Of a DNA stretch of 35,644 bases, positions 1 to 35,644 are shown piece by piece. The notes below the pieces were generated by a model, which saw nothing but the letters and a program-made list of their open reading frames with translations, did not search any database and was not told the DNA's origin. The position numbers and the translations under genes were made by a program. The number at the start of each line of letters is the position of its first letter. The first letter of the stretch is position 1. Source of the stretch: a virus; IMG/VR virus record IMGVR_UViG_3300042731_002983, positions 1-35,644 of that record. One strand, 5' to 3'.

Positions 1-69
1 GCGGCACAATCCACGAGGAGCTGTCCGAGTCAAATTGGGCCCCTATCAACGTGCTGATATATAAGCTAC
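1..69. repeat. Terminal direct repeat, copy 1 (circle overlap)
   Basis: Bases 1-69 are identical to bases 35576-35644. The repeat lies inside one coding frame (the metallophosphoesterase), which reads through the joined ends without a break. This fits an assembly overlap from a circular or circularly permuted genome of about 35,575 bp. A true 69-bp terminal repeat inside a gene is less likely. Confidence 0.95.
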
Positions 70-662
70 AGGACCAGCTCATAGCAGGCATCGAACTCCT
101 ACGGGATCATTTCGACATCGTGTATATCCCGTGCGTAGTCGGAAATCACGGGAGGCATAATAAGCAGTACCGAGCAAAAAACAAGCCCTACGATAATTTT
201 GAGTACATCCTGTACCACAACATCGCGCACCACTATCGAGACGATGACGATGTGGTGGTGCATGTAGCTGACGACACTGATATCACGTTTTCTGTCTACG
301 GTACTACATTTCGGATGACTCATGGCGACCAGTTCAGGGGCGGAAACGGCATATCAGGGATTACGATGCCGATTTTTCGAGGCAATCACAAAAAACAGGC
401 CAACGCACAGGCAGTCAAGCAGCCGTATGATGTGCTCATGATAGGCCATTTTCATCAATACATGGATGTCGGATCGATCGTCGTGAACGGATCGATCAAG
501 GGATATGACGAATATGCGTACCAGAGTAATTTTTCGTTCGAGCCACCTCAGCAGGCCATGTTTTTTGTCAATCCAAAGTTCGGGCGAACATACAGGATGC
601 CTATATTTTGCGAGCCAAAACCCAACAACGAAAAAAAATCAAAAATAGAGAGGGTGTTGTAA
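1..662 (+). CDS. Metallophosphoesterase, C-terminal part (gene continues from 35005)
   Basis: This is the 3' part of a gene that starts at 35005 and crosses the window ends; joined, it codes for 410 residues. In joined numbering this part carries the GNH motif (238-240), a metal-binding histidine in THGDQ (His298) and GHFH (339-342). With SDIH and GGD from the other part, these complete the five-motif active site of calcineurin-like phosphoesterases (SbcD/Mre11 group). Such proteins use two metal ions to cut phosphodiester bonds. Phage members are often called DNA repair exonucleases, but their substrate is usually unproven. The first complete codon in the window is at base 3. The GTG at 51 is internal, not a start. 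The stop TAA overlaps the next start (TAATG). Confidence 0.9.
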   Translation, partial: GTIHEELSESNWAPINVLIYKLQDQLIAGIELLRDHFDIVYIPCVVGNHGRHNKQYRAKNKPYDNFEYILYHNIAHHYRDDDDVVVHVADDTDITFSVYGTTFRMTHGDQFRGGNGISGITMPIFRGNHKKQANAQAVKQPYDVLMIGHFHQYMDVGSIVVNGSIKGYDEYAYQSNFSFEPPQQAMFFVNPKFGRTYRMPIFCEPKPNNEKKSKIERVL

Positions 663-844
663 TGTCAAAGAAGTACATACTAATAACAGGATGTTGTGAC
701 CCAATGCGATGGTATAGCGGGCTTGTCGGTCGCAAAGTGCCGTTTGTTCGCGACACTGGGGATGGGTGGGCATCTATTGACCGTGGTGGGTACGTAAATT
801 TAGTCCAATATGAGGACGGCGTTCTGATAGTAGCAGGCGATTAG
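662..844 (+). CDS. Small hypothetical protein, 60 aa
   Basis: The start at 662 overlaps the stop of the phosphoesterase gene (TAATG), with AGAGGG about 8 bases upstream; this is preferred to an in-frame start further up inside that gene. The product has no transmembrane segment. It is rich in glycine and aromatic residues and begins MSKKYILITGCCDPMRWYSG, with short beta-like blocks. I do not recognise the family. It is the last gene of the rightward recombination operon before the tandem-hexamer promoter at 840-872, which overlaps its 3' end. Confidence 0.6.
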   Translation: MSKKYILITGCCDPMRWYSGLVGRKVPFVRDTGDGWASIDRGGYVNLVQYEDGVLIVAGD

Positions 845-872
845 CCATACGTTTACCATCTTGTGCAATACT
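840..872 (+). promoter_or_regulatory. Tandem-hexamer promoter (site a)
   Basis: The site has ATTAGC at 840-845, GTTTAC at 851-856, ten bases, then AATACT at 867-872, the same geometry as nine other sites in the window. The upstream half-site is the weakest. The leader that follows closely matches the leader after the minus-strand site at 27590-27622, through the Shine-Dalgarno sequence and start codon of the downstream gene. Confidence 0.7.
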
Positions 873-902
873 ATAAATATCAAGAAATAGAAAGGATACG
901 AG

Positions 903-1079
903 ATGGAAACGGTAGTGCTAAGGTCCATTGACCCGAGAAGTGGGTTTGCAACTGGCTCGACAGTAAAGTTTCTTCTTGCCGGCAGGTACATGATTGTGTG
1001 TGAGGAGTTCGGGTATCCGGAGATCAGGTTGCCAATCTATGCTCGCAAGTACTTCGAGGAGGTGCGTAATGACGGTTGA
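903..1079 (+). CDS. Small hypothetical protein, 58 aa
   Basis: The ATG at 903 follows AAAGGATACGAG, the conserved leader of the tandem-hexamer cassettes, so the start is well supported although the gene is very short. The product begins METVV and contains a Gly-Phe-Ala-Thr-Gly-Ser stretch followed by a hydrophobic LLAG patch. The first residues and the leader match the 43-residue gene at 27428-27559, so the two look like diverged copies of one expression cassette. The stop overlaps the start of the next gene. Function unknown. Confidence 0.65.
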   Translation: METVVLRSIDPRSGFATGSTVKFLLAGRYMIVCEEFGYPEIRLPIYARKYFEEVRNDG

Positions 1080-1290
1080 GCAGCTTATGCAGCTTATTCA
1101 TGAGTCAACAGAAGATGAAAAGGCGTCTGCGCGTCATGATGCTGACATGCGCAACGATTTCTATTATTTTATCGACGAGTTAGACGAAAAAACAGACATC
1201 ATCACGGCTGTTTTTGCTGTAAAGCAGGCGTGCAAAGAGTATGGCTACGACATCAACGATGTTCTGTGCGTAATTGCGGACATAGCTTAG
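1069..1290 (+). CDS. Small acidic hypothetical protein, 73 aa
   Basis: The start at 1069 is preferred because GAGGTG lies just upstream and it overlaps the end of the preceding gene by 11 bases, as expected for coupled translation. The product is acidic and predicted helical, beginning MTVEQLMQLIHESTEDEK. No domain recognised. Its stop (TAG 1288-1290) overlaps the stop of the convergent endolysin gene, so rightward early transcripts and leftward lysis transcripts meet here with no spacer or visible terminator. Confidence 0.65.
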   Translation: MTVEQLMQLIHESTEDEKASARHDADMRNDFYYFIDELDEKTDIITAVFAVKQACKEYGYDINDVLCVIADIA

Positions 1291-1868
1291 ACGGCCTTTG
1301 CGCGGTTGCGCCATCCGTTTCTAAATACTGCTAGCGCTGGTCTGTGTCGGATCAGGGCTTCGTAGTATTTGATCTCAGCTTCATCAAACTGCATATCAAA
1401 ATCGTCTTCGCTGTGCTCGTTTAGGGCCTTGATTGTGTTTGGCCCAATTATGCCATCTGCAACTGCTCCTATGATCTCCTGTGCGCGCTTTACAGCCGTC
1501 TTCTGCCCAGCGTTGATGCCAAAGACAAACAGCTCCTCGGCCGTGTTTTGCGGAACGACCTCGTCTAGGCGCATTGAATCCCAGAAAAGCGCTTTGTAGA
1601 AACTTGATACGATATTGCGGAAAGCGGGATCGTGATACAGCTCAGACGACGCCTCTTTGACGTCGCCTCCACTCTGCTCAAGCGCACCGATCACAAACGA
1701 CCACCCGCCCCATCTAGGATGCGCAGCCTGGTAGATGCCGCCGACGGTATATCCTATCTCTCCCGGGTTCTTGTGCAGAAAATTTCTCGGTGACGAAAAT
1801 TCCAACTTCGACAGCTCAGCCATTGCTTTTTTAAAATCAGCCATCATTTTCTCCTTGATATCAGCCAT
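1287..1868 (-). CDS. Endolysin with peptidoglycan-binding domain
   Basis: This 193-residue protein is a probable muramidase-type endolysin. The C-terminal part (about 115-190) has the pattern of the peptidoglycan-binding domain found in secretion-activator/GH108 proteins: ADGIIGPNTIKAL, then a tyrosine-rich helix, then FRNGWRNR near the end. The N-terminal catalytic part has NPGEIGYTVGGIYQ, in which the Glu is the likely catalytic acid; this departs from the usual GH108 EGG pattern and resembles lysozymes of some Campylobacterota phages. There is no signal peptide, so export should depend on the holin encoded just upstream, whose 3' end it overlaps by 25 bases. It is the last gene of the leftward late operon. 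Confidence 0.82.
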   Translation of the reverse strand: MADIKEKMMADFKKAMAELSKLEFSSPRNFLHKNPGEIGYTVGGIYQAAHPRWGGWSFVIGALEQSGGDVKEASSELYHDPAFRNIVSSFYKALFWDSMRLDEVVPQNTAEELFVFGINAGQKTAVKRAQEIIGAVADGIIGPNTIKALNEHSEDDFDMQFDEAEIKYYEALIRHRPALAVFRNGWRNRAKAV

Positions 1869-2260
1869 CTAAGACCGAATGTTGCGGCTACTATTCCAGT
1901 AACTAACATAATGTACCACTCAGGCGTTTTCTGCAGGGTATTGAATCCGTCCAGAATAATAGCCTGCCAGCTCGGGACGAACGCTCCTATAAGTGGCAGG
2001 GAAAAAAGAATAGTGAACCATTCATCTTTCCAAGAGTGTTTCATGCTCTCCTGTGCTCTGGCGTCCCAGTCCGCTTCTACCTGGATGCCCTGCTTCGCCA
2101 GCTCTGTAGCAACGTCGATCTTTTTCATCCGCGCTTCGTGGTCCCGATCAAGTTCGCGGTCTCTCTGCTCTACTTCGAGAGTTTTGCGCTTTTGCCACTC
2201 GACAATCGGTTCCTTGACTACCCCAAGAACGCCCTCAACTATACCAGATATCCATGACAT
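1844..2260 (-). CDS. Holin, 3TM gene-transfer-release type
   Basis: The 138-residue product has a charged central helix (about residues 22-75) and two clear C-terminal membrane segments (FTILFSLPLIGAFVPSW and WYIMLVTGIVAATFGL), followed by a basic RRK tail. A short hydrophobic N-terminal stretch (GIVEGVLGVV) could be a third segment. This arrangement fits the family of three-segment holins named from gene transfer agents. It would form the membrane lesion that lets the endolysin reach the cell wall. Its place between a membrane-anchored coiled-coil gene and the endolysin supports this. AAGGAGTAAAC precedes the ATG. Confidence 0.75.
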   Translation of the reverse strand: MSWISGIVEGVLGVVKEPIVEWQKRKTLEVEQRDRELDRDHEARMKKIDVATELAKQGIQVEADWDARAQESMKHSWKDEWFTILFSLPLIGAFVPSWQAIILDGFNTLQKTPEWYIMLVTGIVAATFGLRWLISRRK

Positions 2261-2262
2261 GT

Positions 2263-2610
2263 TTACTCCTTGTCGTTTTTTCTTCGACCGCCAATTACAC
2301 TATATATCATCTCGACAGCCCCGGCGATATTGTCCATTCTTGCCAGCAGTTTCTCTTCTATGTGCCTAATATTCTCCTCATGCTGTCTGCGTGTTACGAA
2401 ATACTCTTGCACATATTCACGCGTAGCGAACGTTCGATCAAGCGCCTCGGTGACCTTGATTTTTTCGTCTTCCAGGGCATTGATACGATCCTTGTTTTTG
2501 ATGTCATTTTTCTCAAGCGTCGCTATTTTCCAATGATCGATTGCGGCCTTTCCGATGAGGCCGAAAATCGATAGCGCCGCAGTCAGCATTGACCCGTCAA
2601 CCTCGCTCAT
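2263..2610 (-). CDS. Membrane-anchored coiled-coil protein in lysis cassette
   Basis: The 115-residue protein has a hydrophobic N-terminal segment (about residues 8-24, LTAALSIFGLIGKAA) and then a long heptad-like charged region (KNDIKNKDRINALEDEKIKV onward). It ends in a basic GGRRKNDKE. That layout, and its place just upstream of the holin, fit an i-spanin (Rz-like) or a holin accessory protein. No second, lipoprotein-type spanin is visible, so the assignment is tentative. It overlaps the upstream gene by 14 bases. Confidence 0.6.
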   Translation of the reverse strand: MSEVDGSMLTAALSIFGLIGKAAIDHWKIATLEKNDIKNKDRINALEDEKIKVTEALDRTFATREYVQEYFVTRRQHEENIRHIEEKLLARMDNIAGAVEMIYSVIGGRRKNDKE

Positions 2611-3151
2611 CGTCTCCCCCTATCAGCTTGATGATGTCTCTCAGAGGGAGTGATTTCGGCTCTTCTATAAATTCCACCCCTTCGATAGCGTGCGCCAGCT
2701 GATTTGCGATCACTTTCCCATTTTTTCCTGCAAAATGGCCGATTTCCTGCTGTTCGAATTCTTTCCGACTGACATGTCCGATTGCATTCGCTGAGTCCAT
2801 GAGTGTTTCGATCTCTATCAGTGCGTCGTTTAGTAGTTTTTTCTGGTCTCGCTCGTGATATCGAAGCTCCTCAAGGTCAATCTTAGCTAGTTCAACTTCA
2901 TGTTTATCGTATGAGTTGTCTATCGTGTGTTGCAGCTTATCGGCTTTTACCGCGTCGCGTCGTTTCTGGAAATAAAATCCTGCGAGGTCGTTGATCCTTG
3001 ACCTAAGCCTGAGCCCGGTAGCCCGGTATTTCCGTCCCTGCGAAAACTCCCGGCCCTCAACTAGGTTCGCCCTGTTCTGCACTTGCGAATTCTCAAACGG
3101 TATGTCAAAGAATCGTTTTTCGTACTCTTCGTAAATTTCTTCAAACGTCAT
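2597..3151 (-). CDS. Hypothetical protein downstream of fibre gene, 184 aa
   Basis: This is a highly charged, mostly helical protein (YEEYEKRFFDIPFENS; LRLRSRINDLAGFYFQKRRD; long Glu/Lys-rich stretches) with no membrane segment. The start overlaps the stop of the fibre-like gene by four bases (ATGA), so the two are probably translated together. A role as a fibre assembly chaperone or virion accessory protein is possible from position, but the sequence shows no recognisable domain. Confidence 0.65.
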   Translation of the reverse strand: MTFEEIYEEYEKRFFDIPFENSQVQNRANLVEGREFSQGRKYRATGLRLRSRINDLAGFYFQKRRDAVKADKLQHTIDNSYDKHEVELAKIDLEELRYHERDQKKLLNDALIEIETLMDSANAIGHVSRKEFEQQEIGHFAGKNGKVIANQLAHAIEGVEFIEEPKSLPLRDIIKLIGGDDERG

Positions 3152-4278
3152 GATTGCACCCCGGCAGAACTACTGCGAGCTACGCTGAGGTTTGCTGACG
3201 GGTTGATGGCAGTTTCGTCGGAAAACTGGATGCCGTCGATTTCTGAAATGTTTGAGGTAGTGTACCCGCCCATCGCATAGCCGTCTGTTGATGAGTTTGT
3301 CCCTGCTGCGGCTCTTCGAGCTGCGCTCAATGTTGCAGCCGGGTTGATGGCAGTTTCGTCGGAAAACTGGATGCCGTCGATTTCTGAAATGTTTGAGGTA
3401 GTGTACCCGCCCATTGCGTAGCCGTCTGTTGATGAGCTTGTTCCTACTGATCCTCTCCTCCCTACGCTGAGGGTTGCTGACGGGTTGATGGCGGTCTCGT
3501 CAGAGAACTGAATTCCGTCGATTTCTGATGAGTTTGAGCCTGTTGTCCCACCCATTGCGTAGCCGTCTGTGGATGAGTTTGTTCCTGCAATTTGTTGTCT
3601 GGAGACGGAAAGCGTTGCTGACGGATTGATTGCAGTTTCGTCGCTAAACTGAATGCCGTCGATTTCTGACAGGTATGAACCATTGAAGCCACCCATTGCG
3701 TAGCCATCTGTGGACGAGCTTGTTCCTACTGATCTTCTCCTCGCTACGCTGAGGGTTGCTGACGGATTGATGGCTGTTTCGTCGCTAAACTGGATGCCGT
3801 CGATTTCTGTAGTGTCTGAGGAAGTATATCCTCCCATTGCGTAGCCGTCTGTGGATGAGCTCGTCCCTGCTGCGCCCTCTCTCGCCAAACTCAAAGTTGC
3901 TGACGGATTGATAGCTGTTTCATCGCTAAACTGGATGCCGTCTATTTCTGCAGTGTTTGAGCCTGTGGACCCGCCCATTGCGTAGCCACGCCCAGAAAAC
4001 ACACTAACAAGAGTCCCGTAAAGCCAGTCATGCGCAACGCAGTCAAGCTTCACTGTTCCATCGTCGTCTACAGCTATTACAGCAATTCGTCCTGCCCACG
4101 CTTCAGTGCCGTAGGTTGTCCCCCAGTTAAGGGTGAAACCTCCACCAGAGCTCGCAACTGTTTCTGCAAGCTTTGTAAACTCAGGGGTCCCGCCTGGGTC
4201 GATTTTCAGAGCAACGACAGAGTTATCGTGACCAGTGCCGTTTTGCTCTGTTGTCCCTTCATATTTATAGTCAGCCAC
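3148..4278 (-). CDS. Fibre-like protein with Kelch-like 47-residue repeats
   Basis: The 376-residue protein has a unique N-terminal region (about 1-95) and then six tandem repeats of 47 residues. Each begins YAMGG and contains EIDGIQFSDETAINPSATL followed by a variable Arg-rich loop and SSSTDG. The YAMGG motif and regular spacing resemble Kelch or other beta-propeller blades; six blades could close a propeller. It lies directly after the tail-tip gene, overlapping it by eight bases, so a role as receptor-binding or host-recognition fibre is likely but inferred. The core of each repeat is nearly fixed while a few residues (GYTSSDTT, GFNGSYLS, GTTGSNSS) vary, as expected for a binding surface. 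Confidence 0.8.
   Translation of the reverse strand: MADYKYEGTTEQNGTGHDNSVVALKIDPGGTPEFTKLAETVASSGGGFTLNWGTTYGTEAWAGRIAVIAVDDDGTVKLDCVAHDWLYGTLVSVFSGRGYAMGGSTGSNTAEIDGIQFSDETAINPSATLSLAREGAAGTSSSTDGYAMGGYTSSDTTEIDGIQFSDETAINPSATLSVARRRSVGTSSSTDGYAMGGFNGSYLSEIDGIQFSDETAINPSATLSVSRQQIAGTNSSTDGYAMGGTTGSNSSEIDGIQFSDETAINPSATLSVGRRGSVGTSSSTDGYAMGGYTTSNISEIDGIQFSDETAINPAATLSAARRAAAGTNSSTDGYAMGGYTTSNISEIDGIQFSDETAINPSANLSVARSSSAGVQS
3150..3990 (-). repeat. Six tandem 141-bp repeats inside fibre gene
   Basis: The codons for the YAMGG motif recur at about 3269, 3410, 3551, 3692, 3833 and 3974, a strict 141-bp period. The two repeats at the 3' end of the gene (about 3195-3300 and 3335-3440) are almost identical over some 100 bases, including third codon positions. 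This points to recent duplication or conversion, whereas the repeats nearer the 5' end differ more. Confidence 0.9.
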
Positions 4279-6865
4279 CGATCACCCCTTTTGTCAAATT
4301 ATACTCTTCTGATGGTGTCGCGGTCAAGTTGAAGTCGACCACAAGGTCGAACGAGTGCTCATGTTTCTGCATCGACGCATATCCGTCCCGGGCAGACCAT
4401 AGCTCAACATGAAGTCTTGGCGGGACGTCGTATGACGTGTCTGCATTTAGCGCAGCTTCTGTGTACGTCCAAGCAGTCCCGGTTATGCCCGCTTCTGTGT
4501 GCAGCTCTGTTCCCACATCGTCTTTGACTACAACGGTATATGTTGTCCCATCTTCAGGCCCGATATCTCCATCGGCGAAGTCAAAAAGCTCCGATGATGT
4601 CTGCTGTTTTCGGTCCCTATGCGCCCACGTTATTTCTACGTCGCCCAATACTACCTCGTCCGGGAAATATTTTCCGGATATCTTAAAATTGCCCGGGGGA
4701 TATGGCCGAATCGCCCGAGAGTTCATAGTGACAGCATCTTCCGGGGCGTCGTCGATGTCTAGTTGCTCGGTAGTGGTCACGGTCAGGAGCTTGGCGCTGA
4801 TTTCCTCTCCCGACGCATATTGCACGCCGTCTGTCTCGGGGAACAGATCCCAAAACAGCACTGGGGCTCCGTCCGAGTGCTCCGCTGGAACGGTGTCCAG
4901 GACTCCTCGTCCGATAGTCATCGATGTGCTGCTGATGTCGTCTACGCGCACAATCTCGTCCCCGACCTGCGCATGCGTGCCGATGACCACTTCATCGATA
5001 TCGCTGCCGCCTGAGATCTGCACAACCGTCTGGACCTTTGTTATGTCCCCATCGAGAGACGCGAATGGCGCAAAGTCCACAATAGTTTCCGCGTCTGTAT
5101 ATGTCCCGGTGTCGGGGTCTACGTACATTCGTGCGTTTATCGCGGCGCCAGTCGCAGGTCTACCGCCAGCCGCGATCAGATACCCAAGGTCCTCATTCGC
5201 TGCAAGCTCGTCATCAGTCGTCGTCTGTCCGATAGCCTGCACCACCTCGTAATACGGCGACTCAGTGACAAGCCTTGGATATACCGCGGCAGGCGCGCTG
5301 TCGATGCCCTGGAACTCGTCTGTATCAGATGACACGACAGCGCTACTTGGCAGGTCGAACACGTCCTGCACAAAATCTATCTTTATACTGTTGTCCTTTC
5401 CGTCTCCGAACGACATGCCCTTTACGCGCATTACAACCGACGTGATGCCGTAATCTGACCACGACAACAGGAACGGGTCCCCTATGTTGAGCCCTTTTGC
5501 GGCTGATCCGGTCGTGATGCTGCCGCTCCACGTCGAGCTAGACAGAGACCGGAGATCACGAGCAGCAGCTCTCGCAGCCAGGGCCTGACTTGTGAACCCG
5601 GGATAATCAACGGTGGTATTAATGACCGACCCTTGCATCTGCACGAGAGCCGGATCGCTCACCGTCACGCTCGCTGTCGTGTCTGTTCGCGCGTCCCAAT
5701 ATTTCACAGTGACAGAGTTGACGCGCTCGCTGTAGTTCGACTTCGACGCATCTACCGACACAGAGTTGCTCTCGTAGAGATGCACCAGCTCCTCGACATC
5801 GTAGTCGTCGCGTATGAGTTTCAGCCCGATCTTTCCGGTACTTCTGTCGATAGTGCGCGACGCGTCGATATGTCTCAGCACCTCACCAACAAAAGACTCT
5901 ATCGTGCTGGACGCATCCCATGTCATAGACATGCCCATACCCTCGTCGTATAGCGTATCGGCGGCGGCGGCGAAGAGTGTGTCGTCTACATCGGATTCGC
6001 TGTAGCCCATTCCCCATGTTTGGTCAGTGAAGCACTCGCGGACGATGTGAGCTGGGTTCATATCTACGTTGTCGGCCCTTGCAACTACTGTAGCCCAAAT
6101 CCAGGTGTTTGATGCGCCAGATGCATATGCGTGCACGCTCACTGTGTCGCCCTTGTCAGCCTGTACGGTAGCAATATACCCGTATGTCCGCTCTAGGTGC
6201 CACTCGCCGTCACGTCGATTCCAAAAAACGCCAGACACAAGCTCCCTGTCTACGCTGTCGCCGTTCACTGTCACGCCGCCGTCTTCCAGATACTGCGATA
6301 TGTATATCTCTACCGCTCCATCGAATGGCATCGTAGCGTTGACGTCTGCAGATACGCCCCCACTACTAGCTGCTGTATAGTCATGCCCGAGATACGACTC
6401 GCCTATCGCCGCTTTGTCTATATACCACTGCTCATCACCGGCGCTTGTTTTGCTGATGCGCTTTGTTTCTGCTGCCCACGGTTTGATATATGGACTATTT
6501 CCTAGGTAGCATTGATTGAGTATCATGCCGGCCACGCCTCGGGATGCAGGTATGTTTGGTCCAAGCTGACTCTGCAGGTACGCATTTTGGGTTTGGTCTG
6601 TTGATCCGGGTTGTATATCGACTACGCCGGATATGCCGCCCTCTCGGTCAGATCCGCCGAATACATCGATCATATTGATCGTTGTTGATACTACGCCCTG
6701 GTCCCTGCGCAGTGGGTCTCCCTGGTTGTACCGCGCTGGCTCTGCTATGAGTTTCCCATCCGCAAAAATTTTTGTGACAGCATCTATATCGCCGTGGCAT
6801 ATGCGCAGGTCCATGCCCAAGTAGTACTTGTATCCTGCAGTCTGCTTTTTGCCCCCGCTACCCAC
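4271..6865 (-). CDS. Tail tip / host-specificity protein (J-like)
   Basis: The 864-residue protein is the largest tail-tip gene and sits at the usual place for a lambda J-like central tip protein: after tape measure, two distal tail proteins and two small assembly genes, and before the fibre. It begins with a basic Gly-rich stretch (MGSGGKKQTAGYKYYLGMDL) and has many beta-rich segments. The C-terminal 150 residues (WAHRDRKQQTSSELFDFADG onward) look like fibronectin-type or immunoglobulin-like modules. The GTG start is chosen because GGAGG lies nine bases upstream and it overlaps the previous stop by eight bases. It probably attaches the fibre and contacts the cell surface. Confidence 0.75.
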   Translation of the reverse strand: MGSGGKKQTAGYKYYLGMDLRICHGDIDAVTKIFADGKLIAEPARYNQGDPLRRDQGVVSTTINMIDVFGGSDREGGISGVVDIQPGSTDQTQNAYLQSQLGPNIPASRGVAGMILNQCYLGNSPYIKPWAAETKRISKTSAGDEQWYIDKAAIGESYLGHDYTAASSGGVSADVNATMPFDGAVEIYISQYLEDGGVTVNGDSVDRELVSGVFWNRRDGEWHLERTYGYIATVQADKGDTVSVHAYASGASNTWIWATVVARADNVDMNPAHIVRECFTDQTWGMGYSESDVDDTLFAAAADTLYDEGMGMSMTWDASSTIESFVGEVLRHIDASRTIDRSTGKIGLKLIRDDYDVEELVHLYESNSVSVDASKSNYSERVNSVTVKYWDARTDTTASVTVSDPALVQMQGSVINTTVDYPGFTSQALAARAAARDLRSLSSSTWSGSITTGSAAKGLNIGDPFLLSWSDYGITSVVMRVKGMSFGDGKDNSIKIDFVQDVFDLPSSAVVSSDTDEFQGIDSAPAAVYPRLVTESPYYEVVQAIGQTTTDDELAANEDLGYLIAAGGRPATGAAINARMYVDPDTGTYTDAETIVDFAPFASLDGDITKVQTVVQISGGSDIDEVVIGTHAQVGDEIVRVDDISSTSMTIGRGVLDTVPAEHSDGAPVLFWDLFPETDGVQYASGEEISAKLLTVTTTEQLDIDDAPEDAVTMNSRAIRPYPPGNFKISGKYFPDEVVLGDVEITWAHRDRKQQTSSELFDFADGDIGPEDGTTYTVVVKDDVGTELHTEAGITGTAWTYTEAALNADTSYDVPPRLHVELWSARDGYASMQKHEHSFDLVVDFNLTATPSEEYNLTKGVIGG

Positions 6866-7055
6866 GCTCGGCTTCCTCCCTTGCTGCTTGCGCTACCCGC
6901 AGTGCCATCGCGTCCCCGGTGGCCTCGACAACGTCGATAGGCAGGCCACGCAGAAAAAACTCTCGATCACTGATGCCGTGCCGCCGGAGGAACACACGCG
7001 CGCCTTCGGCACATCCGCCTGCCATCCGCACATGTCTTGGCTTTACGAGTATCAT
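6858..7055 (-). CDS. Small tail assembly protein, 65 aa
   Basis: The start at 7055 overlaps the upstream stop by four bases (ATGA) and has GGCGG upstream; the longer in-frame extension would lie inside the upstream gene. The short basic product begins MILVKPRHVRMAGGC and ends in a helical AAREEAERG. Small proteins of this kind between the gpL-like and tip genes are common in siphophages and are presumed tail-tip assembly factors. Exact function unknown. Confidence 0.65.
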   Translation of the reverse strand: MILVKPRHVRMAGGCAEGARVFLRRHGISDREFFLRGLPIDVVEATGDAMALRVAQAAREEAERG

Positions 7056-7282
7056 TTTCCGCCCTTTTTGCGGATTGCGACTGCTTTGAAATCTCCATAC
7101 CATACTACATTCGGCCCGGTTACTCGCCTTGTGCCGAAAACGACGGGGATAGACCTCCCGTCCTCAGCCGTCGGGGCATTCACCTCTTCTATGCCCGCAG
7201 GCTTTGCGGGCTGCGGCTTTGGCGCAAGCGCGTATGCGGCGACTATAGCTACCAAAAATGCTGCTACATAATACGGCCACAT
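7052..7282 (-). CDS. Membrane-segment tail assembly protein, 76 aa
   Basis: The product starts with a hydrophobic segment (YYVAAFLVAIVAAYAL), then a Pro/Lys linker, then a short conserved-looking beta region (SIPVVFGTRRVTGPNVVWYG). This resembles a small protein family I recall from siphophage tail modules between the gpL-like gene and the tip gene, where the hydrophobic segment may insert in the virion tip or a membrane. The C-terminal KKGGK overlaps the next start. Confidence 0.65.
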   Translation of the reverse strand: MWPYYVAAFLVAIVAAYALAPKPQPAKPAGIEEVNAPTAEDGRSIPVVFGTRRVTGPNVVWYGDFKAVAIRKKGGK

Positions 7283-7291
7283 TAGCTATCC

Positions 7292-8041
7292 TTATATGAT
7301 TGAGCTTCCGCCCATTGGGTTTTTAGCAGGGATCCTAAACCCGCCAAAATTGATCACGTTGTCAAACTTGTTGATACACGTTCCTCGCACTTTGTCACAC
7401 CCGGGGTATAGCGTCACAGTGTCGTCCACGGCAAGGGACCCTATTGCGCGCTGTAGGGTGATCATAGACCCGGAGTGCGCGACGATGTAGCCATATATAT
7501 CATCCGCAGTGCGGAGCATCCCGCCCGCGAAATAGCCGTCGTCCTCGCTGGCAGCGGCCGCAACCGTAATGTCAACGCCGTCCACTGCAGACGCTGTCCC
7601 GGCTGTTGCAAAATCGTCTTTGTTAACGCCGCACCACGGTCCGTATAGTACATGTCTGCATGTTTTTTGATATCTTGCGATAAGTCCTGCGCGCTTAAGC
7701 CCAACAAAGACATTGTCAAACGTCACCTTTAGCGCTGTGCCTGACGGGGCTGCCGCCAGCATCTTTCCCTTCCACAAAACAGACGTGCCTGTGTCATCTT
7801 GCCTAAAAAGCGTGATGGCTAGAGTAGTGTCTACTGTAGACAAAAGCACTTCTTGGGCAAGATCGTCATTAATGTCAAGTGACACTTCGAGTTTTGATTT
7901 TGACAGCTCGTTTTTAGACTCGATGTTGCCGCGCCCGATCACTGCCGGCGAGTACGTATCCCCTCCGTACGACACGGCAGCCGAGGAGCTGGTCTTATAC
8001 CACTCTGCTGTTCCTCGTGAGAATTTGTAGAGCTCCGTCAT
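7292..8041 (-). CDS. Distal tail protein, BR0599 / gpL-like
   Basis: The 249-residue protein matches the DUF2163/BR0599 pattern. The N-terminal two thirds is beta-rich. Conserved cysteines lie in CRHVLYGPWCG and, near the C terminus, in GCDKVRGTCINKFDN followed by NFGGFRIPAKNP. Lambda gpL has a similar cysteine-bearing C-terminal domain that binds an iron-sulfur cluster; the four Cys here make that plausible but unproven. It would join the tail tube and tape measure to the tip protein. It overlaps the upstream gene by four bases. Confidence 0.8.
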   Translation of the reverse strand: MTELYKFSRGTAEWYKTSSSAAVSYGGDTYSPAVIGRGNIESKNELSKSKLEVSLDINDDLAQEVLLSTVDTTLAITLFRQDDTGTSVLWKGKMLAAAPSGTALKVTFDNVFVGLKRAGLIARYQKTCRHVLYGPWCGVNKDDFATAGTASAVDGVDITVAAAASEDDGYFAGGMLRTADDIYGYIVAHSGSMITLQRAIGSLAVDDTVTLYPGCDKVRGTCINKFDNVINFGGFRIPAKNPMGGSSII

Positions 8042-9144
8042 ATTGTCGTTATCCTTAGCTGAGATCTTGCTATGCCTGGCGCCATATGCGCTATGTTAAC
8101 CACGTCGTTATCTAGCCTATTATAGCGCAAAAATGACAGCATGGCTATCTCCGTAGCGTCCATCTCCAGCGATGAGTCTAGCGTCAGGCGGACGGTGTTT
8201 TGGTCGATTTCCGTCACGTCCGTAACGCCGCGCATGTGCCATGTGCCTGACGTGTCAAGCACGGCTATATTATCGGCTGATTCAAGCTCGTCGTTTTCTA
8301 CATCGATGACCGTCGTGATAGCGCCTGTTGATTGCAGGCGCATGTCGTTGTCAAAACTCGGCATGTAGAATCCTCGATATTTCCCGGCCCGTCGGAAGAG
8401 GAACTCTTCGTATTCTCGAAGATCATCTCTTGTTTTTACGATTGTGTCGAGCGGCTTTGAATGTCGCAGTTTAAGCCACGGCGTAGACTGGGCTACAAGA
8501 CCGATCCCGAAGTCGTTGATCTCTTGGAGCTGGGATAGCGTCGTCGGAACAAACGTTCCATCCTTAATCCCTGGGTCGGTGTAGATGTCCTCCCCGTCGT
8601 ATTGAGCAGGCGTGGCTGGAGCTATTGCCGCCACATCCTGCACAACGAACGTTATTGATACGCTTCCTGATTGCCCGTTGGTATCAAGGGATGGATCCCC
8701 TTTAACAAACCCTGTCCGAACCGGCATAACGTATGCGTCGTCAAGCGCAGACGCGCCGGCCGTAAGCGTTATGGTTGTGTCTGTCTGGCTGTCGATCGAC
8801 ACCACTTCATATCCTTCTGGACCATATAGCAGCGCAGTATCTATAAAATCTGTGATGGTTGTATCGCATGATATAACCGTCTGGCCAGAGGTGACATCTC
8901 CTACGCTTTGCATGTAGGGCCACATGGGGATGTACCATCCCCCGCGAAGATTGTTAAATAGTGAGTTATATACAAGCGGCTTTTTAGCCTTGCTTAAGTG
9001 GTATGAAAACTCGAAAGTTTGGCGCGGCACTACGCGTATTTGCGTGCGCTGCTCTGTGCCGTCGCGGTGCTCAATGATGTCAGTCAGCCATTCATATCGC
9101 TCACGGATGGGCCACGTAGGTTCGATCGGTATGACGCTAGGCAT
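8038..9144 (-). CDS. Minor tail protein, 368 aa
   Basis: The protein begins MPSVIPIEPTWPIRERYEWL, and the sequence contains WYIPMWPYMQ, a style seen in minor tail proteins encoded between tape measure and gpL-like genes (DUF2460-like or gpM-like position). It appears to have two similar halves: SFNNLRGGWYIPMW-like and KYRGFYMPSFDNDM-like segments, each followed by beta-rich blocks. Context makes a distal tail role likely. The start overlaps the tape-measure stop by eight bases. Confidence 0.7.
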   Translation of the reverse strand: MPSVIPIEPTWPIRERYEWLTDIIEHRDGTEQRTQIRVVPRQTFEFSYHLSKAKKPLVYNSLFNNLRGGWYIPMWPYMQSVGDVTSGQTVISCDTTITDFIDTALLYGPEGYEVVSIDSQTDTTITLTAGASALDDAYVMPVRTGFVKGDPSLDTNGQSGSVSITFVVQDVAAIAPATPAQYDGEDIYTDPGIKDGTFVPTTLSQLQEINDFGIGLVAQSTPWLKLRHSKPLDTIVKTRDDLREYEEFLFRRAGKYRGFYMPSFDNDMRLQSTGAITTVIDVENDELESADNIAVLDTSGTWHMRGVTDVTEIDQNTVRLTLDSSLEMDATEIAMLSFLRYNRLDNDVVNIAHMAPGIARSQLRITTI

Positions 9145-11479
9145 TTAGAGCGCTCCGAATCTGCTCTGCATTGCGCGATATCTTGTTGATGAATACCGTG
9201 TCGCTGTCAGAGCTGTCGAGATAGTCGCCCACCATTGCCGGGTCCAGTACATTGACTGTTTTCAGATTGACGACAGGCGCCTGCGAGAGTCCCTTGCCGC
9301 TATTGAGCGCATCGACTCCTTCCTTGCCGATAGCTCTTGTTGCCTGCGCGTTAAGGACCGCTTCCTGCCCGCGCTCGTTAATGCGAATAAGCTGCTCGCC
9401 CCCAGGCACTACGCCGCCCGTTTCATACCCCTGATATTGCTGGCTGGCGATTGTTGCGATCTGTGCGCCGCCTTGGGCTGCTATCATGCCTGCGAAAATT
9501 GGCCCCATGATAGGTCCGAACTCAAGAGCCTTCGCTACACCCTGCGCTGTGGAAATGGTTGCATTCGCAATTGCGGCTGCTTGGTTGATCCGAAACGCAG
9601 TTTCGTTGTATTGTGATGCCTCTGATGTCAGGGTCTCAGCGAATGCAGCAAACATCATCCCCCTATCACCGTATGACATCTGATCAAACTCTTTTCGCGA
9701 TGTCAGGCCCCATCTTGTCAGGTCAGTAAGATTGTTCTGGTGCTCTGCCTCGATTTGTTCTATCAGTGCATTCCCTTCTTGGATTGCAATTAGCTTTTCT
9801 GCCATCGCCTGACGCACAATATCGATTCTGTGCTGTGCGGTGTCTGACTCCATGTGGGCAATCTGATCATAGTGATTTTTGAGTGAATCGATTTCTGCTT
9901 GCAGTGGACTTTCCCCAGGCTGTGCGTGCTGCTCTTCAAAGAGCTTTTTCCGGATCTTTATGAAGTTTTCGAGCTCGGGGAAGTCTGCCCATTCTTTTCT
10001 GATCCTTGTCTCTTCGATGGCCCATGCATTTGCCATATCATGAGTGCTTTCGTAATATTCCTGCCATTGGTCGAGAGCTTTATCTGATGCTGCCAGTGTG
10101 TCTCTTAGCCAGTCGGATTGCATTTTTTGGCTGTGCTTCCAAAGTGCGTCTTCTGCTTTTGCCACCTCGTCAACATCCGCGATAAAGCCCTTCATGACTT
10201 TCTTCTGCTTCTTAACTTCTTCGGTGACGTCTTTGATGGCGACGCGCTCTTTTCGGTAGCCTTCGATTCTTTCTTCTATTGTAGGGCTGAACTTCTTAAG
10301 AGCTTCGAGCATTTCGTCATTGTTTCCAGCTATATCTTTCGCTGCTTGTGCTGCAGCATCCTTGATTGCTATTTCAGATCGAAGTACCCGCTCAAGTGTT
10401 TCGTCTGACGATAGGCCGATGCTGTTGAGGCCTTCCGTGACTACCCTCATCATCTCTAGGATTGGGGCTAGCGTTCCATACGTGTAAGCAGCAATGCCGC
10501 TTACCACGTTCTGTCCTGTGTTTTCAACGGTCTCATACAGTAGATTAAACAGATCAATCGTTCTGCTGACAGTGGCGCGCATGAAATCTACCGTTGCCAA
10601 TGTCTCAGGATCAGAGAAATCGACTTCGTCTACGGCTCTTGCTATGTCATAAAGTGATTGCGTGATTGCTTCTGAAGCGCCAAGCGCATCATCGAGATCT
10701 CCTATAAATTTAGCCGTTGAGTTAGATAGACTCTGCCCAACCTGGCCGAAAGTTTTGTCGATCTTCCCGAATTCTTTTGCTAGCGATGAGCCCTGCGTTT
10801 CAAGAGCCTTAATCACCATTTCTGAAGATATTCTTCCATCTTCTGCAGCTTTCCTGAAATCTTTCGCTGCTATGTCTGATGTCTCTTCCAAGCCGTCAAG
10901 TATTGCTCTGTACAGGCGTGGAGTCTGCTCTCTAATGGACATCAACTCTTGCCCAACAGCCTTGAAGTCTGCGCTGAATGCCTGCCCAAGCTGGACAATT
11001 GCCCCCTGAGCAGCAACAGCAGATGTCCCGCTCACAATTACAGCCTGGTTGATCATGTTTGTTAGATCAAGACGCCGCTGCATCTCAAGGTTCAGATCTC
11101 GTGTTCCGAGTGAGATCCTTTGGAAAAGTTCTGCTGACGCTGCATATGCTACCCTGTTGTCTTGTGACGACTCAAAAAGCTCCCTCTGCGCAGACGCAAG
11201 CTCCTGGGTTGATGTTGTTGCCAGCCTGATCCGATTCTCTGCATTGGTCATCAAATCGACTGATTTTGTATATGCGTCTAAGCTAATTTTTGCGGTGTAA
11301 AATGTAGCAGCTACGCCGGCTGCCCTCGTAGCAAGGACTCCGATACCCGCAGACATTTTTTTAGATGCAGCCATGTTTGATGTCTCAGCTTTTGACAGCT
11401 TCCCGACCTCTTCGCGCAGTTTTCTGACTTTTATTTCGCCAGACCGGTCTACCTCTGTCTCGATGCGTAGAGTTGCCAA
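9137..11479 (-). CDS. Tail tape measure protein
   Basis: This is the longest helical protein of the tail module, about 780 residues. It follows the G/GT chaperone, has long Ala/Glu/Lys-rich helices and a hydrophobic Ala/Gly-rich region (IANATISTAQGVAKALEF), and ends in GGVVPGGEQLIRINERGQEA, which is typical of tape measure C termini. It sets tail length and is ejected with DNA. The TTG at 11479 is the likely start: it has a G-run ribosome site immediately upstream, and an upstream extension of 38 residues is compositionally unlike the rest. The start region overlaps the end of the T extension. Confidence 0.85.
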   Translation of the reverse strand: MATLRIETEVDRSGEIKVRKLREEVGKLSKAETSNMAASKKMSAGIGVLATRAAGVAATFYTAKISLDAYTKSVDLMTNAENRIRLATTSTQELASAQRELFESSQDNRVAYAASAELFQRISLGTRDLNLEMQRRLDLTNMINQAVIVSGTSAVAAQGAIVQLGQAFSADFKAVGQELMSIREQTPRLYRAILDGLEETSDIAAKDFRKAAEDGRISSEMVIKALETQGSSLAKEFGKIDKTFGQVGQSLSNSTAKFIGDLDDALGASEAITQSLYDIARAVDEVDFSDPETLATVDFMRATVSRTIDLFNLLYETVENTGQNVVSGIAAYTYGTLAPILEMMRVVTEGLNSIGLSSDETLERVLRSEIAIKDAAAQAAKDIAGNNDEMLEALKKFSPTIEERIEGYRKERVAIKDVTEEVKKQKKVMKGFIADVDEVAKAEDALWKHSQKMQSDWLRDTLAASDKALDQWQEYYESTHDMANAWAIEETRIRKEWADFPELENFIKIRKKLFEEQHAQPGESPLQAEIDSLKNHYDQIAHMESDTAQHRIDIVRQAMAEKLIAIQEGNALIEQIEAEHQNNLTDLTRWGLTSRKEFDQMSYGDRGMMFAAFAETLTSEASQYNETAFRINQAAAIANATISTAQGVAKALEFGPIMGPIFAGMIAAQGGAQIATIASQQYQGYETGGVVPGGEQLIRINERGQEAVLNAQATRAIGKEGVDALNSGKGLSQAPVVNLKTVNVLDPAMVGDYLDSSDSDTVFINKISRNAEQIRSALNA

Positions 11480-12275
11480 GTTACCCCCCCCTTTCGTCTC
11501 ACTGCGTCTAGGTATGACCCACCGATAGACATTACAACCGTTGTGTATCGCTTGACCATTTCGTCTGCGTCGAACCCTTCCGGAGTTGCCCATCGCAGCT
11601 GATCTTTTACAGCTTCATACTTGAGCTGTAGGACCTCTCCTGTTACCTCTACCGGGCACGTTCTGATGATCTCAATGAGCGGCATAGCCTCTTCGATCTC
11701 GTCTCGGAAAACGATCTCCGAGTCCGGGTTGTTTCTGAGCGCTTCTTTGTCGCGCGCCTTGATCGTTTCTTCGCCTACGCCTCGCGCTTTTTGTTGGAGG
11801 TAGCGCTGAGCTTTCCCAGCCGCTCGGCCTCGGACTCCTGCGCTGATACCAAGATGACTTCGAGCACGCGGACGTATCCGTGCCGCTCTGCTAGTTCTAG
11901 GATCTCTTCCCGGTCGCCTCCGGTTAGGCACAGTTCTAGCCGCTCTTTGGCCTGGGCTTCGTTCAGCTTTTCGATGTCGTGTGCGTCTCCCAGCTCGTCG
12001 AGTTCGTCTTCGATGGCAACGGATTCGTCCATCAGCTTTTCCAGTGCGGCAAAGTCTTCGCGCTTTTCTGCGAGTGCTACGCGGCGCGTGATGCGGTCGA
12101 GTTTTCGGATGAGCTTGCGAGATGTCTTGCGTAGTTCGCGTAGCTCTTCGGCATCTGCTTCGAAGTTTTCCTTTTCTTCGATGGTCAAATCCCTGATGTA
12201 GCCTGACAGTTTTTTATTGGGCTTGCCCGGGCGCGGAACCTCCATCTCGAACGGATTGTCAATTGTTAGCAGCAT
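11449..12275 (-). CDS. Tail assembly chaperone GT (-1 frameshift product)
   Basis: The G reading frame can shift back one base at G-GGA-AAG (11817-11811) and continue in the -1 frame to the stop at 11449. The product would be 155 residues of G plus about 120 more beginning AQRYLQQKARGVGEE, 275 in all. In lambda the equivalent GT protein recruits tail tube subunits to the tape measure. Support: the heptamer is the same as in lambda and in the right frame, the T frame is open from the slip site to the tape measure gene, and gene order is standard. The extension is acidic then mixed, with no membrane segment. Confidence 0.82.
11775..12275 (-). CDS. Tail assembly chaperone G, 166 aa
   Basis: This unshifted product lies between the tail tube protein and the tape measure protein. 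It starts MLLTIDNPFEMEVPRPGKPN, then has a long helical, strongly charged region (EEKENFEADAEELRELRKTS onward). It ends soon after the frameshift site with NKKREA. CAAGGAGAAAAA gives a strong ribosome site before the ATG. It should be made in excess over GT. The tandem-hexamer site h starts 12 bases upstream, on the opposite strand. Confidence 0.8.
   Translation of the reverse strand: MLLTIDNPFEMEVPRPGKPNKKLSGYIRDLTIEEKENFEADAEELRELRKTSRKLIRKLDRITRRVALAEKREDFAALEKLMDESVAIEDELDELGDAHDIEKLNEAQAKERLELCLTGGDREEILELAERHGYVRVLEVILVSAQESEAERLGKLSATSNKKREA
11811..11817 (-). promoter_or_regulatory. -1 ribosomal frameshift slippery site GGGAAAG
   Basis: Read on the minus strand, the zero-frame codons are CTG GGA AAG. 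The heptamer G GGA AAG allows both tRNAs to re-pair one base back (GGG AAA). It is the same slippery sequence as lambda G/GT, and it lies 12 codons before the G stop. Confidence 0.85.
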
Positions 12276-12286
12276 TTTTTCTCCTT

Positions 12287-12319
12287 GTTTGCCTTATGTT
12301 TGCTTTCTTGCAACATAAT
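12287..12319 (+). promoter_or_regulatory. Tandem-hexamer promoter (site h), GTTTGC variant
   Basis: GTTTGC at 12287-12292, GTTTGC at 12298-12303 (11-bp period), ten bases, then CATAAT at 12314-12319. This fits the shared geometry. It points into the ANNGC tract and away from the G chaperone gene. No plus-strand gene follows, so the likely transcript is a short RNA. Confidence 0.75.
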
Positions 12320-12330
12320 GTGGATGTTGC

Positions 12331-12370
12331 AGCGCATCGCAGAGCAGTGCAAAGCAAGGCAGTGCACAGC
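12331..12370 (+). repeat. ANNGC pentamer repeat, 8 copies
   Basis: Eight consecutive pentamers of form A-N-N-G-C. The A, G and C are fixed and the two inner bases vary (GC, TC, GA, GT, AA, AG, GT, CA). Period five is not a coding period. Confidence 0.9.
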
Positions 12371-12388
12371 AATGAAACGAAATGCACC

Positions 12389-12412
12389 ACCCTCTTCGGA
12401 GGGTGTGATTGA
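12389..12412 (+). terminator. TTCG hairpin, possible bidirectional terminator
   Basis: CACCCTC-TTCG-GAGGGTG makes a 7-bp GC-rich stem with a TTCG tetraloop just after the ANNGC tract. It is also downstream of the tail tube gene on the minus strand, so it could stop or weaken transcription either way. T-runs are poor on both sides, so termination is not certain. Confidence 0.5.
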
Positions 12413-12432
12413 GCTTGTTAAGGCAGGTTGAA

Positions 12433-13392
12433 TCACGCGAAGTATCCGTATTTGATGTGATACGCCTGGTTTGTCGAGTCGTCTTTTAGGAATACGCGTG
12501 CTGTGTATGCCAATTTTCCGTCAACGACGCCTTTCGCAGGAGGTTGAGTCGGGTCGACCTGAGCCTTAAACCCTTTGATCTCTACTTTTTTTCCGCTTGA
12601 TGCCCCGGCAGTGATGACGACAATGTGCTCCGTTTCTTCTGCCAATAGCGTCCAAATGTCGTTCGTGTTTGCCGTGTCTGCGATGTAGGTCAGATCGATA
12701 TAAGGCTCGTGGTCGTCGTTGGAGTGTATCTTGTCACTCACCGCATATGTAGGCGTGTTGGTGGAGCCGGTGCTGAACTCAAACGACGTAACAGCGCGCG
12801 ATATACCGTTGATTGTGATGTTGTCCGTTGATTTGAGCACGATCAGCGCGTTTTCGTCCTCGACGAATGCCGGATTGGCCTCCGTGACCGGGGCGCCGTT
12901 TGAGTAGCCTGCGATATCGGCCTTGAGCATGATCGGCTCTCCTGCTGTTCCGGAGACCGTCAGGACGCCGAGCGCCTTGCTGATGGTGTCTTTTTCTCCG
13001 TCGCGGTACACAACCACCTCTGATGCTGCTGGGTCGTCCTGGGTCGGAGTGTAGATGACAGTTTCTTCGCCTGGCGTCCCGGTGTCGATGGTCTCGTCAA
13101 GACAGCAGATTTGCAGTACATCCGACCAGCCAGGAGGAGTATCGAGCGCCGTTGCTGCGTCGTCGTTACCTCGCAGATATGTCTCGAGCGATACGGACCC
13201 CTGCGTGTTGTCAGTGTTGACCCATGCTTGCTGTGCGCCTTTGCGGCCTGTTGCGCGTTTGTATTTACCGCCTCCTGGCGTTTTTGTCACCTCGATGTTT
13301 TCTGCATTTGATACCTCTACGACATCAGATGATGATGCAGTTCCGTCGTATTTTGCCAACACGATGACGCTGGATGAGTTTTGATATGCCAT
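12433..13392 (-). CDS. Major tail tube protein
   Basis: This 319-residue, beta-rich protein lies directly before the G/GT chaperone genes, the standard place for the tail tube subunit. It opens with MAYQNSSSVIVLAKYDGTAS and has segments such as GSVSLETYLRGNDDA and FEFSTGSTNTPTYAVSD. The region GTAGEPIMLKADIAG looks like part of the tube fold. AAAAAAGGGGCAACAA precedes the ATG, and a sigma70-like -10 (TATAAT, minus strand, 13417-13412) lies about 20 bases upstream, so it likely begins its own transcript. It stops just before a hairpin that may reduce expression of the distal tail genes. Confidence 0.85.
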   Translation of the reverse strand: MAYQNSSSVIVLAKYDGTASSSDVVEVSNAENIEVTKTPGGGKYKRATGRKGAQQAWVNTDNTQGSVSLETYLRGNDDAATALDTPPGWSDVLQICCLDETIDTGTPGEETVIYTPTQDDPAASEVVVYRDGEKDTISKALGVLTVSGTAGEPIMLKADIAGYSNGAPVTEANPAFVEDENALIVLKSTDNITINGISRAVTSFEFSTGSTNTPTYAVSDKIHSNDDHEPYIDLTYIADTANTNDIWTLLAEETEHIVVITAGASSGKKVEIKGFKAQVDPTQPPAKGVVDGKLAYTARVFLKDDSTNQAYHIKYGYFA

Positions 13393-13411
13393 TTGTTGCC
13401 CCTTTTTTCAT

Positions 13412-13417
13412 ATTATA
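13412..13417 (-). promoter_or_regulatory. Minus-strand -10 for tail tube operon
   Basis: TATAAT on the minus strand, preceded by CGC, about 20 bases upstream of the tail tube start. No TTGACA-like -35 is seen. Instead the -35 region overlaps the GTTTAC tandem of the divergent plus-strand promoter. The same relation (ATTATAGC then GTTTRC) recurs at 14679 and 19635. Confidence 0.65.
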
Positions 13418-13421
13418 GCGT

Positions 13422-13454
13422 GTTTACTGTACGTTTACTTTTTTGTGCGACAAT
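13422..13454 (+). promoter_or_regulatory. Tandem-hexamer promoter (site b)
   Basis: GTTTAC at 13422-13427, GTTTAC at 13433-13438, ten bases, GACAAT at 13449-13454. It drives the plus-strand cassette of two small genes (13527 and 13797). A leader of about 65 bases follows, with two small possible hairpins and the gene's AAAAGGAG ribosome site. Confidence 0.78.
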
Positions 13455-13526
13455 AAATAGTATTTAAAAAAAGGACTTCAGATAATCGAAGGCTACCGCC
13501 AATAATGGTATTCACAAAAGGAGTAA

Positions 13527-13793
13527 ATGATGAAAATCATAATCGGAAAGTACACAGTAGAAAGACTTGATGAACATAACATCACAGTAAGTTTCTTAAA
13601 ACTTGTAAATAAAAAAGAAGGTGGTCAGGCTGAACAACATGTCAGACTTGGATATTATGGGAACATAAAAAATGCATTGATAAAAGTCATGAACCACACA
13701 ATCGAATCTTCAGATGCTAATACGTGTGATGATTTAATAGCTGTAATAGACAAAGCAGAAAAAGAAATCATAAGCGCTGTAACGAAGGAGTAG
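13527..13793 (+). CDS. Hypothetical protein in plus-strand insertion cassette, 88 aa
   Basis: This Lys/Asn/Ile-rich protein begins MMKIIIGKYTVERLDEHNIT and ends in a helical, charged tail. It is more AT-rich than the surrounding tail genes and on the opposite strand, so it looks like an acquired moron-type gene carrying its own promoter (site b). AAAAGGAGTAA lies before the ATG pair; the first ATG (13527) or second (13530) may be used. No family recognised. Confidence 0.65.
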   Translation: MMKIIIGKYTVERLDEHNITVSFLKLVNKKEGGQAEQHVRLGYYGNIKNALIKVMNHTIESSDANTCDDLIAVIDKAEKEIISAVTKE

Positions 13794-13796
13794 ACG

Positions 13797-13961
13797 ATGA
13801 AAGCAATACACGTAAACCACTTTGGTGCTAAAACAACAATGACAAAATCAGCAATCAGAGTAAAATATCTAAAACAAAATTCTGCGGCTCAAAAGGTTCT
13901 GGCATATTTTCGCGGACCGTGGAGACTGCGCGACGAGGCTAAAGGCGCTCCGGCTATTTAA
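13797..13961 (+). CDS. Small basic hypothetical protein, 54 aa
   Basis: The ATG at 13797 follows GAAGGAGTAGACG, a good ribosome site, and begins three bases after the upstream stop. The product is basic (begins MKAIHVNHFGAKTTMTKSA), with a helical middle (YLKQNSAAQKVLAYF) and a WRLRDEAKGAP tail. No domain recognised. Its last bases overlap the stop of the convergent tail terminator gene. Confidence 0.6.
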   Translation: MKAIHVNHFGAKTTMTKSAIRVKYLKQNSAAQKVLAYFRGPWRLRDEAKGAPAI

Positions 13962-14347
13962 ATGCTTGATGCCTGCCCGTCAGGCGTCCCCCAATATCTC
14001 ATCTCAATATCTGCTATGCTCTCATAGACATTACCCCATTGATTCGCGCGCTGAAGCGTGTACATTGGGCCGAACTCCATCCCGTCCAACTCTCGCTCGC
14101 TCATCAGCTTTGACAGGTTGTCGATCATCTGATCGAGCTTGAGTGGGACCGACGCGAAAACATAGAACCGCACAGTCACGACATGCATCTCCAGCCCTAC
14201 CGCAGGGCGAGAGACACTGATCGGGATGTATTTAACTAATATTAGATCGTGGTCGTTGGTGTATGTGGCTCCCTCGAAATATTGTGGGTAGAGCGTCTGG
14301 TTTGTCGTCAAAAATGTTTCTAGCGCGATTTTAAAAGCCGCCTTCAC
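13958..14347 (-). CDS. Tail terminator-like protein, 129 aa
   Basis: The length, alpha/beta pattern and position (after an HK97 gp10-like protein, upstream of the tail tube gene) fit the tail terminator that caps the tube after length is reached. It starts with a helix (MKAAFKIALETFLTTNQTLY) and ends with a beta-rich region containing MRYWGTPDGQ. The start overlaps the upstream stop by four bases. Confidence 0.7.
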   Translation of the reverse strand: MKAAFKIALETFLTTNQTLYPQYFEGATYTNDHDLILVKYIPISVSRPAVGLEMHVVTVRFYVFASVPLKLDQMIDNLSKLMSERELDGMEFGPMYTLQRANQWGNVYESIADIEMRYWGTPDGQASSI

Positions 14348-14673
14348 TTAATTCTCCTCAGCAGTTTTGTGATGTTTTCGCGATGGCGCTTGATGATTGG
14401 CTGCCATCCATTCGGGAGTTGTTCAGACCCTTGCATTTTGCCGCCGATCATCCTACGTCCTCCATCGATTACGGGCGCGTATTCAACGTTCGTTTGCGTG
14501 ATGTATTTGTATTTTCCCGGTATCCATTCCCAGCTGCCCTTCAGGTGCCCAGTGTCAACCGGGGTTGCAGACACTACGTCACGGTGCATTTCAACGGCTT
14601 CGGTCTTGGCGATCTTGTCGCGCTTTTTCAGCAGTGCGTCCAGTTCTGCGTCGAATTCTTCCAAAACTCCCAT
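14344..14673 (-). CDS. Tail completion protein, HK97 gp10-like
   Basis: The 109-residue protein carries the PVDTGHLKGSW motif, characteristic of the HK97 gp10 / minor tail completion family, preceded by a charged helix. It joins head-tail connectors to the tail. There is no Shine-Dalgarno sequence. The ATG is six bases downstream of a perfect TATAAT (14684-14679, minus strand), so the transcript may begin at or next to the start codon, that is, be leaderless. Confidence 0.8.
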   Translation of the reverse strand: MGVLEEFDAELDALLKKRDKIAKTEAVEMHRDVVSATPVDTGHLKGSWEWIPGKYKYITQTNVEYAPVIDGGRRMIGGKMQGSEQLPNGWQPIIKRHRENITKLLRRIK

Positions 14674-14678
14674 GACTT

Positions 14679-14684
14679 ATTATA
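14679..14684 (-). promoter_or_regulatory. Minus-strand -10, leaderless-type promoter
   Basis: TATAAT on the minus strand, preceded by GCGC, ends six bases before the ATG of the tail completion gene. The -35 region overlaps the GTTTGC tandem of site g on the other strand. Confidence 0.65.
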
Positions 14685-14688
14685 GCGC

Positions 14689-14721
14689 GTTTGCCGTCTG
14701 TTTGCTTTCTTGCGTCATAAT
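14689..14721 (+). promoter_or_regulatory. Tandem-hexamer promoter (site g), GTTTGC variant
   Basis: GTTTGC at 14689-14694, GTTTGC at 14700-14705, ten bases, CATAAT at 14716-14721. From GTTTGC on it is nearly the same as site h, including the following TGTGGATGTTGC. It should drive the ANNGC tracts and perhaps the two plus-strand genes at 14968-15976. Confidence 0.78.
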
Positions 14722-14732
14722 GTGGATGTTGC

Positions 14733-14777
14733 AACGCAGGGCAACGCATCGCATTGCAATGCAGAGCAGTGCAAAGC
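14733..14777 (+). repeat. ANNGC pentamer repeat, 9 copies
   Basis: Nine consecutive A-N-N-G-C pentamers, preceded by GTTGC and followed by AACGAAATGCACC, as in the two other tracts. Confidence 0.9.
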
Positions 14778-14789
14778 AACGAAATGCAC

Positions 14790-14812
14790 CGGCCCCTTCG
14801 GGGGGCGTGATG
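14790..14812 (+). terminator. TTCG hairpin after pentamer tract 2
   Basis: GGCCCC-TTCG-GGGGGC forms a GC-rich hairpin right after AACGAAATGCACC. No T-run follows, so it may be a stability or processing element rather than a terminator. Confidence 0.45.
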
Positions 14813-14836
14813 GAGCTCTTCTTAGGAAGGTTCCAC

Positions 14837-14886
14837 AACGCAGGGCAGAGCAGTGCAACGCAACGCATCGCACGGCAAAGCAAGGC
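14837..14886 (+). repeat. ANNGC pentamer repeat, 10 copies
   Basis: Ten consecutive A-N-N-G-C pentamers, followed by AACGAAATGCACC. This copy has no tandem-hexamer promoter of its own and is about 60 bases after copy 2. Confidence 0.9.
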
Positions 14887-14895
14887 AACGAAATG

Positions 14896-14917
14896 CACCA
14901 CCCCTTCCGGGGTGTGA
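14896..14917 (+). terminator. TTCC hairpin after pentamer tract 3
   Basis: CACCCC-TTCC-GGGGTG makes a 6-bp stem directly after the third tract, followed by TGATT. The equivalent position after tract 1 has the same flanking GTGATT. Confidence 0.45.
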
Positions 14918-14967
14918 TTAGTTAGGCCGTTTTCGGACGGTCAATAAATCACACAAAGGAACTACAA

Positions 14968-15567
14968 ATGGCTATTCAAAGCTTGAAAGTCAAGTTCGAG
15001 GGATTCTCCCCGCTCTTACAAAACAACCCGCAGACGGTTGACCCGCTGAGCAAATACGCTCAGATGAAAAAACCTCTGACTTCGAAGAACAAAAAAACAG
15101 ACGAAGACATCCTCGAAATCCGTAGGATTGAGGTGGAGTCGAAGGTGTTTTGGGATGATAAGATTGGCATTTTTGTCCCTACTCGATGGGTGCTTGCCGC
15201 TGTCGCGCAAAACTCATACAAGATTGCGAAGATCTCAAAAGCAACCGCACGTGGGGCGATCTTCGCTACATATGACAAGGCGAAACTTACATACAGTGGA
15301 ATGCGAAACGTCAAAAAGCTCATCGACATTCCGAGAAACGAGAGGTTCGTCCGGCTCCTGAATCTCCCCCAGAAAGGCGTACGTCTCGCAAAAGCATTCC
15401 CTATTTTCGAGAATTGGAGCTTCGAGGTCGAGCTGGAATATGACGACGGAGTTGTCAATAAGTCGTCACTTGTTGATATTCTGAACTATTCGGCACGCTA
15501 CGGAGGATTCGGGGACTTGCGCCCGTCATACGGACGGTGTAATATGGAGGTGCTCGATGATGAGTAA
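14968..15567 (+). CDS. Hypothetical phage protein in plus-strand cassette, 199 aa
   Basis: The ATG follows AAAGGAACTACAA. The product opens with MAIQSLKVKFEGFSPLLQNN, then DPLSKYAQMKKPLTSKNKKT, and ends with a Gly-rich stretch (YGGFGDLRPSYGR). The opening hydrophobic strand, the Lys-rich KKTDED segment and the Gly-rich end resemble a phage family that I know only as hypothetical; the pattern is reminiscent of RAMP-like folds, but this is weak. It lies on the strand opposite to the head and tail genes, between the connectors and the tail completion gene, so it is probably not structural. Confidence 0.7.
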   Translation: MAIQSLKVKFEGFSPLLQNNPQTVDPLSKYAQMKKPLTSKNKKTDEDILEIRRIEVESKVFWDDKIGIFVPTRWVLAAVAQNSYKIAKISKATARGAIFATYDKAKLTYSGMRNVKKLIDIPRNERFVRLLNLPQKGVRLAKAFPIFENWSFEVELEYDDGVVNKSSLVDILNYSARYGGFGDLRPSYGRCNMEVLDDE

Positions 15568-15976
15568 TAATGATCGGCGCGACATCATGGAGGAGCTACG
15601 AAGCATGGGATGGTTTGAGTTTGGAGCCGTTGTAGCTGCCGACGAATATAGGGCGGCCTTCGGGATCTCGTATCCCGAGAGAGGGACCAAAGCTGAGTTC
15701 GACAGGATCGCGCTTGAGGAGCTGGGCCATATCGACTTCGTGCGGGGCCAACTGCTAAATGAAGGGAAATACCTGCGTCGCGATGGAGCTTCATATCGAA
15801 TATTGCTACCTAGCGAAAATGCAGGTCAGATCGAGGCGTACATGCAAAGCGCATCCAATAAGCTGAAGCGCGCTATCAAGCTTGGTAAGCACACCCCAGC
15901 AGAACACAAAGAAGAGATTGCATCTACTCTAGTGCGGGCAGAGATGAAGCTTGCGTCTACGCGCCGGAGCTCATGA
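15557..15976 (+). CDS. Hypothetical protein, 139 aa
   Basis: The ATG pair at 15557/15560 follows GGAGGTGCTCG and overlaps the end of the upstream gene, so both genes are probably co-translated. The product is mostly helical and charged (EELRSMGWFEFGAVVAADEY; EEIASTLVRAEMKLAS), with a central segment GKYLRRDGASYRILLPSE that resembles a winged-helix wing. DNA binding is possible but unproven. Its stop overlaps the stop of the convergent connector gene. Confidence 0.6.
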   Translation: MMSNNDRRDIMEELRSMGWFEFGAVVAADEYRAAFGISYPERGTKAEFDRIALEELGHIDFVRGQLLNEGKYLRRDGASYRILLPSENAGQIEAYMQSASNKLKRAIKLGKHTPAEHKEEIASTLVRAEMKLASTRRSS

Positions 15977-16318
15977 TTTCACCCTGGCGTCTCCTGTGAC
16001 TACCGCCTGGTAGACCACGACGCGCCCAAACATTCCTATCTTACGGAGGTTTTTAATCTCCCTGGAGGCGCCGAAGTAGGTCATGGTATCGAATGCATCT
16101 ACGGCCTCGTCTGTGACGAACGTGACCAGCATGTCGCCGTCGTGCTCGCCCGCCATGTCTTCATGCACTCCGTAGGTGTTTTCCGTCACTACCGTTTCGG
16201 CATACGTGCCAGTAGCCGGGTTATATGCTCCTTGTGTGACCCGTTCGAACGTAAGCGGATTGCCGAACCTACGCGTCAGTAGCCTGGCGATCTTTTTGAG
16301 TGCAGCATCAAGCGCCAT
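15971..16318 (-). CDS. Head-tail connector / head closure protein, 115 aa
   Basis: It starts with an amphipathic helix (MALDAALKKIARLLTRRFG), then a beta-rich domain with YNPATGTYAE and YQAVVTGDARV. Size and location (after the DnaT-like connector, before tail completion) fit a head closure or stopper protein that seals packaged DNA. It starts three bases after the upstream stop. Confidence 0.65.
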   Translation of the reverse strand: MALDAALKKIARLLTRRFGNPLTFERVTQGAYNPATGTYAETVVTENTYGVHEDMAGEHDGDMLVTFVTDEAVDAFDTMTYFGASREIKNLRKIGMFGRVVVYQAVVTGDARVKS

Positions 16319-16321
16319 ATC

Positions 16322-16789
16322 TCACCCCAACACAAGACGGCCCGACGGAGCCAGCGCAAACCGAAGCAGCTGAGTAACGAATGGGGGGAATTTCTTTCCT
16401 CCTCCAGCTCCGGCTTTGGTCGTGATTGAGATCGGCCCAACGGTCACGGCGCTGAAATCGTCCATATCGCCCGGGGCGCTGTAGTCGTCTTGGAGCGCAT
16501 AGATCGCCAGCTCGCACGCAGCATCAAGGACTTTCTGCGGCACCTCGTCGGGGTCTACGTCTACGCCGTCGTCAACCAGCCCGGAGCGCGGGAACTTCAG
16601 AACCTGGTCTGAATCAGTGCGCACGCCCATATAGTCGCGATAGTCGATCATCCGCGTGGCCTGTATGAGGGCAGCGTCTTTATTCGCGTCTGTTGCGTCG
16701 TCCCATTCCGAACTGTTTAGCCGGTCCGCAAAGTATGTTTCCGCGTCCGCCCGGCTGATGTATGAGTTTGTTCCTGCGATGAGCGCCAT
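16322..16789 (-). CDS. Head-tail connector, DnaT-like domain, 155 aa
   Basis: The sequence pattern SYISRADAETYFADRLNSSE followed by KDAALIQATRMID and LKFPRSGL is the signature of phage connector proteins annotated as DnaT-like single-stranded-DNA-binding domain or gp6-like. It ends with a Gly/Lys hinge (AGAGGGKKFPP) and a helix. It should sit under the portal and take part in head completion. AAGGGTAAATA precedes the ATG. Confidence 0.8.
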   Translation of the reverse strand: MALIAGTNSYISRADAETYFADRLNSSEWDDATDANKDAALIQATRMIDYRDYMGVRTDSDQVLKFPRSGLVDDGVDVDPDEVPQKVLDAACELAIYALQDDYSAPGDMDDFSAVTVGPISITTKAGAGGGKKFPPFVTQLLRFALAPSGRLVLG

Positions 16790-16805
16790 TATTTACCCTT
16801 CTTCT

Positions 16806-17369
16806 TTATAGGTCTATCTCGTAAAAGAAAAATGTAGCAGAGCATATTGCTTCCGCAAGCGTGTCCATGTTTGTAAGTCTGACCGCATAGTTTGCATTTC
16901 TCTTCAGGCACCATTCCCCTTCTATGGCCGCGTATCCGCCCTCTGTGTGTGACCCTCCAGCCGATGCGGTGATCTTTCTTGTTGATATTACGCTTCCGCC
17001 TGTAATTGTTGCATCAGTGTATACAAGCATGTCTGCCTCGGTTGTGCTTTGACGATTTCTATTTTGAGTGGCCACGGCGTCGCCGTTATCTGTGATCGTA
17101 ACATCCTCTATCAACTCTATCAGGATGGGGCCATTATCTGATGTAATTTCGAAATCACGGAAATGTACATCTGTGTCGGCCCCTGTTGTGGCTGCAAAAA
17201 TATATGTGCCACCATTCGCAGTTAATGTTGGCGTACCTGAAATGTCGAAACAACACCCTTCATGCAGCAACTGCGCAAGAGAATCTACCGAGGCGATAAA
17301 ATGCCCGCGATCCTCATTGCCGTATGTTCTGATTTTCTGACCGTGCTCTTCAATATAGTTTGACGACAT
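16806..17369 (-). CDS. Virion-associated protein, 187 aa
   Basis: The product is Thr/Gly/Ala-rich and beta-rich (TPTLTANGGTYIFAATTGAD; TDATITGGSVISTRKITASA), like head decoration or minor head proteins. It lies between the capsid genes and the connectors, with a very strong ribosome site (AAGGAGGAAGCC). The exact role is not known. Confidence 0.65.
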   Translation of the reverse strand: MSSNYIEEHGQKIRTYGNEDRGHFIASVDSLAQLLHEGCCFDISGTPTLTANGGTYIFAATTGADTDVHFRDFEITSDNGPILIELIEDVTITDNGDAVATQNRNRQSTTEADMLVYTDATITGGSVISTRKITASAGGSHTEGGYAAIEGEWCLKRNANYAVRLTNMDTLAEAICSATFFFYEIDL

Positions 17370-17390
17370 GGCTTCCTCCTTGACTTAATT

Positions 17391-17410
17391 GTCGGCCCCG
17401 AAAGACCGAC
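17391..17410 (-). terminator. Hairpin between head genes
   Basis: GTCGGTC...GGCCGAC read on the minus strand forms a 7-bp stem (one G-U pair) with a short TTTCGG loop. It sits between the 47-residue gene and the 187-residue gene. The following AATTAAG is a poor T-run, so partial termination or message processing is more likely than strong termination. Confidence 0.4.
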
Positions 17411-17416
17411 GATAAA

Positions 17417-17560
17417 TCAAGCCTCTTTTTTGGACGGTGGGCGTCCTGGCTTTTTGGGCTCTTTCTCCCCCTTGATCTTCCACCCGGCACCAAGCCAACC
17501 TGGAACGTCAACAGCATGAGGAACTTTCTCCTCTTTGCCGTCTTTTACAACAATTACCAT
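17417..17560 (-). CDS. Small basic protein, 47 aa
   Basis: The ATG is separated from the previous stop by one base and has AAAGGGGTG upstream. The product begins MVIVVKDGKEEKVPHAVDVP and ends in a basic KPGRPPSKKEA tail that resembles an AT-hook-like or disordered nucleic acid-binding segment. Its place just after the decoration gene suggests a head-associated factor. Tiny head-completion genes of this sort are common, and I cannot be more precise. Confidence 0.65.
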   Translation of the reverse strand: MVIVVKDGKEEKVPHAVDVPGWLGAGWKIKGEKEPKKPGRPPSKKEA

Positions 17561-17561
17561 A

Positions 17562-17981
17562 TCACACCCCTTTGGAGAAGTACGCTTCAAGCGTTACGGC
17601 GGTGGCTGTAGTCCCTGTCTGCGTCGCAGTGACACGGAAGTAGTCAGCGTCAGCAATAGCATCAGCAATTTCGCGCAGGTTGACTGTTGCAAGGATTGCC
17701 CCTGTGTCAGTGACCTTAGCCAAAGACCCTTTGACCGGGTAGTATGTTGCGTTATCCGCGCTCGCTTGCATTTCCACTTCGATGTAATTATCTGCGTCAA
17801 TAGTCCCTGTTGCTACAGATACGTTGTAGATGATATCTACGTTCTCATCGCCTTCCGCAAGGCTCGTGATGTTCGCGCCGGTGGCATCAGCTGTAGCAGC
17901 ATCACCGCCAGGGGTCAGCGTTGCCGACGCCATAAACTTCAGCTCTGCGTCTACTGGTCTGTTAAAAAGTCCGTTTGCCAT
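17562..17981 (-). CDS. Head decoration or fibre-like capsid protein, 139 aa
   Basis: This Ala/Thr-rich, beta-rich protein (MASATLTPGGDAATADATGA; ATVNLREIADAIADADYF) is encoded directly downstream of the major capsid gene and has a strong GGAGGTGAATT ribosome site. That is the usual place and composition of a capsid decoration protein, which would stabilise the expanded shell. Confidence 0.68.
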   Translation of the reverse strand: MANGLFNRPVDAELKFMASATLTPGGDAATADATGANITSLAEGDENVDIIYNVSVATGTIDADNYIEVEMQASADNATYYPVKGSLAKVTDTGAILATVNLREIADAIADADYFRVTATQTGTTATAVTLEAYFSKGV

Positions 17982-17993
17982 AATTCACCTCCG

Positions 17994-18905
17994 TTAAGCA
18001 ACCATCGTGGCTTTTGTAAAGCCAGACAGACGTGTCAAGTTGTATGCGCCCTGAACGAGCACAGCCGTCATCCAGTCAACCTGGTAGTTGTCTGTGGACC
18101 CGCTTTTTTCTTCGCGTGTCACAATGCCCTGCTGCCCCGATAGCCATGCCACAGCATCTTCGGAAAGGTTCGCAACGAACATAGAAGACGTGCTGCCGGA
18201 TTCTCCGAAACCAAGGATGTCGGCATTAAGATTGTTGCGGCGGATAGGGATGATGGGCACGTCACCATAACGAGGCACCGCTACGCCGAAGTTGTTTTTG
18301 TCGAATGTTACCAGGCTCTCACCGTACCGATTGATAAGCGTCGGCATAGAGTAGTGCGCGAAGATAACGCGATTCCCCATGCCGTCTGTTTCGTCCAGCG
18401 CTTCGTCGAGTTTCGCGCGAGACAAAGCACCGCCGCCATTCGCTACACCGTATCCTCGATCTCCGCGACCTGTTGCTGTTGTGGGCAGAATTGATTTGAG
18501 ACCGTCGAAGTCTTTTGAATCTGTGGCGCTTGAGCCGTTGAAAAACTGGTTCATGATGCGCATGCGGATTGCCTTAATCTGGCTCTCCTGTTTTGCCATA
18601 AGCACATCACTTCCTAGCTGTCCTGTTAGCGTGTAATCGATGCCGATCTTCCCGCCAGTGAGTTTTAGGGCCTCCTGCATCGGCTTTGTTTCACCATTGC
18701 TCGCAGTGTAGTCCTCGTTAAATGCACGAGATCCTGCATTCGGTAGTGTTTTCTCTTCGTTCCATCCATAGGACAGAGTACCGCCTACCGATACCACCGG
18801 CACGCGGTTCCAGAAATCTTCCGCTTCCATGAAATTCTGGATTACCATAGAAGCCATGTTGTCGCCGCGCATATCTGCGAGACGTTGCAGTTCGATGATG
18901 TTCAT
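17994..18905 (-). CDS. Major capsid protein
   Basis: The 303-residue protein follows the scaffold gene and precedes the decoration gene. It opens with MNIIELQRLADMRGDNMASM, has a beta-rich core (SVGGTLSYGWNEEKTLPN), a region FAHYSMPTLINRYGES and ends with TAVLVQGAYNLTRLSGFT, typical of HK97-fold coat proteins. There is no obvious protease or delta domain in it, so assembly probably relies on the separate scaffold. GGAGGAAAATAACA precedes the ATG. Confidence 0.85.
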   Translation of the reverse strand: MNIIELQRLADMRGDNMASMVIQNFMEAEDFWNRVPVVSVGGTLSYGWNEEKTLPNAGSRAFNEDYTASNGETKPMQEALKLTGGKIGIDYTLTGQLGSDVLMAKQESQIKAIRMRIMNQFFNGSSATDSKDFDGLKSILPTTATGRGDRGYGVANGGGALSRAKLDEALDETDGMGNRVIFAHYSMPTLINRYGESLVTFDKNNFGVAVPRYGDVPIIPIRRNNLNADILGFGESGSTSSMFVANLSEDAVAWLSGQQGIVTREEKSGSTDNYQVDWMTAVLVQGAYNLTRLSGFTKATMVA

Positions 18906-18908
18906 TTG

Positions 18909-19592
18909 TTATTTTCCTCCGAACATTTCCCGTTGACGCTCTTTGAACGTCATTGGTTGAGATTCGCCGCCTCCGCCTTTGTGCGGATCGCCGCTTCCGC
19001 CTTGCCCTTGAGCTTTGAAGTAAAAAGGCTTGCTCTCCCGGAGCGCTTCGAGTTTGTCTCCAATTGTCATTGGACGACCATTGGCTCCGCGCTCTTGCAC
19101 TCCGTCTTTCATGTACACGATTCTTGATCCATCGGAGCCATCAACCTCCGCACCATCCTTGAGATAGCGGACCACGTCGTCGATAGCGCCGTCTATCACT
19201 CCTGTTCCTGCTCCGAGCTTCGTCAGCTCTCGGTCAATGATTGCACTCTGGTAGCGAGCGTTAGACTCTCCAAGCTTGCTTTCGTATTCGCTGGTCGCTG
19301 TTTCCAGCTGTTTCGCCAGTCGTTCGATTTCAGCCTGGAGCTTGTCGTCACCTTTGCCGCCTTTTTTGAGATCTGCCAGCGCATCCGCAGTGAGCTCGTC
19401 AACCCCCGCCGCCTCTGCCAGTTCCCGTAGACGTGATTTTGTCTTGTCCCGCGTCGTGACAGCTTCAGAAAACTTGCTTTCAAGCTTTCCGATTTCTTCT
19501 ACGTTAGCGTTAAAGTCCGCCTCGAGTGCCTTGGCGATATCCACCGCCGCTTCGTTGTCCCCGATTGCTTCCAAGAGCTTTTTGAATGACAT
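18909..19592 (-). CDS. Capsid scaffolding protein
   Basis: The 227-residue protein has an acidic, helical N-terminal half with long coiled-coil stretches (KLESKFSEAVTTRDKTKSRL; AEIERLAKQLETATSEY). It ends with a Gly-rich linker (GQGGSGDPHKGGGGESQ) and a basic terminal helix (MTFKERQREMFGGK), the usual layout of scaffolds that bind coat through a basic C terminus. It lies directly before the major capsid gene with three bases between. The start at 19592 has AAAAAAGGATGATGG upstream. Confidence 0.8.
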   Translation of the reverse strand: MSFKKLLEAIGDNEAAVDIAKALEADFNANVEEIGKLESKFSEAVTTRDKTKSRLRELAEAAGVDELTADALADLKKGGKGDDKLQAEIERLAKQLETATSEYESKLGESNARYQSAIIDRELTKLGAGTGVIDGAIDDVVRYLKDGAEVDGSDGSRIVYMKDGVQERGANGRPMTIGDKLEALRESKPFYFKAQGQGGSGDPHKGGGGESQPMTFKERQREMFGGK

Positions 19593-19634
19593 CCATCATC
19601 CTTTTTTGTTATTTGGTCGTCCGACCTTGAGCAT

Positions 19635-19640
19635 ATTATA
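19635..19640 (-). promoter_or_regulatory. Minus-strand -10 for scaffold-capsid transcript
   Basis: TATAAT on the minus strand, preceded by TGC (extended -10), about 43 bases upstream of the scaffold start. As at 13412 and 14679, the -35 zone overlaps a GTTTAC tandem on the other strand. Confidence 0.65.
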
Positions 19641-19644
19641 GCAT

Positions 19645-19677
19645 GTTTACCGTACGTTTACTTTTCTTTGCTACAAT
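19645..19677 (+). promoter_or_regulatory. Tandem-hexamer promoter (site c)
   Basis: GTTTAC at 19645-19650, GTTTAC at 19656-19661, ten bases, TACAAT at 19672-19677. It points into 140 bases with no ribosome site or plausible reading frame. Confidence 0.8.
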
Positions 19678-19683
19678 ACAAGC

Positions 19684-19820
19684 ATAGCATCCAGCGAATA
19701 CAGCGAGACAACACTGATCATCGGTCTCAAGTGATACGGGGAGACGGTTGGACGCTAAAAGGTTCCTGCACCGTACCGCTTAGAGTCAGCGGCGAAACTT
19801 GCAAGTTGGTGCAGGTCACA
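19684..19820 (+). ncRNA. Putative structured RNA
   Basis: Downstream of site c the plus strand can fold strongly. An 8-bp outer stem CCTGCACC (19765-19772) pairs with GGTGCAGG (19808-19815). Inside it are CCGCT/AGCGG (19776-19780 with 19788-19792) and the palindrome AACTTGCAAGTT. Upstream, GAGAC (19705-19709) pairs with GTCTC (19724-19728). No ribosome site precedes a usable frame. It could equally act on the minus strand as a 3' structure of the MuF-like gene, whose stop is at 19821-19823. Confidence 0.5.
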
Positions 19821-20864
19821 TCACTTTTGCATTCCATCCGCAATATCTTCAAGCGTATACTCTCGACCGGATTTAACATCGACAAAATCTTTGATTTCCA
19901 TTTTGTTTTCTTTGTATAGCCTGTAACGTGCGGGTCCGAGATACTCTTTTTGAAACTCTGCGCTTTGTCTATCAAATGCTTCTTGAAATGATGTTTTCGC
20001 GCTGATCTGCCCGGCCTTATCCATATTGGACGCCCGTGTCCTGTCCTTGTCTAGCATGGCTGATAGTGCCGTTCGAGCTACTACGACCGTTCTGCACCGA
20101 AAATGACGGGGATACCAGTAGTTTTTAGCCTTCAGCTTTTCGACGGTCCAGCCTTGCGACTTAAGCCACCGGCGCCCGTCTAGAGATGCGCACAGGAATG
20201 TTGTCCTAGAATCAAGCACGCCTACGCTCTCCCAGCCAATCACAACGTCAGAGGCCTTGTCGTAGGCTTTCTCCATGGCCCTCCCACGAGCTTCTGCTAT
20301 CACGGTGCGTGTGATCGCATCTATGTCGCTTTTGATTGCTTTTTTATTGACGTCTCGCAGCCTTGTCGCGATAGTTGACGGAGCTACGCCCTCCGCAAGC
20401 CCAGCAGCCACAATCTGCCGGAACCGCTTTGCGTGGTAGTCCGTCTGCTCGTCGACGAATCCTGTGATAGTATAGCCGTTATCCCCAAACCGAAGAATCT
20501 CTTCCATGTCCAGGATCTCTTCCATCGCCCGCTTAGGCAAAGCGGCGAAAGCGACCGCTGTGGCTCCGTGCGTCTCAAGCGCAGCAATGCCGGAACTGTA
20601 TGCTACGTCTGCTGCTGACTTCATATCCTCCTGAAGCAGATCAGGCATGATCGTGTACGCCTTCTGAAGTTCGTTAGTGATTTCTTTTATGAGCGCTCGC
20701 AGTCGTTGCTTTTGTGATGACTCTTCTGTCTGCACCAGTTTGAGCGTGATGTTGTCCAGCGCTTCGTTGAGTGCCTTCGCCATCTCGGTCGTAGTCGCCG
20801 GACGGTATCGCTCAAGGAGCATGGATAACTTTAGCTCGCTGTCGAGCAGGTCAACCGGCTGCAT
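19821..20864 (-). CDS. Head morphogenesis protein, SPP1 gp7 / MuF-like
   Basis: This 347-residue protein contains the MuF/gp7 pattern: a long helical N-terminal half, then ITRTVIAEARGRAMEKAYDK, VIGWESVGVLDSRTTFLCASLDG and a C-terminal HFRCRTVVVA. These proteins bind the portal and are needed for head assembly or DNA ejection. The start at 20864 has AAGGAAAAAATGG upstream, and its first codons overlap the end of the HExxH gene. It closes the portal block. Confidence 0.85.
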   Translation of the reverse strand: MQPVDLLDSELKLSMLLERYRPATTTEMAKALNEALDNITLKLVQTEESSQKQRLRALIKEITNELQKAYTIMPDLLQEDMKSAADVAYSSGIAALETHGATAVAFAALPKRAMEEILDMEEILRFGDNGYTITGFVDEQTDYHAKRFRQIVAAGLAEGVAPSTIATRLRDVNKKAIKSDIDAITRTVIAEARGRAMEKAYDKASDVVIGWESVGVLDSRTTFLCASLDGRRWLKSQGWTVEKLKAKNYWYPRHFRCRTVVVARTALSAMLDKDRTRASNMDKAGQISAKTSFQEAFDRQSAEFQKEYLGPARYRLYKENKMEIKDFVDVKSGREYTLEDIADGMQK

Positions 20865-21222
20865 CCATTTTTTCCTTACATGTGTCAAACAGGAAGCCAA
20901 CGAGATAGCACATTGCCTCCCCATGGCTTGACTGCGGGTCTATTCCGACACTTGCAAGCACGAACAGGGCCAAATGCGTAATTTCGTGAACCATCGTCGA
21001 AAGCTTACCGTCAAAAATTCCGACATAATACATAACGGCTCCGTCGCGTTCTCTGTCAAGACAGCAGCACCTACCGCCCAGCCCGCTTAGATCGACACAA
21101 TCCGCTTTAACTGCACTTTTTGCTGACGCGTAATCGTCTCTGCTGGTGAACATGTAACAATCGATGTTGTAGATTGGTATTTGAAAATACCCCTTCTTAA
21201 ATATTTTGTCTATCTTAGCCAT
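20851..21222 (-). CDS. HEITH-motif putative metallopeptidase, 123 aa
   Basis: The product carries His79-Glu80-Ile-Thr-His83, the HExxH zinc-binding motif, with Glu102 downstream (SSHGEAMCYLVGF) in the place expected of a third zinc ligand in gluzincins. The predicted catalytic region lies between alpha-helices. Two cysteines-rich stretches (GRCCCLD) come before it. It is encoded between portal and MuF-like protein with overlapping ends, so it could be a small prohead-associated peptidase or an inactive structural relative. The family is not one I can name with confidence. Confidence 0.65.
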   Translation of the reverse strand: MAKIDKIFKKGYFQIPIYNIDCYMFTSRDDYASAKSAVKADCVDLSGLGGRCCCLDRERDGAVMYYVGIFDGKLSTMVHEITHLALFVLASVGIDPQSSHGEAMCYLVGFLFDTCKEKMDAAG

Positions 21223-22549
21223 TGGCGAACCCTGGCCCCTCAGCCTCTACACGCGCTTTCAGCAGCTCTATGTTTACGCCCTTAAACCTGCCCCCTCGCT
21301 CCATGAGATCCCAGAATGTTTCTTTGTCCAGCAGCCCAGAAGCATACTGCTCCCGCAACTCCCTCATCTCCTCGACGCTAAGAAGCTCTGCGACGAACTC
21401 CGTATTGACCGAGATCTCCTCTTCTCCTGATTTGAGCCCGGCCATGTCGCACCACATTCGGTACGCCTCATTGAGAGTGCCTTGCAGATTCGACGCGATG
21501 GACGCTAGGTCCGCCGTTTCCTGTGCTGAGTCGATGCGCTTTTCTGTCGCGGTGAGCTCCTTCGCCTCATCTTTGCTGGACAGCATAGACAGTCCCATGA
21601 GCGCCATACGCTGTTCTGCCGATGCCATCAGGCGCTCGATAGTCTCTATCTCTTTGCCCTCATACACCATCCATTCAGCGTCACCGCTTTCTTTGTCTCC
21701 CCATTGCAGCGCCCGGTTGACTGCCATCGTCTGGCCGCCTCCGGTCTCTTCCTGCTCAGTTGTGAGGCCCCACATCTTGAGCATTGGGACCATGTATTCC
21801 GTCATCATCCAAATTTTTGAGTCGAGGTTAAAGTGGCGAAGGTTCAGGTCGGCTACGTTGTCGAACATTGGCTTGGATTCTAGGGGCGCAATCCTGCGGG
21901 TGTAAAACATAGAGACTGGGATGTACCCAAGGTCATTAGACCACTCGTCGGCTAATGTCAACTCCTCGGCCCCATCAAGCTGCCGCCAGATCTCACCGCC
22001 TCCGATGTACATCACGCGCACCTGCCGCTTCGCGCCGTCCTCCGGCCTCTCCTCAATCACGATGCGCTGCAGGACGGCCTTGCCGTTGGCGTATTGATAT
22101 TCCCAATCGATAATGTTTTTCCGCTCAGCCAAAACGAAGAACGGCTGAACCCCCGCGGCCTTTTCGTCGGCAAGCGTTCGGATGCCATCTCTCTTCGGAG
22201 CGTCTACGATGATACAGGAGTGACCGAACCATAGTCCAGAGGCTAGCACATCTTGCGCAAAGCGGTTAAGCGTCTGCCCCTCGCCGTCCACGTCTTCATC
22301 GTTCAGCTTGAGGTTTTCGTAGGACAATGGCTTTCTAAAAACCATGCCAGATGCTGCGCTGACGGTCTTTTCTGTGAAGTTCGTTAGGATGGTGTTGCTG
22401 GAGCGCTTGTTGTAGCTGCTGTCTTCTTCGCGCTCCATTTGCGGTAGGTATGTTCGGTTTCTAAGCGCAGTCGGCCCGGACTTGAGAGCCGAAAGCTTCT
22501 CAATAGTCTCAGACCAATGGCGGTATGTTTCGTTCGGTTGGAATTCCAT
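21215..22549 (-). CDS. Portal protein, DUF4055-like
   Basis: The 444-residue protein matches the portal family typified by DUF4055. The N-terminal region has YRHWSETIEKLSALKSGPTA and a later segment reads FTEKTVSAASGMVFRKPLSY. A central block (FGHSCIIVDAPKRDG) and a long C-terminal helical region with KELTATEKRIDSAQETAD follow. It forms the dodecameric DNA channel at the head vertex and docks the terminase. TerL is next upstream after two small genes. A sigma70-like -10 (22575-22570) is about 20 bases upstream of the start. Confidence 0.88.
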   Translation of the reverse strand: MEFQPNETYRHWSETIEKLSALKSGPTALRNRTYLPQMEREEDSSYNKRSSNTILTNFTEKTVSAASGMVFRKPLSYENLKLNDEDVDGEGQTLNRFAQDVLASGLWFGHSCIIVDAPKRDGIRTLADEKAAGVQPFFVLAERKNIIDWEYQYANGKAVLQRIVIEERPEDGAKRQVRVMYIGGGEIWRQLDGAEELTLADEWSNDLGYIPVSMFYTRRIAPLESKPMFDNVADLNLRHFNLDSKIWMMTEYMVPMLKMWGLTTEQEETGGGQTMAVNRALQWGDKESGDAEWMVYEGKEIETIERLMASAEQRMALMGLSMLSSKDEAKELTATEKRIDSAQETADLASIASNLQGTLNEAYRMWCDMAGLKSGEEEISVNTEFVAELLSVEEMRELREQYASGLLDKETFWDLMERGGRFKGVNIELLKARVEAEGPGFANG

Positions 22550-22569
22550 GCGCAGCCCTCTTTTTTCAC

Positions 22570-22575
22570 ATTATA
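22570..22575 (-). promoter_or_regulatory. Minus-strand promoter before portal
   Basis: TATAAT on the minus strand with GC before it. CTGACC lies 18 bases further upstream and could act as a weak -35. Unlike 13412, 14679 and 19635 it has no tandem hexamers. Confidence 0.5.
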
Positions 22576-22595
22576 GCGAAAATTTGGGCCAGCGG

Positions 22596-22697
22596 TCAGG
22601 ATCGCTCCACCTGGTGCTTCCATACTGCCAGCACGGCGACCAAGGCCACCGGCAGCATATGAATGATTATGTATGTTGTTGCTTCTGCTGTTGTCAT
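22596..22697 (-). CDS. Micro membrane protein, 33 aa
   Basis: The ATG at 22697 has GAGGG seven bases upstream, made of the last codons of the preceding gene. The product is almost entirely one membrane segment (YIIIHMLPVALVAVLAVW) with a short charged KHQVERS tail. Translation is likely given the spacing, but with only 33 residues it could be chance. A role in membrane perturbation or exclusion is possible. Confidence 0.5.
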   Translation of the reverse strand: MTTAEATTYIIIHMLPVALVAVLAVWKHQVERS

Positions 22698-22700
22698 TAT

Positions 22701-22892
22701 TCAGCCCTCATGCGCATATCTGCTAATCTCTGCTTTACCGCCGTACATGTCCCATTGATTGCCAAGCGAGTCAACAACAACCCACCCCTCACCCTCTCTC
22801 TTGCCTGAAGCTTTACATGCTGCCTCTGGCGTCCGATGCGTGCTACATCCTTTTATTCCGTAAACGTTAGTTACCATGTATGTTGTTTTCAT
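22701..22892 (-). CDS. Small conserved protein, paralogue A, 63 aa
   Basis: Its sequence is very similar to the gene at 26192-26380. Shared blocks are YGIKG, HRTPEAACKA, KREGEGWVVVDS and GNQWD. The start follows AGAAAGGATCTGAG, which is also nearly the same in both. The short fold looks like beta-beta-alpha with a conserved Trp. Its promoter is tandem-hexamer site i. No function is known to me. The pair suggests duplication of one gene together with part of its leader, with different promoters upstream. Confidence 0.75.
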   Translation of the reverse strand: MKTTYMVTNVYGIKGCSTHRTPEAACKASGKREGEGWVVVDSLGNQWDMYGGKAEISRYAHEG

Positions 22893-22922
22893 CTCAGATC
22901 CTTTCTCTTTCTTTATGTTTAT

Positions 22923-22955
22923 ATTATGACGAAAGAGAGTAAACAGATGGTTAAC
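22923..22955 (-). promoter_or_regulatory. Tandem-hexamer promoter (site i)
   Basis: On the minus strand: GTTAAC (22955-22950), five bases, GTTTAC (22944-22939), ten bases, CATAAT (22928-22923). It drives the paralogue A gene. The first hexamer lies directly beside the terL stop codon. Confidence 0.78.
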
Positions 22956-24251
22956 CTAGTATACTTTGTAGGAAATATTTTTGCCTTCTGATTTTTTGAT
23001 CGGGAACCTAATCGCCGTATAGTACCTCATCGCCGTTGTTATATGCTGGTAGTCGCTATCGGCCTCCTGAAATGACGACCCGTTTTTAAGCTGAGTTGTC
23101 GCCAAGCCCTTGTCGGAATACGTGCATTTTGGATTGACGAAAAAGTGGCGCTCGCCGGCAGCGTTGCAAATCCTTGCACGAAGCGTGTTCTGCCCATCAA
23201 CGATAGGCCCATTTCCGCGCGGCACCCGGTCCACTATTGACCATCCATGGGCCCTTAGCACGTCTTTGATCATCGTCCAGCTTGAGTTTTGCCCGTGTTT
23301 CTCGCCAGCACGGCCAGCAGCATCACCGTACAAGTAAACCTTCTTGATCTTCGCATCCCCGTATCTATGCACAAACTCTAACGCTGCGTTCTCCGCGACG
23401 GCACTCTCGAGGATGATCTCGTCTACGACGAACGAATCGTCTCCGTACTCCTGGATCATGCAGCTGGAGAGAGGGGTATAATTGAAGTCATGACACCAAA
23501 TGATTGGCCGCGAATCGTCATATGCCTTGTTTGTGTGGTTGTATTTGCCGTAGTCCTCGTAGACCCTGCCTGTGGCCGTCTCGAAACTCGCCTCATACTC
23601 CTGGGCGAACTGCTTAGCGCTCATGGTTCGCTTTGCGGACTCGATGCGATCTTCCGGTAGCACTTCCGAGCTCCTCCAATGATAGTACCCCCACTCTGGG
23701 TCCTGCCCGCTCTCGGCGTACATCGCCATATCGTAGTAGTGGTTAAGGCCGTCCGGGACGCCGATCAGCCAGCACCAGGCTTTGTAATCTGGTCGCGACG
23801 GGTTGTATGTGTCGAGAGCTGGGCGGATATGCTCAGGCCATGCTTTAGCTTTGATATCTGCGATCTCATCGATAATGCCGCCGGACCAGAATATCCCCTC
23901 TATCCGTGCGGGCTTGTCAAGCCCGATCAGTTGGATGTAGGAGCCGTTGTGCAGATTGATGATGAGGTCTGTCTCTTTTGGGGTGTCACAGAATGATGAC
24001 GGGACCATTAGCTTGATGTCGTCCCAGTAGATTTTTTTTACCTGGTCGCGTGTCGGTGCTGCGATGAAGTAGGCTTCTCCCGGGTGGCTCATTGCTTGCT
24101 TGACGATGTAGCGCTTTGCTCTCTCTGTTTTTCCAGATCTCCTTCCGGCCGGGACCACTTTGAAGCGCTTATCCTCAGAAACAAGCCGTACCTGTTCCGG
24201 GATGTCCTTGAGCTTGTACCAGCGTGCGGCTTCTTTTTGTGTCAATATCAC
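22956..24251 (-). CDS. terL: Terminase large subunit
   Basis: This 431-residue packaging motor protein has a Walker A motif GRRSGKT (36-42), a Walker B IIDE (126-129) and, in the C-terminal nuclease domain, acidic residues Asp255 (WCHDFNY) and Asp310 (YLYGDAAG). It binds TerS and the portal, hydrolyses ATP and cuts DNA. The start GTG at 24251 has AAAGGATTACGTGA upstream; a lower TTG at 24245 is the alternative. It lies 16 bases after terS. Confidence 0.92.
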   Translation of the reverse strand: MILTQKEAARWYKLKDIPEQVRLVSEDKRFKVVPAGRRSGKTERAKRYIVKQAMSHPGEAYFIAAPTRDQVKKIYWDDIKLMVPSSFCDTPKETDLIINLHNGSYIQLIGLDKPARIEGIFWSGGIIDEIADIKAKAWPEHIRPALDTYNPSRPDYKAWCWLIGVPDGLNHYYDMAMYAESGQDPEWGYYHWRSSEVLPEDRIESAKRTMSAKQFAQEYEASFETATGRVYEDYGKYNHTNKAYDDSRPIIWCHDFNYTPLSSCMIQEYGDDSFVVDEIILESAVAENAALEFVHRYGDAKIKKVYLYGDAAGRAGEKHGQNSSWTMIKDVLRAHGWSIVDRVPRGNGPIVDGQNTLRARICNAAGERHFFVNPKCTYSDKGLATTQLKNGSSFQEADSDYQHITTAMRYYTAIRFPIKKSEGKNISYKVY

Positions 24252-24267
24252 TCACGTAATCCTTTCA

Positions 24268-24777
24268 TCAATCCGGCAGCTCACCAGCTACGGTCTGCAT
24301 AATTTCCTCCTTGGTCATGTGCTCTATGTTCTGCTGCGCGTTGGTGTTGTTTACTTCTACCTTGCTTCCGGGCTGATCGATGACGCCAAGGGTCTGCCCT
24401 GCTTTGTGAATTGTATCCTGCACTTTCTTGTGTTCGTCTACTGTTGTTTTTTCGTTGATCTTTTTCGCCATGACGCTTACGTTTTTCAGTGTAGCATTGT
24501 GAAGGAACTGCAGGTGCTTTGTTCTCTCTTCGTGAAGCTCATTGTGCACATGGGCAGCCGTTTCTTTGAGCGTTTCCTTTGCGGCTGAAACCTCGACAGC
24601 TTGGGAAAGAAGCCGTTTCTTTGGAGACTCTCTGTCCCACTTCTCCGCTTTGCTTTTTTTGCTGATAGCCCCTTTCGTTATCCCAGTTCGCTTTTCTATA
24701 TCGCTCGGGCCTAGCCCATGCTCGAAATATTCTCTTGCAAGCTCCCATTGCTCTGATGATATAGTGCTTCTAGCCAT
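24268..24777 (-). CDS. Terminase small subunit-like protein, 169 aa
   Basis: The N-terminal region carries a helix-turn-helix-like stretch (REYFEHGLGPSDIEKRTGIT followed by KGAISKKSKAEKWDRES), as in many small terminase subunits that recognise the packaging site. A helical centre follows, and the C-terminal tail ends GELPD. The start at 24777 (MARSTISSEQ) is preferred to an upstream ATG, because it overlaps the stop of a tiny reading frame and has AGAGG upstream. It lies directly before terL. Confidence 0.75.
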   Translation of the reverse strand: MARSTISSEQWELAREYFEHGLGPSDIEKRTGITKGAISKKSKAEKWDRESPKKRLLSQAVEVSAAKETLKETAAHVHNELHEERTKHLQFLHNATLKNVSVMAKKINEKTTVDEHKKVQDTIHKAGQTLGVIDQPGSKVEVNNTNAQQNIEHMTKEEIMQTVAGELPD

Positions 24778-24841
24778 TAATAACAACCTCTACCGGCTCA
24801 GGACTATCCATGTCGTCAATCCACACTGTTTTTGTATTCAT
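24770..24841 (-). CDS. Possible 23-aa coupling ORF before terS
   Basis: AGGAGG lies nine bases before an ATG at 24841, inside the 3' end of the methyltransferase gene. The frame (MNTKTVWIDDMDSPEPVEVV then ING) stops at 24770 within the first codons of terS. The strongest ribosome site of the region thus serves only this frame. It could be a leader peptide coupling terS translation to upstream ribosomes. A functional peptide is not shown. Confidence 0.4.
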   Translation of the reverse strand: MNTKTVWIDDMDSPEPVEVVING

Positions 24842-26057
24842 TCCAAGATACCTCCTCCCCATTGATTTTTATGGTGTCGATTGATGTGTAGTCGCACCAG
24901 CGTTGGGTGATTACTTGGGCGTATTTTTCGTCGAGTTCCATTCCATAGCATTTACGGTTTAGATTTTCGCACGCTATTAGAGTGCTTCCACTTCCTAAGA
25001 ACAAATCCATAACGATTGACTTTGCGAATGAGCAATTAAAAATTCCCTTCTCCGTAAGTTCGACTGGCTTCTGCGTTGGGTGGACGTATGAAGCGCCATT
25101 ATCTTTATTTATGCTCCACACGCTGCCTATTCTCTTCCCTTTCAGTTCTGCTTTTCTGTTCCACACGAGTGCCAGTTCATAATCCGTTGCAAATGAGCCT
25201 TTTAAGTCTCCAAGCCCCCCCCCACCTTTGTGCCAGACGATCATGTTGGATAGCCTTCCGAAAGGTTTTGTTATTTCAAGCCATTTAGAAATAACTTGGT
25301 ATGATGTCCACATAAACACAAATCCACGAGAATGCTTCTGCACAAGCGGAATCCATCCATCAAGGAAAACATCATCATTCTTAATTGCATCAAATTTGTC
25401 ATTCATGTTATTTGTGTAATTCACACCATACGGAGGGTCAGTAAACACCATATCAGCCTTCTTCCCATCCATCAGCCTCGCAACATCGTTCTCGTCAGTA
25501 CTGTCACCGCAGAGTAATCTGTGGTTTCCAAGTTCGATTAAGTCGCCACGTTTTATAACTGGATCTTCTTCCAGCTCCGGCACTTCGTCGGCTTTGCTTT
25601 CGTCAAGGTCTGGAATATCCATGTCACCTATGCCTAAATCGTCAAGCTCTTCCATGTCGAATCCTGTAAGGTCAAGACTGTAACCCTCTTCACAAAGCTC
25701 TTGCAGCTCAACCTTTAGCATGTCCTCATCCCACCCGGCGTTAAGTGCGAGCTTGTTGTCTGCAATGATGTATGCCTTTTTCTGCGCCTCCGTTAGCCCT
25801 TCCAGCACAATACATGGTACTTCCTCCATACCAAGACGCTGTGCCGCCATTATTCGCCCGTGGCCAGCGATAATACCTCCATCTTCGTCGATTAATACTG
25901 GATTAGTCCATCCGAATTCCTTGATGCTTGCCATTACTTGACTGATCTGCTCATCGCTATGGGTCCTGCTGTTTCTTGCGTATGGTATTAATGATGAAAC
26001 TTTTTTATATACCAAATCCATCTGTTTTTTATCCCTATTATTTCTTTTTGCTGCCAT
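24816..26057 (-). CDS. ParB-like domain fused to DNA methyltransferase
   Basis: The 413-residue protein has a ParB/Spo0J-type N-terminal domain (about 15-110, with GHGRIMAAQRLG at 65-76) and a class beta amino-methyltransferase domain. That domain has DPPY (207-210) before the SAM-binding FLGSGS (353-358). Such fusions are common in phages. They methylate adenine N6 or cytosine N4, probably to escape host restriction or control packaging. The start at 26057 has GGAGATCAAA upstream. It is just upstream of terS and probably on the same transcript. Confidence 0.88.
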   Translation of the reverse strand: MAAKRNNRDKKQMDLVYKKVSSLIPYARNSRTHSDEQISQVMASIKEFGWTNPVLIDEDGGIIAGHGRIMAAQRLGMEEVPCIVLEGLTEAQKKAYIIADNKLALNAGWDEDMLKVELQELCEEGYSLDLTGFDMEELDDLGIGDMDIPDLDESKADEVPELEEDPVIKRGDLIELGNHRLLCGDSTDENDVARLMDGKKADMVFTDPPYGVNYTNNMNDKFDAIKNDDVFLDGWIPLVQKHSRGFVFMWTSYQVISKWLEITKPFGRLSNMIVWHKGGGGLGDLKGSFATDYELALVWNRKAELKGKRIGSVWSINKDNGASYVHPTQKPVELTEKGIFNCSFAKSIVMDLFLGSGSTLIACENLNRKCYGMELDEKYAQVITQRWCDYTSIDTIKINGEEVSWNEYKNSVD

Positions 26058-26199
26058 TTTGATCTCCAGCGAGAACTTCTGCACCTATTTTTAGCGCTTC
26101 ATACATAAACCTCTTTTTCGGATTGTCGCTTTTCTTGTAGGTCGCCCTCAAGTTTTGAGGGGTCATGCCTACAAGCTCGCATAGTTTTGTGTCAGTCAT
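26038..26199 (-). CDS. Small helix-turn-helix-like protein, 53 aa
   Basis: The short product (MTDTKLCELVGMTPQNLRAT, then YKKSDNPKKRFMYEALKIGA) has a helix-turn-helix-like KLCELVGMTPQNLRATY stretch, as in tiny XRE-type or transposase-like DNA-binding domains, and a basic middle. The start at 26199 overlaps the upstream gene; AAGG lies 7-8 bases before it. It sits just upstream of the methyltransferase under the sigma70 promoter at 26411. It is a candidate for the unidentified regulator of the tandem-hexamer promoters, but only by inference. Confidence 0.55.
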   Translation of the reverse strand: MTDTKLCELVGMTPQNLRATYKKSDNPKKRFMYEALKIGAEVLAGDQNGSKKK

Positions 26200-26380
26200 T
26201 TTTTGACCTTGTAATATAGGCTTCGCCGGCATAATAGTCCCATTGGTTGCCGTCACTATCAACAACCACCCATCCTTCACCCTCTCTTTTTTTCGCTGCT
26301 TTACATGCCGCTTCTGGAGTTCTGTGGCTGCTTCCTCCTTTGATGCCATATGTGTTTGTGACTTTGTATGTAGTTTTCAT
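26192..26380 (-). CDS. Small conserved protein, paralogue B, 62 aa
   Basis: It closely matches the gene at 22701-22892, sharing most of YGIKG, HRTPEAACKA, KREGEGWVVVDS and GNQWD. The start follows AAAAAGGATCCGAG. Here the promoter is a classical sigma70 one, so the same gene type is expressed by two different promoter classes. The paired copies are about 70 per cent identical by eye. Function unknown. Confidence 0.75.
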   Translation of the reverse strand: MKTTYKVTNTYGIKGGSSHRTPEAACKAAKKREGEGWVVVDSDGNQWDYYAGEAYITRSKND

Positions 26381-26410
26381 CTCGGATCCTTTTTCTCTTT
26401 AGATACCACT

Positions 26411-26439
26411 ATTATAGCAAATATATCTTCTGATTTCAA
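26411..26439 (-). promoter_or_regulatory. Sigma70 promoter before paralogue B
   Basis: On the minus strand TTGAAA (26439-26434), 17 bases, then TATAAT (26416-26411), with TGC before the -10. This is the best match to a bacterial sigma70 promoter in the window and could drive paralogue B, the small HTH gene, the methyltransferase and terminase. Confidence 0.85.
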
Positions 26440-26443
26440 GTGT

Positions 26444-26465
26444 TTTAGAAAAAATGTTTTCTAAA
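26444..26465. other. A/T-rich palindrome beside sigma70 promoter
   Basis: TTTAGAAAA and TTTTCTAAA form a 9-bp inverted repeat with a 4-base loop, immediately upstream of the -35 and covering the stop codon of the gene at 26461. It could be an operator, an upstream promoter element or a weak 3' structure. Confidence 0.4.
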
Positions 26466-26901
26466 TCTCTGGAATTGTTTTTTTCTCTAGCACTGCGAAG
26501 CTTTGATTTTTTGCCAATAGTCGCATCAAATCATATATCTTTGTCTCATACTCATCGCACAGCGCATCAATGACGTCGTCTGCGTGACGAAGCGATGCAG
26601 TGTGGCCATATTTGACAACAACTCTGCCCCGAATAGTTCTTTTTGCCTCCTCTCGCGTCATATTCATATCCTGAGTTTTACGCTGGGCCGTAGCTTTTTT
26701 CTTCCAGCCAAGCACGATTTCGATCGCATCATCGACGGAAATATCTTGGCCGTGAAGACCGATTGCTTTCCAGAATCGATCCATTTCTTGGGCCTGCATA
26801 TTTGCTAGATCTATTGCCGTCCCAAGAAGTGGTCGGCAACAGTCATTCATCGTCTCCATCTCCCTGAGAAGCTTTTCCTGTAGTTCTTTCATACCGTCCA
26901 T
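26461..26901 (-). CDS. Hypothetical protein, 146 aa
   Basis: The start at 26901 is chosen because AAGGAGATAAA precedes it. The protein is helical and charged: MDGMKELQEKLLREMETMND, then DDAIEIVLGWKKKATAQRKT, a short basic TIRGRVVVKYGHTAS and a terminal KKTIPEI. It belongs to a leftward early cluster of small genes. No known domain is visible, and the very AT-rich 3' end reaches into the palindrome at 26444-26465. Confidence 0.65.
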   Translation of the reverse strand: MDGMKELQEKLLREMETMNDCCRPLLGTAIDLANMQAQEMDRFWKAIGLHGQDISVDDAIEIVLGWKKKATAQRKTQDMNMTREEAKRTIRGRVVVKYGHTASLRHADDVIDALCDEYETKIYDLMRLLAKNQSFAVLEKKTIPEI

Positions 26902-26975
26902 TTTATCTCCTTGCTTCTGCACAAAGCATAGCATATTTTTCTGCAGTCAAGAAAACATTAGCAATCATACACACA

Positions 26976-27179
26976 TCACACCTCCAGGTCGTCGAGTTCG
27001 CCGTTTTCTGCCATCGCAGATTCTGCCCGCAGCAGACGCGCCTCGTGATCGTCGATGATAGCGTAACACTCCATCGCCTCCTCTGACGTCAATCCGCTCA
27101 TGCTCACCGCGTGTCGTGCCTCATCGATCCCGTCAACCTTCAGCAGTTTCTCTACCGCATGTTTAATTTGATAGTTCAT
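26976..27179 (-). CDS. Small acidic hypothetical protein, 67 aa
   Basis: The start at 27179 has GGAGATTGAG before it, using the final bases of the upstream gene. The product is acidic and helical (MNYQIKHAVEKLLKVDGIDE; EARLLRAESAMAENGELDDL). It is part of the operon from 27559 down to 26976. No domain recognised. Confidence 0.65.
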   Translation of the reverse strand: MNYQIKHAVEKLLKVDGIDEARHAVSMSGLTSEEAMECYAIIDDHEARLLRAESAMAENGELDDLEV

Positions 27180-27180
27180 C

Positions 27181-27435
27181 TCAATCTCCTAAGTCTAAAA
27201 TTCCGAACTTTGCTCTATAGCAGCGCTTCCACTGCTCGACTACCGTCCGGTCTGACCATATCACGGTCCTAACCCACCGAGGGTATGCCTTGTGCTCTGC
27301 GTAAGTCAATCGGCTCTCTATCCGCCTGACTGGATCTTCGACCAGCGCAAGATCCTTCAGCGCATGGGCCATCATCACAAAGTCGTCGCCAAAAATGTCT
27401 GCAAAGATCAAAAAATCGTCTATGTCCTCAATCAT
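27181..27435 (-). CDS. Hypothetical protein, 84 aa
   Basis: The start at 27435 is preferred over an upstream in-frame start: GAGGTG lies four bases before it and it overlaps the upstream stop by eight bases. The protein has an acidic start (MIEDIDDFLIFADIFGDDFV), a central RIESRLTYAEHKAYPRWVRT and an aromatic/basic end (WKRCYRAKFG). Function unknown. Confidence 0.65.
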   Translation of the reverse strand: MIEDIDDFLIFADIFGDDFVMMAHALKDLALVEDPVRRIESRLTYAEHKAYPRWVRTVIWSDRTVVEQWKRCYRAKFGILDLGD

Positions 27436-27559
27436 CACACACCTCTTTAAAAATCTCCCATCCGTCTGCAAGCAGGCGAACTACGTCTTGCTTCTGCACG
27501 TTTACAACTCCGTATGGGCCTTTCATCCTCACTCCGCCTGTTGTTTTTACAGTTTCCAT
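27428..27559 (-). CDS. Small hypothetical protein, 43 aa
   Basis: The ATG at 27559 follows AAAGGATACGAG, identical in part to the leader of the gene at 903. The product begins METVKTTGGVRMKGPYGVVN and ends ADGWEIFKEVCDD. The first three residues and the leader match the gene at 903, and the leader type also resembles those of paralogues A and B, so four cassettes share this 5' segment. The gene starts the operon under site j. Confidence 0.7.
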   Translation of the reverse strand: METVKTTGGVRMKGPYGVVNVQKQDVVRLLADGWEIFKEVCDD

Positions 27560-27589
27560 CTCGTATCCTTTATCTTTTTTGATATTTAC

Positions 27590-27622
27590 AGTATGGCACA
27601 AGATGGTAAATGTATGGCTAAC
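27590..27622 (-). promoter_or_regulatory. Tandem-hexamer promoter (site j)
   Basis: On the minus strand GTTAGC (27622-27617), five bases, ATTTAC (27611-27606), ten bases, CATACT (27595-27590). It overlaps the 3' end of ninG by five bases. Its -10, spacer and leader are almost the same as site a on the opposite strand. Confidence 0.75.
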
Positions 27623-28145
27623 ATCCGTCGCAGCTTTTGAGTTTTTCTGAGTACTTTTTGATGATTTCCCGAAGCTCTTCCGCGCTCCAACGCTTGATGT
27701 TTCGCGTAGATTCAAGCTCCTCAACCTGATCGATTCCAATTTTGTCCACCAGCGCTTTTCTGTACTCAGCAAGGTTACCGCTTTTATAGTTATTGCATAT
27801 TGAGCATTGCTTATTTACGTTTCTCTCGTCATATCTCAGAGCAGAGTTCCCGCCCTGGCTGCGATAATGTCCCGCATGCCACTGCCGGCCGTCGCCAGAG
27901 TACCCGCACGATATGCACGGCTCGTTCTTGTCTCTGCATTTTCGAATCCAGGCGTTAAAAGCAGCCTGCGCCTTTTTGTGCAGTGTCTGGATGTCATTTT
28001 CCAGAAAATCCTTTTTTGCCTTTCGCGCCTTTTTCTGCTTCTGCATCCGCGCATACTCCATCGCGCACTCGAAGCAGCAAGTTGTCTGCATTGGTCTTTC
28101 CGGCTCGAACATCTTCCCACATGCTTTGCACTTTTTTTTTCTCAC
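27618..28145 (-). CDS. ninG: NinG-like recombination nuclease
   Basis: This 175-residue protein is like lambda NinG (Rap). The N terminus has a zinc-finger-like cysteine set (Cys6, Cys9, Cys23, Cys24, Cys27), followed by a Lys/Arg-rich helix. The C-terminal half has Cys77, Cys80, His90, His93, Cys114 and Cys117 with WHAGHYRSQGGNSALR, in which the HNH-like nuclease centre should lie. In lambda it resolves recombination intermediates, which suits a phage with its own ERF and YqaJ genes. GTG is the start, preceded by GGAGGATACA. Confidence 0.88.
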   Translation of the reverse strand: MRKKKCKACGKMFEPERPMQTTCCFECAMEYARMQKQKKARKAKKDFLENDIQTLHKKAQAAFNAWIRKCRDKNEPCISCGYSGDGRQWHAGHYRSQGGNSALRYDERNVNKQCSICNNYKSGNLAEYRKALVDKIGIDQVEELESTRNIKRWSAEELREIIKKYSEKLKSCDGC

Positions 28146-28178
28146 TGTATCCTCCGTTTTGCGGATATTTCGAAAATG

Positions 28179-28358
28179 TCATACTAGATCCAAGGGCTTA
28201 GCAGCATACTTCTCAATCAATGCGATTGCCATCAGAACATCGGATCCCGCGAAACGATCTATTTTTAGGATTTCGACAGCCTCCCCGAACACTTCTACTT
28301 CTGCTTTCACCTCTCCGTCCTTCTCGATCGAAAACCGAGTCGCGTAAATGTCAACCAC
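28179..28358 (-). CDS. Small hypothetical protein, 59 aa
   Basis: GTG at 28358 follows AAAGGAGATTATT, a good ribosome site, so the longer upstream frame is rejected. The product has a hydrophobic beta start (VVDIYATRFSIEKDGEV), an acidic middle and a helix (ALIEKYAAKPLDLV). It is under tandem-hexamer site f and directly upstream of ninG. No family known. Confidence 0.65.
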   Translation of the reverse strand: MVDIYATRFSIEKDGEVKAEVEVFGEAVEILKIDRFAGSDVLMAIALIEKYAAKPLDLV

Positions 28359-28377
28359 AATAATCTCCTTTTTGAGA

Positions 28378-28410
28378 ATCATATCATCAAAAAGTAAACA
28401 TACAGTAAAC
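28378..28410 (-). promoter_or_regulatory. Tandem-hexamer promoter (site f)
   Basis: On the minus strand GTTTAC (28410-28405), five bases, GTTTAC (28399-28394), ten bases, TATGAT (28383-28378). It drives the 59-residue gene and ninG. Confidence 0.8.
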
Positions 28411-28411
28411 A

Positions 28412-28513
28412 TTAAAATATCTTCCACCGTCCGAATATGTCGGATAGCTGATAAACACGTATCTTGTCGAGCATGCTGTATGCGTCCTCTACACGAGTTC
28501 TGTCGCTTATCAT
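28412..28513 (-). CDS. Small hypothetical protein, 33 aa
   Basis: The ATG at 28513 overlaps the stop of the upstream micro-gene (ATGA), a coupling typical of this genome. The product is MISDRTRVEDAYSMLDKIRV then YQLSDIFGRWKIF, partly helical. No known domain. Its 3' end stops just before site f. It is short enough to be chance, but the coupling and the absence of any other use for the DNA support it. Confidence 0.45.
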   Translation of the reverse strand: MISDRTRVEDAYSMLDKIRVYQLSDIFGRWKIF

Positions 28514-28590
28514 TGTACACCACCGACCAATACTGCTATCCAAAAAATCACAAACACAAGCGCCACAACCCTAATCATTCCGGCAAACAT
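28510..28590 (-). CDS. Micro membrane protein, 26 aa
   Basis: The ATG at 28590 has AAAGGATCAGTA upstream. The peptide (MFAGMIRVVALVFVIFWIAV then LVGGVQ) is one strong membrane segment with a single Arg, like small phage or host membrane-active peptides. It lies between divergent early promoter regions. Confidence 0.45.
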   Translation of the reverse strand: MFAGMIRVVALVFVIFWIAVLVGGVQ

Positions 28591-28611
28591 TACTGATCCT
28601 TTTTTTGACAC

Positions 28612-28644
28612 GTTAGCAGTGTGTTTACTTTTCTTAGTAATAAT
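28612..28644 (+). promoter_or_regulatory. Tandem-hexamer promoter (site d)
   Basis: GTTAGC at 28612-28617, GTTTAC at 28623-28628, ten bases, AATAAT at 28639-28644. It drives the three plus-strand genes at 28672-29383. Confidence 0.78.
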
Positions 28645-28671
28645 ACTAGTATATCAAAAAAAGGATAGACA

Positions 28672-28959
28672 ATGTTAGACAAAAAGTACCTGCTGAACAT
28701 GGCGAATATGCTCGTGTCAGAATCGTTCGACTCAAAAGCCAGTGTTCGGGTTTCAACGAATGGCAACAGCGTTGATGCGACATTCTATAAGGGTCCACTT
28801 CACGAAAACTTCACAATGACTGTATACTGCTTCACGGACGACATCATAGCCGATGAAGTGCTTAACGCCGCGCTGGATCTAATGGATGACCCGTCGAAAT
28901 ATGACGAAACTCATCGATGGTATCATGTAGACGTGCTAAGATTCAAGGAGCCCGTATGA
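28672..28959 (+). CDS. Hypothetical early protein, 95 aa
   Basis: The ATG follows AAAAAAAGGATAGACA. The product has MLDKKYLLNMANMLVSESFD, several short beta strands (VRVSTNGNSVDATFYKGPLH) and an acidic helix. It is the first gene under site d. No family recognised. Confidence 0.68.
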   Translation: MLDKKYLLNMANMLVSESFDSKASVRVSTNGNSVDATFYKGPLHENFTMTVYCFTDDIIADEVLNAALDLMDDPSKYDETHRWYHVDVLRFKEPV

Positions 28960-29255
28960 GCATCTACGTATCGGTAGAAGAGATGGGCCAGGAAGGACAG
29001 CTGATAGCAAGCAGCATGTATCAGTGTGGGTGCAGAAGAAAAGGCATTACATCGCTTGGGTCAAACGGATATATCATGGCACGAGCACACTTCGATGTCG
29101 ACGATATGATCAAAATATACTGTGACAGGATAGCGCGTGCAGAAAATTGTGTTAAGAATAACGCAAGATTCATTTCAAAATGGAGGCAGAGGAAAGCGAT
29201 GCTTCTGGCGCTAAAAGCGAAAAAGGAAAAACAATGCTCCCAGACACATATATGA
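28956..29255 (+). CDS. Hypothetical protein, 99 aa
   Basis: The start at 28956 overlaps the upstream stop by four bases and has AAGGAG five bases upstream. The product is Arg/Lys-rich in its last third (NNARFISKWRQRKAMLLALK, then AKKEKQ) and has Cys-x-Cys (YQCGCRRKG) in its first third. This could be an RNA- or DNA-binding adaptor, but no known motif is complete. Confidence 0.65.
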   Translation: MSIYVSVEEMGQEGQLIASSMYQCGCRRKGITSLGSNGYIMARAHFDVDDMIKIYCDRIARAENCVKNNARFISKWRQRKAMLLALKAKKEKQCSQTHI

Positions 29256-29383
29256 TCACAGGCACAGAGTGGTTCGTCGCTGCGTTCTCGTTCGCATTCT
29301 ACGTCGCCACCGTCGCATGCGTGTTCGTTCCGTTCGACGCAGTGGACGCATGGTTTGAAGATATGGCAGATCGCTTGCTGTAA
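29234..29383 (+). CDS. Small membrane protein, 49 aa
   Basis: The ATG at 29234 with AAAGGAAAAACA upstream is preferred to a longer frame. The product has one membrane segment (WFVAAFSFAFYVATVACVFV) and an acidic C terminus (DAVDAWFEDMADRLL). It overlaps the preceding gene by 22 bases. Role unknown. Confidence 0.6.
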   Translation: MLPDTYMITGTEWFVAAFSFAFYVATVACVFVPFDAVDAWFEDMADRLL

Positions 29384-29403
29384 TCACCTGCATGCGCTAT
29401 AAT
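29375..29403 (+). promoter_or_regulatory. Sigma70 promoter before RNA element A
   Basis: TTGCTG at 29375-29380, 17 bases, TATAAT at 29398-29403. It overlaps the end of the 49-residue gene. The predicted start near 29410 is at the very foot of the first hairpin of element A. Confidence 0.72.
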
Positions 29404-29409
29404 ATACTC

Positions 29410-29545
29410 ATGCACAGGGGCGCATTCTAGCGGAAGCGTAGGCGCCCTGGTGCTCTGTAGCTACAAGCTGGATGTATCATGCAGGGTCTCCCCACAATGC
29501 CCACCCTGGGTACTGGGCGCCCTTTTGAGTCTCTGCGTGATACAT
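29410..29545 (+). ncRNA. Structured RNA element A
   Basis: The first hairpin pairs GCACAGGGGCGC (29412-29423) with GCGCCCTGGTGC (29442-29453), 11 of 12 positions, and closes over CTAGC-GGAA-GCGTAG, a GNRA-type tetraloop. After a spacer containing CTACAAGCTGG, a second 13-bp stem pairs ATGTATCATGCAG (29472-29484) with CTGCGTGATACAT (29533-29545), enclosing a G/C-rich region with further pairing. Frames across it are not convincing as protein. Position at the 5' end of the replication operon suggests a leader, antiterminator or small RNA. Confidence 0.62.
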
Positions 29546-29559
29546 CATCCTATGCATGC

Positions 29560-29589
29560 TTGCCTTTACTTCCGACTTTGTGCTATAAT
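29560..29589 (+). promoter_or_regulatory. Sigma70 promoter before RNA element B
   Basis: TTGCCT at 29560-29565, 18 bases, TATAAT at 29584-29589, with TGC before the -10 (extended -10). The predicted start near 29596 is again the foot of the first pairing in element B. Confidence 0.7.
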
Positions 29590-29595
29590 GTGCTC

Positions 29596-29735
29596 ATACA
29601 TCGGGGCCACCTCTCTTGGATGTGTCAATGCTCCGGTCTTTCCGCTACAAACTGGATATATCATGCAGGGCTTTCCCCAGTGCCCGCTTTTGCCGGGGTG
29701 CCCCTAGGGGCCTCTGCATGAGCTATCTAGAGCAA
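29596..29735 (+). ncRNA. Structured RNA element B, paralogue of A
   Basis: Its core (29645-29679) matches element A at 29461-29494 nearly base for base: CTACAARCTGGAT, then RTATCATGCAGGG, then a CCCC block. TCATGCAG (29661-29668) pairs with CTGCATGA (29714-29721), with ATA/TAT extending it. The first hairpin is ATACATC (29596-29602) with GATGTGT (29619-29625). Base changes outside the core keep the pairing, which supports an RNA role. Tandem A-B duplication is likely. Confidence 0.62.
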
Positions 29736-29739
29736 AAGC

Positions 29740-29755
29740 GAAACTGGGGAGTTTC
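29740..29755 (+). terminator. Hairpin after element B
   Basis: GAAACT-GGGG-AGTTTC is a perfect 6-bp stem, followed by CTTCT. It could end or process element B's RNA before the gene at 29794. The weak T-run argues against an efficient terminator. Confidence 0.4.
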
Positions 29756-29793
29756 CTTCTGCTACGCTCACAAATCAACACACCTACATACTA

Positions 29794-30213
29794 ATGACAA
29801 ACATAGAAGCTGAGTCGATGATATGGGACTTTTTGGAGCGCGTATCATACGTCATGATGGAAGACTACAGGGGCGACAACAGAAGAATAAGCGTTGACGA
29901 TCTGCGCATGATTAGAACATACACCGTTAACACTTCCAACGGTATCGTTAGGAAGCTATCTGGAGATCCAACAGAGCTTCCGTTCAGGACGCGAAACTTT
30001 TTCAACCACACGTTTACAGACGTGAAGCGATCATATCAGTTTTTCAACCAGTCCAATAAGGCAAACGGAATCAAGTGGCTAAGAGAAAAAGTGCTTATGC
30101 ATTCAGGCCGGTTCGACCTTTTGGATTGGTGCGCAAACGGAAGGATTGCACACGTAGATGCTATATTTGCAAATTATAGTGCATCTCAAACAGCAAAAAG
30201 GAGCGAAATATGA
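29794..30213 (+). CDS. Hypothetical protein before replication initiator, 139 aa
   Basis: This protein (MTNIEAESMIWDFLERVSYV, MMEDYRGDNRRISVDDLRMI) has a helical N terminus, a central RTRNFFNHTFTDVKRSYQFF and a helical end. No Shine-Dalgarno sequence is seen before 29794 or before the alternative ATG at 29818. The stop overlaps the initiator start by four bases, so it is probably co-expressed with replication. No domain recognised. Confidence 0.65.
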   Translation: MTNIEAESMIWDFLERVSYVMMEDYRGDNRRISVDDLRMIRTYTVNTSNGIVRKLSGDPTELPFRTRNFFNHTFTDVKRSYQFFNQSNKANGIKWLREKVLMHSGRFDLLDWCANGRIAHVDAIFANYSASQTAKRSEI

Positions 30214-31022
30214 GCATCAATCTAATGCAGCTGGCGTGGGAAACTGATACGAAGGGGAATGAACTGCTCGTTTTGATCGCGCTCGCTGACAACGCTTCGG
30301 ATGAGGGGTATTGCTGGCCATCCTGGGGAACGATCATGAAAAAAACGAAAGTATCTAGGGGCACTCTTTCGACTGTGCTCAAGTCACTCGAATCGAAAAA
30401 TCTCATACGCCGAGAGTCTAGAAAAAGAGAAAACGGAAGCGATTCTTCAAATGGGTATTTCGTGATCAAAGGCGTTGGGCGGAGTTCAGAAATTGAACCC
30501 CAGGAGTTCAGAATCCGAACCCCCAAAGTTCAGAATTTGAACCCCCAAAGTTCAGAAATTGAACCCCTTGAACCATCAAGAGAACCATCAAGAGAACCAT
30601 CAGAGAGTGTCGAGCACGACACTCGCACCCCTAAATACAAAAAAAACGAGAAGAGAAAGCTTGTGTACTCCAACATAGACATGGGACTTGCTATCACGAT
30701 GGACCAGAATATCAAGGCAATGACTGGAAGCACAAAAAAAACAGATCTTGAAAAATGGGCCAACGAATTTAGGATGATGCGCCAGCTAGATGGACGAGAT
30801 CCTGCTAAGCTTGATAATTTCCTGCATCTACTGGCAACAGGTGAGGACAGGATGTGGGAATTTTGGAGAGGTAATATCTTATCACCTCAATCTATGCGGA
30901 AGAACTATGACAAGGTCGTGGCGCAGTATCGCCGAGACATCGTTGACGCGAATAAGATCGTTGACCAGAATATACCGCTAGAAGATAGGGTGTCAGCGCT
31001 TGCCAGGACTAAAAAAGCATGA
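30210..31022 (+). CDS. Replication initiator, lambda O-like HTH protein
   Basis: The 270-residue protein has a winged-helix N-terminal region (about 1-75: MQLAWETDTKGNELLVLIAL, DEGYCWPSWGTIMKKTKVSR, then GTLSTVLKSLESKNLIRRES), as in phage initiators of the HTH_36 type. A flexible middle made of repeats (about 90-140) follows, then a basic C-terminal region. The middle is coded by four 22-bp iterons, as in lambda O, where the origin lies inside the initiator gene. The protein would bind those iterons and recruit a host helicase. A partner helicase loader is not obvious. Confidence 0.82.
   Translation: MSINLMQLAWETDTKGNELLVLIALADNASDEGYCWPSWGTIMKKTKVSRGTLSTVLKSLESKNLIRRESRKRENGSDSSNGYFVIKGVGRSSEIEPQEFRIRTPKVQNLNPQSSEIEPLEPSREPSREPSESVEHDTRTPKYKKNEKRKLVYSNIDMGLAITMDQNIKAMTGSTKKTDLEKWANEFRMMRQLDGRDPAKLDNFLHLLATGEDRMWEFWRGNILSPQSMRKNYDKVVAQYRRDIVDANKIVDQNIPLEDRVSALARTKKA
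30484..30601 (+). other. Putative replication origin: four 22-bp iterons plus 12-bp repeats
   Basis: GTTCAGAAWTTGAAC-like palindromes start at 30484, 30506, 30528 and 30550, an exact 22-bp period; the second has CC in its centre. Then GAACCATCAAGA repeats at 30570 and 30582, with a partial third at 30594, a 12-bp period. An A-rich stretch follows (about 30632-30660). The arrangement matches lambda ori inside O. Confidence 0.78.
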
Positions 31023-31261
31023 CAAATAGCAAAGAAGTTCGTCTAAACCCATCAGAGATAGCTGAGTTCATCATCGAGCCGAATCGCGTCAGGATCATGA
31101 GTCACCGCGGAACATGCATGCATGACATTCCGGCTTGTAGCATCTCAGAAGGACTAGACGCTGTGAAAAGAGCCGTGCATGGTTGGGCAAAGTGGAAACA
31201 TTGTCGCCAGAGCGCAGGAAGCGCACCAAGAACGAACGATCTCAGAGTGGGCGAGCAATGA
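31019..31261 (+). CDS. Hypothetical protein, 80 aa
   Basis: The start overlaps the initiator stop (ATGA). The product begins MTNSKEVRLNPSEIAEFIIE and continues through RVRIMSHRGTCMHDIPACS, then a basic helix AVKRAVHGWAKWKHCRQSA. It is the last gene before site e. A helicase-loader role is conceivable by position, but the size and sequence do not support it. Unknown. Confidence 0.6.
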   Translation: MTNSKEVRLNPSEIAEFIIEPNRVRIMSHRGTCMHDIPACSISEGLDAVKRAVHGWAKWKHCRQSAGSAPRTNDLRVGEQ

Positions 31262-31303
31262 GCCGCTTCTGCTGCAAAACTATTTGTAGCCAAAACATGA
31301 TAC

Positions 31304-31336
31304 GTTTACAGATCGTTTACTTTATCGAGCTATACT
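31304..31336 (+). promoter_or_regulatory. Tandem-hexamer promoter (site e)
   Basis: GTTTAC at 31304-31309, GTTTAC at 31315-31320, ten bases, TATACT at 31331-31336. It drives the recombination operon from 31363 onward, possibly through to the phosphoesterase. Confidence 0.82.
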
Positions 31337-31362
31337 AAAAATATAAAGACAAAAGGAACAAT

Positions 31363-31452
31363 ATGTACACCATCAACGGCAAATCGTACAACGACGAGCT
31401 TGAGTATCTGCTAAGCAAAGAATACTTGGAGGATAACCGTGAAAACAAGTGA
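31363..31452 (+). CDS. Short leader-type ORF, 29 aa
   Basis: The ATG has AAAAGGAACAAT upstream. The peptide MYTINGKSYNDELEYLLSKE then YLEDNRENK is acidic and may be a small protein or a leader coupling translation to the ERF gene, whose GTG start and GGAGG ribosome site lie inside its last codons. It is the first frame under site e. Confidence 0.55.
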   Translation: MYTINGKSYNDELEYLLSKEYLEDNRENK

Positions 31453-32008
31453 TCACATAAACGAGATTGCAGCGGCGATCGCAAAGTATCAAGAGTCCGC
31501 CGTCGACTCTTTTAAGGGGTCGACTGGATACGGATATTTGTATGCAAGTCTTGACGCTGTCCTTAAAGACAACCGTGGGCTACTTGCAAAAAATGGGATT
31601 AGCCATGTTCAGAGCCAGGAATTCAGCGGCGACACAGTTACGGTATCAACTCGCCTTATGCACACAAGCGGTCAGTGGATTGAGACAACAGTTTCGGGCC
31701 CGTTCGCGCGGTTGAAGGGTATGAACGACTACCAGTCGCTAGGTTCAGCTGTAACATATCTGCGACGGTATGGACTATCTGCAGCACTTGGGGTGTCATC
31801 CGACGAGGACAAGGACGCACGCGGTGAACAGCAAGCACAAATAGCAGCATCGGAAGATCAAGTTATGGAGATTGAGAGCCTCATGGCGTCTACAGGATCA
31901 GACCGCGCAGGGCTTATGAAGTTTTTCAGCGTTGACGACATTGGGCAACTGACAAGCGAATCAGCAAAAAAAGCAATTACAATGTTGCAAAAAAAAGCGA
32001 AAGGATAA
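31439..32008 (+). CDS. ERF-family single-strand annealing recombinase
   Basis: The 189-residue protein has the ERF superfamily pattern: AIAKYQESAVDSFKGS, YGYLYASLDAVL, then NDYQSLGSAVTYLRRYGLSA and LGVSSDEDKDA. These proteins coat single strands and anneal them in phage recombination. GTG at 31439 is the start, with GGAGG six bases upstream. It works with the exonuclease gene directly downstream and with SSB. Confidence 0.9.
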   Translation: MKTSDHINEIAAAIAKYQESAVDSFKGSTGYGYLYASLDAVLKDNRGLLAKNGISHVQSQEFSGDTVTVSTRLMHTSGQWIETTVSGPFARLKGMNDYQSLGSAVTYLRRYGLSAALGVSSDEDKDARGEQQAQIAASEDQVMEIESLMASTGSDRAGLMKFFSVDDIGQLTSESAKKAITMLQKKAKG

Positions 32009-32011
32009 TCA

Positions 32012-32869
32012 ATGTCAAAAAGAATACAGATCACAGGATCGGCTTCGGTTCAGGGCAGTGACGAATGGAAAGAGCTACGGAAGCAGTATCGCACTGCTTC
32101 TGAGGCCGCAGTCGTGTTGGGAATCAGTCCATTCCAAAAGCCGAAAGACCTAAAAATGGTCAAGGCGGGAAAAAAGGAGGTATTTTACTCCGAGGCAATG
32201 CGCCTAGGCAACGAGCTGGAGCCTCTAGCAAGGGAAAAGGCAGAAGAGCTGCTTGGAGAGCCGTTCGAGCCGCAAGTGTGGATCCGTGGAAAATATCTCG
32301 CGTCGCTGGACGGTATCAGCTTCGACGGGAAAATAATCATCGAGATTAAGGTATCAAGGAGCACCTTTGACGGAGCAACCATCGGAATAGTTCCGGAGCA
32401 CTATGTCGCGCAGGTTCGGCAGCAGGCATATTGTTGTGGGGCTTACGCGGCATTTTTGGTTGCTATGCACCCCGAGACTAGAGCTATCGCAATAACGCAG
32501 GTTGGATGGCAAGGTAAAGATAGCGACTTTATTGCAGATCTTGACGCAGCATGGGACGAATTCGACGCGATGGACGCTCCGGAAGAGATCGACATGGACG
32601 ATGACGCTGACTGGGGCGCTCTGGTTGACCGGTACCGAGACGCAAAACTAGCACGAGATACGGCCGACGAAAAAATGAAGGAGGTGAAGGAGAAAATGGT
32701 ATCGTTGGCAGGTGGAAACGCTTATGGGTTCGGGGCAAAGCTGTATCAGGTTGCTGGCAGGAAGTCGGTAGCATATGCAAAAGCACTCAAAAAATATGCC
32801 CCAGGAGTCGACCTTTCGGAGTTTGAGACGGTCGGAAAGCCGTCGTGGGCAATAAAAGTCGAAAAATGA
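32012..32869 (+). CDS. YqaJ-like viral exonuclease
   Basis: The 285-residue protein follows the YqaJ / lambda-type exonuclease pattern: GSDEWKELRKQYRTASEAAV, LGISPFQKPKDLK, a PD-(D/E)XK core with LASLDGISFDGKIIIEIKVS, and VPEHYVAQVRQQAYCCGA. It should resect double-stranded ends 5' to 3' to feed the ERF annealase. The C-terminal part (about 200-285) is an extra acidic and helical extension. AAAGGATAATCA lies before the ATG. Confidence 0.9.
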   Translation: MSKRIQITGSASVQGSDEWKELRKQYRTASEAAVVLGISPFQKPKDLKMVKAGKKEVFYSEAMRLGNELEPLAREKAEELLGEPFEPQVWIRGKYLASLDGISFDGKIIIEIKVSRSTFDGATIGIVPEHYVAQVRQQAYCCGAYAAFLVAMHPETRAIAITQVGWQGKDSDFIADLDAAWDEFDAMDAPEEIDMDDDADWGALVDRYRDAKLARDTADEKMKEVKEKMVSLAGGNAYGFGAKLYQVAGRKSVAYAKALKKYAPGVDLSEFETVGKPSWAIKVEK

Positions 32870-33270
32870 AAATCAATCTACTCCTGCAAGACGGCATCTT
32901 CTACCCGCACTCAGACCAGGATAGAGAAGCCGCGGACAAGCTTAATGGTGCGATATATGAAGCGGAGATCAAAAACTACGATCTCCGCACAGCACAACAA
33001 AACCGTGCCCTTTGGAAGTGGTGCGATATGCTTGCAGAATCACTTAACAATCACGGGCTATACATCGAGAGCGGAGTGCTGCGGTCTCACACGCAATGGA
33101 CGAAGGACCGCGTTAAAAGCCTCATAGTTGACCCAGTGATACACTCGATGGGCGTAAAGTCGAGTACAAAACTTACAAAGGAGCAGTTTTCCGCTATGAT
33201 TGAGGTGGTAGAAGAGGCCCTTGCTAGACGCGGGGTGGACCTGCCAGACTTTCCAAGACAAAAGGATTAA
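32866..33270 (+). CDS. NinB/Orf-like recombination accessory protein, 134 aa
   Basis: The start at 32866 overlaps the exonuclease stop (ATGA). The product has YDLRTAQQNRALWKWCDMLA, a pattern common to phage proteins annotated NinB/Orf-like, then WTKDRVKSLIVDPVIHS and FSAMIEVVEEALARRGVDLP. In lambda, Orf loads recombination factors on SSB-coated DNA; context between exonuclease and SSB fits this. Family assignment is by pattern memory and is moderate. Confidence 0.6.
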   Translation: MKINLLLQDGIFYPHSDQDREAADKLNGAIYEAEIKNYDLRTAQQNRALWKWCDMLAESLNNHGLYIESGVLRSHTQWTKDRVKSLIVDPVIHSMGVKSSTKLTKEQFSAMIEVVEEALARRGVDLPDFPRQKD

Positions 33271-33273
33271 ATA

Positions 33274-33705
33274 ATGAACAAAGTAAACCTAATAGCTACG
33301 CTGACACGAGACATAGAGCTTGGGTATACACAATCTGGAGCTGCTATCGCATCGTTCGGCGTAGCACTGAACGAGCGGTGGAAAGACCAGACGGGAGCCG
33401 TACAAGAGAAAGCACACTTTGTGGACTGCACGGCATTCGGCAAGCGTGCCGAAACAATCAACAAGCATTTTCGCAAAGGGTCGCGCATCGGAATCAGCGG
33501 GTCGCTGTCTTACGAATCATGGACCAACCAGGCCGGCGAAAAGCGCTCGAAGCTAGGAGTTAAAGTTGATGATTTCTACTTCATCGACCGGCGCCAGGGC
33601 GGACAGCAACAAAACCAAGCCCAGCCGACACAACAGCGCCAACACAACAGCGTGATGCCAGAAAACACGACGCTGGAAATAGATACAGACGAAATTCCCT
33701 TCTAA
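33274..33705 (+). CDS. ssb: Single-stranded DNA-binding protein
   Basis: The 143-residue protein starts MNKVNLIATLTRDIELGYTQ and has the OB-fold pattern ASFGVALNERWKDQTG, FVDCTAFGKRAETI, GISGSLSYESWT. The disordered Gln-rich middle and the acidic C-terminal end DTDEIPF are typical of SSB tails that recruit partners. AAAAGGATTAAATA precedes the ATG. Confidence 0.93.
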   Translation: MNKVNLIATLTRDIELGYTQSGAAIASFGVALNERWKDQTGAVQEKAHFVDCTAFGKRAETINKHFRKGSRIGISGSLSYESWTNQAGEKRSKLGVKVDDFYFIDRRQGGQQQNQAQPTQQRQHNSVMPENTTLEIDTDEIPF

Positions 33706-33719
33706 AGTAGAGGTGTTTG

Positions 33720-34286
33720 ATGAAAATATTAGTAGCGTGTGAAGAAAGTCAGGCAGTAACAAAAGAACTTAGAGTGTTAGGGCATGAGGCGTATAGTTGT
33801 GATATCGAACCTTGTAGTGGTGGCCATCCAGAGTGGCACTTACATCAAGATGTGACTCCGCTTTTAAAGCATAACTGGGATATGATTATTGCATTTCCTC
33901 CATGCACGGACCTAGCAGCAAGCGGAGCCAGGTGGTTCAAAAAAAAGCAGGAAGATGGCAGACAGAGACGGGCCATTGATTTTTTTATGGAATTTGTCAA
34001 TTCTGAGTGTCCACGCATTGCTATTGAAAACCCAGTAGGTATTATGAGCACACAATATAGAAAGCCAGACCAAATTATACAGCCGTGGCAGTTCGGTCAT
34101 GGGGAAACAAAAGCTACCTGTCTTTGGCTTAAAGGTATAAATCCACTTATCCCGACCGATATCGTTGATGGCAGAGAGCAGCGGATATGGAAACTACCAC
34201 CAAGCGTAGATCGTGCAAAGTTAAGATCCAAAACTTTTACTGGTATTGCAAAAGCTATGGCAGAACAGTGGGCGGGTAGGGCATAA
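33720..34286 (+). CDS. C5-cytosine methyltransferase-like protein, 188 aa
   Basis: The product begins MKILVACEESQAVTKELRVL, like the SAM-binding start of C5 methyltransferases. It has FPPCTDLAASGARWF (catalytic-loop PC at 61-62) and, as motif VI, ENP (103-105). It is too short to contain a full target-recognition domain, so it may methylate with a partner or be a compact phage version. The ATG at 33720 is preferred to the TTG three bases upstream. It would protect DNA from host restriction. Confidence 0.72.
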   Translation: MKILVACEESQAVTKELRVLGHEAYSCDIEPCSGGHPEWHLHQDVTPLLKHNWDMIIAFPPCTDLAASGARWFKKKQEDGRQRRAIDFFMEFVNSECPRIAIENPVGIMSTQYRKPDQIIQPWQFGHGETKATCLWLKGINPLIPTDIVDGREQRIWKLPPSVDRAKLRSKTFTGIAKAMAEQWAGRA

Positions 34287-34310
34287 ATTATAGTAGGGAA
34301 AGAGTAAAGC

Positions 34311-34487
34311 ATGGAAAAGCAGTATGAAACATTCGCAGTATTTGAGTTCGACGGGATCACGCGGAAGTGGTCCGAGTCAGTGAAGCCAGGGGTGCAGCTC
34401 GGAGAAGCTACAGTGACTTTTTTCCGCAGCATCGTTGATCAGTTCGGGGAAGTCAGGTTTTTGGAGTTCGGAGCACGGGAGGCGTAA
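34311..34487 (+). CDS. Small hypothetical protein, 58 aa
   Basis: The ATG at 34311 has GGGAAAGAGTAAAGC upstream. The product begins MEKQYETFAVFEFDGITRKW and ends FGEVRFLEFGAREA; it is beta-rich and acidic. It lies in the gap between the methylase and the next gene, overlapping neither. No family known. Confidence 0.6.
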   Translation: MEKQYETFAVFEFDGITRKWSESVKPGVQLGEATVTFFRSIVDQFGEVRFLEFGAREA

Positions 34488-34488
34488 A

Positions 34489-34788
34489 ATGCGTCATGAG
34501 CTGAGGAGGTTTTCAGGACAACGCATCACCGTGACTGCTGAGTATATCTACGAGGATATAGAGCTTGGTCGCGGTCATCTAGTCCGGAGGGTCCAGGATA
34601 TAGACGGGGAGCGAATATCTGATCATTTGTGGGTCAAGGTCGCAAGAGTCGATGGCGGCAAGCCGAAAAACGGAGATCTAGCAATCATCCACGGGGAGGT
34701 TACCAAGTACGGAGTTTTGGAGCGCGGCGCAGGTGTCAGAGAGGACTATGATATTAAATTCGCAACTATCAAAAAACACGAGGTGTAG
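34489..34788 (+). CDS. Hypothetical OB-like protein, 99 aa
   Basis: The start at 34489 has GGGAGGCGTAAA upstream, two bases after the previous stop; the longer upstream frame overlaps the previous gene more than is usual. The product has five beta-like blocks (RITVTAEYIYEDIELG; DLAIIHGEVTKYGVLERG) with no long helix, as in OB-type or RNA-binding folds. The role is inferred only from fold pattern. Confidence 0.6.
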   Translation: MRHELRRFSGQRITVTAEYIYEDIELGRGHLVRRVQDIDGERISDHLWVKVARVDGGKPKNGDLAIIHGEVTKYGVLERGAGVREDYDIKFATIKKHEV

Positions 34789-34790
34789 CC

Positions 34791-35012
34791 GTGGGAGATT
34801 GCAGCGACATCATGAGAAGGCAGGAGGGGGGGGAGCATTACACAAAAATGCCGATCCAACCGTGGGAGATCATCGAGAGAAATGGGCTTGATTTTTGGGA
34901 GGGCAATGTCCTGAAATATCTACTACGGCACAAGACAAAAAACGGAGCGGAGGACCTCAAAAAGGCAATCCATTATATCGAATATCTAGTTGAAAGGTAC
35001 GAAAATGCATGA
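34791..35012 (+). CDS. DUF3310 family protein, 73 aa
   Basis: It contains HYTKMPIQPWEIIERNGLDF and ending AIHYIEYLVERYENA, the pattern of DUF3310 (small phage proteins linked to nucleotide metabolism). GTG at 34791 follows GAGGTGTAGCC. A run of eight G lies just after the N-terminal codons. It overlaps the phosphoesterase start by eight bases. Confidence 0.82.
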   Translation: MGDCSDIMRRQEGGEHYTKMPIQPWEIIERNGLDFWEGNVLKYLLRHKTKNGAEDLKKAIHYIEYLVERYENA

Positions 35013-35644
35013 ACCAAAAAGCGTGAGCTACTATCTAGGGCTCATGCCCATGTGCGGCACAGAGAGACAGCGTGAAATAGTACAGGCAGTGATCGACGCA
35101 GGGGGCCTGCACCAGAAGGCGGCAGACGCTCTTGGCATAGCCGCCACTAATGTTTCGCGGACAATCAGACTCATATCAAGCAGCATAAAGCATGAAGAAA
35201 ACATAGACACGAAGTCCATCGAAGACAGGCTGAAGGCCGCAGAAGCAGAGGTCAAGTCTCTTAAAGACCAGGTGCCAAAAGCGCGGATGATCAAGGATAT
35301 CATATACGGCGACCAACACAGGGTCAAGCGTGCCCCCGTATTCGGTTCTAGCGGGTCGAGCGGAGGGCACGGTGTCCCGGTACTGTTTTTGAGCGACATC
35401 CATTACGGAGAGACTGTTTACCCGTCGCAAATCGGCGGTGTGAACGAATACAATGAGGAAACAGCTAATCGGCGCATAAGATCCACGTTTGAAACCGCCG
35501 CGAATCTTACCATCGAGCAATTTAAAGACCCGGATTTTGACGGTATCGTTGTTGCGATGGGCGGTGACATGCTGAGCGGCACAATCCACGAGGAGCTGTC
35601 CGAGTCAAATTGGGCCCCTATCAACGTGCTGATATATAAGCTAC
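35005..35644 (+). CDS. Metallophosphoesterase, N-terminal part
   Basis: The N-terminal region (20-58) is a helix-turn-helix domain (RQREIVQAVIDAGGLHQKAA, DALGIAATNVSRTIRL), followed by a coiled linker. The esterase domain then begins with SDIH (Asp131, His133) and GGD (186-188). The gene continues at base 1 and ends at 662, so the HTH is fused to a complete esterase. A DNA-binding N terminus with a nuclease-like domain suggests recognition of particular DNA or repair ends. The start ATG overlaps the DUF3310 stop. Confidence 0.9.
   Translation, partial: MHEPKSVSYYLGLMPMCGTERQREIVQAVIDAGGLHQKAADALGIAATNVSRTIRLISSSIKHEENIDTKSIEDRLKAAEAEVKSLKDQVPKARMIKDIIYGDQHRVKRAPVFGSSGSSGGHGVPVLFLSDIHYGETVYPSQIGGVNEYNEETANRRIRSTFETAANLTIEQFKDPDFDGIVVAMGGDMLSGTIHEELSESNWAPINVLIYKL
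35576..35644. repeat. Terminal direct repeat, copy 2
   Basis: Identical to bases 1-69; see copy 1. Removing one copy gives the circular genome. Confidence 0.95.

What the first reader, a model, noticed from the sequence alone, without database searches (positions are those of the whole stretch)
13412..19677. Back-to-back promoters sharing one operator region at three structural boundaries
At 13412-13454, 14679-14721 and 19635-19677 a minus-strand TATAAT faces the structural genes while the tandem-hexamer promoter faces the other way. The order is always ATTATAGC, two bases, then the first GTTTRC. The minus-strand promoters have no TTGACA-like -35; the tandem hexamers take that place. One protein could activate both, or the two polymerases could exclude each other, making a late-early switch. 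The three sites feed the tail tube, tail completion and scaffold-capsid transcripts.
Basis: partly seen in the sequence, partly recalled or inferred. Interest (0 to 1): 0.68.

Follow-up and report, generated by a model that had tools for sequence, protein, structure and literature searches.

The report
Phage back-to-back promoters sharing an operator
This phage has ten copies of an unusual promoter switched on, most likely, by a DNA-binding regulator that grips two short repeats, and at three places that grip site also sits where a backward-facing promoter for capsid and tail genes must load, so the two directions probably block each other.

Summary
At 13412, 14679 and 19635 the order is ATTATAGC-N2-GTTTRC-N5-GTTTRC, then 10 bp to a plus-strand -10, and the minus-strand genes are tail tube, tail completion and scaffold/capsid. 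The hexamer promoter is a ten-member class: GTT[TA][AG]C-N5-GTTTRC-N10-NAYANT (shuffles mean 0.15, maximum 1). The minus-strand class [CT]GCTATAATR has eight members; five lack hexamers and have 3-5/6 matches to TTGACA, while the three back-to-back ones have only 2/6. The layout (11-bp direct repeats, no -35, G at -14) is that of promoters activated by OmpR/PhoB-family response regulators (Helicobacter HP1043, Salmonella PhoP). The same promoter occurs in apparently unrelated phage contigs that share almost no protein with the window, which favours a host activator; bacterial loci found with the pattern carry such regulators in 27 of 56 cases. In the minus direction the box is inverted and 4 bp from TATAAT, so a bound activator should block that promoter; start sites ~56 bp apart also preclude two polymerases. 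"One protein activates both" is less likely but not excluded. Regulator and host are unidentified, nothing was measured, and two of the three sites are 89% identical copies.

The parts
13412..13417 (-). -10 (TATAAT, CGC before it) of minus promoter toward tail tube gene 12433-13392
   Evidence: no -35 (best 2/6)
13422..13438 (+). tandem hexamers GTTTAC-N5-GTTTAC (putative operator)
13449..13454 (+). -10 GACAAT of plus promoter toward 13527-13793 and 13797-13961
14679..14684 (-). -10 TATAAT toward tail-completion gene 14344-14673; start codon about 7 nt downstream (probably leaderless mRNA)
14689..14705 (+). tandem hexamers GTTTGC-N5-GTTTGC
14716..14721 (+). -10 CATAAT toward GCANN-repeat leader and genes 14968-15567, 15557-15976
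19635..19640 (-). -10 TATAAT (extended TGC) toward scaffold 18909-19592 and capsid 17994-18905
19645..19661 (+). tandem hexamers GTTTAC-N5-GTTTAC
19672..19677 (+). -10 TACAAT; no gene found downstream, transcript would run antisense to 19821-20924
840..872 (+). hexamer-class promoter (2 mismatches) toward 903-1079
12287..12319 (+). hexamer-class promoter before a GCANN tract, no long gene behind it, antisense to tail tube gene
22923..22955 (-). hexamer-class promoter (1 mismatch) toward 22701-22892
27590..27622 (-). hexamer-class promoter (2 mismatches) toward 42-aa ORF and 27181-27471
28378..28410 (-). hexamer-class promoter toward GTG-started ORF ending 28179 and NinG operon
28612..28644 (+). 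hexamer-class promoter (1 mismatch) toward 28672-28959
31304..31336 (+). hexamer-class promoter toward small ORF and ERF/exonuclease/SSB genes (31439 onward)
8119..8124 (-). GCTATAAT-class -10, no hexamers, -35 4/6, toward 7292-8041
22570..22575 (-). GCTATAAT-class -10, no hexamers, -35 CTGACC, toward portal 21215-22549
26411..26416 (-). GCTATAAT-class -10, no hexamers, -35 TTGAAA, toward 26192-26380 and the methylase/terminase genes
29398..29403 (+). GCTATAAT-class -10, no hexamers
29584..29589 (+). GCTATAAT-class -10, no hexamers, -35 TTGCCT

Best explanation
The three sites are overlaps of two promoter classes. Class 1 (ten copies) has two directly repeated GTTTRC hexamers 11 bp apart at about -39 to -23, no -35, and usually a G at -14; inferred: an OmpR/PhoB-type response regulator, more likely of the host than of the phage, binds the repeats as a head-to-tail dimer and recruits polymerase to the plus promoter. 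Class 2 ([CT]GC-TATAAT) is an extended-10-like promoter of the ordinary polymerase. At the three sites the class 1 box lies inverted over the spacer and -35 region of the class 2 promoter, so occupancy by the regulator or by the plus polymerase should shut the late promoter, and the late promoter fires only when the box is free. Shown: sequences, spacing, copy number, lack of -35, overlap, presence of class 1 in apparently unrelated phages. Inferred: regulator family and origin, sign of the effect in the minus direction, timing.
For: Ten sites with exactly 5-bp gap and 10-bp spacer and a clean score gap (lowest site 33.9, next sequence 14.6). Same layout in HP1043 promoters: two hexamers with 5-bp spacer just upstream of -10, no -35, extended TG motif (PMC5253667), and in PhoP architecture I: box 11-12 nt upstream of -10, orientation-dependent (PMC3335776). 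Searching 84,980 bacterial/archaeal genomes with the promoter pattern gave 56 loci, of which 27 carry an OmpR-family response regulator within the stretch of at most 8 kb. Class 1 recurs in a T7-like group (L089, L099 with two sites, L101), in L083 and in the T4-like L093; a refined 20-base-equivalent pattern hits only L083, L093 and L099 in the whole viral collection. Apart from the translated promoter region (L083) and one 67-residue match (L075 record, 48%, with 34791-35012), no protein similarity between the window and those phages was found in the DNA read, which includes 43 kb of one T7-like record. Geometry.
Against: No host genome with a set of such promoters was found (397 Campylobacterota and 369 Gammaproteobacteria sampled: 3 matching genomes, similar to control). 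No regulator identified in the phage or a host. Several comparison phages are fragments, so a shared phage regulator could have been missed. Many of the bacterial hits are from taxa rich in two-component systems, and no background rate of regulators per 8 kb was measured. Lack of a -35 at exactly these three minus promoters also fits activation rather than repression by the box-binding protein.
Confidence: 0.5

Rival explanations
1. A phage-encoded activator (CII-like or MotA-like in role) binds the hexamers and turns on the class 1 promoters; the back-to-back overlap works as in the best explanation.
For: Ten near-perfect copies in 35 kb look like a phage's own regulon; no host regulon found; several small ORFs of unknown function are present.
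Against: Same promoter in apparently unrelated phages with almost no shared protein found; in the T7-like contigs class 1 stands before what look like early operons (inference); no wHTH candidate by Pfam/PHROGs other than the O-like initiator; spacing is not that of lambda CII (one search finds TTGC-N6-TTGC only at other places).
Confidence: 0.27
2. One reading: one protein bound to the hexamers activates both directions, replacing the -35 of the minus promoter.
For: The three minus promoters alone in their class lack a -35 (2/6 versus 3-5/6); HP1043's own promoter has its box on the opposite strand.
Against: Inverted PhoP box at the close position is inactive; box centre at about -25 of the minus promoter overlies the spacer; physical exclusion of two polymerases.
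Confidence: 0.13
3. Ordinary compact packing: small early-gene cassettes carrying a class 1 promoter were copied into late gene boundaries and abut weak extended-10 promoters, without a selected regulatory link.
For: Cassettes are visibly duplicated: 841-914/27548-27621 91%, 12287-12415/14689-14817 81%, 13409-13455/19632-19678 89%; 22701-22892 and 26192-26380 encode very similar proteins under different promoter classes.
Against: Identical 2-bp offset retained at 14679, which is only 72% identical to the site at 13412; the overlap would affect both promoters in any case.
Confidence: 0.1

Closest known systems
HP1043/HsrA-dependent promoters of Helicobacter pylori (PMC5253667, PMC8345958)
   Same: Two hexamer direct repeats with 5-bp spacer (11-bp period) immediately upstream of -10, -35 missing, extended TG motif; regulator essential and phosphorylation-independent
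   Different: Half-site TTTAAG, not GTTTRC; cellular genes, not phage; regulator here unknown
Salmonella PhoP architecture I promoters (PMC3335776)
   Same: (T/G)GTTTA-N5-(T/G)GTTTA, direct orientation, 11-12 nt upstream of -10 (here 11 if counted as YGTTTR)
   Different: Phage half-site demands C at its sixth position (20/20); host not known to be enterobacterial
CtrA control of alphaproteobacterial phages, 'lytic deferment' (PMC9437464)
   Same: Host OmpR-family regulator controlling promoters in several phage lineages; TTAA-N7-TTAA has the same 11-bp period
   Different: No TTAA-N7-TTAA in the window; there linked to pilus/flagellum-specific phages
Lambda CII promoters
   Same: Tandem repeats flank the -35 position of an activator-dependent phage promoter
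   Different: TTGC-N6-TTGC has a 10-bp period and a different distance to -10 (from general knowledge); CII is not a response regulator
pLS20 overlapping divergent promoters (PMC4207663, title and abstract only)
   Same: Overlapping divergent promoters used as a switch
   Different: Conjugation plasmid with DNA looping and its own regulators

Membership tests
OmpR/PhoB-family response-regulator promoter | Tandem direct repeats about 11 bp apart | tested here: met
   10 of 10 sites, gap exactly 5
OmpR/PhoB-family response-regulator promoter | Box 10-12 nt upstream of -10, no recognisable -35 | tested here: met
   Spacer exactly 10 in 10 of 10; best -35 1-3 of 6
OmpR/PhoB-family response-regulator promoter | A response regulator that binds the box | not testable with these tools
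   None found in the window; host unknown
PhoP box | (T/G/C)GTTTA-N5-(T/G/C)GTTTA | tested here: inconclusive
   Exact at 13421, 19644 and 31303 on the plus strand and at 28410- (minus-strand index 7234); the others vary at the first hexamer or have GTTTG
CtrA site | TTAA-N7-TTAA | tested here: not met
   0 in the window
Lambda CII site | TTGC-N6-TTGC flanking -35 | tested here: not met
   Class 1 sites have an 11-bp period; CII-type matches lie elsewhere
Mutually exclusive divergent promoters | Polymerase footprints overlap | tested here: met
   -10s 37 bp apart, predicted starts about 56 bp apart
Mutually exclusive divergent promoters | Reciprocal activity measured | not testable with these tools
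   No transcription data

The most novel reading that the evidence does not exclude
A host response regulator that is active without a signal (as HP1043 is) serves several unrelated phages as their immediate activator, and in this phage the same bound molecule also holds off late capsid and tail promoters through a shared, inverted operator until it is displaced.
Probability: 0.25. Interest if true: 0.75.

Novelty: new variant of a known kind. Interest (0 to 1): 0.5.

Why it matters
If right, it would add a further case of phages hard-wiring to a host two-component-type regulator, across phage lineages, and give a simple one-site early/late switch that can be tested with a DNA fragment of about 100 bp. 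It also gives a searchable promoter signature that could link uncultured phages to a host group.

Tried and rejected
Near and distant relatives: no megablast hit in phage records; terminase relatives L011-L015 (53-61%) and Vibrio/Listonella phages L017/L018 carry no class 1 sites. Pattern TATAGCNNGTTTRCN5GTTTRC in viral contigs gave four single, chance-like hits. Campylobacter phage Los1 (among the best hits of L093's gp32-like protein) has no class 1 site. The CenR motif is TGA-N8-TGA, not this. One viral scan was run with the -10 one base off and was repeated correctly. Single-sequence AlphaFold2 of 14968-15567 (pLDDT 36) and 26038-26349 (pLDDT 63) was too poor to use, so no fold search was made. 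Rfam gave nothing convincing. The idea that the minus promoters are a hexamer-dependent class in general was dropped, since five of eight lack hexamers. Searches were rejected for wrong arguments.

Full report
What is there. The window is a virus record of 35,644 bases with a 69-base repeat at both ends, with minus-strand structural genes and mostly plus-strand replication/recombination genes on the right. The three sites of the finding are exactly as described.

Two promoter classes. Class 1: a rule allowing at most two mismatches to GTTTRC-N5-GTTTRC, then exactly 10 bp, then a -10 with at least 4/6 finds ten sites and nothing else: 840+, 12287+, 13422+, 14689+, 19645+, 22955-, 27622-, 28410-, 28612+, 31304+. 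When gap and spacer are varied, only the cell (5,10) stands out (10; every other cell at most 3); 60 shuffles average 0.15, maximum 1. The alignment shows invariant TT and C in both hexamers, a nearly invariant T between them, a strong T after the second hexamer, and G at -14 in nine of ten. Class 2: [CT]GCTATAATR, eight sites, none in the reversed control, shuffles 0.2. Five class 2 sites have no hexamers and carry 3-5/6 matches to TTGACA at 16-18 bp; the three next to hexamers have 2/6. So the missing -35 is a real peculiarity of these three.

Function of class 1. Its layout is that of promoters activated by OmpR/PhoB-family regulators: HP1043 boxes are two hexamers with a 5-bp spacer just upstream of -10, with no -35 and an extended TG (PMC5253667); PhoP architecture I has the box 11-12 nt from -10 (PMC3335776). 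A scan of bacterial and archaeal genomes with the class 1 pattern returned 56 loci; 27 encode an OmpR-family response regulator in the stretch held. The background rate was not measured; from general knowledge of a few tens of such genes per genome it should be several percent.

Host or phage regulator. Class 1 promoters occur in other viral contigs: L099 (two), L089 and L101, which resemble each other and T7-like phages; L083/G011, whose leader after the -10 resembles the window's 27622- leader; and L093, whose gp32-like protein is closest to Campylobacter phage proteins. A stricter pattern found only L083, L093 and L099 in the collection. In a protein comparison the only hits between window and these phages were the translated promoter region (L083) and a 67-residue match with the record of L075 (47.8% identical), at the widespread small protein family of 34791-35012. 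This favours a host factor, with the limits that most of those contigs are fragments and that no host genome with a matching regulon was found.

The back-to-back sites. In the minus direction the box is inverted and begins 4 bp from TATAAT, covering about -33 to -17. PhoP boxes inverted at the activating position gave no expression, and this position should hinder polymerase. The two -10s are 37 bp apart and predicted starts about 56 bp apart, so two polymerases do not fit. I therefore prefer activator for plus and blocker for minus, with mutual exclusion. Co-activation cannot be excluded because these minus promoters are the only ones of their class without a -35. Timing is inference: class 1 also points along the structural genes at 22955-, 27622- and 28410-.

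Independence. 13409-13455 and 19632-19678 are 89% identical, 14676-14722 is 72%; several class 1 promoters ride on duplicated small-gene cassettes. The same 2-bp offset at the more diverged site is the best sign of constraint.

GCANN element. Transcripts from 12287+ and 14689+ would begin with tracts of GCANN pentamers and a GC hairpin. The tract also lies near homologs of the gene pair 14968-15567/15557-15976 in Vibrio phage 1.266.O and phiHSIC. The regions of three further relatives were fetched alongside that script and the script reported no tract in them; whether they were already readable to it was not checked. Not pursued.

Noticed in passing
12329-12373, 14731-14780, 14840-14889: Tracts of 9-10 GCANN pentamers followed by a GC hairpin, behind two class 1 promoters; similar tracts lie near homologs of the gene pair 14968-15567/15557-15976 in L017 (27922-27961, 28829-28883) and L018 (12170-12199, minus).
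   Followed up: partly
30483-30567: Four 19-base repeats (AGTTCAGAAATTGAACCCC type) 22 bp apart inside the lambda-O-like replication gene 30210-31022, as in a lambda-type origin.
   Followed up: no
22701-22892 and 26192-26380: Very similar small proteins under different promoter classes (class 1 at 22955-, class 2 at 26416-).
   Followed up: partly
3051-4055: Six-fold 141-base repeat in and next to gene 3148-4278, giving repeated GYAMGG...EIDGIQFSDETAINPSATLS units.
   Followed up: no
29390-29680: Tandem duplication with a spacing of about 184 bp, each copy with a GCTATAAT site, no convincing gene.
   Followed up: no
L029, L043, L068: An orthologous-looking class 1-type promoter is present in three Campylobacteraceae genomes.
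   Followed up: no
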